Translations under genes and position numbers: made by a program
Assembly (NCBI GenBank): GCA_011191975.1
Contig: DUFA01000030.1
Location: forward strand, 1-46,504
DNA from: Dehalococcoidia bacterium
GTDB taxonomy: Bacteria > Chloroflexota > Dehalococcoidia > Dehalococcoidales > UBA2162
Length of the DNA stretch: 46,504 bases
Direction: 5' to 3'
Shown here: positions 1-46,504 of the stretch, in pieces
Layout of the letters: every line of letters begins with the position of its first letter
Numbering within the stretch: position 1 is the stretch's first letter
Notes under the pieces: model-generated
What the model was told of the DNA's origin: nothing
The model's database searches: none
Seen by the model: the letters and a program-made list of their open reading frames with translations, nothing else

Positions 1-65
1 ACACCCAGGATCGCCACAACGATCAATAACTCGATGAGTGTAAAACCCTTTTCACCTCTTTTCAT
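1..65 (-). CDS. Type IV pilin / pseudopilin, N-terminal end only
   Basis: Only the first 21 codons are in the window; the gene continues beyond base 1. The reverse strand reads MKRGEKGFTLIELLIVVAIL, the class III prepilin signal: a short basic leader, a Gly before the cleavage site, Phe at +1, Glu at +5 and a hydrophobic helix. It would be cleaved and N-methylated by a prepilin peptidase, and one is encoded at 2135-2941 on the same strand. A Shine-Dalgarno GGAGG (complement of 74-78) sits 8 nt before the ATG at 65. Whether it is a major pilin or a pseudopilin cannot be told from this fragment. Confidence 0.85.
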   Translation of the reverse strand, partial: MKRGEKGFTLIELLIVVAILG

Positions 66-169
66 CACTAAGTCCTCCTTTTTCTTCCACTATATATCAG
101 CATAGGTATAGTGCCTATCCCGCAACCGGGTGATTTCAAATCAATGAAACTCTCATTCTTTCGGGTGAT

Positions 170-192
170 AAAAAATGAGCCGATAGTCTCAT
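170..192 (-). terminator. Putative intrinsic terminator after the response regulator gene
   Basis: On the minus strand an ATGAG/CTCAT stem (188-192 with 175-179), with a further C-G pair inside the loop, is followed directly by six T residues (complement of 169-174). It lies about 40 nt past the stop of the response regulator at 234 and before the pilin gene. A GC-rich inverted repeat (GGGC/GCCC) around 195-222 just upstream may also contribute. Confidence 0.5.
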
Positions 193-233
193 CCGGGCGG
201 GCCAAACGTCTCCCTGCCCGTGACGAATGCATC

Positions 234-899
234 CTAATCCTTCTGTGATACAAGACCTTTTTGGATAGCATAGGCTGCAGCCTGGCTGCGGTTGGCAAGA
301 TGAAGTTTTTCCATGATATTCTGAAGGTGGGTTTTCACCGTATTCTCAGAAATATAAAGTGAATCGGCTATTTCCCGGTTCGTAGCTCCTTTGGCTACCA
401 GTTGTAGTACTTCCCTCTCTCGCGGGCTGAGTCCGGCTTCACCCTCATCATGTTTCTTCTTTCTACCGGAAGAGAGATTCTGGAACTCAATCAGCAGCTT
501 GGTTGCCATTAGCGGTAGTATGATAGACTCTCCCCTGGCTACATGATAGATAGCCTGGATTAATTCGTCCGGTTCTGCGTTTTTTAAAAGATATCCCTTG
601 GCGCCATACTTTATCGAAGCGAATAAGTCTTCCTCCATCTCAGACACTGTGAGAATGAGAACATTGGTTTCCGGTAGTTCAGTCTGGAGAGCCTGTATCG
701 CTTCCAGGCCGGAGCAGTTTGGCATATTCAGATCCATCAGTATTACGTCAGGTTTAAGCTGCCGGGCTTTTTCTATTCCTTCCAGACCGTCTACCGCTTC
801 TCCTGCCACTTCAAGATCATCACACGACGACAGCACGTCCGCGATACCCCGTCGAAAGAGGGAATGGTCGTCCACAATCAATACTCTTATTTTCTCCAC
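234..899 (-). CDS. NarL/FixJ-family response regulator (REC + LuxR HTH)
   Basis: A 221-residue two-domain response regulator. The receiver is complete: acidic pair D10/D11, phospho-acceptor D56 in ILMDLNMP, and the conserved Lys in YLLKNAEP. The C-terminal third is a LuxR-type helix-turn-helix (LSPREREVLQLVAKGATNREIA, then SENTVKTHLQNIMEKL). The start is GTG at 899, only one base after the kinase stop (903-901), so the two are translationally linked. The cognate partner is almost certainly the kinase at 901-2076. The position between a pilin and a prepilin peptidase gene suggests, but does not prove, control of type IV pili. Confidence 0.93.
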   Translation of the reverse strand: MEKIRVLIVDDHSLFRRGIADVLSSCDDLEVAGEAVDGLEGIEKARQLKPDVILMDLNMPNCSGLEAIQALQTELPETNVLILTVSEMEEDLFASIKYGAKGYLLKNAEPDELIQAIYHVARGESIILPLMATKLLIEFQNLSSGRKKKHDEGEAGLSPREREVLQLVAKGATNREIADSLYISENTVKTHLQNIMEKLHLANRSQAAAYAIQKGLVSQKD

Positions 900-900
900 G

Positions 901-2076
901 TCACATCCTCACTTTATCGAGAGGTAACGTTACCATTAACGCGGTCCCGTAACCGGGAGAAGTGGAAATATCCAGTTCACCGCCCAGTGTCTCAGCTCTT
1001 TCCCTGATAATGTTCAATCCGTGATACCCGGCAGGAGATTCTTCAAGTTCTTCCAGGATGAAACCCTGACCGTTATCTTTAATCATCATTCCAATAGCTT
1101 CATCGCTGCGTTCCAGTTTGATTTCAACCTCGGTGGCGAAAGCGTGTCTCCTGATATTTGTCAATGCTTCCTGGGCGATACGATATAACTGTAGTTCCGC
1201 TACAGGTGAAAGGCCTGGAAAGGGACGGGGGTAATCGAAATCAACCTTTATGCCGTTAGTGGCGCTGAATTCAGCTATATAGGTGCTGAGGGCTGAGATA
1301 ATCGGTACGTTTCTTATCTCATGGCTCAACTGATCGATAGATTCCCTGATATCTTCATAGGTGCCCTGTACCACTTTCTGAATCTCGCTCAACTCCTTGA
1401 CAACCTGTACGATATCGTCCGGGGAGAACGTATCGCTGACAAGTTTCGTCTTCATGTTCAGATAACCGAGTGATTGAGCGACTCCGTCATGTATCTCCCG
1501 GGCTATTCTCCGGCGTTCCTCGATTATCGCTTCTCGTTCTATGCGTCTCCTGATATTCAGATTAATACGATATGGGACGATGGCGGTAACCAGGCTGAAA
1601 AGCGTATAAACCACCAGCAGCGTAAGATTATTTCCCTGCATTATCCAGGTCCACCTGAGAGCAACCTGACTCAATGCAAGATGTGTTATTGAAAGTGCTA
1701 TAGAAGCACTTGCAGCCAGTGATAATGCTACCTTTTCCTCGAAAAGAAGGGACGCTGTCATTACAGGTGTCAGTGAGTAAAGGAGAAAAGGACTGTTCAA
1801 TCCATTGGTGTAAACAACCAGGATGATGCACAGGATAAAGTCACCAAATAGAATAAGGTAAGTTACCATACCTCTTTCGCGCCATCGCAGAGGAGAGAAT
1901 ACCCTGAGGACTGTATATACCCCGAGTATCCCCAGTATGATATACGTCTGCGTTTCGGGCATAACTGAAACTATCAGAGTCGAACCCACCTGGGTAAACA
2001 TGACCGCAAGAGCATACGAAAGGAAGCGATAGATCGCTAGAAACCGGTATGCTTCCTTTTCATATTTATCAAACAT
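901..2076 (-). CDS. Membrane sensor histidine kinase, HisKA_3 (NarX/DesK type)
   Basis: 391 residues. The N-terminal half (about 15-170) holds several hydrophobic segments consistent with 5-6 transmembrane helices and no large periplasmic loop, as in DesK-like intramembrane sensors. A HisKA_3 dimerisation domain follows with the phospho-accepting H196 in RRRIAREIHDGVAQSLGYLN. A HATPase_c domain has the N box (EALTNIRRHA), G1 box (DNGQGF), and a G-rich C-terminal segment (GYGTALMVTLPL). It would autophosphorylate and pass the phosphate to the response regulator encoded immediately downstream. The signal is unknown. Confidence 0.92.
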   Translation of the reverse strand: MFDKYEKEAYRFLAIYRFLSYALAVMFTQVGSTLIVSVMPETQTYIILGILGVYTVLRVFSPLRWRERGMVTYLILFGDFILCIILVVYTNGLNSPFLLYSLTPVMTASLLFEEKVALSLAASASIALSITHLALSQVALRWTWIMQGNNLTLLVVYTLFSLVTAIVPYRINLNIRRRIEREAIIEERRRIAREIHDGVAQSLGYLNMKTKLVSDTFSPDDIVQVVKELSEIQKVVQGTYEDIRESIDQLSHEIRNVPIISALSTYIAEFSATNGIKVDFDYPRPFPGLSPVAELQLYRIAQEALTNIRRHAFATEVEIKLERSDEAIGMMIKDNGQGFILEELEESPAGYHGLNIIRERAETLGGELDISTSPGYGTALMVTLPLDKVRM

Positions 2077-2134
2077 GGATTACTCCGGTATAAAATATAA
2101 CGTTTACTGAAAATGGTTTCTGTAATAGTAATAA

Positions 2135-2941
2135 CTAAAAATACCAGTTCCAGATTTCCTGCCCCCAAACTAGGGTTACAATTGCTGCTACAACCATAAA
2201 AACAGCCGCTGGAATCGGATCTTTCCGTCCTTTTATCTTTAACGCAAGTAAAATTCCGGCTATAACACCACCTGAAATCCACGAAAGTAGTAAAGCAAGT
2301 ATTACGAGAGGATACCCCGTCATCAAGCCTACAAGCGCCGCCAGTTTGATATCACCCATTCCCATCCCACTGGGATATATAATGAAAGGTATAGCCATAG
2401 CTACAAGCCCAACAACCCCTCCAAGCAAAGCAATTATCGCCTGTCCCGCCGCATTACTGGCAGCCTGACTTACGGCCTGGCTGATAGTGCCGCTTCCCAG
2501 CGAATTTACTTCGACAATTTCTGGACGAAAGAAAGCAATTACGAATGCTACAATCATGGCTGGAAATGTGATTATGTCAAGAACTAACTGGTTTTCAAGA
2601 TCGATTACAAATATTACTATCAATATGCTGCCATATATGATTGATATAAGGAGTTCCAGTGTAAAGCCGTATTTCCAGAAGAAGAAGCCGAAAAGTACCC
2701 CAGTCACCAATTCCACGATCATTAGTCTGATCGGAATAGGCTCTTTGCAGTACCGGCAACCTCCACGCAGGAAAACATAGCTTAAAACCGGAATCAGGTC
2801 GAGAACTCCCAGTTTATGGTCGCACGATTCACAATGCGAAGGAGGAAATACTATAGATTCTCCCTTGGGCAGTCGGTCAATACATACGTTAAGGAAACTG
2901 CCCGTGAATAAACCCAAAATAGCAGCCAATGCTATAAACAA
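2135..2941 (-). CDS. pilD: Prepilin peptidase (type IV leader peptidase, A24 family)
   Basis: A 268-residue polytopic membrane aspartyl protease that cleaves, and usually N-methylates, type IV prepilins. The N-terminal part has GSFLNVCIDRLPKGESIVFP and two Cys pairs (CESC, CRYC) that bind zinc in the methylase domain. The peptidase domain carries FVIDLENQLV with the first catalytic Asp and GMGDIKLAALVG with the second. The only plausible start is TTG at 2941, preceded by a GGGGGA purine run; an ATG upstream runs into a stop. Its likely substrate is encoded at the left edge of the window. Confidence 0.93.
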   Translation of the reverse strand: MFIALAAILGLFTGSFLNVCIDRLPKGESIVFPPSHCESCDHKLGVLDLIPVLSYVFLRGGCRYCKEPIPIRLMIVELVTGVLFGFFFWKYGFTLELLISIIYGSILIVIFVIDLENQLVLDIITFPAMIVAFVIAFFRPEIVEVNSLGSGTISQAVSQAASNAAGQAIIALLGGVVGLVAMAIPFIIYPSGMGMGDIKLAALVGLMTGYPLVILALLLSWISGGVIAGILLALKIKGRKDPIPAAVFMVVAAIVTLVWGQEIWNWYF

Positions 2942-3014
2942 ATTTAAAAATCCCCCATTAAGACTGATCTAATAATTTTTTTACAACAGATGAATTAATT
3001 CAGGGAAATTACTC

Positions 3015-3809
3015 CTATTTAAAATCCATATAATTATCGGTAAAAGCTCTGAAGTGCTCTTTCAGACTCTCCTTAAATGCATTGAATTCTTCTCTGGTGA
3101 TGTATTCCTGAGATGATGTATCACTTTCAGTTTTCTCTTTTCCAGAAGTCAGGGCTTTCTGTGAAGCTTCAACAATGGCACGGCTGCGCTCATTTGTTTC
3201 CAGCTTCTGACGGATTATCCCAAGGGACTTTGTTACTGATTCATCCGAAATTCCGAGTGCCGAAGCGATTTCACCCGGAGTATGACCATCTGAAATATTG
3301 GACAATATCTCACTTTCACGCGTTGAGAGACTGGCCAGAAGATTATGAACCTCACTATTCATGAGGTTAAAATTGTTAAAATCTTCTATTATCCGATCGG
3401 CTATATCGGGTCTGAGAATTACCTGGCTCATAAGGTCGTTACCATCAGCAATCTTCCTTACCAGGTTAACCAGTTCTTCAGGACCTATGTCCTTGGTTAT
3501 ACATGCTGCTGCTCCGCATTTTAAAGCCGAATACCGATGATTAATATCATCGGTATCTATTACCAGTACAACCGAGACGGAGGGGAGGTTCTGCCTGATA
3601 CTGAGGGTCAGGTTAACTCCGGAGAAATCACCATGATTTATGTTAATAATCGCTATTCGCGGTGGATTCTTCAGTATCAAATCAAGAGCTTCTGCATTAC
3701 TCGTAGCCTCACCGGTAACCACCAAATCTTCCTCCCCGGAAAGGGTAAAATGGATTCCTTCTCTGAATAAAACCTGCCAGTCAGCTAAAAAAACGCTAAT
3801 TTGCTCCAT
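3015..3809 (-). CDS. Atypical response regulator: degenerate receiver + LuxR HTH
   Basis: 264 residues. The receiver fold is recognisable by alignment with the regulator at 234-899, but the phospho-acceptor Asp is replaced by Asn (N56 in RIAIININHG). The acidic pair is D-W instead of D-D, and the switch Thr is not conserved. The Lys in CITKDIGPEE is kept. The HTH (LSTRESEILSNISDGHTPGEIASALGISDE) is intact. A charged tail of about 45 residues with possible coiled-coil character follows. It is probably a phosphorylation-independent regulator. It has its own long upstream region containing the phased repeats at 3882-3925, which might be its own binding sites. No kinase gene is adjacent. Confidence 0.82.
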   Translation of the reverse strand: MEQISVFLADWQVLFREGIHFTLSGEEDLVVTGEATSNAEALDLILKNPPRIAIININHGDFSGVNLTLSIRQNLPSVSVVLVIDTDDINHRYSALKCGAAACITKDIGPEELVNLVRKIADGNDLMSQVILRPDIADRIIEDFNNFNLMNSEVHNLLASLSTRESEILSNISDGHTPGEIASALGISDESVTKSLGIIRQKLETNERSRAIVEASQKALTSGKEKTESDTSSQEYITREEFNAFKESLKEHFRAFTDNYMDFK

Positions 3810-3881
3810 CCTGTAACTCCGTGCAATATTCCTTGGGTGGATATGATTTACTATACAACACTCTCATAAATCAGTGTATAA

Positions 3882-3925
3882 ATTTGATAAATATTTCATA
3901 AAGGTTTTGTAAAAGTTTCGTAAAC
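3882..3925. repeat. Four tandem 11-bp helically phased repeats (candidate operator)
   Basis: Four consecutive 11-base units read ATTTGATAAAT, ATTTCATAAAG, GTTTTGTAAAA, GTTTCGTAAAC, consensus RTTTNRTAAAN. Each unit is roughly palindromic (TTT..AAA). An 11-bp period places every unit on nearly the same helix face, as expected for cooperative protein binding or intrinsic curvature. They lie 73 bp upstream of the atypical response regulator start and about 380 bp upstream of the UGSC selenoprotein gene. The rest of 3810-4306 shows no coding potential apart from the promoter described separately. Confidence 0.55.
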
Positions 3926-4218
3926 CAAAATTTCATACGATAAAGTGTCACCAAAAAAGCCGCCTCATTGTATTGGAGCAGCTTTCAAATAAACTTCTCA
4001 CGCCCTAGTCATAAAACGGCTAGCTTTAATTAATTGTGATTTTCAGACTTTTAAGACACCCTTTCACAGTCGAGATGTTCTGGAGATATAATAAAATCCG
4101 ATAGACGGTAAAAAACGTTGCTATACGGTTGGTAACAATAAACAAATAGATATAAGTAACCAGAAAGCCCGTTGAATAGTCTGGAATTACTAAAATAATT
4201 TTTCAAACGGTTGATTCA

Positions 4219-4247
4219 TTGACAGACTACAAGTGTGAAGCCATAAT
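4219..4247 (+). promoter_or_regulatory. Sigma-70-type promoter of the UGSC selenoprotein operon
   Basis: TTGACA (4219-4224), a 17-bp spacer, then CATAAT (4242-4247). The predicted transcription start near 4254 gives a leader of about 50 nt before the ATG at 4307, whose Shine-Dalgarno AGGAG is at 4295-4299. Confidence 0.65.
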
Positions 4248-4306
4248 GATAAAAGCATTCTGTTTATAGTTTTCCCCAGAATAGTACTCTTTATAGGAGT
4301 CATATA

Positions 4307-6130
4307 ATGAACCAAAACGTCGTTAGTCTCCAACTTATGAATCCACGCGGAGAAATTGATGTACCTCCGGTATACAATCCTTCTCCACGTTTATCCAGTC
4401 TTGAAGGTAAAAAAATCGGCATGTATTCGAATAGCAAACAGGGTGTGGATCATTTTTTTACCGCAATAGAAGACTTGCTGAAACAGCGATATCCGGACAT
4501 CACAACAAAACGACTGACAGGCGCTTTTGAGATACGAGACGAAGAGGTTGACGGATTTATTTCAGATATCGATGCATTTATCTATGCGATTGGCGACTGA
4601 GGTTCCTGTACTTTTGCCGGCGTCGCCGGTACCGTAAAACTGGAAAAACAGGGAATACCCGGTGTTTTCATCCCGTGTGACACATTCAGAGAAGCCACAA
4701 TATCCGCCGCTGAAGATAACGCAATGCCTGCAGTCCGATATAGAATCGTAACGTCTACCGAATTTTACCGGTTAAGGGCCAGTGTCGAAGAAGTTCGACC
4801 GGTTGCAGAAGGTATTATTGATGAATTAGTCGACGCCTTAACCACTCCTCTAACGAAAGAGGAATGCTCGAAGCCCGAGAAGAAAGAATCGGAGGAATCA
4901 AAACCGATAACAGTTACCGGAGAGTCTTATGAAATTGCGGCAGAAAAGTTCAATCAGGTGTATCTCGATAACCTGTGGGGTGACGGTCTGCCGATGGTTC
5001 CCCCTACCGAAGAACGTGTCAGGTGGATACTGTCAGGAACAAGTCGTTCGCCGCAGGAAATATTAGGTAAGGTAAGTCCGAAACTTGGTGTTGCCACAAT
5101 CGAAAAAATAGCCGTAAACGCCGTTATGGCAGGTGCCAGACCGGAATACATGCCGGTGATTATTGCCATCATGGAGGCCCTTACCGATGAGACGTTCGAT
5201 GACAGGCATGTTCTCCTGTCTGCTGGTTCGTTTAACCTCCTGCTGGTAGTCAGCGGATCTATCGCGAAAGAAATAGGAATGCAGGCAGGTATAGGTTTTA
5301 TGGGACACGGTTGGAGAGCGAATAATACAATCGGTCGCGCTGTCCGGCTGGCTACCCTGAATATCGGTCATATCTGGCCGGCAATGAACGATATGAGCCT
5401 GACAGGACGCATCTCCCCCCATACTTTCTTCACCATCGCAGAGAATTCCGAGATGAGTCGGTGGGAACCATACCATGTTAACCGAGGATTCGACCCAGAA
5501 GATAGTTGCGTCACGGTAGCATCGATACACACCGCCAGCCCGATGCAGCATTTTTACGGTGGTCTTATCGGTACATGGAATGCAGAAGAAATACTGGACA
5601 GGATCGGCAACGATATTAAAAACAGGGACAGGCGACTGCTGATGGAGTGGAGAAACAAGGGCGTCGGTCCTATACCGGGTTCCGGTCAGGGAAGTCAGAA
5701 TCACCTTATAATCCTCTTCCCTGAACTGGTTTCGGAATTCAACAAGATGGGATACGACCAGGGAAAACTCCAGGAAGAGATATTCAACCGTGCTTCCTTC
5801 GAATTCGAGGAGCTAAAAGAGGAAGAAGTCTCCTCGATACGAATGGCAATGGAATTGGGAATCGTACCACCTGAGAGGAAGCAGTTTTTCGAAGCTGCCT
5901 TGAATCCGGGCGGGAAGATACCGGTCATGATATCACCGGAAAATGTCCACCTTTTTGTCAGTGGCGGGGCTCCAGGCTGTGCTTTTTCTTTCAGTTACTA
6001 CCGTCTCCCTCCGTATAATCATACAGCCTTAATGACCAGAAGGATAACCAGAGCGACACTGACAAAAGCCGGTTCTTTAGAAAATCACCTTCATGAAAGG
6101 AGTCAACTATGCCTGAATGGGATGCGATAA
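4307..6130 (+). CDS. UGSC-family selenoprotein (in-frame UGA = Sec98)
   Basis: One 607-residue protein if the UGA at 4598-4600 is read as selenocysteine. The sequence around it is AIGD-U-GSCTF, the hallmark motif of the UGSC (seleno)protein family known from metagenomic selenoprotein surveys. Reading stays open in the same frame from 4601 to the TAA/TGA-type stop at 6130, and the next in-frame Met (4724) has no meaning as a separate start. An N-terminal alpha/beta domain (about 25-190) carries U98 and C101. The C-terminal domain (about 230-590) begins DGLPMVPPTEERV and recurs in the paralogue at 42102-43859. A SECIS-like hairpin follows the UGA. The 3' end overlaps the thioredoxin-reductase-like gene by 22 bp, suggesting a redox partner. 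The reaction is unknown; a Sec/Cys selenol-thiol redox centre is inferred. Confidence 0.88.
4598..4632 (+). other. UGA-Sec codon and candidate bacterial SECIS hairpin
   Basis: UGA at 4598-4600. Downstream, CCGGC (4617-4621) pairs with GCCGG (4625-4629) around a GUC loop, and GUA (4608-4610) pairs with UAC (4630-4632), leaving a 5'-side bulge. The apical loop with a G lies 22-24 nt after the UGA, in the usual bacterial SelB-binding range. Confidence 0.68.
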
Positions 6131-7032
6131 TAATAGGCGGCGGACCTGCCGGACTCACAGCAGGGATTTATCTCAGCCGTGGAAACTGGCGTACCCTCCT
6201 CCTCGAAAAGGAAGGATATGGCGGATATATTATGAATATCGAGATGATTGAAAATTACCCCGGTTTCTCAGAGGGAGTGATAGGATCTCAACTCGGTATG
6301 GAGATGATGGAGCAGGCAAGGAAATACGGCATGGAGATGAAACGTGCTAACGTGAACTCGGTACAGGTATCATCCGGTAATAAGTGGGTTACCTGTGCCG
6401 ATGGTACCACATACACATCATCCGCCATTATCTTCGCCGGAGGTTCGGTGCCAAAGAAACTTGGCGTTCCCGGCGAGGAAGAATTCCGCGACAGGGGTGT
6501 CATCGGCTGTGCTTTCTGTGACGGCGGTCAGTTTACCGAGCAGGTGGTCGCAGTATGCGGAGGAGGTGATTCCGGCATTACTGAGGCTCTGTATTTGACG
6601 AAAATAGCATCGAAAGTAATTGTAATTGAGGCTATGCCGAAGCTTAATGCCACCGCAATTTTCCAGGATAGAGTAGCTCAGAATTCCAAGCTGGAAGTGC
6701 ATACCGGCATGAAGGTACAGGCTATCACCGGCGGAAACACGGTCGAAGGGATAGAAGTAATTGTTGAAGAAACCGGCCAGAAAGAGACGATGAAGGTTGA
6801 TGGTGTACTCGTCCATGTCGGACTCGATCCCAATACCGGCTACCTCCAAGGTATAGTGCCTTTGGATGAAGGCGGTCAGATAGTCGTAAACGGATGGATG
6901 GAATCGGAGATAGCGGGTGTCTTCGCCGTAGGTGATATCAGGAGTAACTCCCCCAGACAGATATCGGCAGCAGTCGGCGACGGTGCGGCTGCTGGTATGT
7001 CAGCCCAGAGATACCTGCAGAAACTCACATAG
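6109..7032 (+). CDS. Thioredoxin-reductase-like FAD/NAD(P) oxidoreductase
   Basis: 307 residues with the low-molecular-weight thioredoxin reductase plan. An FAD-binding GGGPAGLTAGIYLSR is at the N terminus. The redox-active pair C134-A-F-C137 is in GCAFCDGG. A second dinucleotide site CGGGDSGITEALYL follows, and the C-terminal FAD motif is GVFAVGDIRSN. It should shuttle electrons from NAD(P)H via FAD to a dithiol and then to a small redox protein. Its start (Shine-Dalgarno AAAGGAG near 6095) lies inside the 3' end of the UGSC selenoprotein gene, so that selenoprotein is the most likely substrate or partner. No thioredoxin gene is nearby. Confidence 0.9.
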   Translation: MPEWDAIIIGGGPAGLTAGIYLSRGNWRTLLLEKEGYGGYIMNIEMIENYPGFSEGVIGSQLGMEMMEQARKYGMEMKRANVNSVQVSSGNKWVTCADGTTYTSSAIIFAGGSVPKKLGVPGEEEFRDRGVIGCAFCDGGQFTEQVVAVCGGGDSGITEALYLTKIASKVIVIEAMPKLNATAIFQDRVAQNSKLEVHTGMKVQAITGGNTVEGIEVIVEETGQKETMKVDGVLVHVGLDPNTGYLQGIVPLDEGGQIVVNGWMESEIAGVFAVGDIRSNSPRQISAAVGDGAAAGMSAQRYLQKLT

Positions 7033-7118
7033 GATAAAAAACAATCATGAGCAACAAAGGGTACAAGTAACCAATACACTTCTAAACAAATCGTAGAGAC
7101 AAGAAAAATCATCCTGTC

Positions 7119-7138
7119 ATTCCCCTGAAGAGGGGAAT
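7119..7138. repeat. REP-like palindrome
   Basis: ATTCCCCT (7119-7126) and AGGGGAAT (7131-7138) form a perfect 8-bp stem with a GAAG loop, preceded by TGTC. It resembles the CATTCCC...GGGAAT palindromic intergenic repeats common in many bacterial genomes. No T-run follows, so it is not a standard terminator. The remaining 7139-7543 is AT-rich and I see no gene in it. Confidence 0.5.
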
Positions 7139-7561
7139 CTATAAAAGAGAGTACAGACTGGATAAACAGGTTACACTAAGTCAGTGTCCTATGTATTAGT
7201 CTGACAATATCAGGACATAGATGTAATGTATAAATACCAATAAGCTTCAGCATAGTGGACCATGTTGGTAAATAGAAACTCAGATGAGAGTTAGTAGTCA
7301 AACAACTACATTTTTACCTCAATGTAATTTTCTTGGTTTTTATTCTACCACTCGTATAGTAGCATGATTCCGTTTAACATCACCATTGAGTAACCTTATT
7401 TCTTAATAATCATAAAATAAATTGACTCCAGAAAGGTATAGACCGATTTATCCTGAATAATCATCCGAAAGATGGTTGTGCATGGCATTGAGTGATGGTA
7501 CTTTACTTATAACGCGTGGCATAATTGCTGTGATTTCTTAGTCATGCTTGGAGGTACGAAC

Positions 7562-9352
7562 ATGAAGCGTAAAATTATGTCAATTCTATTAATTTCACTT
7601 ACGTTACTTGTGTTAATAGCCATTCCAGTTCAGGCTGCAGCAGTTGGTCGGACATTCACACTTGATGCAGATTTTGATGAAGGTGTATTGATCAATGTCA
7701 ACCATGATGCTCCAAATAATGATCAACTACAGCTTAACGATCAGGTAGAAGCCTTGCCGTTTATAGCTATAGCTTGTTCAGGCCGGGGAACAATAGTCAG
7801 AGTCAATACGGAAACCGGAGAGATACTTGGGGAATATTGGTCTGCTCCAAATGGACGTGGACGCAACCCTTCACGAACTACTGTCGATTTATACGGAAAT
7901 GTATGGGCTGGTAACCGTGGTGAAGCTAATGGTGGACAGGGATCGGTAGTTAAGATTGGTTTGGTAGTAGGAGGAACACGGTGTAATGCTGATGGCACAC
8001 CTAATCCAGTAGGAGATTACGTAGCGCCACCTTACGCCTATAACACGTGTGTAGATCGCGATGGAGATGGTTTGATTAAAACCTCAAGCGGTTTGGGCGA
8101 TATTCGACCATGGGATAATGCTGGAGGTGCAGATAATGCCGGTGGAGTCTCTACTGCTGATGATGAAGCCATCCTAATTTACCAGAGAGTAAATGGCGAC
8201 AACATACGCCATGTTTCTGTAGATGCCGATAACAATGTCTGGGTTGGCGGTCATTTCGGTAGTGATCACGCCTTTGATCTTTTAAACGGAAATACCGGAA
8301 CTATCTTGGCTTCATTTGATGTGGGATATGGAGGATATGGTGGTCTGGTAGATGGGAATGGAGTAATCTGGTCTGCTGATCGTAGCCCTGCTCCGATGGA
8401 ATTATTGAGATATGATACAAAAGGGACCATTTCCACAGCTGATGACACGTGGTCTTCCGTAACTTCTCCTAATGCGTATGGTTTGGGAATCGATACCTTT
8501 GGGAATATCTGGCACGCCCAGTATTCTTCTAATAATATATATAAATACGATCCAAGCGGGAATATATTCCCGGGATTTCCAAAGACTACAGGCGGATCAA
8601 GTGATGACCGTGGTGTAGCCGTAACACCATTAGATAACCATGTCTGGGTAGCCAATAGTGCTGGTAACAATGTTTCACGCCTGGCTAATGATGGAACTTT
8701 CCTGAAGTTAATTTCGGTAGGATTCCAACCTACCGGCGTTGCAGTCGATGCTAATGGCAAGGTCTGGGTTACCAACTTAGGATCAGATAATGCCATGAGG
8801 ATAGATCCAAACGCTGGTGCTGATAATCTTGGTGCGGTTGATCTAACTGTAGACCTTGGAGGTGGGTCTTCACCTTATAACTACAGCGATATGACTGGTG
8901 TAGTAGCCATTCAAGCAGCAGGAATAGGCACTTGGACAGTAGTCCACGACTCTACCGAAGCTGGGGTAGAATGGGGTACTGTCTCCTGGACAAGTGAAGA
9001 ACCAGCTGGAACCGCAGTGTCTGTGGAAATTCGTATTGCCGACGCTATTGCTGGTCTTCCTGCAGCTACTTGGATTCCAGTATCAAATGGTGTTGGTTTT
9101 AGTGGTATGTGCGGACGATATGTTGAAATCCGTACTACTCTTGCTAGAGATCCGGGTGTAGTAGACACACCTGTTCTTTATGACCTTACAATCATCCCTC
9201 TTAATGGAGGTGGTGGTCAGGGAGAAATCGAAGTTGGTGGCACGATTCAACCTTACAACAAGCTAGCTTTGCTGGTGCCGTGGATAGCATTGGGTATGCT
9301 ATTAGTCACCTGTGGTACCATCATAATACGGCGTCACAGAACTCAATGTTAA
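7562..9352 (+). CDS. Secreted beta-propeller (Vgb/NHL-like) protein with C-terminal membrane anchor
   Basis: 596 residues from the ATG at 7562, which has a GGAGGT at 7549-7554. An in-frame upstream start at 7544 has no ribosome site. A Sec signal peptide (about 1-26, cleavage near VQA-AA) precedes repeated blades with the recurring pattern D-x-x-G-N-V-W-V-G/A/T, for example YGNVWAGNRG, DNNVWVGGHFG, FGNIWHAQYS, NGKVWVTNLG. This is typical of virginiamycin-B-lyase-like or NHL propellers. After a beta-rich domain and a Gly-rich linker, the tail EVGGTIQPYNKLALLVPWIA runs into a transmembrane helix and ends IIRRHRTQC. That three-part ending looks like a cell-envelope sorting or anchoring signal. 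The ligand or substrate is unknown. Confidence 0.75.
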   Translation: MKRKIMSILLISLTLLVLIAIPVQAAAVGRTFTLDADFDEGVLINVNHDAPNNDQLQLNDQVEALPFIAIACSGRGTIVRVNTETGEILGEYWSAPNGRGRNPSRTTVDLYGNVWAGNRGEANGGQGSVVKIGLVVGGTRCNADGTPNPVGDYVAPPYAYNTCVDRDGDGLIKTSSGLGDIRPWDNAGGADNAGGVSTADDEAILIYQRVNGDNIRHVSVDADNNVWVGGHFGSDHAFDLLNGNTGTILASFDVGYGGYGGLVDGNGVIWSADRSPAPMELLRYDTKGTISTADDTWSSVTSPNAYGLGIDTFGNIWHAQYSSNNIYKYDPSGNIFPGFPKTTGGSSDDRGVAVTPLDNHVWVANSAGNNVSRLANDGTFLKLISVGFQPTGVAVDANGKVWVTNLGSDNAMRIDPNAGADNLGAVDLTVDLGGGSSPYNYSDMTGVVAIQAAGIGTWTVVHDSTEAGVEWGTVSWTSEEPAGTAVSVEIRIADAIAGLPAATWIPVSNGVGFSGMCGRYVEIRTTLARDPGVVDTPVLYDLTIIPLNGGGGQGEIEVGGTIQPYNKLALLVPWIALGMLLVTCGTIIIRRHRTQC

Positions 9353-9378
9353 ACCAGAGTAGAACACAAAGATATATA

Positions 9379-9412
9379 CAAGGGAATCCCTTAGATGGGA
9401 TTCCCTTGTTAT
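9379..9412 (+). terminator. Intrinsic terminator (perhaps bidirectional)
   Basis: CAAGGGAATCCC (9379-9390) and GGGATTCCCTTG (9397-9408) make a 12-bp perfect stem with a 6-nt loop, followed by TTAT. It lies 27 bp after the propeller gene and 72 bp past the convergent SDR stop at 9480, so it could serve both. Confidence 0.8.
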
Positions 9413-9479
9413 CTATAGGCTGTTGAGCATATTTTCCTTGTTAAAAATCAGCCTGTTTTCAATATCATTCTAGACATTA

Positions 9480-10238
9480 TTACCCGCGTCCCAGATACGG
9501 CTGCTGGATAGGAAGCTGTATCAGTTCGAGGACATTCACGTTCGGAGGGCAGGTCGCCATATAAACCGCCGCCGCCGCTATCTCTTCGGTAGACATTGTC
9601 TCCATCGGTCCGGGCGGTTTATACCCCGCAGGAAGAGTCATTCCCGGAGGCATTACCGGCTGTCGATCCCTAGTTACCTCTCCCGGATGGAGTATTCCGC
9701 AGTTTATACCGTGTTCGCGTCCTTCAAGAGCAGTAGCGTTCGTCAGACCCACCAGCCCCGATTTCGCAGTGCTGTAAGGAGTGCTGAACATTCTCGGTCT
9801 CTGTGCGGATATACTCCCGATATTAATTATCCGTCCGCCGCCCTGTTTCTTCATAATCGGAAAAACTTGGCGAGTACATAGGAAAGGTGCGCGAAGATTG
9901 GTTCCGATGACTGCGTCCCACGTTTCTACTGCCAGTTCATCGACAGGACCCCCGTTAAAGATCCCGGCACAGTTCACCAGGATGTCAACGCGTCCGAATT
10001 TTTCCATTGCCTTCGCGAAGAGGGCTTCTATCTGCTCAGCCTTCAATACATTCGTTTCTACCACCAGCGCCTGGACTCCCAGAGCGGTGATTTCTTCGGC
10101 GGTTTTCTTCAACCCTTCGACTTCCATGTCGGCAATAACCATGTCAGAGCCTTCACGGGCTAATCCGATCGAGATGGCCTTACCGATCGAGTGCGCCGAA
10201 CCGGTTACCAGAGCAACCTTGTTTTCCAGTTTACCCAT
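9480..10238 (-). CDS. Short-chain dehydrogenase/reductase (SDR)
   Basis: 252 residues with the classical SDR signature. The cofactor loop TGSAHSIG is at 12-19. NCAG follows in VDILVNCAGIFNGG. The catalytic Ser is in IGSISAQRP and the Tyr/Lys pair is in PYSTAKSG. An acidic residue after beta-2 (IADMEVEG) points to NAD(H) rather than NADP(H). The ATG at 10238 has an AAGGAG 6 nt upstream. It stands alone between two convergent or divergent neighbours. The substrate is not predictable. Confidence 0.9.
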   Translation of the reverse strand: MGKLENKVALVTGSAHSIGKAISIGLAREGSDMVIADMEVEGLKKTAEEITALGVQALVVETNVLKAEQIEALFAKAMEKFGRVDILVNCAGIFNGGPVDELAVETWDAVIGTNLRAPFLCTRQVFPIMKKQGGGRIINIGSISAQRPRMFSTPYSTAKSGLVGLTNATALEGREHGINCGILHPGEVTRDRQPVMPPGMTLPAGYKPPGPMETMSTEEIAAAAVYMATCPPNVNVLELIQLPIQQPYLGRG

Positions 10239-10367
10239 TCATAACTCCTTCTAGATTGTTGTTCCTACAATGCACTATTTTCCAGTCCGATATTATAAAA
10301 TCGGACTCGGTAAGTCAAGGTATGTAATCAGTTAAAATTTGAACACTACATACGTCCACCCAAGTCA

Positions 10368-10396
10368 TTGACAATACGTGCAGAAACAACTACACT
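10368..10396 (+). promoter_or_regulatory. Sigma-70-type promoter of the binding-lipoprotein gene
   Basis: TTGACA (10368-10373), a 17-bp spacer, TACACT (10391-10396). The predicted start near 10403 would give an unusually long 5' leader of about 260 nt before the ATG at 10666. Confidence 0.6.
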
Positions 10397-10447
10397 TCAA
10401 TTCACACATAAACTTTTACAATACACCACCTTTGCTTCAGACCTGAA

Positions 10448-10532
10448 GGAGGTGCTTATAGAATAGCGAGGGCAGCAGAAACAGCATTACAATCATGCAC
10501 GTTTGCTGCCTTTTGTTCTTCAACGTACCTCC
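10448..10532 (+). ncRNA. Structured 5' leader with nested stem-loop (candidate attenuator)
   Basis: Inside the leader, GGAGGT (10448-10453) can pair with ACCTCC (10527-10532), enclosing GGCAGCA (10471-10477) with TGCTGCC (10504-10510). The inner stem is followed by TTTT (10511-10514), as in an intrinsic terminator. TTGCTTCAGA-type sequence occurs at both 10432 and 10544, and AGGAGGTG at both 10447 and 10568, so the element is flanked by imperfect direct repeats. I could not match it to a known riboswitch class. Confidence 0.4.
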
Positions 10533-10665
10533 TGGTTAAACGATTGCTTCAGATCGGTGGCCATGTAAGGAGGTGAAACGGAGACCATTTAAGAACGAAC
10601 ACCACCTGTCTCAGTTATAAGTAACTCGAGACTATCACAGATTCATAGAATGGAGAGGAAATAAT

Positions 10666-12471
10666 ATGAAAAAGATACTATGGTTGGTGATAAGTTTTCT
10701 GATGATAATTACACTCATCATGGCATCCTGTGGTGGTGGAGAAGAAGAAACTGGAGATGAGGAAGAAGTTGAAGAGGGAGAGAAGATCACGGTAACACTA
10801 ACCAAAAGAGATGGAATCCCCATGACAAGAACGGTTGAAAAACCGATATATGGCGGAACAACAATAACCGCTTTATCAGCCGACTATAACCAATGGGATC
10901 CGTACCATACTCAGACCATTCAGGTAGGCCACATGCAGTTAACCAGTAATGAAATGATAGGGGGAGACTGGACGTTAGGTCCCCAGGGTACCGGTGACAC
11001 GGACTGGGCATTCGGCTGGCTTGGTGATATAAAAATATGTGCACCCGAACTATGTGATTGGGAACTACCCGATGACACAACCATTCTCTGGCACCTGAAA
11101 AAGGGGGTAAAATTCCAGAACAAGGAACCGGCCAATGGTCGCGAGATGACCGCTGATGACATTGTCTTCAACATTAATTATCAATTCAACAACGAAGGAT
11201 GCTGGCAGACTATGGAATATCCTGAGGGACATCCACTGCGACCTACATCCTGGACAACACTCGACAGGTATACCGTTGAAGTCAAGTTTCTCTCGAAGGA
11301 CGCCCAGAGCCTGATGTTACCCGAGATCGGCGATAATGTCTACGTCAGTCCACCTGAAGTATGGACCTCCGGCGGGGACATGAATGACTGGTCAAAAGCT
11401 ATCGGGTCAGGACCATGGATACTGACCGACTATGTTGTTAGCAGTGCAATAACCTATACAAAGAATCCTGACTACTTTGAGACCGATCCGATTTATGCCA
11501 GCGCCGGTGAGAATTACCAGTGGCCTTATCTCGATACCTTTAAGTTTTTAGTAATTCCTGACACTTCTACCCGGATAGCGGCTCTGCGAACCGCTGAACT
11601 TGACTTTTTATCAGGGATTACTCACGACGATGCCACCTTACTGAAGAGAGATGTGCCTGACCTTCAATGGAAACAGGGATTTGTGATGTCTCCAAATATT
11701 GCCGCCGGTAAGATAACCCAACCACCTTACGATGACATAAGGGTCAGACGGGCATTGAACATGGCTATCAACAAGCAGGAAATGGTGGATGAGTACTACA
11801 ACGGTGAAGCTGCTCTGATTGGTTATCCCTTCCCTCCCGGTGATTCATGGGTTAAAGTATATACCCCGTTGGAAGAGCAGCCATCAGAGGTACAGGAAAT
11901 ATTCACCTATAATCCGGAAAAGGCAAAGCAGTTGCTGGCTGATGCCGGCTATCCAGACGGCTTTAAAGTAAAAATTACCTGTACAGCTGCAACATCCGAT
12001 GAACTATCACTTGTAAAGGAATACTGGGCTGATGTCGGTGTCGAATTGGAGATGGAGGTGCTGGAAGGCAGTGCCTGGTTTGGTATCTGGATGTCTCATG
12101 GATATGAAGATATGATTTATGCCCCTGGGCTGGGGTGCTGGGCAGGCGTTGAACAGGATATGATGACCAGAGCAGGCTTTTTTGCCAACATCTCTGAAAT
12201 AAATGACCCGCGTACTCAGGAGTTCAAGGCTCAACTTGCCAGGTACATCCTTGATGATCCCGATAAAATGCTGGCAGCCAAGAAAGAATACGCTATATGG
12301 GAGCTTCAACAAGCCTGGGGAGTATTCATGCCATCAGCACATGAATACAAAGCATGGTATCCATGGTTGCGGAACTACTACGGCATCAACTGGACCGGCG
12401 GAGCTGGAAGCTGGGACTGGACGAAGGCCATCTGGATAAACCAGAAAATGAAAACGTCGATGGGTCACTAA
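10666..12471 (+). CDS. ABC transporter substrate-binding lipoprotein (SBP_bac_5, oligopeptide type)
   Basis: 601 residues. A lipoprotein signal peptide ends in the lipobox IMASC with Cys22, followed by a Gly/Glu-rich linker. The family 5 extracellular binding domain is recognisable from KKGVKFQNKEPANGREMTADDIVFN, the ILTDYVVSSAITYTKNPDY segment and DDIRVRRALNMAINKQEMVD. These proteins capture oligopeptides, nickel complexes or other small solutes for an ABC importer. No permease or ATPase gene follows, so it is an orphan or works with components elsewhere. A strong terminator closes the unit. Confidence 0.88.
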   Translation: MKKILWLVISFLMIITLIMASCGGGEEETGDEEEVEEGEKITVTLTKRDGIPMTRTVEKPIYGGTTITALSADYNQWDPYHTQTIQVGHMQLTSNEMIGGDWTLGPQGTGDTDWAFGWLGDIKICAPELCDWELPDDTTILWHLKKGVKFQNKEPANGREMTADDIVFNINYQFNNEGCWQTMEYPEGHPLRPTSWTTLDRYTVEVKFLSKDAQSLMLPEIGDNVYVSPPEVWTSGGDMNDWSKAIGSGPWILTDYVVSSAITYTKNPDYFETDPIYASAGENYQWPYLDTFKFLVIPDTSTRIAALRTAELDFLSGITHDDATLLKRDVPDLQWKQGFVMSPNIAAGKITQPPYDDIRVRRALNMAINKQEMVDEYYNGEAALIGYPFPPGDSWVKVYTPLEEQPSEVQEIFTYNPEKAKQLLADAGYPDGFKVKITCTAATSDELSLVKEYWADVGVELEMEVLEGSAWFGIWMSHGYEDMIYAPGLGCWAGVEQDMMTRAGFFANISEINDPRTQEFKAQLARYILDDPDKMLAAKKEYAIWELQQAWGVFMPSAHEYKAWYPWLRNYYGINWTGGAGSWDWTKAIWINQKMKTSMGH

Positions 12472-12493
12472 CTACGATTTATGGTTAAAGAAA

Positions 12494-12530
12494 AAAAGAG
12501 AGGAGAGTGAATTCGCTCTCCTCTCTTTTA
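12494..12530 (+). terminator. Strong intrinsic terminator
   Basis: AAAAGAGAGGAGAG (12494-12507) pairs with CTCTCCTCTCTTTT (12516-12529), 14 bp, 23 nt after the lipoprotein stop. The stem has A- and T-rich flanks, so it may work for both strands. Confidence 0.85.
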
Positions 12531-12573
12531 GTAACCTCTACTTTTATACATGAAATATGTATACTTGGTGGCG

Positions 12574-13968
12574 TTATGCTATCAGAAGGTCAACCAGTTT
12601 CTGAGTACTATCGAGGTTCTCCAGGTCTCCCACCATTTTCAGAATCTTTTCTCCGTTCTCAACTGACACGGTATTGGAAAACTCTATATTCCCGCGGAAT
12701 TTGGCCAGCAGGTCTTCTTTGGAAACCGGCCTGCGTGGATCTCCCCTGGCGATCTCGGTAAAAACGTCATATTCCTGTCCGTCTTTCATTATTACCTTCA
12801 CCCTACCGCTTTCCATGCCTCCCTGCGTCAGTTCCACCATCGTGATCTTGCTGGTAATGAAATCACTGATTGCAGTGTCCCGTATCGCTTCCTCGGTATA
12901 ATGCTCCGGCTTCGAACTTCCCCTCACCAGGACGTTCGCCACACTGTACTGGATACTGAATCCGGCGCTGGCATGCGGAGAATTCTTTATCCTGAAAGGC
13001 GCTCCGATGATATCGTGCATGGCTCCGGGCGACACATACATGATGACCTTGTCTATATCATCACCGGATACCCCGTGCTCATTCACAATATCTACCGCGC
13101 AGTCCACCGCTGAGTGGTTCATGCGGCAGTTGGGGTAGGGCTTGAACGTCCCGTCGCTGTAATACTGCTTTCCAAGGTTTTTTATCAGGAGTTCGGGGTC
13201 TTTGATACCCTCGGTAAATATGTCATAGTAACCGCCCTGTGCCAGCAGGGCATCGTCGATCCCCGACCAGCCTGCCTTCGCCAGGTTCACGCTGAATATG
13301 GCGTCCCTAGCCGCGTTACCCTGAGAGAGTTTAAACCCGACAGCAGTATCGCTGATCTGTTTCTGGATGCCTCCGAGGTGGTCTACTACCAGGCCGAATG
13401 CATCGCTGAACTGCTCGTGGTTCAATCCCATCAGCCTTCCGGTGATGGCAGTCGCCCCGAAGGAGTTCGCCTGCCCGACATGGTCGAGACCCCGGCGTGT
13501 CCCGCCGGCTTCTCCCGCCAGTAGCACCCGTGTAGCCATGTCGTCTCCGACCAGCATCGCCGTCAGCAGTTCTTTACCGCTGACTTTCTGCATATCGCCT
13601 ATGGTCATCGCCGTCATCGTGGTGGTGCCGGAAATATGACCCGGTATCGATTTTCCTTCGACCAGAGGACTTACCGGCTCGTAATCGAAAGAACGGGCCA
13701 TGACGCAGTTCATCAGCGCCGCCATCGGGGCAGGAACTTTGCCGCCATGGACGAATATCCTCGCTTCCGGTTTACCTCCCCAGTCGCGGATAAGCTCCAG
13801 GAGAGCTGGATTGCCACAATCGTTCGCCCCGCATATCATGCACCCGATTACATCGAACAGCCGGTTCTTGGCGTGGTCGACCGAAGCAGAAGGGATATAC
13901 TCCAACTTCGTATTCAGTATATTATCGATAAGTTTATCCAGGTATAAGCCTTTACCGGAATTACTCAT
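12574..13968 (-). CDS. MmgE/PrpD family protein (copy 1)
   Basis: 464 residues, the normal length for the MmgE/PrpD family, which includes 2-methylcitrate dehydratase and related hydratases and decarboxylases. Recognisable regions are an N-terminal all-helical part (DHAKNRLFDVIGCMICGAN), the GQANSFGATAITGRLMGLNHEQF segment and KPYPNCRMNHSAVD. A GGAGG ribosome site sits just before the ATG at 13968. It is the second gene of a tandem pair, 16 bp after copy 1's neighbour at 13985-15373. The precise substrate cannot be assigned because family members act on varied organic acids. Confidence 0.88.
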   Translation of the reverse strand: MSNSGKGLYLDKLIDNILNTKLEYIPSASVDHAKNRLFDVIGCMICGANDCGNPALLELIRDWGGKPEARIFVHGGKVPAPMAALMNCVMARSFDYEPVSPLVEGKSIPGHISGTTTMTAMTIGDMQKVSGKELLTAMLVGDDMATRVLLAGEAGGTRRGLDHVGQANSFGATAITGRLMGLNHEQFSDAFGLVVDHLGGIQKQISDTAVGFKLSQGNAARDAIFSVNLAKAGWSGIDDALLAQGGYYDIFTEGIKDPELLIKNLGKQYYSDGTFKPYPNCRMNHSAVDCAVDIVNEHGVSGDDIDKVIMYVSPGAMHDIIGAPFRIKNSPHASAGFSIQYSVANVLVRGSSKPEHYTEEAIRDTAISDFITSKITMVELTQGGMESGRVKVIMKDGQEYDVFTEIARGDPRRPVSKEDLLAKFRGNIEFSNTVSVENGEKILKMVGDLENLDSTQKLVDLLIA

Positions 13969-13984
13969 ATCAATCCTCCAGTCT

Positions 13985-15373
13985 TTACTGTCCCAGCAGT
14001 TCGGTAAGCTCAGTTATATCCTTGATATTTTCGAAGTCCGCCACCAGGTCTTTTATTTTAGATATCGTCGGTTCCTTGTAGTTACCGTAAGCGGCGCACT
14101 TTCTGAACTTTGCTTCCAGTTCCTCTGGCGACTGCGGATTCTGCGGTTCGCCTTTGGGATGTTCTACTTTCTGGCTGTAGACATTGCCGTCTTTCATTTT
14201 CACGATGAGTTCCTGGTAGCCGAACGGCCCGACAGCATCTTCTCTCTTGATAACATTGAATTTCGTCTTGCTCATCAGTTCCAGGGTATCCGGATCTCCG
14301 ACCGTTTCATCCTTAAAGAAATCGAACTCCATCTCTCCGTGGATCAATGCCCGGCACATGCAGTATCCCAGGTTGAACCTTCCCTGCACCCCGGTCTTCG
14401 GAAGTGGCGGAGAGTCATAGCCCATACCGAAAGGAGAACGGAACTCAATCGACTCTATGTCCCGCCAGTCTACCTTGTGCTGTTCTCTGATAAGCTGGGC
14501 TGCGTAGACGCCGAAGTGAGAAATATGAGCGCAAGGGTAGTACTTGAACATTAGGCCCGGCACGATGATAGCCCACGGATTGCCGAGAGCTGCCAGTTTC
14601 TCTTTCTGGTCTTCTTCCGTAATGGGGGCTTCTGGTTTATCGGAAAAAGCGTTATAGTAGCCGCCGCGTCCCTCGATAACATCGGGACCGGTGGCGTCAT
14701 ACCCTTTCATGGCAAGGGTTACGGCTTCGATAGCGTTCCTGGCGCCGACGCCGCCGTGAACATGCCCGGCAAAGGAGCCGAAGTTGCGTATCAGGCTGCA
14801 GGCCATGGTAGAAGCTACTCCCAGGGCATTTATCATCTGCTGTTCGTTCAGTCCGAACATCTTGGACAAGCCGATGGTGCCACCGATGACTCCGAGTGTT
14901 CCGGTCCACTCCCAGCCGCGACTCCCGGCGCCGCCGGTTTTTATCAGGAACAGGCCCGTTTTACCGTAAGCTTCGACGCCGAGGCAGTACGCCGTTATCA
15001 GGTCCTTCCCCGACATATGGTTCTTTTCGCCGACCGTAAGCAGCCCCGAGAACGTTCCGGCGGTGGGATGCGCCAGTCCGGCAGCAGGATAATCCAGGCA
15101 GTCATCATAGTCCTGGGTATGGGCCGAGGTGCCGTTCGCCAGGGCAGCCAGGGCACAGCTTGCCTTGAATCTTCCGCCGATGACCGTCGCTTCAGGCGGC
15201 GACTGGGCTTCCCTGACCATCTCTATCATCATCTGGCCGGACGGTTCCTGGCTGCCGGACATCGTCACCGCCAGGTTATCCAGTATGGCATCCTTCGCCG
15301 CCCTGATAACCTCCGGTGGAATATCCTCATAATTCGTATTTATAATGAACTTGCATAATCCTTCAGTAAACAT
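13985..15373 (-). CDS. MmgE/PrpD family protein (copy 2)
   Basis: 462 residues, same family as the next gene downstream. Conserved segments are AAKDAILDNLAVTMSGSQEP, the HTQDYDDCLDYPAAGLAHPTA stretch typical of the active-site side, and FKYYPCAHISHFGVYA. The second helical region also matches. The ATG at 15373 has an AGGTGAGAG upstream. It diverged well beyond a recent duplication and probably forms an operon, perhaps a hetero-oligomer, with 12574-13968. Likely role: dehydration or isomerisation of a substituted di- or tricarboxylic acid (inference). Confidence 0.88.
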   Translation of the reverse strand: MFTEGLCKFIINTNYEDIPPEVIRAAKDAILDNLAVTMSGSQEPSGQMMIEMVREAQSPPEATVIGGRFKASCALAALANGTSAHTQDYDDCLDYPAAGLAHPTAGTFSGLLTVGEKNHMSGKDLITAYCLGVEAYGKTGLFLIKTGGAGSRGWEWTGTLGVIGGTIGLSKMFGLNEQQMINALGVASTMACSLIRNFGSFAGHVHGGVGARNAIEAVTLAMKGYDATGPDVIEGRGGYYNAFSDKPEAPITEEDQKEKLAALGNPWAIIVPGLMFKYYPCAHISHFGVYAAQLIREQHKVDWRDIESIEFRSPFGMGYDSPPLPKTGVQGRFNLGYCMCRALIHGEMEFDFFKDETVGDPDTLELMSKTKFNVIKREDAVGPFGYQELIVKMKDGNVYSQKVEHPKGEPQNPQSPEELEAKFRKCAAYGNYKEPTISKIKDLVADFENIKDITELTELLGQ

Positions 15374-15458
15374 ACTCTCTCACCTCTTACATTTTTTAAA
15401 ATAGTATACCTATCAACACTGGATGTTCAAGTGGTGAAGAGAATTATACGAAGAGTTA

Positions 15459-15620
15459 CTAATACCCCATCGCGGTTTTCATATCACTGTCTAAATAGAA
15501 GTACATGAGGTATTCGTCGATGTTGTCATTACCTCCGCCGCCAATGGCTCTATAGTGGTCCTGGAGCCCTTGGGTAGGAACTAATGCAGAGTAGATAAAG
15601 TCTTTATAATCGTGAATTTT
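15459..15620 (-). pseudogene. C-terminal remnant of an unidentified gene
   Basis: A 53-codon open frame on the minus strand ends in TAG at 15459 and is bounded upstream by a TGA at 15621-15623, with no plausible start. It reads protein-like (YKDFIYSALVPTQGLQDHYR, then DNIDEYLMYFYLDSDMKTAM). I do not recognise the family. It is best explained as the 3' end of a decayed gene in the spacer between the MmgE/PrpD pair and the next gene. Confidence 0.4.
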
Positions 15621-15637
15621 TCAATTTTTCTGTTTTA

Positions 15638-15666
15638 TTGACATTTATTTTGCTGTGAACTACACT
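15638..15666 (+). promoter_or_regulatory. Sigma-70-type promoter
   Basis: TTGACA (15638-15643), a 17-bp spacer, TACACT (15661-15666): the same -35, spacing and -10 as the promoter at 10368. It precedes the EthD-like gene at 15763, leaving a leader of about 90 nt. Confidence 0.6.
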
Positions 15667-15762
15667 CAGTAGCCATAGAAACTGTTACAGACATTTGGAT
15701 CAATCTTAATAAATGTCTTAATAAAGTCTGAATATTTATATAAGGTAAATGAGGAGAATATT

Positions 15763-16539
15763 ATGGCAATGATTAAGGATGTATTCATGTTGCACTCCCA
15801 TGATCTGCCGAATGAATTACCTGCATTCGAAAGGTGGTATTTACGATACCATGCTCCGGAGGTGATTTCTAATCGAGGTCCGTTACTCGTCCGAATGATA
15901 GGATACCGACCTCTTCCCGTAATACCGGAGGCTCTTGAGTACGGTTATTACAACCAGCGCGTTACCGAAGCCTGGTTCCGTAGCGTAGAGGAGCGACCGG
16001 CTATGGTAATAGGCCAGCCCAGTGGTATTTTAAACTACAGGTGGCAGGCACCCTGGGTTAAAGAAAGACTGCAACAACAGATTCAAGAACCAGTACCGTC
16101 AGTATCACTTACAGTCCATACACAGCCGGATAACGTCTTCCTTGGTGGGAAATTTACAGCTGACGAAAAAACAATTCTCCGCTGGTATATTGTCACCAAA
16201 TATCCGGAAGGAGTCTCGCTTGAGGAGGGTGAAGACTGGTTCCTTAATGTTCACTCGAAGGAAGTCCTGGAACAGCCAGGTCTAACCGCTTATTTCAGTA
16301 GCCGAGCTATTGACATGCCAGGGCGGCCTGCTGTGTGGTGCCGATTAACCGAGCAATGGTACGAAGATTTTTATGGTTGGAAGGAATCGGTAATAGACTC
16401 TCCTCCTGAGTACACAAAGCCATCCTGGGCAAAATATGATCGGTATCCCTTCCTGGAGCCATACGTAGACTTTGCCAGTACCTTTCTAATGGAACGCCCC
16501 GACCGTGATTACCTTAGAGAAGCGACTCCATATCCATAG
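15763..16539 (+). CDS. EthD-like / dimeric alpha-beta barrel protein (tentative)
   Basis: 258 residues, soluble, with no signal peptide. Two halves appear related. The first has LPAFERWYLRYHAPEVISNR and the second EGEDWFLNVHSKEVLEQPGL. Each has a W-[FY]-x(3)-H core like the EthD / dimeric alpha-beta barrel family, in which a conserved His follows an aromatic segment. A GAGGAG ribosome site precedes the ATG. It is a single-gene unit with its own promoter. Function is unknown; in other contexts such proteins act in degradation of aromatics or ethers. Confidence 0.5.
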   Translation: MAMIKDVFMLHSHDLPNELPAFERWYLRYHAPEVISNRGPLLVRMIGYRPLPVIPEALEYGYYNQRVTEAWFRSVEERPAMVIGQPSGILNYRWQAPWVKERLQQQIQEPVPSVSLTVHTQPDNVFLGGKFTADEKTILRWYIVTKYPEGVSLEEGEDWFLNVHSKEVLEQPGLTAYFSSRAIDMPGRPAVWCRLTEQWYEDFYGWKESVIDSPPEYTKPSWAKYDRYPFLEPYVDFASTFLMERPDRDYLREATPYP

Positions 16540-16656
16540 TCCCTGAACATGGATCATACTTGAATGGCGATCATAATATGAAAATAGGCCTCGTATTGTA
16601 AGTACAGTAATCAAACGAGAGCTATTCTTTCAGTAATATTCTTTTAGTTCTCACGT

Positions 16657-17070
16657 CTAGTCATCCGGTTCTTGAGCGAGTTCAATATATGCACCGCAGG
16701 CAGATTCCGGATCGAGGAAAGCTATCTCCGGACCAGGTCGGGACGGTAAGATGAACCTGGGATCTTCAACACTGACGCCTTTTTCTCTCAACGATTTTAC
16801 CGCTAAATCGATGTCATCAACCTTGCATGAAAGATGAAATAAGCCTTCACCATGGTTTGAAAGGAATTTGCCAACACGATGTTCTGAATCTGTGGGCTCT
16901 ATAAGTTCTATCGCATTGTTGCCAACGGAAATCATAAAAGCCTTCCCTCCCGGGATCATCATAATATCCGAAGACCTGGCTTTTAAGCCGTATATCCTTG
17001 TGTACAAATCTATTCCCTTATTTATGTCTTTTACAATATGCCCTACATGACTGTATGATTTGATAAACAC
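16657..17070 (-). CDS. VOC-family protein, methylmalonyl-CoA epimerase-like
   Basis: 137 residues, the usual length for a two-module VOC metalloprotein. The four metal-ligand positions are present: His in SHVGHIV, Glu in NAIELIEP, His in LFHLSCKV and Glu in AYIELAQE. This order and the FLDPE motif match methylmalonyl-CoA epimerase and related glyoxalase proteins. The start is GTG at 17070 with AAGGAG upstream. An epimerase would fit propionate or branched-chain acid metabolism with the nearby acyl-CoA genes, but no mutase is in the window. Confidence 0.78.
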   Translation of the reverse strand: MFIKSYSHVGHIVKDINKGIDLYTRIYGLKARSSDIMMIPGGKAFMISVGNNAIELIEPTDSEHRVGKFLSNHGEGLFHLSCKVDDIDLAVKSLREKGVSVEDPRFILPSRPGPEIAFLDPESACGAYIELAQEPDD

Positions 17071-17231
17071 TTTACTTCTCCTTTTTCGAAGTTTTTCAGT
17101 TGGAATTTGAGTCTAATGACATCACGAGATATATGTCAATACTTGAACCAATATTTTTTTATGGCTGGAATCAAGCATAAAAAAACGGGAAAATTCAAGT
17201 CGGTTGACACAGAACCAAATCATGAGCAATA

Positions 17232-17333
17232 TAAGTTTTGGATAAACTCGATTCCCTCTTTGATGATCGGGCGATGCCGTCCGCTGTCATTCGACTCGCG
17301 AAGTTCCATCTGGCAGCATTCGGTGCTGGTTGC
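17232..17333 (-). pseudogene. Fragment of an NfnB/GltD-like oxidoreductase gene
   Basis: The minus strand encodes ECCQMELRESNDSGRHRPII, matching ECYQMELGEPDDSGRRRPIV of the intact nfnB at 21869-23266 in 14 of 20 positions. Similarity fades on both sides and the frame is not part of a sensible gene. It is a decayed copy left between the epimerase-like gene and an acyltransferase gene. The rest of 17071-17430 shows nothing recognisable. Confidence 0.75.
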
Positions 17334-17430
17334 CCAGCCGTTATTATAGGATCAATTGTTCCCTCTATGGACACTGTGTTAAAAGCACCATCACAATAGT
17401 ATAGCAAGTTTACTTACCTGCCAGTATCAT

Positions 17431-18591
17431 TCAAGATGAAGATATTTTCCTTGTTAGTCTCATTCCAAAAAGAAAACGAAGAATATTCACCCGTCTTATC
17501 AGGAATTCGTATAGTATCATAATTACCACGAATGAAGTCGTACTTATAGTCAAATATTTTAAACCAACACCTGCATTCCACTGTACGACGTAAAAACTAA
17601 TGACAATAATAACAGTCTGGTGCAGAATATAAAATGGTAATACAGCAGTATTTGCATATTTAAGGAATTTGTTAGTGCCAGTAAGGTATCTACTCGCGAG
17701 ATTAATGATTACGATAAGCCAACTCCAGGTGCTAATTGCCTGGATAAACTGAGACAGAATAAATTCTGTTGTACCGTAATAATCAGTCAGGTTTGTCAAT
17801 ACATCGATATAAAATACGACAAGACAAATCATCCCGATAATACCAGTGACAGATGCAATCCAGCCATATTTCCTGATAACACCTACGACGCGTTCATTAG
17901 AGAAAGTAAGATAACCGGAAATATAAAACAACGCATTACTCACTATATTCCATCCACCCGATTCCCTGTGGCCCCAGAAACCTGAAGGGTACAGGACGGA
18001 ATCAATTAAACCGAGAGACAATACCAAAATCATCAATAAAACCCATGGTTTTTCAAATATGGTAGCTATTCGGGAGGTGGTATTTTTCCTGGCTTTGCCC
18101 AAGAGTATGAAAATAGGTAAAGTAATAATAGAAAAAATAAAGAGTTGTTCCAGGAACCATAAGTGATACCATTCCATATCCGGTAGAGTCTTCAGGTACT
18201 GGACATACAACTCGAAGGGATTACCACTAAGGTGTATCCCGTTGAAAATAGCCTGATAGTATGCCTGTGGAGCAATGATAACCAGCCAGCCGAATATGAG
18301 AGGAACTGCCAGTCGTAAAGTTCTTTCCAGTGCATACTGCCTGGCCCGTATCACTCTGAGGGCATAAAAAGTACCTGCACCGGCAAGGATAAAAAAGAGC
18401 GGCATACCCCATTGAACGGTGAAAGCATCATAGGCAGTCGCTACGATATTAGTCGTGGCATCCTTTATGTGCCAATCACCAAGTTCGTTAAATAACATCG
18501 CGTTATGGTATAAAAAAACTCCTAGCATCGCTAGGACTCTTAGCCAGTCGAGGTAGTATAACCTGGTGGAAGGCATACTGTTGTTTTTCAT
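17431..18591 (-). CDS. Acyltransferase 3 family membrane protein (copy 1)
   Basis: 386 residues with about ten hydrophobic segments. The N-terminal TRLYYLDWLRVLAMLGVFLYHN carries the family's D-x-x-R and essential His. WGMPLFFILAGAGTFYAL follows. These enzymes transfer acetyl or other acyl groups to cell-surface sugars or lipids across the membrane. It is divergent to, and paralogous with, the gene at 18752-19960. The product is probably an envelope modification; the substrate is unknown. Confidence 0.88.
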   Translation of the reverse strand: MKNNSMPSTRLYYLDWLRVLAMLGVFLYHNAMLFNELGDWHIKDATTNIVATAYDAFTVQWGMPLFFILAGAGTFYALRVIRARQYALERTLRLAVPLIFGWLVIIAPQAYYQAIFNGIHLSGNPFELYVQYLKTLPDMEWYHLWFLEQLFIFSIITLPIFILLGKARKNTTSRIATIFEKPWVLLMILVLSLGLIDSVLYPSGFWGHRESGGWNIVSNALFYISGYLTFSNERVVGVIRKYGWIASVTGIIGMICLVVFYIDVLTNLTDYYGTTEFILSQFIQAISTWSWLIVIINLASRYLTGTNKFLKYANTAVLPFYILHQTVIIVISFYVVQWNAGVGLKYLTISTTSFVVIMILYEFLIRRVNILRFLFGMRLTRKISSS

Positions 18592-18751
18592 ATATTCATT
18601 TTGGATAGGTATTGTATATCATTGCCTGTACAACAATCAATTCATTATATATTATTGACGAAGAAAATCCGTAACTATATAATTGAGTTCCACTTTAATA
18701 TTATTGCATTCTGGTCACTTGGTCATCGTTCAGGTTCCAAAGGAGGGATCC

Positions 18752-19960
18752 GTGCAAGGCCGGGTTGATCCTGGGTTGGAAATCAACCTTAACACTGAGA
18801 ATACGCGACTATATTATATCGACTGGTTGCGTGTACTGGCGATATTCGGTGTGTTTCTATTTCACTCAAGCTCGGTTTTCAACACTCTGGATTTTCATAT
18901 CAAGAATATCGACCAGAATGAAATTATAACCATAATCCAGGCTTTTTTCTTTCCATGGGGCATGCCCCTATTTTTCACAATTGCCGGTGCCGGTACATGG
19001 TTCGCATTAAGAAGACGATCATCAATCGAATATATAAGAGAACGTACAAATCGTTTATTGATTCCGTTCACTGTAGGATCATTACTGCTTTCTCCAATAC
19101 AATTTTATTTCGAATGGAGTCATAAAATTCAAACTAACGTCTTTGAAGGTAGCTTTATTCAGTTCCTTGCATCATTGCCCTGGGAACCGAATTCAAGGAT
19201 ATTTGCTACGGTCGGTTACCACATGTGGTTTCTGGGATTTTTATTTTTGTTTTCAATGCTAGGTCTACCGATATTTCGCTATTTCAGAAGTAATTTTGGT
19301 CGGAAAATAATGTCCAAGCTTATAGCTGTGTCCCAGTATCGCAGTGGAATAATGGTATTTGCCCTTCTTCCTATAATTGCCCGATTGATTTTTCAACCAT
19401 TTTTTCCCTATGAACATGACTGGGCTGATTTTTTCTATTTACTCACTTTCTTTATAAGTGGTTACCTGGTGATATCAGATGAACGATTACGAATGGTAAT
19501 AAAAAGGGATTGGTGGATTTCACTAGGTATTGGTACACTCTCTTTCTTAGGTGCCTTAATAATATCTGTATCAACCGGCGAATTTGATATTGAGTCAATT
19601 CCCAGAAACTCGTTGGACTTTATCTGGTGGGGTTTATTTGCTTTATGTGGATGGTGCTGGACAGCTTTTATACTCTCTATCGGTATACGTTATCTTAACT
19701 TTTCTAACCGATCATTGCAGTATGGGCAGGAAGCCATTGTTCCATTCTTTGTAGTGCATCAACCGGTGATTATTTTCATATCCTACTTCGTGGTCCAGTG
19801 GGACATCAGCCTTATACCTAAACTGGTTATTGTGGTCCTTGGGTCATTCCTGCTTTCAATAAGCTTATACCACTTTGTTGTTAAGCGGATGGGTATACTT
19901 AGTGTGGCGTTTGGTATGAAGACAGGACGTCTGAAAGTAACACCGGAAAACGTGAGTTGA
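18752..19960 (+). CDS. Acyltransferase 3 family membrane protein (copy 2)
   Basis: 402 residues from the GTG at 18752, chosen because a strong AGGAGGG lies at 18741-18747; an upstream TTG at 18683 has no ribosome site. It has the same architecture as the divergent copy at 17431-18591: TRLYYIDWLRVLAIFGVFLFHS, then WGMPLFFTIAGAGTWFALRR, and about ten transmembrane segments. The two probably arose by inverted duplication, followed by divergence. It is followed closely by the acyl-CoA ligase gene (19-bp gap), so it may be co-expressed with it. Confidence 0.87.
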   Translation: MQGRVDPGLEINLNTENTRLYYIDWLRVLAIFGVFLFHSSSVFNTLDFHIKNIDQNEIITIIQAFFFPWGMPLFFTIAGAGTWFALRRRSSIEYIRERTNRLLIPFTVGSLLLSPIQFYFEWSHKIQTNVFEGSFIQFLASLPWEPNSRIFATVGYHMWFLGFLFLFSMLGLPIFRYFRSNFGRKIMSKLIAVSQYRSGIMVFALLPIIARLIFQPFFPYEHDWADFFYLLTFFISGYLVISDERLRMVIKRDWWISLGIGTLSFLGALIISVSTGEFDIESIPRNSLDFIWWGLFALCGWCWTAFILSIGIRYLNFSNRSLQYGQEAIVPFFVVHQPVIIFISYFVVQWDISLIPKLVIVVLGSFLLSISLYHFVVKRMGILSVAFGMKTGRLKVTPENVS

Positions 19961-19979
19961 TTTTTTGGAGACATCTTAT

Positions 19980-21668
19980 ATGAAAGGCAAACCTTGGCAG
20001 AAGCACTACGATACGGGAGTGCCAACAACACTCCAGCCGTACCCCAACAAGACATTGCTGGATATTGTCAGTGAAACTGTACAACAACGACCAGATCATC
20101 CAGCTCTGTTCTTTAAAGGTAGACAATTATCATATAAACAAATAGAAAAGCTGAGTGATACCTTCGCATCCTCTTTGGTGGACCTAGGGGTTAAAAAAGG
20201 TGATCGTATCGCTCTGCTTTTAGCTAATTGTCCTCAGTTTATTATCACCCAGATGGGAGTGTGGAAAGCCGGATGTATTGCAGTACCAATAAATCCTGTA
20301 TACAGCGAACGAGAGTTAGAACACGCACTTAATGAGTGTGGTGCTGAAATAGCAGTGGTAATGACATCTTCCTACGACAAAGTAAAAAAGGTTCAACATA
20401 AAACCGATTTACATTGCCTGATTACTACCAATATCAAAGAATACCTTCCAATAATGCTGCGTATTCTGTTTACCTTCTTTAAGGAGAAAAAAGGTGGTCA
20501 TCGAATAGTGCTTGGGGACGGTGCTATCTGGCTGAGAGCCCTGTTACATCAATATGATAAACACAGCAGACCGGATATTTCCGTTAAACCGGAAGATCCT
20601 GCATTGATAATATTTACAGGTGGGACAACAGGAACACCAAAAGGAGCATTGGGGACACATGCCAGTCTGGTAATGACCAGTATACAACTTCACACCTGGT
20701 TTGGAGTATTACTGAAAGACTGGGACGATATTATCATGCTTGCCATGCCACTTTTTCACATGTACGGTAATCTGGGTATACTTGGTACCGGACTCGTCGG
20801 TCATAATCCTCTCGTCCTGGTACCTGATCCACGTGATATAGGTGATATCATTTTTACTATTAATAAAGTGAGACCTGCCTTTATACCTGCCGTACCAACT
20901 TTACTGAATACTCTACTAAACCACCCTGAGGTTAAGTCCGGTAGCATAGACTTTAAATCTGTCAAACTGTGTATTTCTGCCGCGGCTCCTCTAATGAGTG
21001 AAACAAAAAAGAATTTTGAGGAATTGACACATGGTCGGGTAGTTGAGGCTTATGGACTTACTGAATCGATGCTGGCAGCCGTTATTACCCCTTTGCAGGG
21101 TACCTATAAAAATGGTTCTGTGGGAATACCACTTCCGGATGTAGATGTCCGCGTTGTAGATGTAAATACCGATAAAGGAAACCTTCCTGCCGGTGAAGTG
21201 GGTGAAATAGTAGTATCTGCACCCCAATTAATGCAGGGATACTGGCAACGACCAGCCGAAACAGCTGAGACGATTCGAGGTGGTTGGTTGTATACAGGAG
21301 ACATTGGATATCTTGATGAGGATGGCTATATATTTATTGTTGACAGGAAAAAGGATGTGATTAAACCCAGTGGTTTCCAGGTCTGGCCGAGGGAAGTTGA
21401 GGAGGTTATTGCATCACATCCTGCTGTGATTGAAGTGGGAGTTGCAGGAATCCCTGATGAAAGGCAAGGGGAAGCAGTAAAAGCATGGATTGTACTACGA
21501 AAGGATTATACTGTCTCAATCGATGAAATCCGAAATTACTGCCGGGAAAATCTTACTGCATATAAGGTACCCAAGTATGTCGAATTATGTGACAGTCTCC
21601 CAAAATCGATGGTTGGTAAGGTTCTCAGACGTGAGTTAGTTTCGGAATCTCTGAAGTCAAAGAGTTAA
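19980..21668 (+). CDS. AMP-forming acyl-CoA synthetase (FadD-like)
   Basis: 562 residues from ATG 19980, which has GGAG at 19967-19970 and is preferred to an in-frame TTG at 19965. ANL-superfamily motifs in order: P-loop IIFTGGTTGTPKGA, A5 YGLTES, A7 GWLYTGDIGYLDEDGYI, A8 DRKKDVIKPSGFQVWPREVE, and a catalytic Lys in the C-terminal SMVGKVLRRE. It adenylates a carboxylic acid and forms the CoA thioester. Overall similarity is to medium/long-chain fatty acid ligases; chain length cannot be set from sequence. Confidence 0.92.
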   Translation: MKGKPWQKHYDTGVPTTLQPYPNKTLLDIVSETVQQRPDHPALFFKGRQLSYKQIEKLSDTFASSLVDLGVKKGDRIALLLANCPQFIITQMGVWKAGCIAVPINPVYSERELEHALNECGAEIAVVMTSSYDKVKKVQHKTDLHCLITTNIKEYLPIMLRILFTFFKEKKGGHRIVLGDGAIWLRALLHQYDKHSRPDISVKPEDPALIIFTGGTTGTPKGALGTHASLVMTSIQLHTWFGVLLKDWDDIIMLAMPLFHMYGNLGILGTGLVGHNPLVLVPDPRDIGDIIFTINKVRPAFIPAVPTLLNTLLNHPEVKSGSIDFKSVKLCISAAAPLMSETKKNFEELTHGRVVEAYGLTESMLAAVITPLQGTYKNGSVGIPLPDVDVRVVDVNTDKGNLPAGEVGEIVVSAPQLMQGYWQRPAETAETIRGGWLYTGDIGYLDEDGYIFIVDRKKDVIKPSGFQVWPREVEEVIASHPAVIEVGVAGIPDERQGEAVKAWIVLRKDYTVSIDEIRNYCRENLTAYKVPKYVELCDSLPKSMVGKVLRRELVSESLKSKS

Positions 21669-21697
21669 TTATCAAGTTAGCCTTAATTAGATGTTTT

Positions 21698-21868
21698 GTG
21701 AGATGGTTTCTCACCATAGGTATTAAGCTGGGTAAAAAACACAGTACTGTCTTTGGGGAAGTGACTCATACTAAACCCATCTATAAAGTAACGCCTGGAT
21801 TTGTTGAAACAGTGGAAATGATACTCAATAAGAGGTTAGGTTATTCCAGAAATTACGATGGTAATTAG
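21698..21868 (+). CDS. Small open frame or gene remnant, unknown
   Basis: An open frame of 56 codons from GTG 21698 to TAG 21866-21868 fills the gap between the acyl-CoA ligase and nfnB. It reads GKKHSTVFGEVTHTKPIYKV and then TPGFVETVEMILNKRLGYSR, which looks protein-like, but there is no ribosome site. It may be the tail of a decayed gene. No family is recognised. Confidence 0.25.
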   Translation: MRWFLTIGIKLGKKHSTVFGEVTHTKPIYKVTPGFVETVEMILNKRLGYSRNYDGN

Positions 21869-23266
21869 CTAGCTTCTGAGGAACTTGTCCATATCAGCAG
21901 CAGCCCGTTTGCCGGCGCCCATGGCGCTGATAACAGTTGCCGCGCCGGTGACAATGTCACCACCGGCCCAGACCCTGTCCTTGACCGTCTTGCCGGTCTC
22001 TTCGTCAGCTATTACCGTGCCGCGGTTGGTCGTGTCCAATCCTTTGGTGGTGCTGGCAATGAGAGGATTGGGTGAGGTACCGAGGGCAACCACCGCCACA
22101 TCCACGTCCAGAGTGAATTCACTCCCCTCTTTGACTATCGGGCGACGCCGCCCGCTGTCATCCGGTTCACCGAGTTCCATCTGGTAGCACTCGACCGAGA
22201 CGAGTTGATTCTTGTCATTGCCGATAAACTGTTTCGGATTGGTCAACAGCCTGAAGTCAATACCTTCTTCCATGGCGTTTTCCACTTCTTCACGCCGCGC
22301 CGGCATCTCTTCTTCCGATCTCCTATATATTATGTAAACTTTCTCGGAGCCTAGCCGTAGAGCGCACCTGGCTGAGTCCATCGCCACGTTACCGCCGCCT
22401 ATGACGGCTACCCTCCTGCCCAGTTTAACAGGTGTGTCGTATTCGGGGAACATGTAGGCTTTCATCAGGTTGACACGAGTGAGGTACTCATTAGCGGAAT
22501 AAATACCGTTCAGGTTCTCGCCAGGCACGTTCATGAACATAGGCAACCCGGCGCCGGTGCCGAGGAACACGGCATCGTAGCCATTCTCCAATAATTCGTC
22601 AATCGTTGAGATCCTGCCGACGACCGAGTCGAGTTTAAATTCCACTCCCAACGACTTTACAAAATCGACTTCCTTCTGGACTATTTCCTTAGGCAATCTG
22701 AATTCAGGAATACCGTACATCAGCACCCCGCCGGCGACGTGAAGCGCTTCAAACATGGTAACGCTGTGCCCGAACCTTGCCAGGTCAGCCGCAGCCGTCA
22801 ACCCGGCCGGTCCGGTCCCAACCACTGCCACTTTTTTACCTGTCGACGGCGGTAGTTCAGGTTTTTTTTCCTCGTTGGTCATGTTAAGGAGTTCCCAGTC
22901 GGCAACATACCGTTCGAGTCTTCCGATGGCTATCGGTGCACCCATCCTATTCAGCGTGCAGACAGACTCGCATTGCGTTTCCTGCGGGCATACCCTTCCG
23001 CAAACACCCGGCAGCGCGTTCTTACTCTTGAGTATTCTGACTGATTCTTTCATATCGCCTTCACGTAGCGCCAGGATAAAGTCGGGAATGTCCACGTTGA
23101 CCGGGCACCCCTCGACGCAATTTCGTTTCTTGCACTGTATACAGCGGTCGGCCTCGGCCTTTGCCTGTTCGGGACTGTAACCAAGCGCTACCTCGCGGTA
23201 GTTCTTCGCCCTAACTTCCGGCTCCTGCCTCGGCATTTGCTCGCGGTTCAGATTAACTTTTGCCAT
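21869..23266 (-). CDS. nfnB: NfnB-like NADPH-dependent oxidoreductase, large subunit (GltD family)
   Basis: 465 residues, the normal length for NfnB. An N-terminal Cys-rich region (RCIQCKKRNCVEGCPVNVDI, then GVCGRVCPQETQCESVC) binds two [4Fe-4S] clusters. The FAD site is VVGTGPAGLTAAADLARFG. The NADP site is AVIGGGNVAMDSARCALRLG followed by YRRSEEEMP, with Arg residues suited to NADPH. It is the last gene of the five-gene operon, 12 bp after nfnA. NfnA plus NfnB form the electron-bifurcating NADH-dependent ferredoxin:NADP+ oxidoreductase. A GltD-like subunit of glutamate synthase is the alternative, but no GltB is present and the nfnA neighbour decides. Confidence 0.9.
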   Translation of the reverse strand: MAKVNLNREQMPRQEPEVRAKNYREVALGYSPEQAKAEADRCIQCKKRNCVEGCPVNVDIPDFILALREGDMKESVRILKSKNALPGVCGRVCPQETQCESVCTLNRMGAPIAIGRLERYVADWELLNMTNEEKKPELPPSTGKKVAVVGTGPAGLTAAADLARFGHSVTMFEALHVAGGVLMYGIPEFRLPKEIVQKEVDFVKSLGVEFKLDSVVGRISTIDELLENGYDAVFLGTGAGLPMFMNVPGENLNGIYSANEYLTRVNLMKAYMFPEYDTPVKLGRRVAVIGGGNVAMDSARCALRLGSEKVYIIYRRSEEEMPARREEVENAMEEGIDFRLLTNPKQFIGNDKNQLVSVECYQMELGEPDDSGRRRPIVKEGSEFTLDVDVAVVALGTSPNPLIASTTKGLDTTNRGTVIADEETGKTVKDRVWAGGDIVTGAATVISAMGAGKRAAADMDKFLRS

Positions 23267-23278
23267 GTGTGTATCCCG

Positions 23279-24118
23279 TTATACTTTCGTCCAGTTCGTG
23301 CATTCGAACATTTGCAATGATTCTATTTCTTCGGCCAGGTACTGTACCTGTCTCGCCACCAGCAGATCCCATTCCACTTCGTGCGCGTCGAATTCCGGCC
23401 CATCGACACAGGCAAACTTGGTTGTACCACCGACTTCAACGCGGCAGCAGCCGCACATCCCGGTCCCGTCTACCATTATCGGACTGAGATGAACGATCGT
23501 TTTTATCCCAAGATCCTTCGTGGCCTCGGCAACATTCCTCATCATGAAGGTGCAGCCTACGGCTATTACAAGATCAGGTTTTTCGTTACCTTTGATGTAT
23601 CTGTCTATTTTTTCAGAGATCCATTCCTGATAGGAATCGGAATCATCACCCGTGACTGTTACCAGTTCATCGCATGATCCCTCGAGTTTATCCTGCCAGT
23701 ACAGCAGTCTTTTACTCCTGCCTTCGATGATGGATATCACCTTGTTACCTGCTTCTTTCATCGCCCTGGCGATCGGTGTAATACCACCGATTCCATAGCA
23801 GCCACCGATACAAAGGACGGTACCAACTTTTTCGATCTCTGCAGGAACACCCAGAGGTCCGGTAAAGTTCTCGATATAGTCGCCTGTTTTCAACGACGCC
23901 ATCTTTCCGGTTGTGGTGCCAACCTCCATGAATATGACGGTGATGCTACCTTCCTCGGGATCAGCTTCGGCGATGGTCATTGGAATACGTTCGCCGTATT
24001 CGTCGACTCTTATGATAACGAACTGGCCTGGAAGCGCTTTTTTCGCAATTTCAGGCGCTTCGATCTTTACTACTTGAAGATTCGGTACCAGGTTTTCTTT
24101 TAATAGAATCTTAAACAA
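23279..24118 (-). CDS. nfnA: NfnA-like FAD/[2Fe-2S] subunit (ferredoxin-NADP reductase family)
   Basis: 279 residues matching NfnA / sulfide dehydrogenase beta / PyrK-type proteins. A beta-barrel FAD domain contains GERIPMTIAEADPEEGSITV. The NAD-binding region has CIGGCYGIGGITPIARAMKE. A C-terminal [2Fe-2S] motif reads DGTGMCGCCRVEVGG and FACVDGPEFD. The start is TTG at 24118, behind GGGGTGGA. In NfnAB this subunit binds NAD(H) and its FAD and [2Fe-2S] cluster form the exergonic branch; the bifurcating FAD is in NfnB. It sits 12 bp before nfnB and 20 bp after the FdhA/NuoG-like gene. Confidence 0.9.
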   Translation of the reverse strand: MFKILLKENLVPNLQVVKIEAPEIAKKALPGQFVIIRVDEYGERIPMTIAEADPEEGSITVIFMEVGTTTGKMASLKTGDYIENFTGPLGVPAEIEKVGTVLCIGGCYGIGGITPIARAMKEAGNKVISIIEGRSKRLLYWQDKLEGSCDELVTVTGDDSDSYQEWISEKIDRYIKGNEKPDLVIAVGCTFMMRNVAEATKDLGIKTIVHLSPIMVDGTGMCGCCRVEVGGTTKFACVDGPEFDAHEVEWDLLVARQVQYLAEEIESLQMFECTNWTKV

Positions 24119-24138
24119 TTAATCCACCCCTGAGTCTT

Positions 24139-26586
24139 CTATTTTTCCAGTTTTACGGGACAAATGCCGTACTCCCTCAAACCGGAAACTCTATCGGCGG
24201 CCGGATTTAATATTTCATAAGCAAAGTGAAGCGGTAAAGTTACCGTTCCGGGCGGCATCGTGTTCTTCACCTTTACTTTGACTGGTATACTTCCCCACTT
24301 CGATACGAGTTTCACTCCTTCGCCGTTCACTAGTTTCATTCCAGCAGCATCTTCTGGACTTATTACCACCTCAGGTTCGCCTTCGAGAAGGCTGAACTCT
24401 CCCAGACCGATATCCATGGCTGAAGCATCGAAATAGTACAGACTGGGTAAAGTTATCATCATTAACGGGTAATCTTTATTCGCCTTCACGACCGAAGCTT
24501 TATAATCGATATCGGCAGGTCTGGCAGGATTCACTCCGATCGTCGTTACCGTTTTCTTAATCTCGGAAGTAATACCTGATACACTACTGTAGTTGAATCC
24601 TTCACCACCCATTCGTTTACCGACCTGGGAGATTATCCACCAGTCCGGCTTCGATTCACCGCGAGGTTCCACAGCCTTGTTTACCTTCCTCGTTATGTGG
24701 TCGCCACTAGTGATGGTTCCCTGCTTTTCGGTAATCGCGGCAGCCGCAAGGACAACATCGGCATTCTGCGCCGTTGACGAAAGGAACATAGTCTGGACGG
24801 CCAGGAACTGCAGCTTATCGAGTTTACCTTTCAATCTGGGATCATCACCAATAACGTAAGCCGCTTTTATCTTGCCCTTTTCAATCGCGGTGATTATTTC
24901 ATCGAAAGACAGTCCCGGCTTTTCCACCGGCTGGTATCCAAGTTCGTAACCCGGCATTACACCCATATCGCAGGCGCCCTGTATGTTGTTCATTCCACTG
25001 ACCGGATTGATCCCAAGAGAAGGTTTCTTTACCTTACCGGCCTTCGCCGCCATATCATTCAAAGCAGATACCAATATGTCTGCTCCTGACTGCTGAAGTA
25101 TGCCTTCGCCGTAGAGGATGCCGGCTGATTGAGCCCTGGTATACAGTCCGGCTGCTTCCTCGATCTGTTCTGCCGGAACTCCCGTAATTCTGGCTGCCTT
25201 TGCCGGTTCAACAGCCTTCATGAGGCCGCCTATCAGTACCAGTTCCGTACCCGGTTTATACTGGAGCCATACATCGGCTGACTTGCATAATCCGTTGCGG
25301 TAAGGGCTGGCGACAACCAGCTTTCCACCGTTATCAACCTCTCGTTTTATCTCCACGGCGATTACCGGCTGGGACAATGTTGGATCTGTGCCTATGGTAA
25401 AGATACAACCGGTATTCGCGATCCCGGATATATAATCCTTCGTTTCACCCCTGCCCGGCCCGGGAACGCGTCCCAGCCTGGCAGCATGGTCTATATTATT
25501 GGTATCCAGAACCGTTCTTGCCAGTTTCTGGAGTAGGTAATTTTCTTCATTCGTTGTCTCAGAGCAATTGATAACCGCAATTTCCTCGCCTTTATAATTA
25601 CCAAGTTTTTTAGCAACTGCATCGAGTGCCTTGTCCCAGCTTTCCTGGACCAGTTCGTTGTTGCGTTTCATCAGCGGGACCTTCAGTCGTTTGGTGTGAT
25701 TTACTATCTCGGCAATGCCAAACCGACCTCTCACGCAGGACTGGCCTTTGTTGACACTTTCGGCAACCGGTATTAATCCGATTACTTTGCCTTCTTTTAC
25801 TTCAACCTCGAACTGGCAGCCAACACCGCAGTAAGGGCAGGTGGTAATGATGGTCTTGTCAGGCAGTCCTTCCCATTTACGTCGTCTATCGGCAAGAGCT
25901 CCGGTAGGACATATATCAACGCAGGCACCGCAGAAACGGCAGTCCGCTTCCTGTAATGTTTCACCGAAGGCGGTTCCAACCAAGGCTTGCCTGCTTCGCG
26001 AAGTGAAGGCAATTGCGCCTATTCCCCTTACCTCCTGGCATACCCTGACACAACGACCGCACAGGATACAAAGGTTGTAGTCCCGCTGCAGGAAAGGATC
26101 CCTTTTATCAGGCATCAGGTCCCTTGACTTGCTGGTGACCCTGATCTCAGTCATACCAACGTATTCGGAAGCTTCCTGGAGTTCGCACTGCCCTTTATTC
26201 GGGCAGAACTTGCATCCGGTGGTCATACCAGCTTTTCGCATCGAGTTCCGGTACGGATCACAATCGTTCCTCCGGTCGCAGGTCACACAGGAATGGGGAT
26301 GATTTGCCAGCATTAGTTCAAGGAATCCTCTTCTCAGTTCCTGGAGTTGCTCTGTGTTGGTATGGACAACCATGCCGTCTGTAGCCGGAGTAGTGCAGGA
26401 AGTGGGGAATCCCCTCATGTTCTCTATCTCGACAATACAGACGCGGCAACCACCATAAGGAGTCAGGTACTTGTGGTAGCATAATGTCGGTATATATACT
26501 CCCGCGGCTTCAGCGGCATTTAGTACCGTAACGCCGCTTTCCACGGTAACTTTTTTATCGTCTATTGTCAGTGTTATCTTACTCAT
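24139..26586 (-). CDS. FdhA/NuoG-like iron-sulfur molybdopterin-fold protein lacking the metal ligand
   Basis: 815 residues. In order: [2Fe-2S] ferredoxin domain (LCYHKYLTPYGGCRVC), His-Cys cluster (HPHSCVTCDRRNDC), two [4Fe-4S] motifs (CILCGRCVRVC and CRFCGACVDICP), the N-terminal catalytic-domain [4Fe-4S] (CPYCGVGC), then the molybdopterin oxidoreductase fold. At the position of the Mo/W-coordinating Sec/Cys it has Gly372 (HAARL-G-RVPGP), and the following His is replaced. It therefore probably carries electrons, as in NuoG, rather than oxidising formate. It is third in the five-gene operon, 13 bp after the NuoF fusion. The catalytic counterpart may be the divergent selenoprotein FdhA. Confidence 0.87.
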   Translation of the reverse strand: MSKITLTIDDKKVTVESGVTVLNAAEAAGVYIPTLCYHKYLTPYGGCRVCIVEIENMRGFPTSCTTPATDGMVVHTNTEQLQELRRGFLELMLANHPHSCVTCDRRNDCDPYRNSMRKAGMTTGCKFCPNKGQCELQEASEYVGMTEIRVTSKSRDLMPDKRDPFLQRDYNLCILCGRCVRVCQEVRGIGAIAFTSRSRQALVGTAFGETLQEADCRFCGACVDICPTGALADRRRKWEGLPDKTIITTCPYCGVGCQFEVEVKEGKVIGLIPVAESVNKGQSCVRGRFGIAEIVNHTKRLKVPLMKRNNELVQESWDKALDAVAKKLGNYKGEEIAVINCSETTNEENYLLQKLARTVLDTNNIDHAARLGRVPGPGRGETKDYISGIANTGCIFTIGTDPTLSQPVIAVEIKREVDNGGKLVVASPYRNGLCKSADVWLQYKPGTELVLIGGLMKAVEPAKAARITGVPAEQIEEAAGLYTRAQSAGILYGEGILQQSGADILVSALNDMAAKAGKVKKPSLGINPVSGMNNIQGACDMGVMPGYELGYQPVEKPGLSFDEIITAIEKGKIKAAYVIGDDPRLKGKLDKLQFLAVQTMFLSSTAQNADVVLAAAAITEKQGTITSGDHITRKVNKAVEPRGESKPDWWIISQVGKRMGGEGFNYSSVSGITSEIKKTVTTIGVNPARPADIDYKASVVKANKDYPLMMITLPSLYYFDASAMDIGLGEFSLLEGEPEVVISPEDAAGMKLVNGEGVKLVSKWGSIPVKVKVKNTMPPGTVTLPLHFAYEILNPAADRVSGLREYGICPVKLEK

Positions 26587-26599
26587 TCCGGGCTAACGC

Positions 26600-29500
26600 C
26601 TAACTTTCCTCCAAATCGCACTGCAGACATCGTTTTGTTTCGTCTTTCGCGCATTTCGCGTCGAATCCGAGTAACACTTTCGCATAACTCTTGATTCTTT
26701 CTTCAACAGACAGAAGTTTCAATTCAGGCCTGTATTTATCAGATTCGATCTTATCCGGGTCAAGTGGCGGCAGTTCGTCCTCGGGCGGTACCAGTTCCTC
26801 GTCGATGACGCCTGCACCTCCAAGGTACAGGTCCATCGAGACAGCCGCCTGCCTGCCGTCGGCAATTGCTTCGATTACTGATGCAGGTCCCCGGGTAACG
26901 TCACCACCAGCATAGATCCCCTCTATCGAGGTAGCCAGGGTATATTTATCGACCACGATTCTGCCACCGCGTACCGTTTCCACCCCGAACTTATCAGGTA
27001 TCACTGATTCCTGGCCGAGAGCTTTAATCACATTATCGAATTCAAGTGTATATTCACTTCCCTCGATCGGTTCCGGTCTGCGTCTTCCGCTGTCATCAAC
27101 CTTACCTAGCTGCATCCGTACCAGCGTAACCTTGAGTCCGCTGCCGGATTGTTCAACGCCGGTCGGGTTGGTCAGGAATTCTATCTTCACGCCCTCTTCA
27201 AGGGCTTCATCGATTTCTTCATCGCTTGCCGGCATCTCGTTGCGTGTCCGGCGGTAGACCACGGTTACATCCGCACCAAGACGCACGGCAGTACGGGCTG
27301 CATCCATGGCAACATTGCCGCCGCCGATGACCATTACCCGCTTGCCAACCTCTACTTTGTTTCCAAGGTTGATATCCCTGAGTACGTCCACGCCGTCCAC
27401 TACACCCGGCAGGTCTTCACCCGTTATGCCCATCGTGGTGCCTTTGTGAGCACCAACGCTGACGAATACGGCATCATATCCCTGTTTCTTCAGGTTATCT
27501 ATCGATTCAACGGGGCTGTTCGTGTTAATCGTTACCCCGATAGCTTCAATTTCTTTGATTTCCTTATCGAGCACTTCCGGCGGCAGACGGTAATCCGGAA
27601 TACCTACCCGCATCATACCTCCGGCAACCGGCAACGATTCGAATACAGTTACTTCGTGTCCTCGCCTTACCAGATAATAGGCGGCAGTAAGTCCGGCAGG
27701 TCCGGAACCGATAACGGCCGTTTTCTTGCCCGTGGATTCGGCTTTCTTGATATTCTTCTTCCAGGTGCCATCATCATTTTCTGCGGCGAACCTCTTCAAT
27801 TCTTTAATCGCTATCGCTTCATCAAGCTGTCCGCGGCGGCATTTGGATTCGCAGTAATGAACGCAGACATAACCGAGTGTCGCCGGGAACGGCACTTTCT
27901 CGCGGATGACCGCCGTCGCTTCTCCATATTTGCCGTCGACGATCGCCCTAATATACCTCGGAACATCGATTCCCGCAGGACAGGTATTCTGGCAGGGTGA
28001 CTTAACCAGTCCAGCACAAACACCGGCGCGACAGTAACCCAGTTTTATATGCTCTTCGTACTCTTCCCTGAAATACTTGATCGTGGTCAGTACCGGATTC
28101 GGCGACGTCTGCCCGAGAGCGCAAAGCGAACCTGATTTCATCAGGTTTGCCAACCACTCCATGTACTCGATGTCACCTTCTTTTCCTTCACCGTTGGTAA
28201 TACGCTCGAGTACGTTCAGCATTTCCGCACCACCTTCACGGCAGGGAAGGCATTTACCACATGACTCAGCCTGGGTGAATGAAATAAAGAACTTAGCCAG
28301 GTCGACCATGCAGGTATCTTCATCACCGACTATCATACCACCGGAACCGACTATCGAGCCGGCAGCCGCCAGCGATTCGTAATCTACCGGGATATCCATG
28401 AGGCTGGCTGGAAGACATCCTCCGGACGGACCTCCGGTCTGAACCGATTTGAACTGCTTATCGTCGACTATTCCGCCGCCGATTTCGTAAATAATATCGC
28501 CAAGCCTGATGCCCATCGGCACTTCGATCAAGCCTGTCCTTTTCACTTTGCCGGCAAGAGCAAAGGTTTTAGTGCCCTTGCTTTTCTCGGTACCAAAAGA
28601 CGCGTACCAGTCGGCACCTCGCTGCATAATAGCCGAGACATTACCCCAGGTCTCGACATTGTTTACATTCGTCGGTTTACCCCAGACACCAGACACCGCC
28701 GGGAACGGTGGCCTGGAACGAGGCATCCCTCTCTTGCCCTCGATAGAGGCAATGAGCGCCGTTTCTTCTCCGCAGACGAAAGCACCGGCGCCTTCCTTTA
28801 TCACTATATCAAGGTCAAATCCCGAGCCAAGTATATTCTTACCAAGCAGGTTATTTTCCCGCATCTGCTTCAAGGCTGTTTCCAGGCGTTCGATTGCCAG
28901 TGGGTATTCGGCACGACAATAAATATAAGCATAATTCGATCCAGTCGCGTAGGAGCCGATAAGCATACCTTCAAGAACGGCATGCGGATCGCCTTCGAGT
29001 AACGATCTGTCCATGAACGCTCCGGGATCACCTTCATCAGCATTACAGATAATATATTTTTCATTCCCTGACGCTTCCAGTAGTCTTTCCCACTTGAAAG
29101 AGGTTGATGCTCCGGCACCACCTCTACCGCGAAGACCGGACTTGCCGATCTCGGTAATTATCTCTTTTTGAGTCATTGTCAGGGCTCTAGTGAAACCGCT
29201 GTAGCCGTCATTGGCAATATATTGTTTGATATCCGTAGGATCGATATGGCCGCAGTTGCGGAGAGCAAGACGAACCTGTGGTTTAAATACCGGGAGTTCG
29301 AAGAGCTTCGGAATCCCGTCAATCTCTGTATCACCAATAGTTCCGAGAGCAAGGTCTGGCCGAGGATTGTCTTTTACAAGGTAGTCTTCGAGAAGTTCGG
29401 TGATCATCTCGGGTGTTACTCCCGAGTACGTGATTCGGGATCGACCGGGTTTGATGATATCTACCAGTGGTTCGGCATAGCAGAGACCGATACACCCTAC

Positions 29501-29680
29501 TTCCGTAATGATAGCCTCGATTCCAAGGCGTTTGAGCTCTTTTTCGATTGCGTCCAGAACGTCAAGTGCTCCGGCTGCCCTGCCGCAGGTAGCCATACCA
29601 ATGAGAATCCTGACTTTATCGCTTTTCTGCAAGGCTTCCCATTCGGTAACAGCCTGTGTTCTTATATCATTAAAAGACAT
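26600..29680 (-). CDS. NuoF-NfnB fusion: NADH-binding FMN subunit joined to a GltD-like flavoprotein
   Basis: 1026 residues. Residues about 1-110 form a thioredoxin-like [2Fe-2S] domain. About 120-540 is NuoF/HydB: GRGGAGASTSFKWE (FMN/NADH), ADEGDPGAFMDRSLLEGDP, and the [4Fe-4S] motif SCGKCLPCREG plus SLCALG. From about 555 a complete NfnB-like unit follows: Cys-rich CQNTCPAGIDVPRYI, FAD site IGSGPAGLTAAYYLVRRG, and NAD(P) site VIGGGNVAMDAARTAVRLG. It ends TKRCLQC, a Cys motif that lies at the N terminus in free NfnB. The protein could exchange electrons among NADH, a second pyridine nucleotide and the iron-sulfur chain of its partners. It starts 9 bp after nuoE. Confidence 0.9.
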   Translation of the reverse strand: MSFNDIRTQAVTEWEALQKSDKVRILIGMATCGRAAGALDVLDAIEKELKRLGIEAIITEVGCIGLCYAEPLVDIIKPGRSRITYSGVTPEMITELLEDYLVKDNPRPDLALGTIGDTEIDGIPKLFELPVFKPQVRLALRNCGHIDPTDIKQYIANDGYSGFTRALTMTQKEIITEIGKSGLRGRGGAGASTSFKWERLLEASGNEKYIICNADEGDPGAFMDRSLLEGDPHAVLEGMLIGSYATGSNYAYIYCRAEYPLAIERLETALKQMRENNLLGKNILGSGFDLDIVIKEGAGAFVCGEETALIASIEGKRGMPRSRPPFPAVSGVWGKPTNVNNVETWGNVSAIMQRGADWYASFGTEKSKGTKTFALAGKVKRTGLIEVPMGIRLGDIIYEIGGGIVDDKQFKSVQTGGPSGGCLPASLMDIPVDYESLAAAGSIVGSGGMIVGDEDTCMVDLAKFFISFTQAESCGKCLPCREGGAEMLNVLERITNGEGKEGDIEYMEWLANLMKSGSLCALGQTSPNPVLTTIKYFREEYEEHIKLGYCRAGVCAGLVKSPCQNTCPAGIDVPRYIRAIVDGKYGEATAVIREKVPFPATLGYVCVHYCESKCRRGQLDEAIAIKELKRFAAENDDGTWKKNIKKAESTGKKTAVIGSGPAGLTAAYYLVRRGHEVTVFESLPVAGGMMRVGIPDYRLPPEVLDKEIKEIEAIGVTINTNSPVESIDNLKKQGYDAVFVSVGAHKGTTMGITGEDLPGVVDGVDVLRDINLGNKVEVGKRVMVIGGGNVAMDAARTAVRLGADVTVVYRRTRNEMPASDEEIDEALEEGVKIEFLTNPTGVEQSGSGLKVTLVRMQLGKVDDSGRRRPEPIEGSEYTLEFDNVIKALGQESVIPDKFGVETVRGGRIVVDKYTLATSIEGIYAGGDVTRGPASVIEAIADGRQAAVSMDLYLGGAGVIDEELVPPEDELPPLDPDKIESDKYRPELKLLSVEERIKSYAKVLLGFDAKCAKDETKRCLQCDLEES

Positions 29681-29689
29681 GCTTGTACC

Positions 29690-30172
29690 TTAATAATATC
29701 GGGAGAGTATTTCTCTTGCCTTGGTCGGATTCATTCTGCCGTATACCATCTTATCGATTACCATCACGGGCGCCAGCGCACAGGACCCAAAACAGGCTAC
29801 TCTCTCAAGGCTGAACTTATAATCATCCGTGGTATCCTTTCCTTCGGGAAGATCGAGTTCTTTCCTGACAGTATTGAGAATCCGCTTGCCGCCCTGCACG
29901 TAACAGGCAGTCCCCTGGCAGCATTTGACGGTATGCTCTCCCTGCCGTTCAAATCGGAACTGGGCATAGAAAGTAGCAACCCCGTAGATCTCACTCTCTG
30001 ACAAGCACAAAATACGGGCTATCTCCGGGATTACTTCTCGTGGAAGGTAGCCGAATTCGTCCTGTACTTTCTGTAAAACGGGAATTAGTGCGCCCTTTTC
30101 CCCTTGGTAAGGAGTGACGATAGGTAATAAACGATTTTGGATATCATTTTCAGTAACAGTATTTAATGTCAT
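29690..30172 (-). CDS. nuoE: NuoE-like [2Fe-2S] thioredoxin-fold subunit
   Basis: 160 residues, normal for NuoE/HydC. The four [2Fe-2S] Cys are present as CCQGTACYVQG (first pair of the motif C-x4-C) and CFGSCALAP (C-x3-C). The N-terminal PVLQKVQDEFGYLPREVIPEIA is characteristic. It is the first gene of the operon nuoE / nuoF-nfnB / fdhA-nuoG-like / nfnA / nfnB and is expected to pair with the NuoF domain. The ATG at 30172 has AAGGTG upstream. Confidence 0.93.
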   Translation of the reverse strand: MTLNTVTENDIQNRLLPIVTPYQGEKGALIPVLQKVQDEFGYLPREVIPEIARILCLSESEIYGVATFYAQFRFERQGEHTVKCCQGTACYVQGGKRILNTVRKELDLPEGKDTTDDYKFSLERVACFGSCALAPVMVIDKMVYGRMNPTKAREILSRYY

Positions 30173-30182
30173 TTCACCTTCG

Positions 30183-30256
30183 AATATGTCAATAAAAAAG
30201 TATAGCGTTAAATATACGCTATAAGTATATTATCACATAACTTTTCACGAGGTCAA
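30183..30256 (-). promoter_or_regulatory. nuoE operon promoter with overlapping palindrome (operator or attenuator)
   Basis: On the minus strand TTGACC (30256-30251) and GATAAT (30234-30229) are separated by 16 bp. Just downstream is the perfect palindrome TATAGCGT-N7-ACGCTATA (30201-30223), followed on the minus strand by CTTTTTTATTG. The palindrome may be an operator, or a weak terminator hairpin in the leader. The rest of 30173-30542 contains no gene. Confidence 0.5.
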
Positions 30257-30542
30257 CGTGATCGTTCTGACTCCCGAACACGCCGAATGGATCAATATTC
30301 TTGTAATAAGTACCTGCCATGCCAGACCGAAATCAAGCTTGAAAAAGAGGTTACCATCTGATATTATGCCACAAAATGGGTAGGTATGACTAGGCATAGA
30401 TTAGTGACCAGTGTTATATTACCACTCTCACTCTGCGATGTAAACACCCATTTCTTTACCCATTATACGAATTCTTGATATATAATTGTGTGATAAAACC
30501 ATTTTTTTAATACTATTGTCCGTTTGAAAGGGAGAAGAAGGG

Positions 30543-33500
30543 ATGACAACAACCAGGATTGTAGTAAATGATAAAGAAGTTCCCGCAAAAACTGATCAGA
30601 CCATACTGGAGGCATGCAAAGAGGCCGGGATATATATTCCCAGCCTTTGCCATTTCCAAGGCATCACCCCTCTGCCTGAAGTTATGCCGGATATGGCATG
30701 TCAGCTCTGTTTGGTCGAAATAGACGGTCAAGTGGTGTTGTCTTGTGACACACAGGTTTCCGAAGGCATGTCGGTAAATACTGATACACTTGAGATAAAG
30801 GAACTTCGTCGGGAAGCCCTCCAGCGCATCCTCGTCAGGCATCCGCATGAGTGCCTTATCTGCGACCGAAGGGAGCGCTGCGGACCTCTCGACATCTGTC
30901 TGCGTAACGTGGATATTTCGGAGCGATGTGTGCTTTGCTCCAAGAATGGCCGCTGTGAACTGCAGGATGCTGTCGATTACATTGGGATCGACAAAATGCC
31001 CGAATACCTTCCCCGGAATCTCCCTGTACGTGAAGATAACCCCTTCTTTATCCGTGACAACAATCTCTGCATAATGTGTGAACGATGCGTGAGGATTTGC
31101 GATAACGTAAGACATGTGAAAGCTATCGAACCGGCCTACCCCTGCCACCGGGCTTGTCCTGCCGGAATAGATATCCCTCGGTATATACGTCTTATTGCCA
31201 GAGGACGCCCAAGTGCGGCTCTTGCAGTCATCCGTGAAAAAGTACCATTCCCCGCTGCTTTGGGCAGAGTATGTGTACACCCCTGTGAAGAAGCCTGCCA
31301 GCGTGGACTCGAAATCGACAAACCGTTGAGTATCAGGATGCTGAAACGGTATGCGAGTGATAACGGTGATGATTCGTGGAAGAAATCGGTGGTCAAGCTG
31401 CCTTACACGGGAAAGAAAGTAGCTGTAATCGGTTCTGGACCAGCAGGACTTACTGCCGCTTATTACCTGGCCAAACTGGGACACGGAGTAACTGTATTTG
31501 AAGCCTTGCCGGAACCCGGAGGAATGATGAGGGTAGGGATACCGGCATACCGCCTGCCGAGAGATATCCTTTCCGTTGAAATTAAGGAAATCAAGAACGC
31601 CGGTGTCGAGATCAAGCTGAATACCAGAATTGAATCGGTAGAATCACTTCTGAAAGATGGATACGACGCTGTGTTCCTGGGTGTCGGTGCCCACCAGGGA
31701 ATGACACTTGGTGTCGAAGGAGAAAACCTGCCCGGTATTATCGATGCCGCCGAATACCTGAGGAAAGCTAACCTTAATGAAAACCCGGAAACGGGCAAAA
31801 GAGTCGGCGTCGTCGGTGGGGGCAATGTTGCCATTGATGCCGCCCGTATTTCACTCCGGCTTGGCGCCGAAAAAGTAACCATATTCTATCGTCGTACCCG
31901 TGCTGAAATGCCCGCCAATCCTGAAGAAGTGGAAGCAGCTATCGAAGAAGGAATAGAAATTCTCTACCTGTCAGCTCCGGCAAAAGTCACGGCTGATGGT
32001 AAAGTACTGAAACTCGACTGCCAGAGAATGGAACTTGGAGAACCGGATGAGAGTGGCCGGAGGAGACCGGTACCCATAGAGGGCAGTAACTTCATTTCCG
32101 AGCTTGATACTCTTATCGCCGCGATCGGTCAGCGCCCCCAGGTACCTGAAGGATTCGATGTCGAAACCGGGCGTGGGAATACGGTGACGGTAAATGGCAG
32201 TATGATGACCAGCCATGAAGGAGTATTCGCAGGCGGCGATTGTTCCCGCGGACCGGCAACGGTTATAGAGGCCATTGCCGACGCCAGGAAAGCGGCAGAG
32301 GCGATTGACCTTTATCTCGGTGGACAAGGTGATATCTCCGAATCGCTGGTTCAGCCGGAAGAAGCGGAAATACTGCCTGAAACAATCCTGCCTGAAGAAG
32401 TAGAGGCTGTTTTCACCTATTTGCCGGTTGAAGAGCGAATCAGGACCTTCGATGAAGTTGAGAACGGGATGACTCGCGAGGTAGCTGAAGCCGAAGCTCA
32501 GAGATGCCTGAAATGCTATGTTATTTCTCCACCGGGAGACAAAGTCCTCGAAGAAGCGGACTGCCAGTTCTGCGGTGCTTGCGTCGATGCTTGTCCCGTC
32601 GGAGCTCTCTCCGAAAGAATGTCATACCTTGAAAAAAAACCTGACAGGACGGTGACGACGATCTGCCCGTACTGCGGCATTGGCTGCCAGCTTAAGCTGG
32701 ATATAATAGACGAAAAGATAATCAGGGTTACTCCCGACCCCGATGGAATAGTCAATAAAGGCCAGGCCTGCGTGAAAGGTAAATTCGGACTTGACTTTGT
32801 AAATAATTCAGCACGGCTGACCACTCCTCTCATTCGTGTTGGAGAAAGAGGAGAGGGTAAGTTCAGGGAAGCAAGCTGGGATGAAGTCCTGGACATGGTG
32901 GCAGGAAAACTTAAGGAGATCAGGGATACAACCGGACCTGACAGCCTGGCATTCCTGTCTTCAGCGAAATGTACCAACGAGGATAATTACCTCTTGCAGA
33001 AACTGGCAAGGGCGGCGATCGGCACCAACAACGTCGACCACTGTGCCCGTCTCTGACATTCTCCCACCGTGGCCGGTCTGGCCACGAGTTTCGGCAGCGG
33101 AGCAATGACCAATTCGATTTCAGAAATAGAGAATGCAGAGTGCATTTTCATTATAGGTTCAAATACTTCGGAAAACCATCCGATTATTGCACTTGAAGTA
33201 ATGAAAGCCGCCCGTAACAAGGGTGGTAAAGTAATTGTAGCCGATCCCCGGAAAATAAGGATGGTAGACTTCGCCGATATCTGGCTGATGCAAAAACCCG
33301 GCACTGATGTCGCTCTTATCAACGGACTCCTTAACGTCATTATTTCGGAAAACCTGTACGATAAAGAATTCGTTGAGACGTGTACGATAGGTTTTGATGA
33401 TGTTAAAGAAGAAGTCAAAGGATACGATCCCGATAAGGTCAGCATTATTACGGGCATTCCTGCAGAAAAAATCCGGGAAGCTGCCCGTACCTATGCCCGG

Positions 33501-34688
33501 GCTAAAACCGCAACCATTCTATACTGCATGGGCATTACCCAGCATACATCCGGTACGAATAACGTGATGGCTCTCGCCAACCTGGCAATGGCGACCGGCA
33601 ATGTAGGCAAGGAAAGCACCGGGGTTAATCCGCTCAGAGGACAGAACAATGTTCAGGGCGCCTGTGATCTCGGGGCTCTCCCGAATGTATACACCGGCTA
33701 TCAACAGGTCGCCAGTGAAGAAGCCAGGGCTAAATTCGAAAAAGCCTGGGGGGCATCGCTTTCTCCCAACCCGGGCCTGACACTGGTTGAGATGATGAAC
33801 AGCATCTCGGATGGGAAAATTAGAAGCTTATACGTTATGGGAGAAGATCCTATAATCTCGGATCCCAACAGTACGCATGTGGAGGAAGCACTCAAGAAAC
33901 TTGATTTTCTGGTTGTCCAGGATATATTCATGACGAATACGGCGCAATATGCCGACGTGGTACTGCCCGGAGTCAGTTTCGCTGAGAAAGACGGTACATT
34001 CACCAATACCGAGCGAAGGGTACAACGAGTACGGAAAGCCATCGAACCCATAGGCGACAGTCGCCCGGAATGGATGGTAATCCCGGACATAGCCACCCGC
34101 CTGGGATACGAGATGAAATACAGTGGGCCCGAGGAAGTATTCGAAGAAATCCGGACATTGACCCCTACCTATGCCGGTATCAACTATACCAGGATTGAAA
34201 AAAACGGCCTGCAGTGGCCATGTCTTACTGAAGATGATGACGGAACACGATTCCTGCACCAGGGTCAGTTCTCATGCGGACTCGGCAGGTTTCAACGCAC
34301 TCCTTATAAAGAAGCTCCGGAACTCACCGATAAAGAGTATCCTATCATCCTATCCACAGGAAGAATTCTTTATCACTACCATGGCGGCAATATGACACGG
34401 CATTCGAAAGGACTTGATGAGATCAGGCCTGAAGCTGAAGTAGAGATAAATCCCGCCGATGCTGCCAGAATGGATGTGAAACAGGGAGACCTGGTAGAAC
34501 TGGAATCTCGACGCGGTAAGGTGCTAACGAAAGTTAAGATTACTGACAGGTCGCCTGAGGGTGTAGCATTCATGACCTTCCATTTCAAGGAAGCGCCCGT
34601 CAACCAGCTTACCCTCGATTCACTCGATCCGGTCGCCAAGATACCCGGTTACAAGGTAAGTTCCATACGTATAAAACCGAAAAAATAG
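30543..34688 (+). CDS. fdhA: Selenocysteine formate dehydrogenase alpha subunit with an inserted NfnB-like module (UGA = Sec838)
   Basis: 1381 residues when the UGA at 33054-33056 is read as Sec. Order: [2Fe-2S] ferredoxin domain (about 1-80); His-Cys cluster (HPHECLICDRRERC); first [4Fe-4S] C176/C179/C182/C186; a nested NfnB-like flavoprotein (about 195-670) with FAD site GSGPAGLTAAYYL at 297 and NAD(P) site GGGNVAIDAAR at 425; second [4Fe-4S] C674/C677/C680/C684; catalytic-domain [4Fe-4S] starting at C708; then the Mo/W-bisMGD domain. The active site reads DHCARL-U-HSPTVAGLA, matching E. coli FdhF and other formate dehydrogenases, including the His after Sec. Predicted reaction: formate/CO2 interconversion coupled to cofactors via the flavin module. 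It is divergent from the nuoE operon. Confidence 0.93.
33054..33086 (+). other. UGA-Sec codon and bacterial SECIS hairpin of fdhA
   Basis: UGA at 33054-33056. CGUGGCC (33068-33074) and GGCCACG (33080-33086) form a perfect 7-bp stem with the loop GGUCU (33075-33079), 19-23 nt after the UGA. The E. coli fdhF SECIS, the reference SelB-binding element, also presents GGUCU at its apex. Downstream reading continues in frame to 34688. Confidence 0.92.
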
Positions 34689-34727
34689 AATCCGTTATAC
34701 ATGTAATATACAGCGGGTAGCTGACAG

Positions 34728-35006
34728 CTACCCGCTTTTATCATCGGATGTATTGGTATGGTTACTATTTCCCGCTTTTTCTTTAAACGGTGTGAGGAGG
34801 TAGTCTAGGCCATTGATCCTGATTTCATACAGGGATTCCAGGAGTATTCCTATCTTACCGGACGGATATCCCTTTCTATGAAACCATACAAGGTAAGGTT
34901 CTGGAAGGTCACACAGAACCCGGTCTTTATACCTGCCGAAAGTCATTCGCATGCGGGTAAGTTGGATAAGAATTTCAGGATCGAAAGACGGATTATTCTG
35001 TTTCAT
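34728..35006 (-). CDS. DUF3820 family protein
   Basis: 92 residues from the ATG at 35006, which has AGGAAAG upstream; an alternative in-frame start at 35018 gives four more residues. The family core is clear: RMRMTFGRYKDRVLCDLPEP followed by YLVWFHRKGYP, where the G-x-Y/K-x(2)-P/L-x-D-L-P pattern defines DUF3820, also found appended to exonuclease domains. It overlaps the end of the MYG1-like gene by 14 bp, so the two are translationally coupled. The tail is hydrophilic. Function is unknown, possibly nucleic-acid related. Confidence 0.75.
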   Translation of the reverse strand: MKQNNPSFDPEILIQLTRMRMTFGRYKDRVLCDLPEPYLVWFHRKGYPSGKIGILLESLYEIRINGLDYLLTPFKEKAGNSNHTNTSDDKSG

Positions 35007-35811
35007 CTTTCCTGACAACCGCTTTACTTACAAGGTTAATAAGTTCATCTACGGGCAATTTATTCCTGGTTTTCGCTAAGAATCCGTTTTTATGTGCAAA
35101 AGATATCCGTTCATCATCTGAAACCAGAGTCAGGTCAATCGGGGTACCTTCGTAACGGAAAATCCGCCATCCGTCATCACGCCGATCCATTGAAATAACT
35201 ATGTCGGGAGGATTATCTTCCAGTCGCCGGAATTCTTCAAGCCCGATCGTTTCTCTTGTCTTACTTATCACAGCGGGAACTCCCGAAATTTCAAGTCGTG
35301 TACCGCTTCGTAAAACTTCTATCTGGTTTTTTAGCTTGTCGGCTTCTTCAATCAGGTACTTACCGAAACTCCTAAGCAAGGGGATAGTTTTCTCAACGTC
35401 AGACGCAAAACGAGCCGCGAGCCAGTCTTCTACAGGATTCCGGTTTATCAGATCATCTCCGGCGTTAAACTTGGTCGAGCTCACACGTGATCCGTAACGG
35501 TCCACTTCGTCCTTAAAATCCCACCACGGCATAATAGACAATCGTTCGGTCAAACCAAGATATTCGGCTACAAGGATAAACGATGCCGGGCATTCGAGCG
35601 ATTGGTGATGATCGAAATTATGTTTCTCTGGTTCGTATCTATCCCCTATATCTATCACCCAGATATCCGGATCTTCCAGTTCTTCCAGTATCGGTTCGCG
35701 CCGTTCGATATGAAAATCCGTATTTTCATACACAGCGAGTAACAGACTGACAGCCGTTACGTCATCGAAATGGGCGCTGCCGGGATGCGTAATGATTTTT
35801 TGGTCTTTCAT
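34993..35811 (-). CDS. MYG1-like metal-dependent phosphohydrolase / exonuclease family
   Basis: 272 residues. The N-terminal THPGSAHFDDVTAVSLLLA and IDIGDRYEPEKHNFDHHQS match the metal-binding HxGxxHxDD and DHH-type motifs of the MYG1/UPF0160 family. Eukaryotic MYG1 is a 3'-5' RNA exonuclease; bacterial members are little studied. The second half (about 130-270) is less conserved. It overlaps the DUF3820 gene downstream, which supports a role in nucleic-acid turnover. The ATG at 35811 follows a CAGGAA. Confidence 0.75.
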   Translation of the reverse strand: MKDQKIITHPGSAHFDDVTAVSLLLAVYENTDFHIERREPILEELEDPDIWVIDIGDRYEPEKHNFDHHQSLECPASFILVAEYLGLTERLSIMPWWDFKDEVDRYGSRVSSTKFNAGDDLINRNPVEDWLAARFASDVEKTIPLLRSFGKYLIEEADKLKNQIEVLRSGTRLEISGVPAVISKTRETIGLEEFRRLEDNPPDIVISMDRRDDGWRIFRYEGTPIDLTLVSDDERISFAHKNGFLAKTRNKLPVDELINLVSKAVVRKDETE

Positions 35812-35945
35812 TTCCTGTTACCTATCATATCCCAATCATTCATATATTATAAAGGCTCTTTCGAATAACCGGTACTTCACTTGGAATATTAGCAACTATC
35901 CGGTAGAATTGTGTGAATGTATAGTTCTCATGAGGTACATATAAT

Positions 35946-37118
35946 ATGAAGATAATAAGCATTGAATGCGTACCTGTTTCATTAAAATTCGCCAAGCCGA
36001 TGATTATGGCAGGCGGAGCCGAGTTAGCTTCTGATGTTGTTGTCGTTAAGATACAAACCGATGAGGGGATCACCGGTATATGTGAGACCGGGGGAACTTC
36101 TCCCTGGTACATGGGTGAAAGCCAGGATTCGATGATGCACAACATCAACAAGGTTTACGGTCCCCAGATACTCCTGGGAGAGGATCCTTTCAAGATAGAA
36201 CAGATAGTCGCCAGAATGGACAGAGCCGTACGGACAAATTACCAGTCGAAAGCGGTGATAGACTACTGCCTGCATGATATCAAGGGAAAGGCGTTGAATA
36301 CTCCTGTATATAACCTTCTGGGTGGACTGTCCAATGAGAAAATACCCCTCTGCTTCGTAATGTCTTCGGATACTCCAGAGATAGTAGCCGCTGATGGTGA
36401 AAAGCTACTTAATGCCGGTTTCAGGAGCCTGAAACTTAAGGTTGGACTTCGAAGTCTCGAAGAGGATGTGGAAATAGTTGCCGCTCTGAGAGAAGCCGTG
36501 GGCGACAAAGCACGCATAATGATAGACGCCAACGGCGGCTGGCATTATAACCAGGCTCTACACACGCTGAAAGCGTTGGAGAAATATGACTTGTTCCTGG
36601 TAGAACAACCGGTCCCGCGCTGGGACTATGAAGGTATGGCAAGACTACGCCGCAAGATAGACATCCCGGTGTTCGCCGATGAAGCGGCGGTTGAACTGAG
36701 TGACCTTCATCGCCTGATAACGATGGATGCGGTCGATGGTTTATTCCTCAAGATACCGAAAGCCGGCGGTCTTCTGAAATCGCAGAAGTGGGTGAGTATC
36801 GCCCAGAGCGCCGATATCATGGTTATGTGCGGCTGCATGATCAACTCCGGGATCGGGGCCGCTTCTGAAGCTCATTTCCTGGCAGCCATTGACTGGATGG
36901 GAAAGGTCGAACAGGAATCCATCGGTCCCTTGAATCTTTACAACCGCCCGGATACGGTAAATCCACCTCTCACCGGTGATTTAGCTAAAAAGGGTGTCCA
37001 TTATGAAGGTGGTTATCTTTATCCGCCCAACGGACCCGGACTCGGTGTAGAACTGGACGAAGAGGTAATGAATGCCTTGATAACTCCCGGGAAAGAAGCC
37101 ACGGTCATCAGCCTGTAA
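35946..37118 (+). CDS. Mandelate racemase / muconate lactonizing enzyme family protein
   Basis: 390 residues with the enolase-superfamily plan: an alpha+beta capping domain (about 1-125) ending KALNTPVYNLLGG, then a TIM barrel. Visible catalytic elements are KLKVG (Lys region at the end of strand 2), the metal ligands Asp in MIDANGGW, Glu in LVEQPVP and Asp/Glu in VFADEAA, and KIPKAGG. It would abstract an alpha proton from a carboxylate, giving racemisation, cycloisomerisation or dehydration. The substrate cannot be inferred. It is a single gene between divergent and convergent neighbours, with a GAGGT before the ATG. Confidence 0.9.
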   Translation: MKIISIECVPVSLKFAKPMIMAGGAELASDVVVVKIQTDEGITGICETGGTSPWYMGESQDSMMHNINKVYGPQILLGEDPFKIEQIVARMDRAVRTNYQSKAVIDYCLHDIKGKALNTPVYNLLGGLSNEKIPLCFVMSSDTPEIVAADGEKLLNAGFRSLKLKVGLRSLEEDVEIVAALREAVGDKARIMIDANGGWHYNQALHTLKALEKYDLFLVEQPVPRWDYEGMARLRRKIDIPVFADEAAVELSDLHRLITMDAVDGLFLKIPKAGGLLKSQKWVSIAQSADIMVMCGCMINSGIGAASEAHFLAAIDWMGKVEQESIGPLNLYNRPDTVNPPLTGDLAKKGVHYEGGYLYPPNGPGLGVELDEEVMNALITPGKEATVISL

Positions 37119-37176
37119 AGTGTTCAGGTCTGACCGCAGACATATCAGGTTTGAAATCTTATTTCATTTATGATAT

Positions 37177-38367
37177 CTAGGATACTTTTACCACAAGGGC
37201 AGCAGCGGTATCACCAGCAGCACAACCTGCAAATAGGCCATATCCGCCACCAAGTTTCACCAGTTCCTCGATAAGTTCTATCGTGCAGCGTGCTCCCGTA
37301 GGGCCTTGCGGATGCCCGAATATCAGCGAACTTCCGTAGTTATTGAAAATATCATCCGGAATTTTCATCAGGCTGCCCATGACGATATCGTTTATGGTAA
37401 ACGGATTATGGGTTTTTACCGCTGACAGGTCCTTTACTTCTACATCTGCATTGTTAAGAGCCATTTCAGCAGCCGGCGTGACAGCGGCCGCCATCCTGGC
37501 CGGCTTGGCTCTTGCAGAGCCATAACTCAGTAACTGAATGGTTACTCCTTTATCCTTACTCAACTCCGCGGCTCTTTCTTGTGTCGTGACAATAACACCG
37601 GCATTCGCGTCAGCAGGATGGGTCTGAGCGCCATAGGTAATACAGCCACCCTCGACCGTCGGCTTTAGCGGTGCCAACCCTTCTGCAGTATTCGGCCTGA
37701 CACCCTCATCAGCATCGACAATGATAGTTTTCTTCCTGCTTAGGTTTACTTCAACCGGGATCATGTATCCTTTCTGGAATTCCCTGTCGTTTTCCAGGCT
37801 CATCGCATATTGTTCGTATCGGCGTATTGCCATTGTGTCCGATTCTTCCTTGGTAATACCGCCGAAATCTGTAGCTACGAACTCCGCGGTTTCCACCATC
37901 AGGTGACCTGCATAGGGATCGGTGAAATTATCAGTCATCCAGTTTTCACTGATTACTTCGCCACTGGAACCGAGGGGATTCGCCCAGGCCAAATGAGGAG
38001 AATTCGAGGTACGATCAGCGGCTGCCGCCAGTACCGTTTTATACATCCCTGTTTCCACTCCCGCGGCGGCGGTATAAATGCAGGTAGCGCTGGTCGCACA
38101 TGCCTGGCTTATCATTGGTCCGCTAATTTTATCATTCCCCATCATTGCACAGAACCATGGTGTCATATGAAACCATTTAGGCTGTGCCACCGTACTCCCC
38201 AGAACACAGCCATCGAATATATCGGGCGTATAACCTCTCAATTCCAGGAATTTCCTGGCGGTTGCGGCACCTAACTCTATTGCATTGGCGCTTTGAAACG
38301 ACATCTGCCATCTTGAGAAAGGTGACGACCAATAACCTTTATACGGAATATAAGCTTTTTGAAACAT
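37177..38367 (-). CDS. Thiolase-family protein (acetyl-CoA acetyltransferase-like)
   Basis: 396 residues. The thiolase fold is recognisable: nucleophilic Cys90 in ISQACATSATCIYTAAAGVE, NPFTIND at the usual NEAFA position, GHPQGPTGARC with the catalytic His, and the second Cys in FAGCAAGDTAAALVV. Sequence around these is unusual compared with canonical thiolases and closer to the thiolase-like lipid-transfer/SCP-x branch. It could cleave or form a 3-ketoacyl-CoA. It is monocistronic, convergent with the enolase-superfamily gene. Confidence 0.85.
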   Translation of the reverse strand: MFQKAYIPYKGYWSSPFSRWQMSFQSANAIELGAATARKFLELRGYTPDIFDGCVLGSTVAQPKWFHMTPWFCAMMGNDKISGPMISQACATSATCIYTAAAGVETGMYKTVLAAAADRTSNSPHLAWANPLGSSGEVISENWMTDNFTDPYAGHLMVETAEFVATDFGGITKEESDTMAIRRYEQYAMSLENDREFQKGYMIPVEVNLSRKKTIIVDADEGVRPNTAEGLAPLKPTVEGGCITYGAQTHPADANAGVIVTTQERAAELSKDKGVTIQLLSYGSARAKPARMAAAVTPAAEMALNNADVEVKDLSAVKTHNPFTINDIVMGSLMKIPDDIFNNYGSSLIFGHPQGPTGARCTIELIEELVKLGGGYGLFAGCAAGDTAAALVVKVS

Positions 38368-38540
38368 AATCTATCCTTCAAATATATTTCTTCAGAATTA
38401 TGGGGGGAATGCCAACTAATTGTATATTTCGATTATGAAAAAAGTCAAAATAATCCGATTCCGGACAAAACAATACCGATAATTGATACTGATATCATGT
38501 CTCACAAGTGCGCTGGAAAAGTCATATGGATTATACCGAA

Positions 38541-38644
38541 TCCGCTCATGGTTCGATAAACTCACCATGAGCGGAAAAGATAGCTTTATACCATTCATCC
38601 TGAATCTTACTACTGCTCATCCTTCGACAGACTCAGGATGAGCA
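38541..38644. repeat. Pair of REP-like palindromic repeats
   Basis: Two related hairpins occur in tandem. TCCGCTCATGG (38541-38551) pairs with CCATGAGCGGA (38565-38575). TGCTCATCC (38614-38622) pairs with GGATGAGCA (38636-38644). Their 13-nt loops, TTCGATAAACTCA and TTCGACAGACTCA, are nearly identical, and the stems share the GCTCATSS core. This is the widespread TTCGACAGRCTCA-type dispersed repeat. It fills most of the spacer 38368-38681, where no gene is seen. Confidence 0.7.
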
Positions 38645-38681
38645 AATTTTTCAAGATATTTCGCAAACGCAATACCATCAC

Positions 38682-38939
38682 TTATTTATACACTATCTTC
38701 CTGACAGTCTCATACGATAATCCGTACTCCTCAGCTAATTCCTCTATAGAAACCTTGTGAAAGTATTTGTTCCGTATCTCTTCGTTTCGTTCTTTGTAGA
38801 AACGCCTTCCACCTGAATTCTCTCCCCATTTTTTACGTCCCCTGCTCTTCGGAATATACAGAGTTTCGCCTTCCACAAATTTCTGCACTTCCCTAAGTAA
38901 TTTGTCTGGCAATATGTCAGATGCTTTTTTATATTTCAT
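38682..38939 (-). CDS. CD3324-family helix-turn-helix protein
   Basis: 85 residues from the ATG at 38939 (GGAAAG 7 nt upstream), preferred to a TTG three bases earlier. The N-terminal ASDILPDKLLREVQKFVEGE followed by TLYIPKS, and the ending SIEELAEEYGLSYETVRKIV, match the small CD3324 family related to Mor-type transcription activators. The C-terminal helix-turn-helix should bind DNA. It directly follows the unknown protein at 38957-39997 (17-bp gap), probably as one operon. Confidence 0.8.
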   Translation of the reverse strand: MKYKKASDILPDKLLREVQKFVEGETLYIPKSRGRKKWGENSGGRRFYKERNEEIRNKYFHKVSIEELAEEYGLSYETVRKIVYK

Positions 38940-38956
38940 CAATTACTTTCCGGTCA

Positions 38957-39997
38957 CTATTGATTAGCACTCAAGAAATCCTTAACGGTATCGTATGACT
39001 CTATAGATACGCCCTTCTTTTCTATTACCGAGATTATTTTCTTCTCAAGGATTTCTGCCTGCTTTCGATATGCTGCTAAATCACTGAAATTAAATGAACC
39101 CAGTAAATCAAGCTCTTCTAGACCGAATTCGTCAGTGACGATATCAAGTTCGCTTTGCAGGAAGCATCCCCGCATAAAGGCTAGTACCGGTTCATCACGG
39201 TCACACCAGTGATATACCTCTCTCCAGGCGTAACTCAGCTCCTGGTACCAGTGGGCAAGATCAGTATAATTCTGGTCAACCCATCTCTTTTCCGGCTCTC
39301 CCTTTTTACCGGCAAAATACCGCCTGGTAGAGGATATTAGCTCATGGCACAACTGCTTGATTTCTCCGGTTGCGCCAGCCTTGATGATATCTTCCTGAAG
39401 CCGGAGTAAGTTTTCCGGTATATCCTTCATTTCCAGCAAATCCTGTTTGGCGTTCATATACCCGGTCCTGAAATATTTCCCATTAGTGTACGCTACTGCA
39501 TTAAGCAAGTAATTCAGGATATGACCCGCCGCTTTTCTTACCTTGAAGAGTTCATCCTCGAACATCATCGTCTGGTATAGTTCCATAGCCACGTTTACTT
39601 TCTCAAGCGCCTTTTTCAGTACGAATTGAGAATCACTTAAATGATCCTTCAATCTTTTCTGGAGTTCGAGAAACCTCTCCTTATCCTCTTCGGTCCTGTA
39701 ATAAAGGATCTCAGCTTCACCCACGCAGGGAGCGTTGTCTTCGTCAAGCTCCGTCATTCTTTCAATTCGTTCCCACGACATCGGAAACAGGTCGTATCCT
39801 ATACCATCGATAATAAACGTCTTTGCTAAAGCGTATGCCTTATCAGTAGCCGGGAAAAAGAAACTGATTTGAGCCAGTTCGGCATCTCCCGGCAATCTGT
39901 AACTGTTGTGACCTATGAGGAGTTGTACGTCGTCTTTATATTCGGTTTTAATCTTATTTGTTGCCCAGTTGTCCAGTTTACTCATTTTAGAACTCAT
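38957..39997 (-). CDS. Uncharacterised protein, possible degenerate nucleotidyltransferase N-terminus
   Basis: 346 residues, soluble. The N-terminal third (VQLLIGHNSYRLPGDAELAQ, SFFFPATDKAYALAKTF, IDGIGYDLFPMSWERIERM) has a nucleotidyltransferase-like feel but no G-S plus D-x-D catalytic motif. The remainder is strongly helical and charged (for example EKVNVAMELYQTMMFEDELF) and could resemble a HEPN-like or other helical domain. The ATG has a perfect-looking GGAGG. It is co-transcribed with the CD3324-type HTH gene. I do not recognise a characterised family. Confidence 0.6.
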   Translation of the reverse strand: MSSKMSKLDNWATNKIKTEYKDDVQLLIGHNSYRLPGDAELAQISFFFPATDKAYALAKTFIIDGIGYDLFPMSWERIERMTELDEDNAPCVGEAEILYYRTEEDKERFLELQKRLKDHLSDSQFVLKKALEKVNVAMELYQTMMFEDELFKVRKAAGHILNYLLNAVAYTNGKYFRTGYMNAKQDLLEMKDIPENLLRLQEDIIKAGATGEIKQLCHELISSTRRYFAGKKGEPEKRWVDQNYTDLAHWYQELSYAWREVYHWCDRDEPVLAFMRGCFLQSELDIVTDEFGLEELDLLGSFNFSDLAAYRKQAEILEKKIISVIEKKGVSIESYDTVKDFLSANQ

Positions 39998-40137
39998 AGT
40001 ATCCTCCAGTTACCATTTGATGCGTAAGCTTATGGACACAGTATATAGTTGGGATCACTGGTGTTCAATACCGAGTTCGGTTATAAGTATTCTTTGCCTG
40101 AGTATGATGGTTTGAAATTGTAGCAGATCAAGATAAC

Positions 40138-40167
40138 AGGCGGTCCGGCTAAATAGCCGGACCGCCT
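40138..40167 (-). terminator. Hairpin terminator after the methyltransferase gene
   Basis: AGGCGGTCCGGCT (40138-40150) and AGCCGGACCGCCT (40155-40167) form a 13-bp GC-rich stem with a 4-nt loop, 5 bp past the methyltransferase stop. The T-run is weak (GTTAT), so termination may be partly factor-dependent. Confidence 0.7.
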
Positions 40168-40172
40168 ATACA

Positions 40173-41045
40173 TCATGCAGTAATGATCACGTAATTTTCT
40201 CCCACTCTTTCCAACCTTACCGACTCAAATCCGGCGGCTTTCAGTATTTTCTCCTCATGGGCCACAGTAAGCGGTATATCAATATGGTATATCTGTGATT
40301 TTTCGATTTCACCATTCTCAATCAAACTCAGAAACTTCTCTCTTCGAGTTAATTCTTCCTCTTCTGTAAGTGAAATATAGTCATGTATCAACAACACTCC
40401 GTCTGGTTTTAATGCACGCTTTATCTTCCTGTACAATTCCAGCTTATCTTCTGCGAGCAGGTGATGCAGTGTACTGCAGGCAATCACATAGTCGAATTTC
40501 TCTTTACCAAACTCCATCTTAAGGTACGATTTACACATTATCTCTAAATTATCGATGTATTCAGGATACTTTTCACGCAGTATATAAAGCATCTTTTCTG
40601 ACACATCGACACAGACTACATGAGCGTTCGGGACTTTATCGAAAACATACTTGAGTTCAGCGCCGGTACCGCAACCCAGGTCCAGAATCGATAAAGGATC
40701 TTTCATAACAGGAATGGCTTTTAACAGTGATATGAAACCTGTTTCATGGAGATCGCTGTTTTCACTCATGTGGAGATCATAATCATCTGCCCTCCTGTCA
40801 AAGAACGCACCCATAGCTTCATACTTCTCCAGGTTCCTGAACCACTTATAGATATCCCTTACTTCACCTTCGACCGTACGTTTACCCAGATACCTGAAAC
40901 CGTTCTCCTCCAGAAGGTCTTCTACAGACTCATTGTTTTTCGGGACAAGGCAGGTAATCTCATCCAGTTCAGGATTCACTTCTAAATATTCCGATATAAA
41001 TTCGTCGGATATATCCGTATGTGAAATTAAATGTTCGTTTTGCAT
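40173..41045 (-). CDS. Class I SAM-dependent methyltransferase
   Basis: 290 residues. An N-terminal extension of about 90 residues precedes a methyltransferase-12/25-type core: motif I ILDLGCGTGAELKYVFD, motif II VVCVDVSEKML, and motif IV FDYVIACSTLHHLLAED, then KRALKPDGVLLIHDY. The substrate is unknown; the extension (LDEITCLVPKNNESVEDLLE) is not recognised. The ATG at 41045 has AGGAG upstream. Just 5' of the ribosome site lies an intrinsic terminator (41068-41104), so expression may depend on read-through from the leader described separately. Confidence 0.88.
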   Translation of the reverse strand: MQNEHLISHTDISDEFISEYLEVNPELDEITCLVPKNNESVEDLLEENGFRYLGKRTVEGEVRDIYKWFRNLEKYEAMGAFFDRRADDYDLHMSENSDLHETGFISLLKAIPVMKDPLSILDLGCGTGAELKYVFDKVPNAHVVCVDVSEKMLYILREKYPEYIDNLEIMCKSYLKMEFGKEKFDYVIACSTLHHLLAEDKLELYRKIKRALKPDGVLLIHDYISLTEEEELTRREKFLSLIENGEIEKSQIYHIDIPLTVAHEEKILKAAGFESVRLERVGENYVIITA

Positions 41046-41067
41046 TACTGTATTCTCCTTTTACAAT

Positions 41068-41104
41068 AAAAAAGCACGCCGGAATGCCAAGTAAAACGGC
41101 GTGC
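41068..41104 (-). terminator. Intrinsic terminator in the leader of the methyltransferase gene
   Basis: On the minus strand GCACGCCG (41104-41097) pairs with CGGCGTGC (41081-41074), followed at once by TTTTTT. It lies only about 25 nt before the methyltransferase start, after the small transcript unit 41132-41290. It is either the end of a separate small RNA or gene, or an attenuator. Confidence 0.75.
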
Positions 41105-41131
41105 CATCCGTGTATTATCTAAATTTCAGTA

Positions 41132-41263
41132 TTATTTATTATCAAATGCCGCTTCACTCAATTTCTTCACGAAACAGAGCTTTAAAAAAGATAGATTATC
41201 TCCCTCGTGAAAAGCTAAGCAATAGCTGGCACAGTATACCTCCTGATTTTTAACCTTTTTCAT
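41132..41263 (-). CDS. Possible small protein (43 aa) or leader RNA, unknown
   Basis: An open frame of 43 codons runs from ATG 41263 to TAA 41132. It is Cys-rich and protein-like: EVYCASYCLAFHEGDNLSFL, then KLCFVKKLSEAAFDNK. The start is a problem. The ATG overlaps the TATAAT of the promoter at 41262-41290, so it would lie before the transcription start. A strong AGGAGGT (41244-41238) instead precedes a GTG (41232) in another frame that stops after five codons. It could be a decayed small gene, a leader peptide system, or an RNA with the stem TTCACGA/TCGTGAA. Confidence 0.3.
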   Translation of the reverse strand: MKKVKNQEVYCASYCLAFHEGDNLSFLKLCFVKKLSEAAFDNK

Positions 41264-41290
41264 TATAGTTGGTAAACATGTGTGTGGCAA
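41262..41290 (-). promoter_or_regulatory. Sigma-70-type promoter, minus strand
   Basis: TTGCCA (41290-41285), 17-bp spacer, TATAAT (41267-41262) on the minus strand. A transcript would start near 41255 and end at the terminator near 41068, about 185 nt. Confidence 0.65.
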
Positions 41291-41374
41291 TATGGATAAT
41301 TAAAAAAACGGCTGGAAATCTCGGAGTCATGTGAGTAATATATCTATAACTAATGACAGAAAAGGAGAATATTA

Positions 41375-41935
41375 ATGACTAAAAGAAATATTGGAAATAT
41401 GCGTGTAGGAATCAGCCCTTCGGTAATAGTCGGAGCTCTGGTCAATGGAAAGGAAAACTATATTACTCTCGGTCAATGCAGCGGGTTATCCATGAACCCG
41501 CCGATGATGTATATCTCGATCAACAAAGTTCATTATACGAATGACGGTATCAAAGAAAACGGGTATTTCAGTATAAATATCCCATCCGATAAAATCGTAC
41601 AGAAGATGGACTACGTAGGACTGGTCTCAGGCAGAGAGGTAGACAAATCAGGAGTCTTTACTCCCTTTTACGATGAAGACGGGAAAACTCCTATGATTGA
41701 AGAATGCCCGGTAAATATCCTGTGCAAGGTTTACCAAGTGGTTGATTTGCCGAATTACGACGTCTTTTTCGGCGAAATAGTCGGTACTTACGTTAACGAG
41801 GATTGTCTTACCGATGATAAGCCTGATATGAAGAAAATCAACCAGGTTTTCCTGTCAGGCGGGAAATATTGTTATGTCGGCGAGGAGTGCGGTACTGCTT
41901 TTTCCGATGGTAGATCCTTGATAAAAGATAAATAA
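41375..41935 (+). CDS. Flavin reductase family protein (FMN-binding)
   Basis: 186 residues matching the flavin-reductase-like FMN-binding split barrel. GISPSVIVGALVNGKENYIT, the ITLGQCSGLSMNPPMMYISI segment and ENGYFSINIPS are typical, followed by VDLPNYDVFFGEIVGTYV. Members reduce flavins or bind FMN as part of small redox systems. It lies upstream of the second UGSC-like selenoprotein on the same strand (166-bp gap) and could supply electrons to it, though they may be separately transcribed. AGGAG precedes the ATG. Confidence 0.85.
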   Translation: MTKRNIGNMRVGISPSVIVGALVNGKENYITLGQCSGLSMNPPMMYISINKVHYTNDGIKENGYFSINIPSDKIVQKMDYVGLVSGREVDKSGVFTPFYDEDGKTPMIEECPVNILCKVYQVVDLPNYDVFFGEIVGTYVNEDCLTDDKPDMKKINQVFLSGGKYCYVGEECGTAFSDGRSLIKDK

Positions 41936-42101
41936 CGAGATTAAAAAACGGTATTGTTTTGAACTCCAAATCACTAGTACGTACATTAATTAGTGTAGCT
42001 CAGTATATACTTTTCTTTTTACTTGAGAAGGTCATATAATAGCAATGGCTTAAATACAGAAATCGAAATAACAATAGAAAACATATAAGGAAAGGAGAAA
42101 A

Positions 42102-43859
42102 ATGGCCAATACGTACAAATGTTTGAATCCCGTAGGAATTCAGGACCAGGTGGACTTATATCCCCTGGCTCCTCCGCTGGATACCATCAAAGGCAAGACC
42201 ATTTACTTGTGTATTAATGCCGGTGGTGACCAGGATATTACCATACCCTTACTGAAAAAGCTACCGATGGATTACCCGGATACCGAGTGGAAGGTAAAAA
42301 GGCAGTTCGGCTTCAGTGCTGAATTGACCGAAGAGGAAAGAAAAGGCTGTGACGCGGTAATAGCCGGCGTCATCTGGTGACATGGTGCCATCTGGGAACA
42401 GTTGTTCCAGGTAGCGGATATCGAACAGTCGGGTATACCGATTGTATCCTTAATCTATGAAGATCAGTCTGAATGTTTCCGGCAGGCAGCATTGCTGGAA
42501 GGCTCTCCACTTCTGAGGTACGTTGCAGTTTCCAGGACTATGCAGGGTCCGGAAGATGTGGAAAGATTCCTGCCGGAAGTCTTTAACCATCTAACCCGAC
42601 CTCTTACGGAAGCCGAAAAAAAAGGTGGGAGTTACACCATAAACCAGAACAGGATTCTCTTCGAAGGCACCCTTGAAGACGCTGAAAAATTCTACATGCA
42701 GACTGAAAGACATCCAGCTTTGCGAAATGCTCCTATAGCAAAGTATACTGACGGACTGCCGATTGTTGTTCCAACAGAGGAACGTGTCGCTGAGATGCTG
42801 AAAGGCACCAGCCATAAACCCGATGAATTAATAACACTCCAGTCCGATCACGGAGGATTCGCCTTCCAGTCTATGGGAAGAAAAAGAACCAAGGGAACTC
42901 CTGTGGTTTTCCGACCCGTCGACCGCGGAGCCACAGTAGAACAGGTAGCGGTTAACGCAGTTATGGCAGGATGCACGCCGGATATGTTCCCGGTCGTTCT
43001 TGCCATTGCTGAATCAGGTGGAGGTGGCGGCGGTGACGGTCGCGGCAGCGTTGGTTTCTGTGTAAGTGGTCCTATCGCCAAGGAAATCGGCATGAATTTC
43101 GATGTCGGCCTGATGGGACCCGGCAATCCTGCCAACAGGAGTCTAGCCCGTGCCGGCGAGTTAATGTGGCGGAACTTCGGCGGGAATATTCCGAACGTTA
43201 CCAACTGCGGCGTCATGGGTGCACCACTCTTCAACGCCATCCCGGAAGACCTGGACTCACTTCCACCGGGATGGAAAGGCCTTAACGAAGAATACGATTT
43301 TAAGAAAGACGAGAGTATTCTTTACACCTTCAATTTCGGCAGGGGCGGTTCGACCAATATCCACCGCACTGAATTCTCTCCGGGCGGCTACCGTGCCTTC
43401 GTAAAGAGTGGTCATGGCGGTGTCGCCAGGCGACTCGGCGTTAAGGGAGTGCCCGGTCCCAAGAACTGGCTGGAATACTTCATTCCTGGAATATGGCACG
43501 ATAGAGAAGGCGGCATCACTTTCTTCATGCTGCCGCAGATGGCTCAGGCTTTGTATGACGCCGGTTTCAAGACAAAGGACGCGGTTTATGAATGGATCTA
43601 CAAGGCCAGTTTCACGACTATGGCAAACTACAGGACTCACTCGTGGGTAGATGTAAACACCAATTCGTGGCTCGGTATCGAACCGAAATCAGGGAAACCC
43701 TACAAAGAACTCCCCGACGATTACGACGGGGTATCTTTCGTAAGAGATCCTTACGAAAGCTGCATCATCGTTACCGGCAGCGGTGAAGAATATCCCCAGT
43801 GGATAAGCGGTCGCAGACCCGGCACAGATCCGGTTTACAACATCGATGCCTGGCGGTAA
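42102..43859 (+). CDS. UGSC-like selenoprotein, variant U-H-G-A motif (in-frame UGA = Sec93)
   Basis: 585 residues if the UGA at 42378-42380 is Sec. The flanks AVIAGVIW-U-HGAIWEQL align with IDAFIYAIGD-U-GSCTFAGV of the paralogue at 4307-6130, with U opposite U. The partner Cys is lost (GSC becomes HGA). The C-terminal domain is clearly homologous: DGLPIVVPTEERVAEMLKGT and EQVAVNAVMAGCTPDMFPVV, with a Gly-rich insertion GGGGGDGRGS. Reading is open from 42381 on without a gap. A SECIS-like hairpin follows. AAGGAG (42092-42097) precedes the ATG. Loss of the resolving Cys suggests different chemistry or a partner-supplied thiol. Confidence 0.82.
42378..42410 (+). other. UGA-Sec codon and candidate SECIS hairpin
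   Basis: UGA at 42378-42380. GGAAC (42395-42399) pairs with GUUCC (42404-42408), extended by CU/AG with one bulged G. The AGUU loop (42400-42403) lies 20-23 nt past the UGA, the same distance as in the other two selenoprotein genes of this window. Confidence 0.65.
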
Positions 43860-43892
43860 AGCCGGGTATAACGAAATATACGATTAGTAGGA

Positions 43893-43926
43893 ACGGGTGC
43901 GGAAATATCCGCACCCGTCCTCTTTT
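43893..43926 (+). terminator. Intrinsic terminator after the second selenoprotein gene
   Basis: ACGGGTGCGGA (43893-43903) and TCCGCACCCGT (43908-43918) form an 11-bp stem with an AATA loop, followed by CCTCTTTT, 33 nt after the stop. Confidence 0.85.
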
Positions 43927-43953
43927 CTATTTCCATTATAGCTAAGGATATAT

Positions 43954-44226
43954 TTAATCTTCTTCAAATTCACCAGACTGGTAGATTTCCACAACATCAT
44001 CGTCCTTCAATCTGGTATCGAGTTGATTTGGAAGAGAATCATACAATTTCCCGTTCAGTTCAACGGTATATGTTATCGTTACATCTTCCCAGTCCTTGTT
44101 ATAAAACCGTTCCGCGGGGTACTGCTTTGATAATTCATAGAGCAGGTCCTTTAGAGTACGACTGCTGGTCTCTATTTCACGTTCTCCATTTTCAAAATTG
44201 GTTTTAAGTCGGATTTTCACTCGCAC
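43954..44226 (-). CDS. MoaD/ThiS-like ubiquitin-fold protein without C-terminal Gly-Gly
   Basis: 90 residues of MoaD/ThiS type: MRVKIRLKTNFENG at the start, TLKDLLYELSKQYP, then LNGKLYDSLPNQLDTRLKDD and DVVEIYQ. Sulfur-carrier proteins end in Gly-Gly, but this one ends QSGEFEED, so it cannot be adenylated in the usual way unless processed. The start is GTG at 44226 with AAGGAG close by; GTG at 44220 is an alternative with better spacing. It is monocistronic, with a TTGATG-N18-TATAAT promoter at 44287-44258. Perhaps it has a regulatory or aldehyde-oxidoreductase-associated role; unproven. Confidence 0.68.
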   Translation of the reverse strand: MRVKIRLKTNFENGEREIETSSRTLKDLLYELSKQYPAERFYNKDWEDVTITYTVELNGKLYDSLPNQLDTRLKDDDVVEIYQSGEFEED

Positions 44227-44257
44227 CTATCTCCTTGTAGTGTTGATATGCAACCAT

Positions 44258-44287
44258 ATTATAGGCTGTACTCTTTTTCGACATCAA
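44258..44287 (-). promoter_or_regulatory. Promoter of the MoaD/ThiS-like gene
   Basis: On the minus strand TTGATG (44287-44282), 18-bp spacer, TATAAT (44263-44258), about 30 bp before the GTG start. Confidence 0.6.
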
Positions 44288-44454
44288 ACTTACAAACCAA
44301 GTAATTAATATTTGACTTCAGTTACGGTTTTTGATACCATCATCCCTGCTGGCAATCCGGGCAAGGATACCCCGGTATAGTATTATTATCGGCGTAACTT
44401 TCTTCATGGGACCTTTTCCCGGTGAGTTATCCTGTTACTTCTCTAGGTGAAGTA

Positions 44455-44595
44455 ATGAAAAAGCAAGCAACTCTTAATAAATTAATATCTCTTACTCTGG
44501 AAACAGGTTACTCGCTGATAGAAGTAATATACATCAATAATAGAAAATACAATATAATTACTAATAATTATCGGGACAGATTGAAAGGATTCTGA
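44455..44595 (+). CDS. Possible 46-aa small protein, unknown
   Basis: An open frame from ATG 44455 (weak AGGTGA upstream) to TGA 44593-44595 encodes a basic, Asn-rich peptide including ETGYSLIEVIYINNRKYNII. Its stop codon lies inside the stem of the terminator at 44570-44601. It may equally be an untranslated small RNA. The surrounding 44288-44740 is AT-rich with no other gene seen. Confidence 0.2.
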   Translation: MKKQATLNKLISLTLETGYSLIEVIYINNRKYNIITNNYRDRLKGF

Positions 44596-44607
44596 CCCGA
44601 TTTTTAT
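44570..44607 (+). terminator. Intrinsic terminator in the spacer before the dehydratase activator
   Basis: ATCGGG-A-CAGA (44570-44580) pairs with TCTG-A-CCCGAT (44591-44601) with an A-A mismatch, followed by TTTTATTT. No large gene ends nearby on this strand, so a short transcript is implied upstream. Confidence 0.65.
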
Positions 44608-44740
44608 TTAGTAAATAGAGAATATCTTTGAAAATCAGGTAGTATTGCCAAAGTAAGTAACGAAGGTGATGAAACCGGATCAGACTGCATACATGTACTA
44701 ATTCGCGCACATCATCTTTTAAGAAAGGAGGTGCAATTTT

Positions 44741-44815
44741 TTGTCAATGCAAAGAATACCTGATAACCTGACGGGCACATTTACCGAAAGACTGGAGGTA
44801 AACAATAAAATATGA
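44741..44815 (+). CDS. Possible 24-codon leader peptide coupled to the activator gene
   Basis: TTG 44741 (or ATG 44747) follows a near-perfect AAAGGAGGTG at 44724-44732. The frame ends TGA 44813-44815, overlapping the next ATG as ATGA. The peptide (MQRIPDNLTGTFTERLEVNN plus KI) matches nothing I know. The strong ribosome site plus ATGA overlap suggest translational coupling. Confidence 0.35.
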   Translation: MSMQRIPDNLTGTFTERLEVNNKI

Positions 44816-45699
44816 AAACTGAGTATTGGAAATGGCCGGCGGTGGAGGGAAAATCGACCGGCATTGACTGCAGGAATGCTTCCGTCCTAACTGCCGGCGT
44901 AGATATAGGTACGATAAGCTCCAAAGCAGCCATTTTATCCGACGATAAGCTGGCCGCGTACAGCATACTGGCTAATGCCGCAGACAGCCAGGCAAGCGGT
45001 GCAAGAGCTCTGGAGAAAGCTCTTGCGGCAGCCGGGATCGATAAAAATACACTTCAGAAAATAGTAAGTACAGGATATGGCAGGGCAAACGCTTCATATG
45101 CCGATGATACTGCAACGGAAATTGCATGCCATGCTCGTGGTGCTTTCAATATGTACGGTCCATCAGTGAGAACCGTTCTGGATATAGGCGGACAGGATAC
45201 GAAAGCTATCATGTTAGACCAGTATGGAAACGCAACATCATTCCTTATGAATGATAAATGCGCTTGTGGTACCGGACGTGGAATCGAAACCTTTGCCGAT
45301 ATAATGGCGATACCCATCGAGGACATCGGGAAACTTTCACTCGAGGTTGATGAAGATCCCGAACCAGTAAGCAGCACCTGCATCACCTACGCTAACAGCA
45401 TGGTTGCCCAGATGATGAGACGCGCTTCGCAGGACAAGGTTCTTGCCTCGTATTGCTTTGCCATAGCCTGGAGAGATTATATACTCCTTCAACGAATGGC
45501 TAATCAGTCGGGGAACGGAAAGGTTGCAGAAGACCTGGTGATTACCGGCGGAGTGGCTAAAAACACGGGAATTGTCAGCAGGATAGAGAGAGAACTAGGA
45601 ATAAAGGTTCTTACGATTGAAAACGGTGATCCTCAGATAGTTGGTGCTGTTGGTGCTGCCGTGCTTGCAGCCGAAATGGCCGCTTCGGGAGTAAGTTAA
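44812..45699 (+). CDS. 2-hydroxyacyl-CoA dehydratase / benzoyl-CoA reductase activator ATPase (BadF/BcrA family)
   Basis: 295 residues of the ASKHA ATPase family that fire electrons into 2-hydroxyacyl-CoA dehydratases or benzoyl-CoA reductases. Phosphate-1 motif GVDIGTISSKAAI (31-38), phosphate-2 motif VLDIGGQDTKAI, and the Cys ligands of the inter-subunit [4Fe-4S] cluster: C150/C152 in NDKCACGTGRGIE and C190 in SSTCITYAN. VITGGVAKNTG is the adenosine motif. The short N-terminal extension (about 28 residues) is unusual. Its substrate enzyme starts 27 bp downstream. Confidence 0.92.
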   Translation: MKTEYWKWPAVEGKSTGIDCRNASVLTAGVDIGTISSKAAILSDDKLAAYSILANAADSQASGARALEKALAAAGIDKNTLQKIVSTGYGRANASYADDTATEIACHARGAFNMYGPSVRTVLDIGGQDTKAIMLDQYGNATSFLMNDKCACGTGRGIETFADIMAIPIEDIGKLSLEVDEDPEPVSSTCITYANSMVAQMMRRASQDKVLASYCFAIAWRDYILLQRMANQSGNGKVAEDLVITGGVAKNTGIVSRIERELGIKVLTIENGDPQIVGAVGAAVLAAEMAASGVS

Positions 45700-45725
45700 G
45701 AGGAAAACGAAGGAGTATATGGATT

Positions 45726-46504
45726 ATGGAAAGATTTCAAAAACTGCTGGAAGACCCTCATAAGCACGCAAAAGACTGGAAACAAAAGACCGGCGGCAAG
45801 GTGATAGGGTATTTCTCCCATTACTTCCCGGAAGAAATAGCATACGCAGCGGGGATCCTCCCGGTCAGTATCTTTAGTAAACCGGATATTGAAGGGATAA
45901 GCCAGCGTTATCTTTATAATGCGTTCTGCCCGTACACACTTGGTGTTCTGGCACAAGGGTTGAAAGGTGAATATGATTATCTCGATGGGATTGTCCATGT
46001 AGAAAGTTGCATGCCGATACGTGGTGCGGTCGCCAATTGGTGGGATCTGTTGGACGTTTCCTTTAAACATTACATCGCAATGCCGTCACAGCTGGATGAA
46101 CCTAGTGCCAAAGACCTGATGTATTCCGAGTTGAAGGCATTCAAGAGATATATTGAAGATTGGGCAGGCAAAGAAATAACGGATGAATCCCTGGATCATG
46201 CAATTGACGTGTATAATACAAACCGCATCCTGATGAGGCAGGTATATGAACTCAGGCGTCTCGATAATCCGGTGGTTTCCGGTTCCGAAGCCATGGCAAT
46301 GGTTCTTTCCAGCCAGATTATGGATAAGGAAGAGCACAATAAACTACTCATGGACGCGATAGACAAGCTTCAGAATCGACAAGAAGGATTTAGCGGACCA
46401 AGGTTGATGCTGCTTGGCAGCGAGATTACCGGTACCGGACTGGTAGATCTGATAGAGTCGCTTGGAGCAACCGTTGTTGTCGACAGAGTCTGTAACGGCA
46501 GCAA
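45726..46504 (+). CDS. 2-hydroxyacyl-CoA dehydratase subunit (HgdB/BcrB-like), truncated by window end
   Basis: 259 codons are present and the gene continues past 46504. The ATG at 45726 follows AGGAG (45711-45715); an ATG at 45719 is in a frame that stops after 14 codons. The protein shows YFSHYFPEEIAYAAGILPVS, YNAFCPYTLGVLAQGL and IVHVESCMPIRG, with the conserved Cys residues that ligate the [4Fe-4S] cluster in this family, then MLLGSEITGTGLVDLIESLG. Members dehydrate 2-hydroxyacyl-CoA or reduce aromatic CoA esters after activation by the ATPase encoded upstream. Dehydratase or reductase cannot be told without the partner subunit. Confidence 0.92.
   Translation, partial: MERFQKLLEDPHKHAKDWKQKTGGKVIGYFSHYFPEEIAYAAGILPVSIFSKPDIEGISQRYLYNAFCPYTLGVLAQGLKGEYDYLDGIVHVESCMPIRGAVANWWDLLDVSFKHYIAMPSQLDEPSAKDLMYSELKAFKRYIEDWAGKEITDESLDHAIDVYNTNRILMRQVYELRRLDNPVVSGSEAMAMVLSSQIMDKEEHNKLLMDAIDKLQNRQEGFSGPRLMLLGSEITGTGLVDLIESLGATVVVDRVCNGS

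Follow-up and report, generated by a model that had tools for sequence, protein, structure and literature searches.

The window analyzed here, 46,504 nucleotides of a Dehalococcoidia contig (DUFA01000030.1, positions 1–46,504), encodes at 30543–34688 (+ strand) a formate dehydrogenase (FDH) of 1381 amino acids (TIGR01591, Fdh-alpha) in one frame when the TGA at codon 838 is translated as its single selenocysteine (Sec). All parts of the gene given below lie on the + strand. The chain begins with a [2Fe-2S] domain (residues 1–82, Cys 36, 53, 56 and 68; 30543–30788; Fer2_4, 4.5e-14), a NuoG-type His-Cys region (residues 100–138; 30840–30956; NADH-G_4Fe-4S_3) and a first [4Fe-4S] motif, CIMCERCVRIC, seen in translation and alignment (residues 176–186, Cys 176/179/182/186; 31068–31100). 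A GltD/NfnB-like module follows (residues 199–660; 31137–32522; Fer4_20 and Pyr_redox_2, model and Foldseek), in whose translation we found FAD-binding GSGPAG (297–302; 31431–31448), NAD(P)-binding GGGNVA (425–430; 31815–31832) with YRRT behind it (449–452) and, also in the alignment, a C-terminal Cys pair, CLKC (655–658, in RCLKC from 654; 32505–32516). Translation and alignment place the second [4Fe-4S] motif, CQFCGACVDAC, after this module (674–684, Cys 674/677/680/684; 32562–32594), ahead of the Mo-proximal [4Fe-4S] domain (702–755; 32646–32807; Molybdop_Fe4S4, 9.7e-18) and the molybdopterin catalytic domains (758–1372; 32814–34658; Molybdopterin 1.4e-90, Molydop_binding 9.5e-31). Pfam spans were Fer2_4 4–82, Fer4_20 200–274, Pyr_redox_2 291–581, Fer4 671–689, Molybdop_Fe4S4 702–755, Molybdopterin 758–1185 and Molydop_binding 1269–1372. 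The two [4Fe-4S] motifs are 487 residues apart, versus 32 in the paralogue at 24139–26586. Pfam search and translation confirm that the two ferredoxin motifs of this intact Sec-FDH enclose a complete GltD/NfnB-like module, as an earlier sequence-only reading had proposed, and its positions for both Cys motifs, GSGPAG (297) and GGGNVA (425) are borne out.

The FDH half belongs to the Fdh-alpha family with 899.3 bits (curated cut-off 666.25). Sec838-His839, Arg1032 and Lys745, which we take to be the active-site residues, and Cys 708/711/715/743, presumably the ligands of the Mo-proximal cluster, are in place and conserved in the alignment of nested proteins. Sec or Cys, together with His and Arg, occurs in 15/16 nested proteins reaching the active site. 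This position is TGA in five relatives, Cys in nine and Arg in nested protein L038, the last counting against the NADP(H)-linked enzyme proposed below. The TGA (33054–33056) was located by translation and alignment within ARLUHSPTVAGLA, with a probable SECIS element directly behind it (33051–33109, + strand; Rfam SECIS_3, E 1.5e-7) at 42.9 bits, below the gathering score of 63. We read it as Sec because of this match, SelB and tRNA-Sec genes above their cut-offs in the same genome, and the TGA or Cys in relatives. Folded alone, the SECIS stretch was no more stable than shuffled sequences (z −0.9), which counts against the Sec reading. The FDH half of the nested chains appears intact and is apparently still working, unlike that of StnC.

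The inserted segment combines Fer4_20 and Pyr_redox_2, two dinucleotide motifs and a complete fold, as expected of a GltD/NfnB-like protein, and in a model of residues 150–716 the greater part of it had a pLDDT of at least 70. Foldseek ranked 9bov_A, 8oh5_C (StnC) and 9n5u_A best and NfnB 5jca_L next; the module is 42–48% identical to the best matches, StnC of Sporomusa ovata, Nfn-ABC of C. saccharolyticus and NfnABC of T. sibiricus. With 537.7 bits (cut-off 916) the protein falls outside the PRK12814-type Fd-GltD family. R337 aligns with StnC R239 and NfnB R201. In Thermococcus onnurineus Fdh3B and PfNfnI, paired arginines are tied to the 2′-phosphate of NADP (PMC8965080), and YRRT 449–452, which follows GxGxxA, was equated with them by motif via the 5jca alignment row. 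We infer that the nested module prefers NADP.

In 2[4Fe-4S] ferredoxins the ligands of each cluster come from both motifs. Among the rows reaching each motif, all four Cys are retained in 18/18 nested proteins for the first and in 16/16 for the second, which makes it most likely that the ferredoxin halves reassemble around the insert and that the flavin lies on a side branch, instead of interrupting the formate path between two of its iron-sulfur clusters as first suggested. Since Cys 201/205 and 655/658 put cluster ligands at both ends of the module, these ends should come together in the fold, so that a ferredoxin loop could accommodate the module. The predicted structure of residues 1–1200 (15 alignment rows) had a mean pLDDT of 53.3, and the ferredoxin halves were under 50 both there and in the 150–716 model (21 rows).

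The nested GltD module and the intact Sec-FDH are best read as linking formate directly to NAD(P)H, in agreement with the earlier reading. The protein is probably an NADP(H)-linked formate dehydrogenase or CO2 reductase made of a single chain, and would resemble in function the NADPH-FDHs that Moorella (SfrB2) and Thermococcus (Fdh3) have in split form. As related bacteria share the layout, often beside carbon-fixation genes, NADPH and formate probably exchange electrons within one chain. For the cofactors, electron path and reaction direction, we infer that hydride would be exchanged between NADP(H) and the FAD of the nested module; single electrons would then travel through both [4Fe-4S] clusters of the module to the ferredoxin domain, presumably rebuilt by the two motifs around the insert, and on through the Mo-proximal [4Fe-4S] cluster to the Mo/W-Sec site for the interconversion of CO2 and formate. 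All four Cys of the [2Fe-2S] site are invariant in the alignment (18/18 nested proteins) though an NADPH-formate path has no need of it, an observation that counts against this explanation.

The Moorella thermoacetica NADPH-FDH (SfrB2/SfrA2-FdhF3) reduces CO2 with NADPH in the Wood-Ljungdahl pathway and has its FDH wired to an SfrB (GltD-type) unit (PMC13040438); SfrB is described as GltD-like (PMC7483475). By sequence, the window protein has the same two elements, an FDH and a GltD-type NADPH module, but in one chain with GltD inside the ferredoxin domain, whereas the Moorella enzyme has separate subunits. Fdh3 of T. onnurineus likewise pairs an FDH with a subunit that binds NADP and was modelled on NfnI, and uses NADP+ and NADPH (PMC8965080); it differs in having several separate subunits with Fe-S proteins between them, and in being a W and Cys enzyme.

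Insertion of GltD in a NuoG/FdhF-like chain is found in StnC, Nfn-ABC of C. saccharolyticus, NfnABC of T. sibiricus and NsoC. However, their GltD stands right behind the [2Fe-2S] part, within the His-Cys stretch (H-x3-C before GltD), and the ferredoxin motifs come later; both motifs are together in StnC and Nfn-ABC, but split by GltD in the window protein. StnC is reported to have a dead FdhF half, called a non-functional remnant (PMC10482914), whereas the window protein has Sec838-His839, so that neither mark of the StnC/Nfn-ABC large subunit, GltD ahead of joined ferredoxin motifs and a dead FdhF half, was found. A 1400-aa frame of Photobacterium sp. DA100 (L141, 5656–9858) also combines [2Fe-2S], GltD and ferredoxin parts in one chain with an FDH that carries Cys-His at its active site, but has the StnC-type insertion point with the ferredoxin motifs together behind GltD; it covered 85% of the query in the plasmid tblastn and falls into parts at a stricter limit. 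Type III HdrA is reported to carry GltD in a ferredoxin domain, in an HdrA and not an FDH (PMC12054007); in the window protein FDH follows GltD, and no HdrA family appeared in Pfam or among the best 25 of 95 NCBIfam matches. The composite [FeFe] hydrogenase ACL20074 of Desulfitobacterium hafniense has an SfrB-like segment inside an HndD-like chain, but is a hydrogenase; its homology to HndD breaks off within the first [4Fe-4S] site, after about 110 aa, and starts again near 580 (PMC9888536). No description of an FDH whose ferredoxin motifs are separated by GltD was found in the open PMC literature searched, and to that extent the claim that no characterised enzyme has this layout stands; the function, however, has been characterised in split form, and GltD insertion in the same kind of scaffold is known (PMC13040438, PMC8965080, PMC10482914, PMC9888536, PMC12054007). 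GltD in NuoG-like or ferredoxin scaffolds is thus already known, and from the sequences it is the insertion point that differs here from StnC and Photobacterium.

On the − strand, divergent from the nested gene, lie two possible partners, a NuoE-like subunit (29690–30172; 2Fe-2S_thioredx, 1.3e-47) and a 1026-aa NuoF-GltD fusion (26600–29680; Complex1_51K, NADH_4Fe-4S, Fer4_20 and Pyr_redox_2). The same strand carries the ordinary Fd-FdhA paralogue, without Sec or Cys at the Mo site (ARLGRV; 24139–26586; Pfam, translation), an NfnA-like flavoprotein (23279–24118; PRK06222, 370.5 bits, cut-off 220) and an NfnB/GltA-like flavoprotein (21869–23266; TIGR01316, 589.4 bits, cut-off 471.75). Genes resembling metF or CODH/ACS (AcsB-like) adjoin 10/18 nested loci, and FTHFS and CdhC/AcsB score above cut-off in the window's own genome. 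The window's nested gene has no metF or DUF3786 beside it and faces the NuoE/NuoF-GltD genes, which counts against the proposed NADP(H)-linked enzyme. A rather unlikely alternative is that a NuoE/NuoF (HydBC-like) module binds at the [2Fe-2S] and His-Cys sites and the chain couples formate with both NADPH and NADH; the partner's FMN might then bifurcate, as in StnABC. Besides the divergent nuoE and nuoF-gltD and a NuoF-like gene in the L071 stretch, this is favored by the His-Cys region, kept in 5/18 nested proteins (the window's included) and lost in 13/18: metF or DUF3786 stands alongside 0/5 keepers versus 10/13 that lost it. However, nuoE, present in 3/18 nested loci (window, L073, L076), was not found on the short contigs of L064, L068 and L038; L073 and L076 have nuoE and nuoF-type genes in their stretches yet no His-Cys site, which weakens the association. 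The divergent operon also has its own NuoG-like subunit (24139–26586), and may therefore be a separate complex.

NfnAB-type bifurcation at the nested flavin itself, in which the formate path would be one of the branches, is highly improbable. The fold shared with NfnB and the R337 alignment would fit, as would the nfnA-nfnB pair that immediately follows the nested gene in L064, but nfnA of the window and of L064 each stands with its own nfnB. NfnB carries Glu at the position matching StnC K170 (PMC10482914). This Glu, a ligand of NfnB's FAD-proximal cluster, is absent from the window protein, where K268 (31344–31346; alignment, offset counted by hand) stands instead, and Lys was found in 18/18 nested proteins. 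Because the module resembles StnC, whose flavin is described in the same paper as non-bifurcating, the initial suggestion of possible bifurcation is left without support for the nested flavin. We give even less credence to a catalytically dead, StnC-like scaffold with a structural FDH half: StnC offers a precedent and Sec/Cys is lost in the paralogue at 24139–26586 and in L038, but the active-site residues in 15/16 nested proteins, the SECIS match, SelB and tRNA-Sec argue against it.

Least credible is an assembly chimera, for which the 8.3% contamination of the source MAG and a 2096-nt identical tail in L071, running to the contig end, might speak; it is excluded as the cause of the layout because the same first junction is repeated in many independent genomes. 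Among 393 genomes of the class, 18 have this junction, the window's genome being one of them (E ≤ 4.2e-66, against 2.3e-38 for the next match), the architecture recurring in Chloroflexota where the earlier reading had advised looking for it. A GTDB scan with two peptide patterns drawn from five nested proteins found the junction in 16 contigs. The whole protein, or nearly so, was matched in one piece in 5/400 genomes of the phylum (own included, and one covering only 131–1378); the three genome sets overlap. Outside Chloroflexota the search consisted of this pattern scan and a tblastn of plasmid records, with the best 10 of 630 and the best 60 of 236 matches listed, and of two scans of viral contigs for more relatives the first gave none and the second one short relative (L125, left out).

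All trees were quick searches with SH-aLRT support. The N-terminal halves of nested proteins formed one clade (support 99), as did their GltD modules. For the catalytic tails a single clade was rejected (AU p 6e-6); these appear to have been swapped with those of ordinary fdhA genes. The AU test left out the long-branch rows WIN_25857 and L003, a tree with them giving the same picture, and left free one identical-row set (two L071 copies). The N-terminal tree dropped seven "other"-class rows, nested L064 and L070 among them, and its input was without L080–L109 and some further loci (duplicates or shorter copies), and thereby without nested L090, L092, L095 and L096 from genomes not otherwise represented. 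L139, wrongly classed as nested by the motif rule, groups with Fd-GltD rows. The sister of the nested N-terminal clade came out without resolution, which is compatible with either an insertion or a merger of an Fd-GltD gene with fdhA; the earlier description as a domain insertion and not an end fusion holds for the topology. A split fdhA adjoins an Fd-GltD gene in 2/13 stretches examined (L132, L137), in line with the NADP(H)-linked reading. In a further, rather unlikely reading, the ferredoxin domain might be seen as a socket in which a conserved N-terminal unit of single origin ([2Fe-2S], first motif, GltD) accepts FDH tails exchanged from the second [4Fe-4S] motif onward, with the chain in the His-Cys keepers, the window's included, at the centre of a three-way complex that joins formate, NADP(H) and NAD(H)-ferredoxin and includes the divergent NuoE/NuoF-GltD module.

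If the proposed function is correct, one polypeptide would hold both an NADPH site and a Sec/Mo site that reduces CO2. As nested loci stand beside Wood-Ljungdahl-type genes in several uncultured Dehalococcoidia, this would identify a probable source of electrons for the initial step of CO2 fixation there. With a GltD insertion point unlike that of StnC-type chains and an FDH branch that is apparently still working, the modular origin of StnC-type complexes would also become testable.

The gene at window 30543-34688 (plus strand) is a single frame encoding 1381 residues, provided that the TGA at 33054-33056 specifies selenocysteine. This reading is supported by the sequence context (ARLUHSPTVAGLA), a SECIS_3 match within the gene (score below the gathering score), and SelB and tRNA-Sec, both above cut-offs. 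Folded alone, the SECIS stretch had no extra stability relative to shuffles. Pfam domains follow in the order Fer2_4, NADH-G_4Fe-4S_3, Fer4_20, Pyr_redox_2, Fer4, Molybdop_Fe4S4, Molybdopterin, and Molydop_binding, and the C-terminal half was assigned to Fdh-alpha (NCBIfam; 899 bits, the cut-off being 666). Between C186, ending the first [4Fe-4S] motif, and C674, starting the second, lie 487 residues, compared with 32 in the ordinary minus-strand paralogue. The proposal in the sequence-only reading of a GltD module between the two ferredoxin motifs of a formate dehydrogenase (FDH), here termed nested, was thus borne out. In a second structure model the nested module has an NfnB-like fold, with both ferredoxin halves at pLDDT < 50.

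Lengthwise, unbroken matches to the nested protein occurred in 5 of 400 Chloroflexota genomes (own included), one of them over 131-1378 only. The first junction, modeled over 126 positions from five proteins, was detected in 18 of 393 Dehalococcoidia genomes, own included, at E ≤ 4.2e-66, with the next best match at 2.3e-38. In 17 of these 18 the Mo-proximal Cys motif lies behind the GltD module and no second ferredoxin motif lies ahead of it, the remaining contig being truncated. GTDB contigs yielded 16 nested loci, every one labeled Dehalococcoidia or Chloroflexi and several representing genomes already in the two former sets; these relatives suggest that the window's genome also belongs to that class. 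No whole-junction match was found in 11 other genomes of the window genome's family, just two of which are ≥90% complete with ≤5% contamination. The architecture thus recurs across Chloroflexota genomes; it is natural and conserved.

Residue conservation was assessed in 18 nested proteins (the 16 GTDB loci, locus L038 and the window's own). The four [2Fe-2S] cysteines, the first motif, five N-terminal cysteines of the GltD module and K268 are kept in all 18, and the C-terminal CxxC, second motif, Mo-proximal cysteines, K745 and R1032 in all 16 reaching that far. The active-site residue in 16 proteins is Sec (6), Cys (9) or Arg (1, L038). The NuoG-type His-Cys region is retained in five (the window's protein P0001, L038, L064, L068, and L071) and missing from 13.

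Nested proteins formed one clade in the GltD-domain tree (SH-aLRT 100), separate from StnC-type chains, and one clade in the N-terminal-half tree (99). Grouping of their catalytic tails was rejected (AU p 5.9e-6; 16 nested vs. 29 split). In the tail tree, the window's protein and the split FdhA of L041 are sisters (support 100). By sequence identity, residues 640-779 of the window's tail are closer to nested relatives, 760-980 closer to L041 and the remainder mixed, which fits a mosaic. At L071 the nested tail is identical to that of the neighboring ordinary fdhA over 2096 nt (7339-9434 and 11540-13635), starting from the second [4Fe-4S] motif, possibly by recent exchange, or possibly as an assembly artefact because that copy reaches the contig end. 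The split form was found in 2 of 13 stretches around Fd-GltD genes: in L132, nuoE, nuoF, fdhA and Fd-GltD stand in a row with one more GltD/NfnB-type gene behind them, and L137 has the same row with nuoE beyond the stretch.

Genes resembling metF and/or encoding DUF3786 accompany 10 of 18 nested loci (L067, L069, L070, L072-L077, and L079). Counts among nested loci were nine for metF-like, 10 for DUF3786, five each for metV and the NiFe-type hydrogenase large subunit, and two for AcsB-like genes. Family searches used L072 genes only, the remaining loci being assigned through similarity clustering; at L072 both hydrogenase subunits, large and small, as well as the protease, DUF5981 (MetV) and DUF3786 scored above cut-offs and MetF below. 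AcsB-, AcsC-, AcsE- and CooC-like are labels given from sequence alone. All 10 loci fall among the 13 without the His-Cys region and none among its five keepers, although absences of neighbors are weak because contigs are of unequal length. L073 and L076, which have lost this region, also carry nuoE and nuoF-type genes. Gene rows of L072, L075, L076, and L077 hold a NiFeSe-type hydrogenase, maturation protease, MetV, MetF-like protein, DUF3786 and the nested FDH, with a CooC-like ATPase also in the first three. At L064, nfnA and nfnB lie directly behind the nested gene. FTHFS and CdhC/AcsB are present elsewhere in the window's own genome.

Divergent from the window's nested gene is an operon of nuoE, nuoF-gltD, an FdhA-like subunit, nfnA, and nfnB. 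The FdhA-like paralogue (24139-26586, minus strand) lacks Sec/Cys at its Mo site (ARLGRVPGPGRG); like StnC, it is therefore probably a NuoG-like subunit that is catalytically dead. The NuoF-type subunit with a C-terminal GltD module lies at 26600-29680 (minus strand); NuoF-GltD-like fusions also occur at C54 and C40 (own genome) and in relatives L041 and L073. An inverted repeat in the divergent intergenic region (30201-30223) has a terminator-like score on both strands, and six promoter-like sites lie near it, vs. 1.8 expected.

The view that no characterized enzyme has this layout stands insofar as our searches found none, but split NADPH-dependent FDHs and GltD insertions into like scaffolds are known. 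The beta subunit of the Moorella NADPH-dependent FDH is SfrB2 (PMC13040438), SfrB being related to GltD and the N-terminal part of StnC (PMC7483475), and an NfnI-like subunit serves NADP in Thermococcus onnurineus Fdh3 (PMC8965080). GltD lies within a NuoG-like chain in StnC and NsoC (PMC10482914, PMC7483475) and the D. hafniense composite hydrogenase (PMC9888536); type III HdrA has GltD within its ferredoxin domain (PMC12054007). A deep-sea Chloroflexi FDH is reported with a NuoF-like beta subunit, and its account describes no GltD part (PMC5736913). Among the plasmid-record matches listed, Photobacterium sp. DA100 has one chain of 1400 aa (L141, 5656-9858) that combines the StnC-type insertion with an FDH bearing Cys-His at its active site; single-chain GltD-FDHs are therefore not unique to the nested lineage. 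Behind this chain lies a membrane protein whose sequence resembles a formate/nitrite transporter with CBS repeats. In StnC and the Photobacterium chain the GltD insertion point differs; GltD between both ferredoxin motifs of an FDH was found in Chloroflexota only, across the phylum and class genomes, GTDB contigs, plasmid matches listed and open literature.

Alignment of the nested module with StnC, offsets being counted on the alignment, pairs K268 with K170, R337 with R239 and I211 with C114, which points to a StnC-type module. The StnC flavin is reported as non-bifurcating (PMC10482914), and the suggestion of a bifurcating nested flavin is accordingly not supported. The second dinucleotide motif is GxGxxA, followed by YRRT; in T. 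onnurineus Fdh3B, paired arginines are tied to the NADP 2′-phosphate (PMC8965080). We infer the NADP(H) specificity, direction and cofactors of the nested FDH. NADP(H) would meet the flavin of the GltD module, from which electrons would pass through two [4Fe-4S] clusters to the rebuilt ferredoxin, and onward via the Mo-proximal cluster to the Mo/W-Sec site. The nested FDH is real and conserved, and it most likely serves as an NADP(H)-linked formate dehydrogenase on a single chain, its GltD insertion point differing from that in StnC and Photobacterium.
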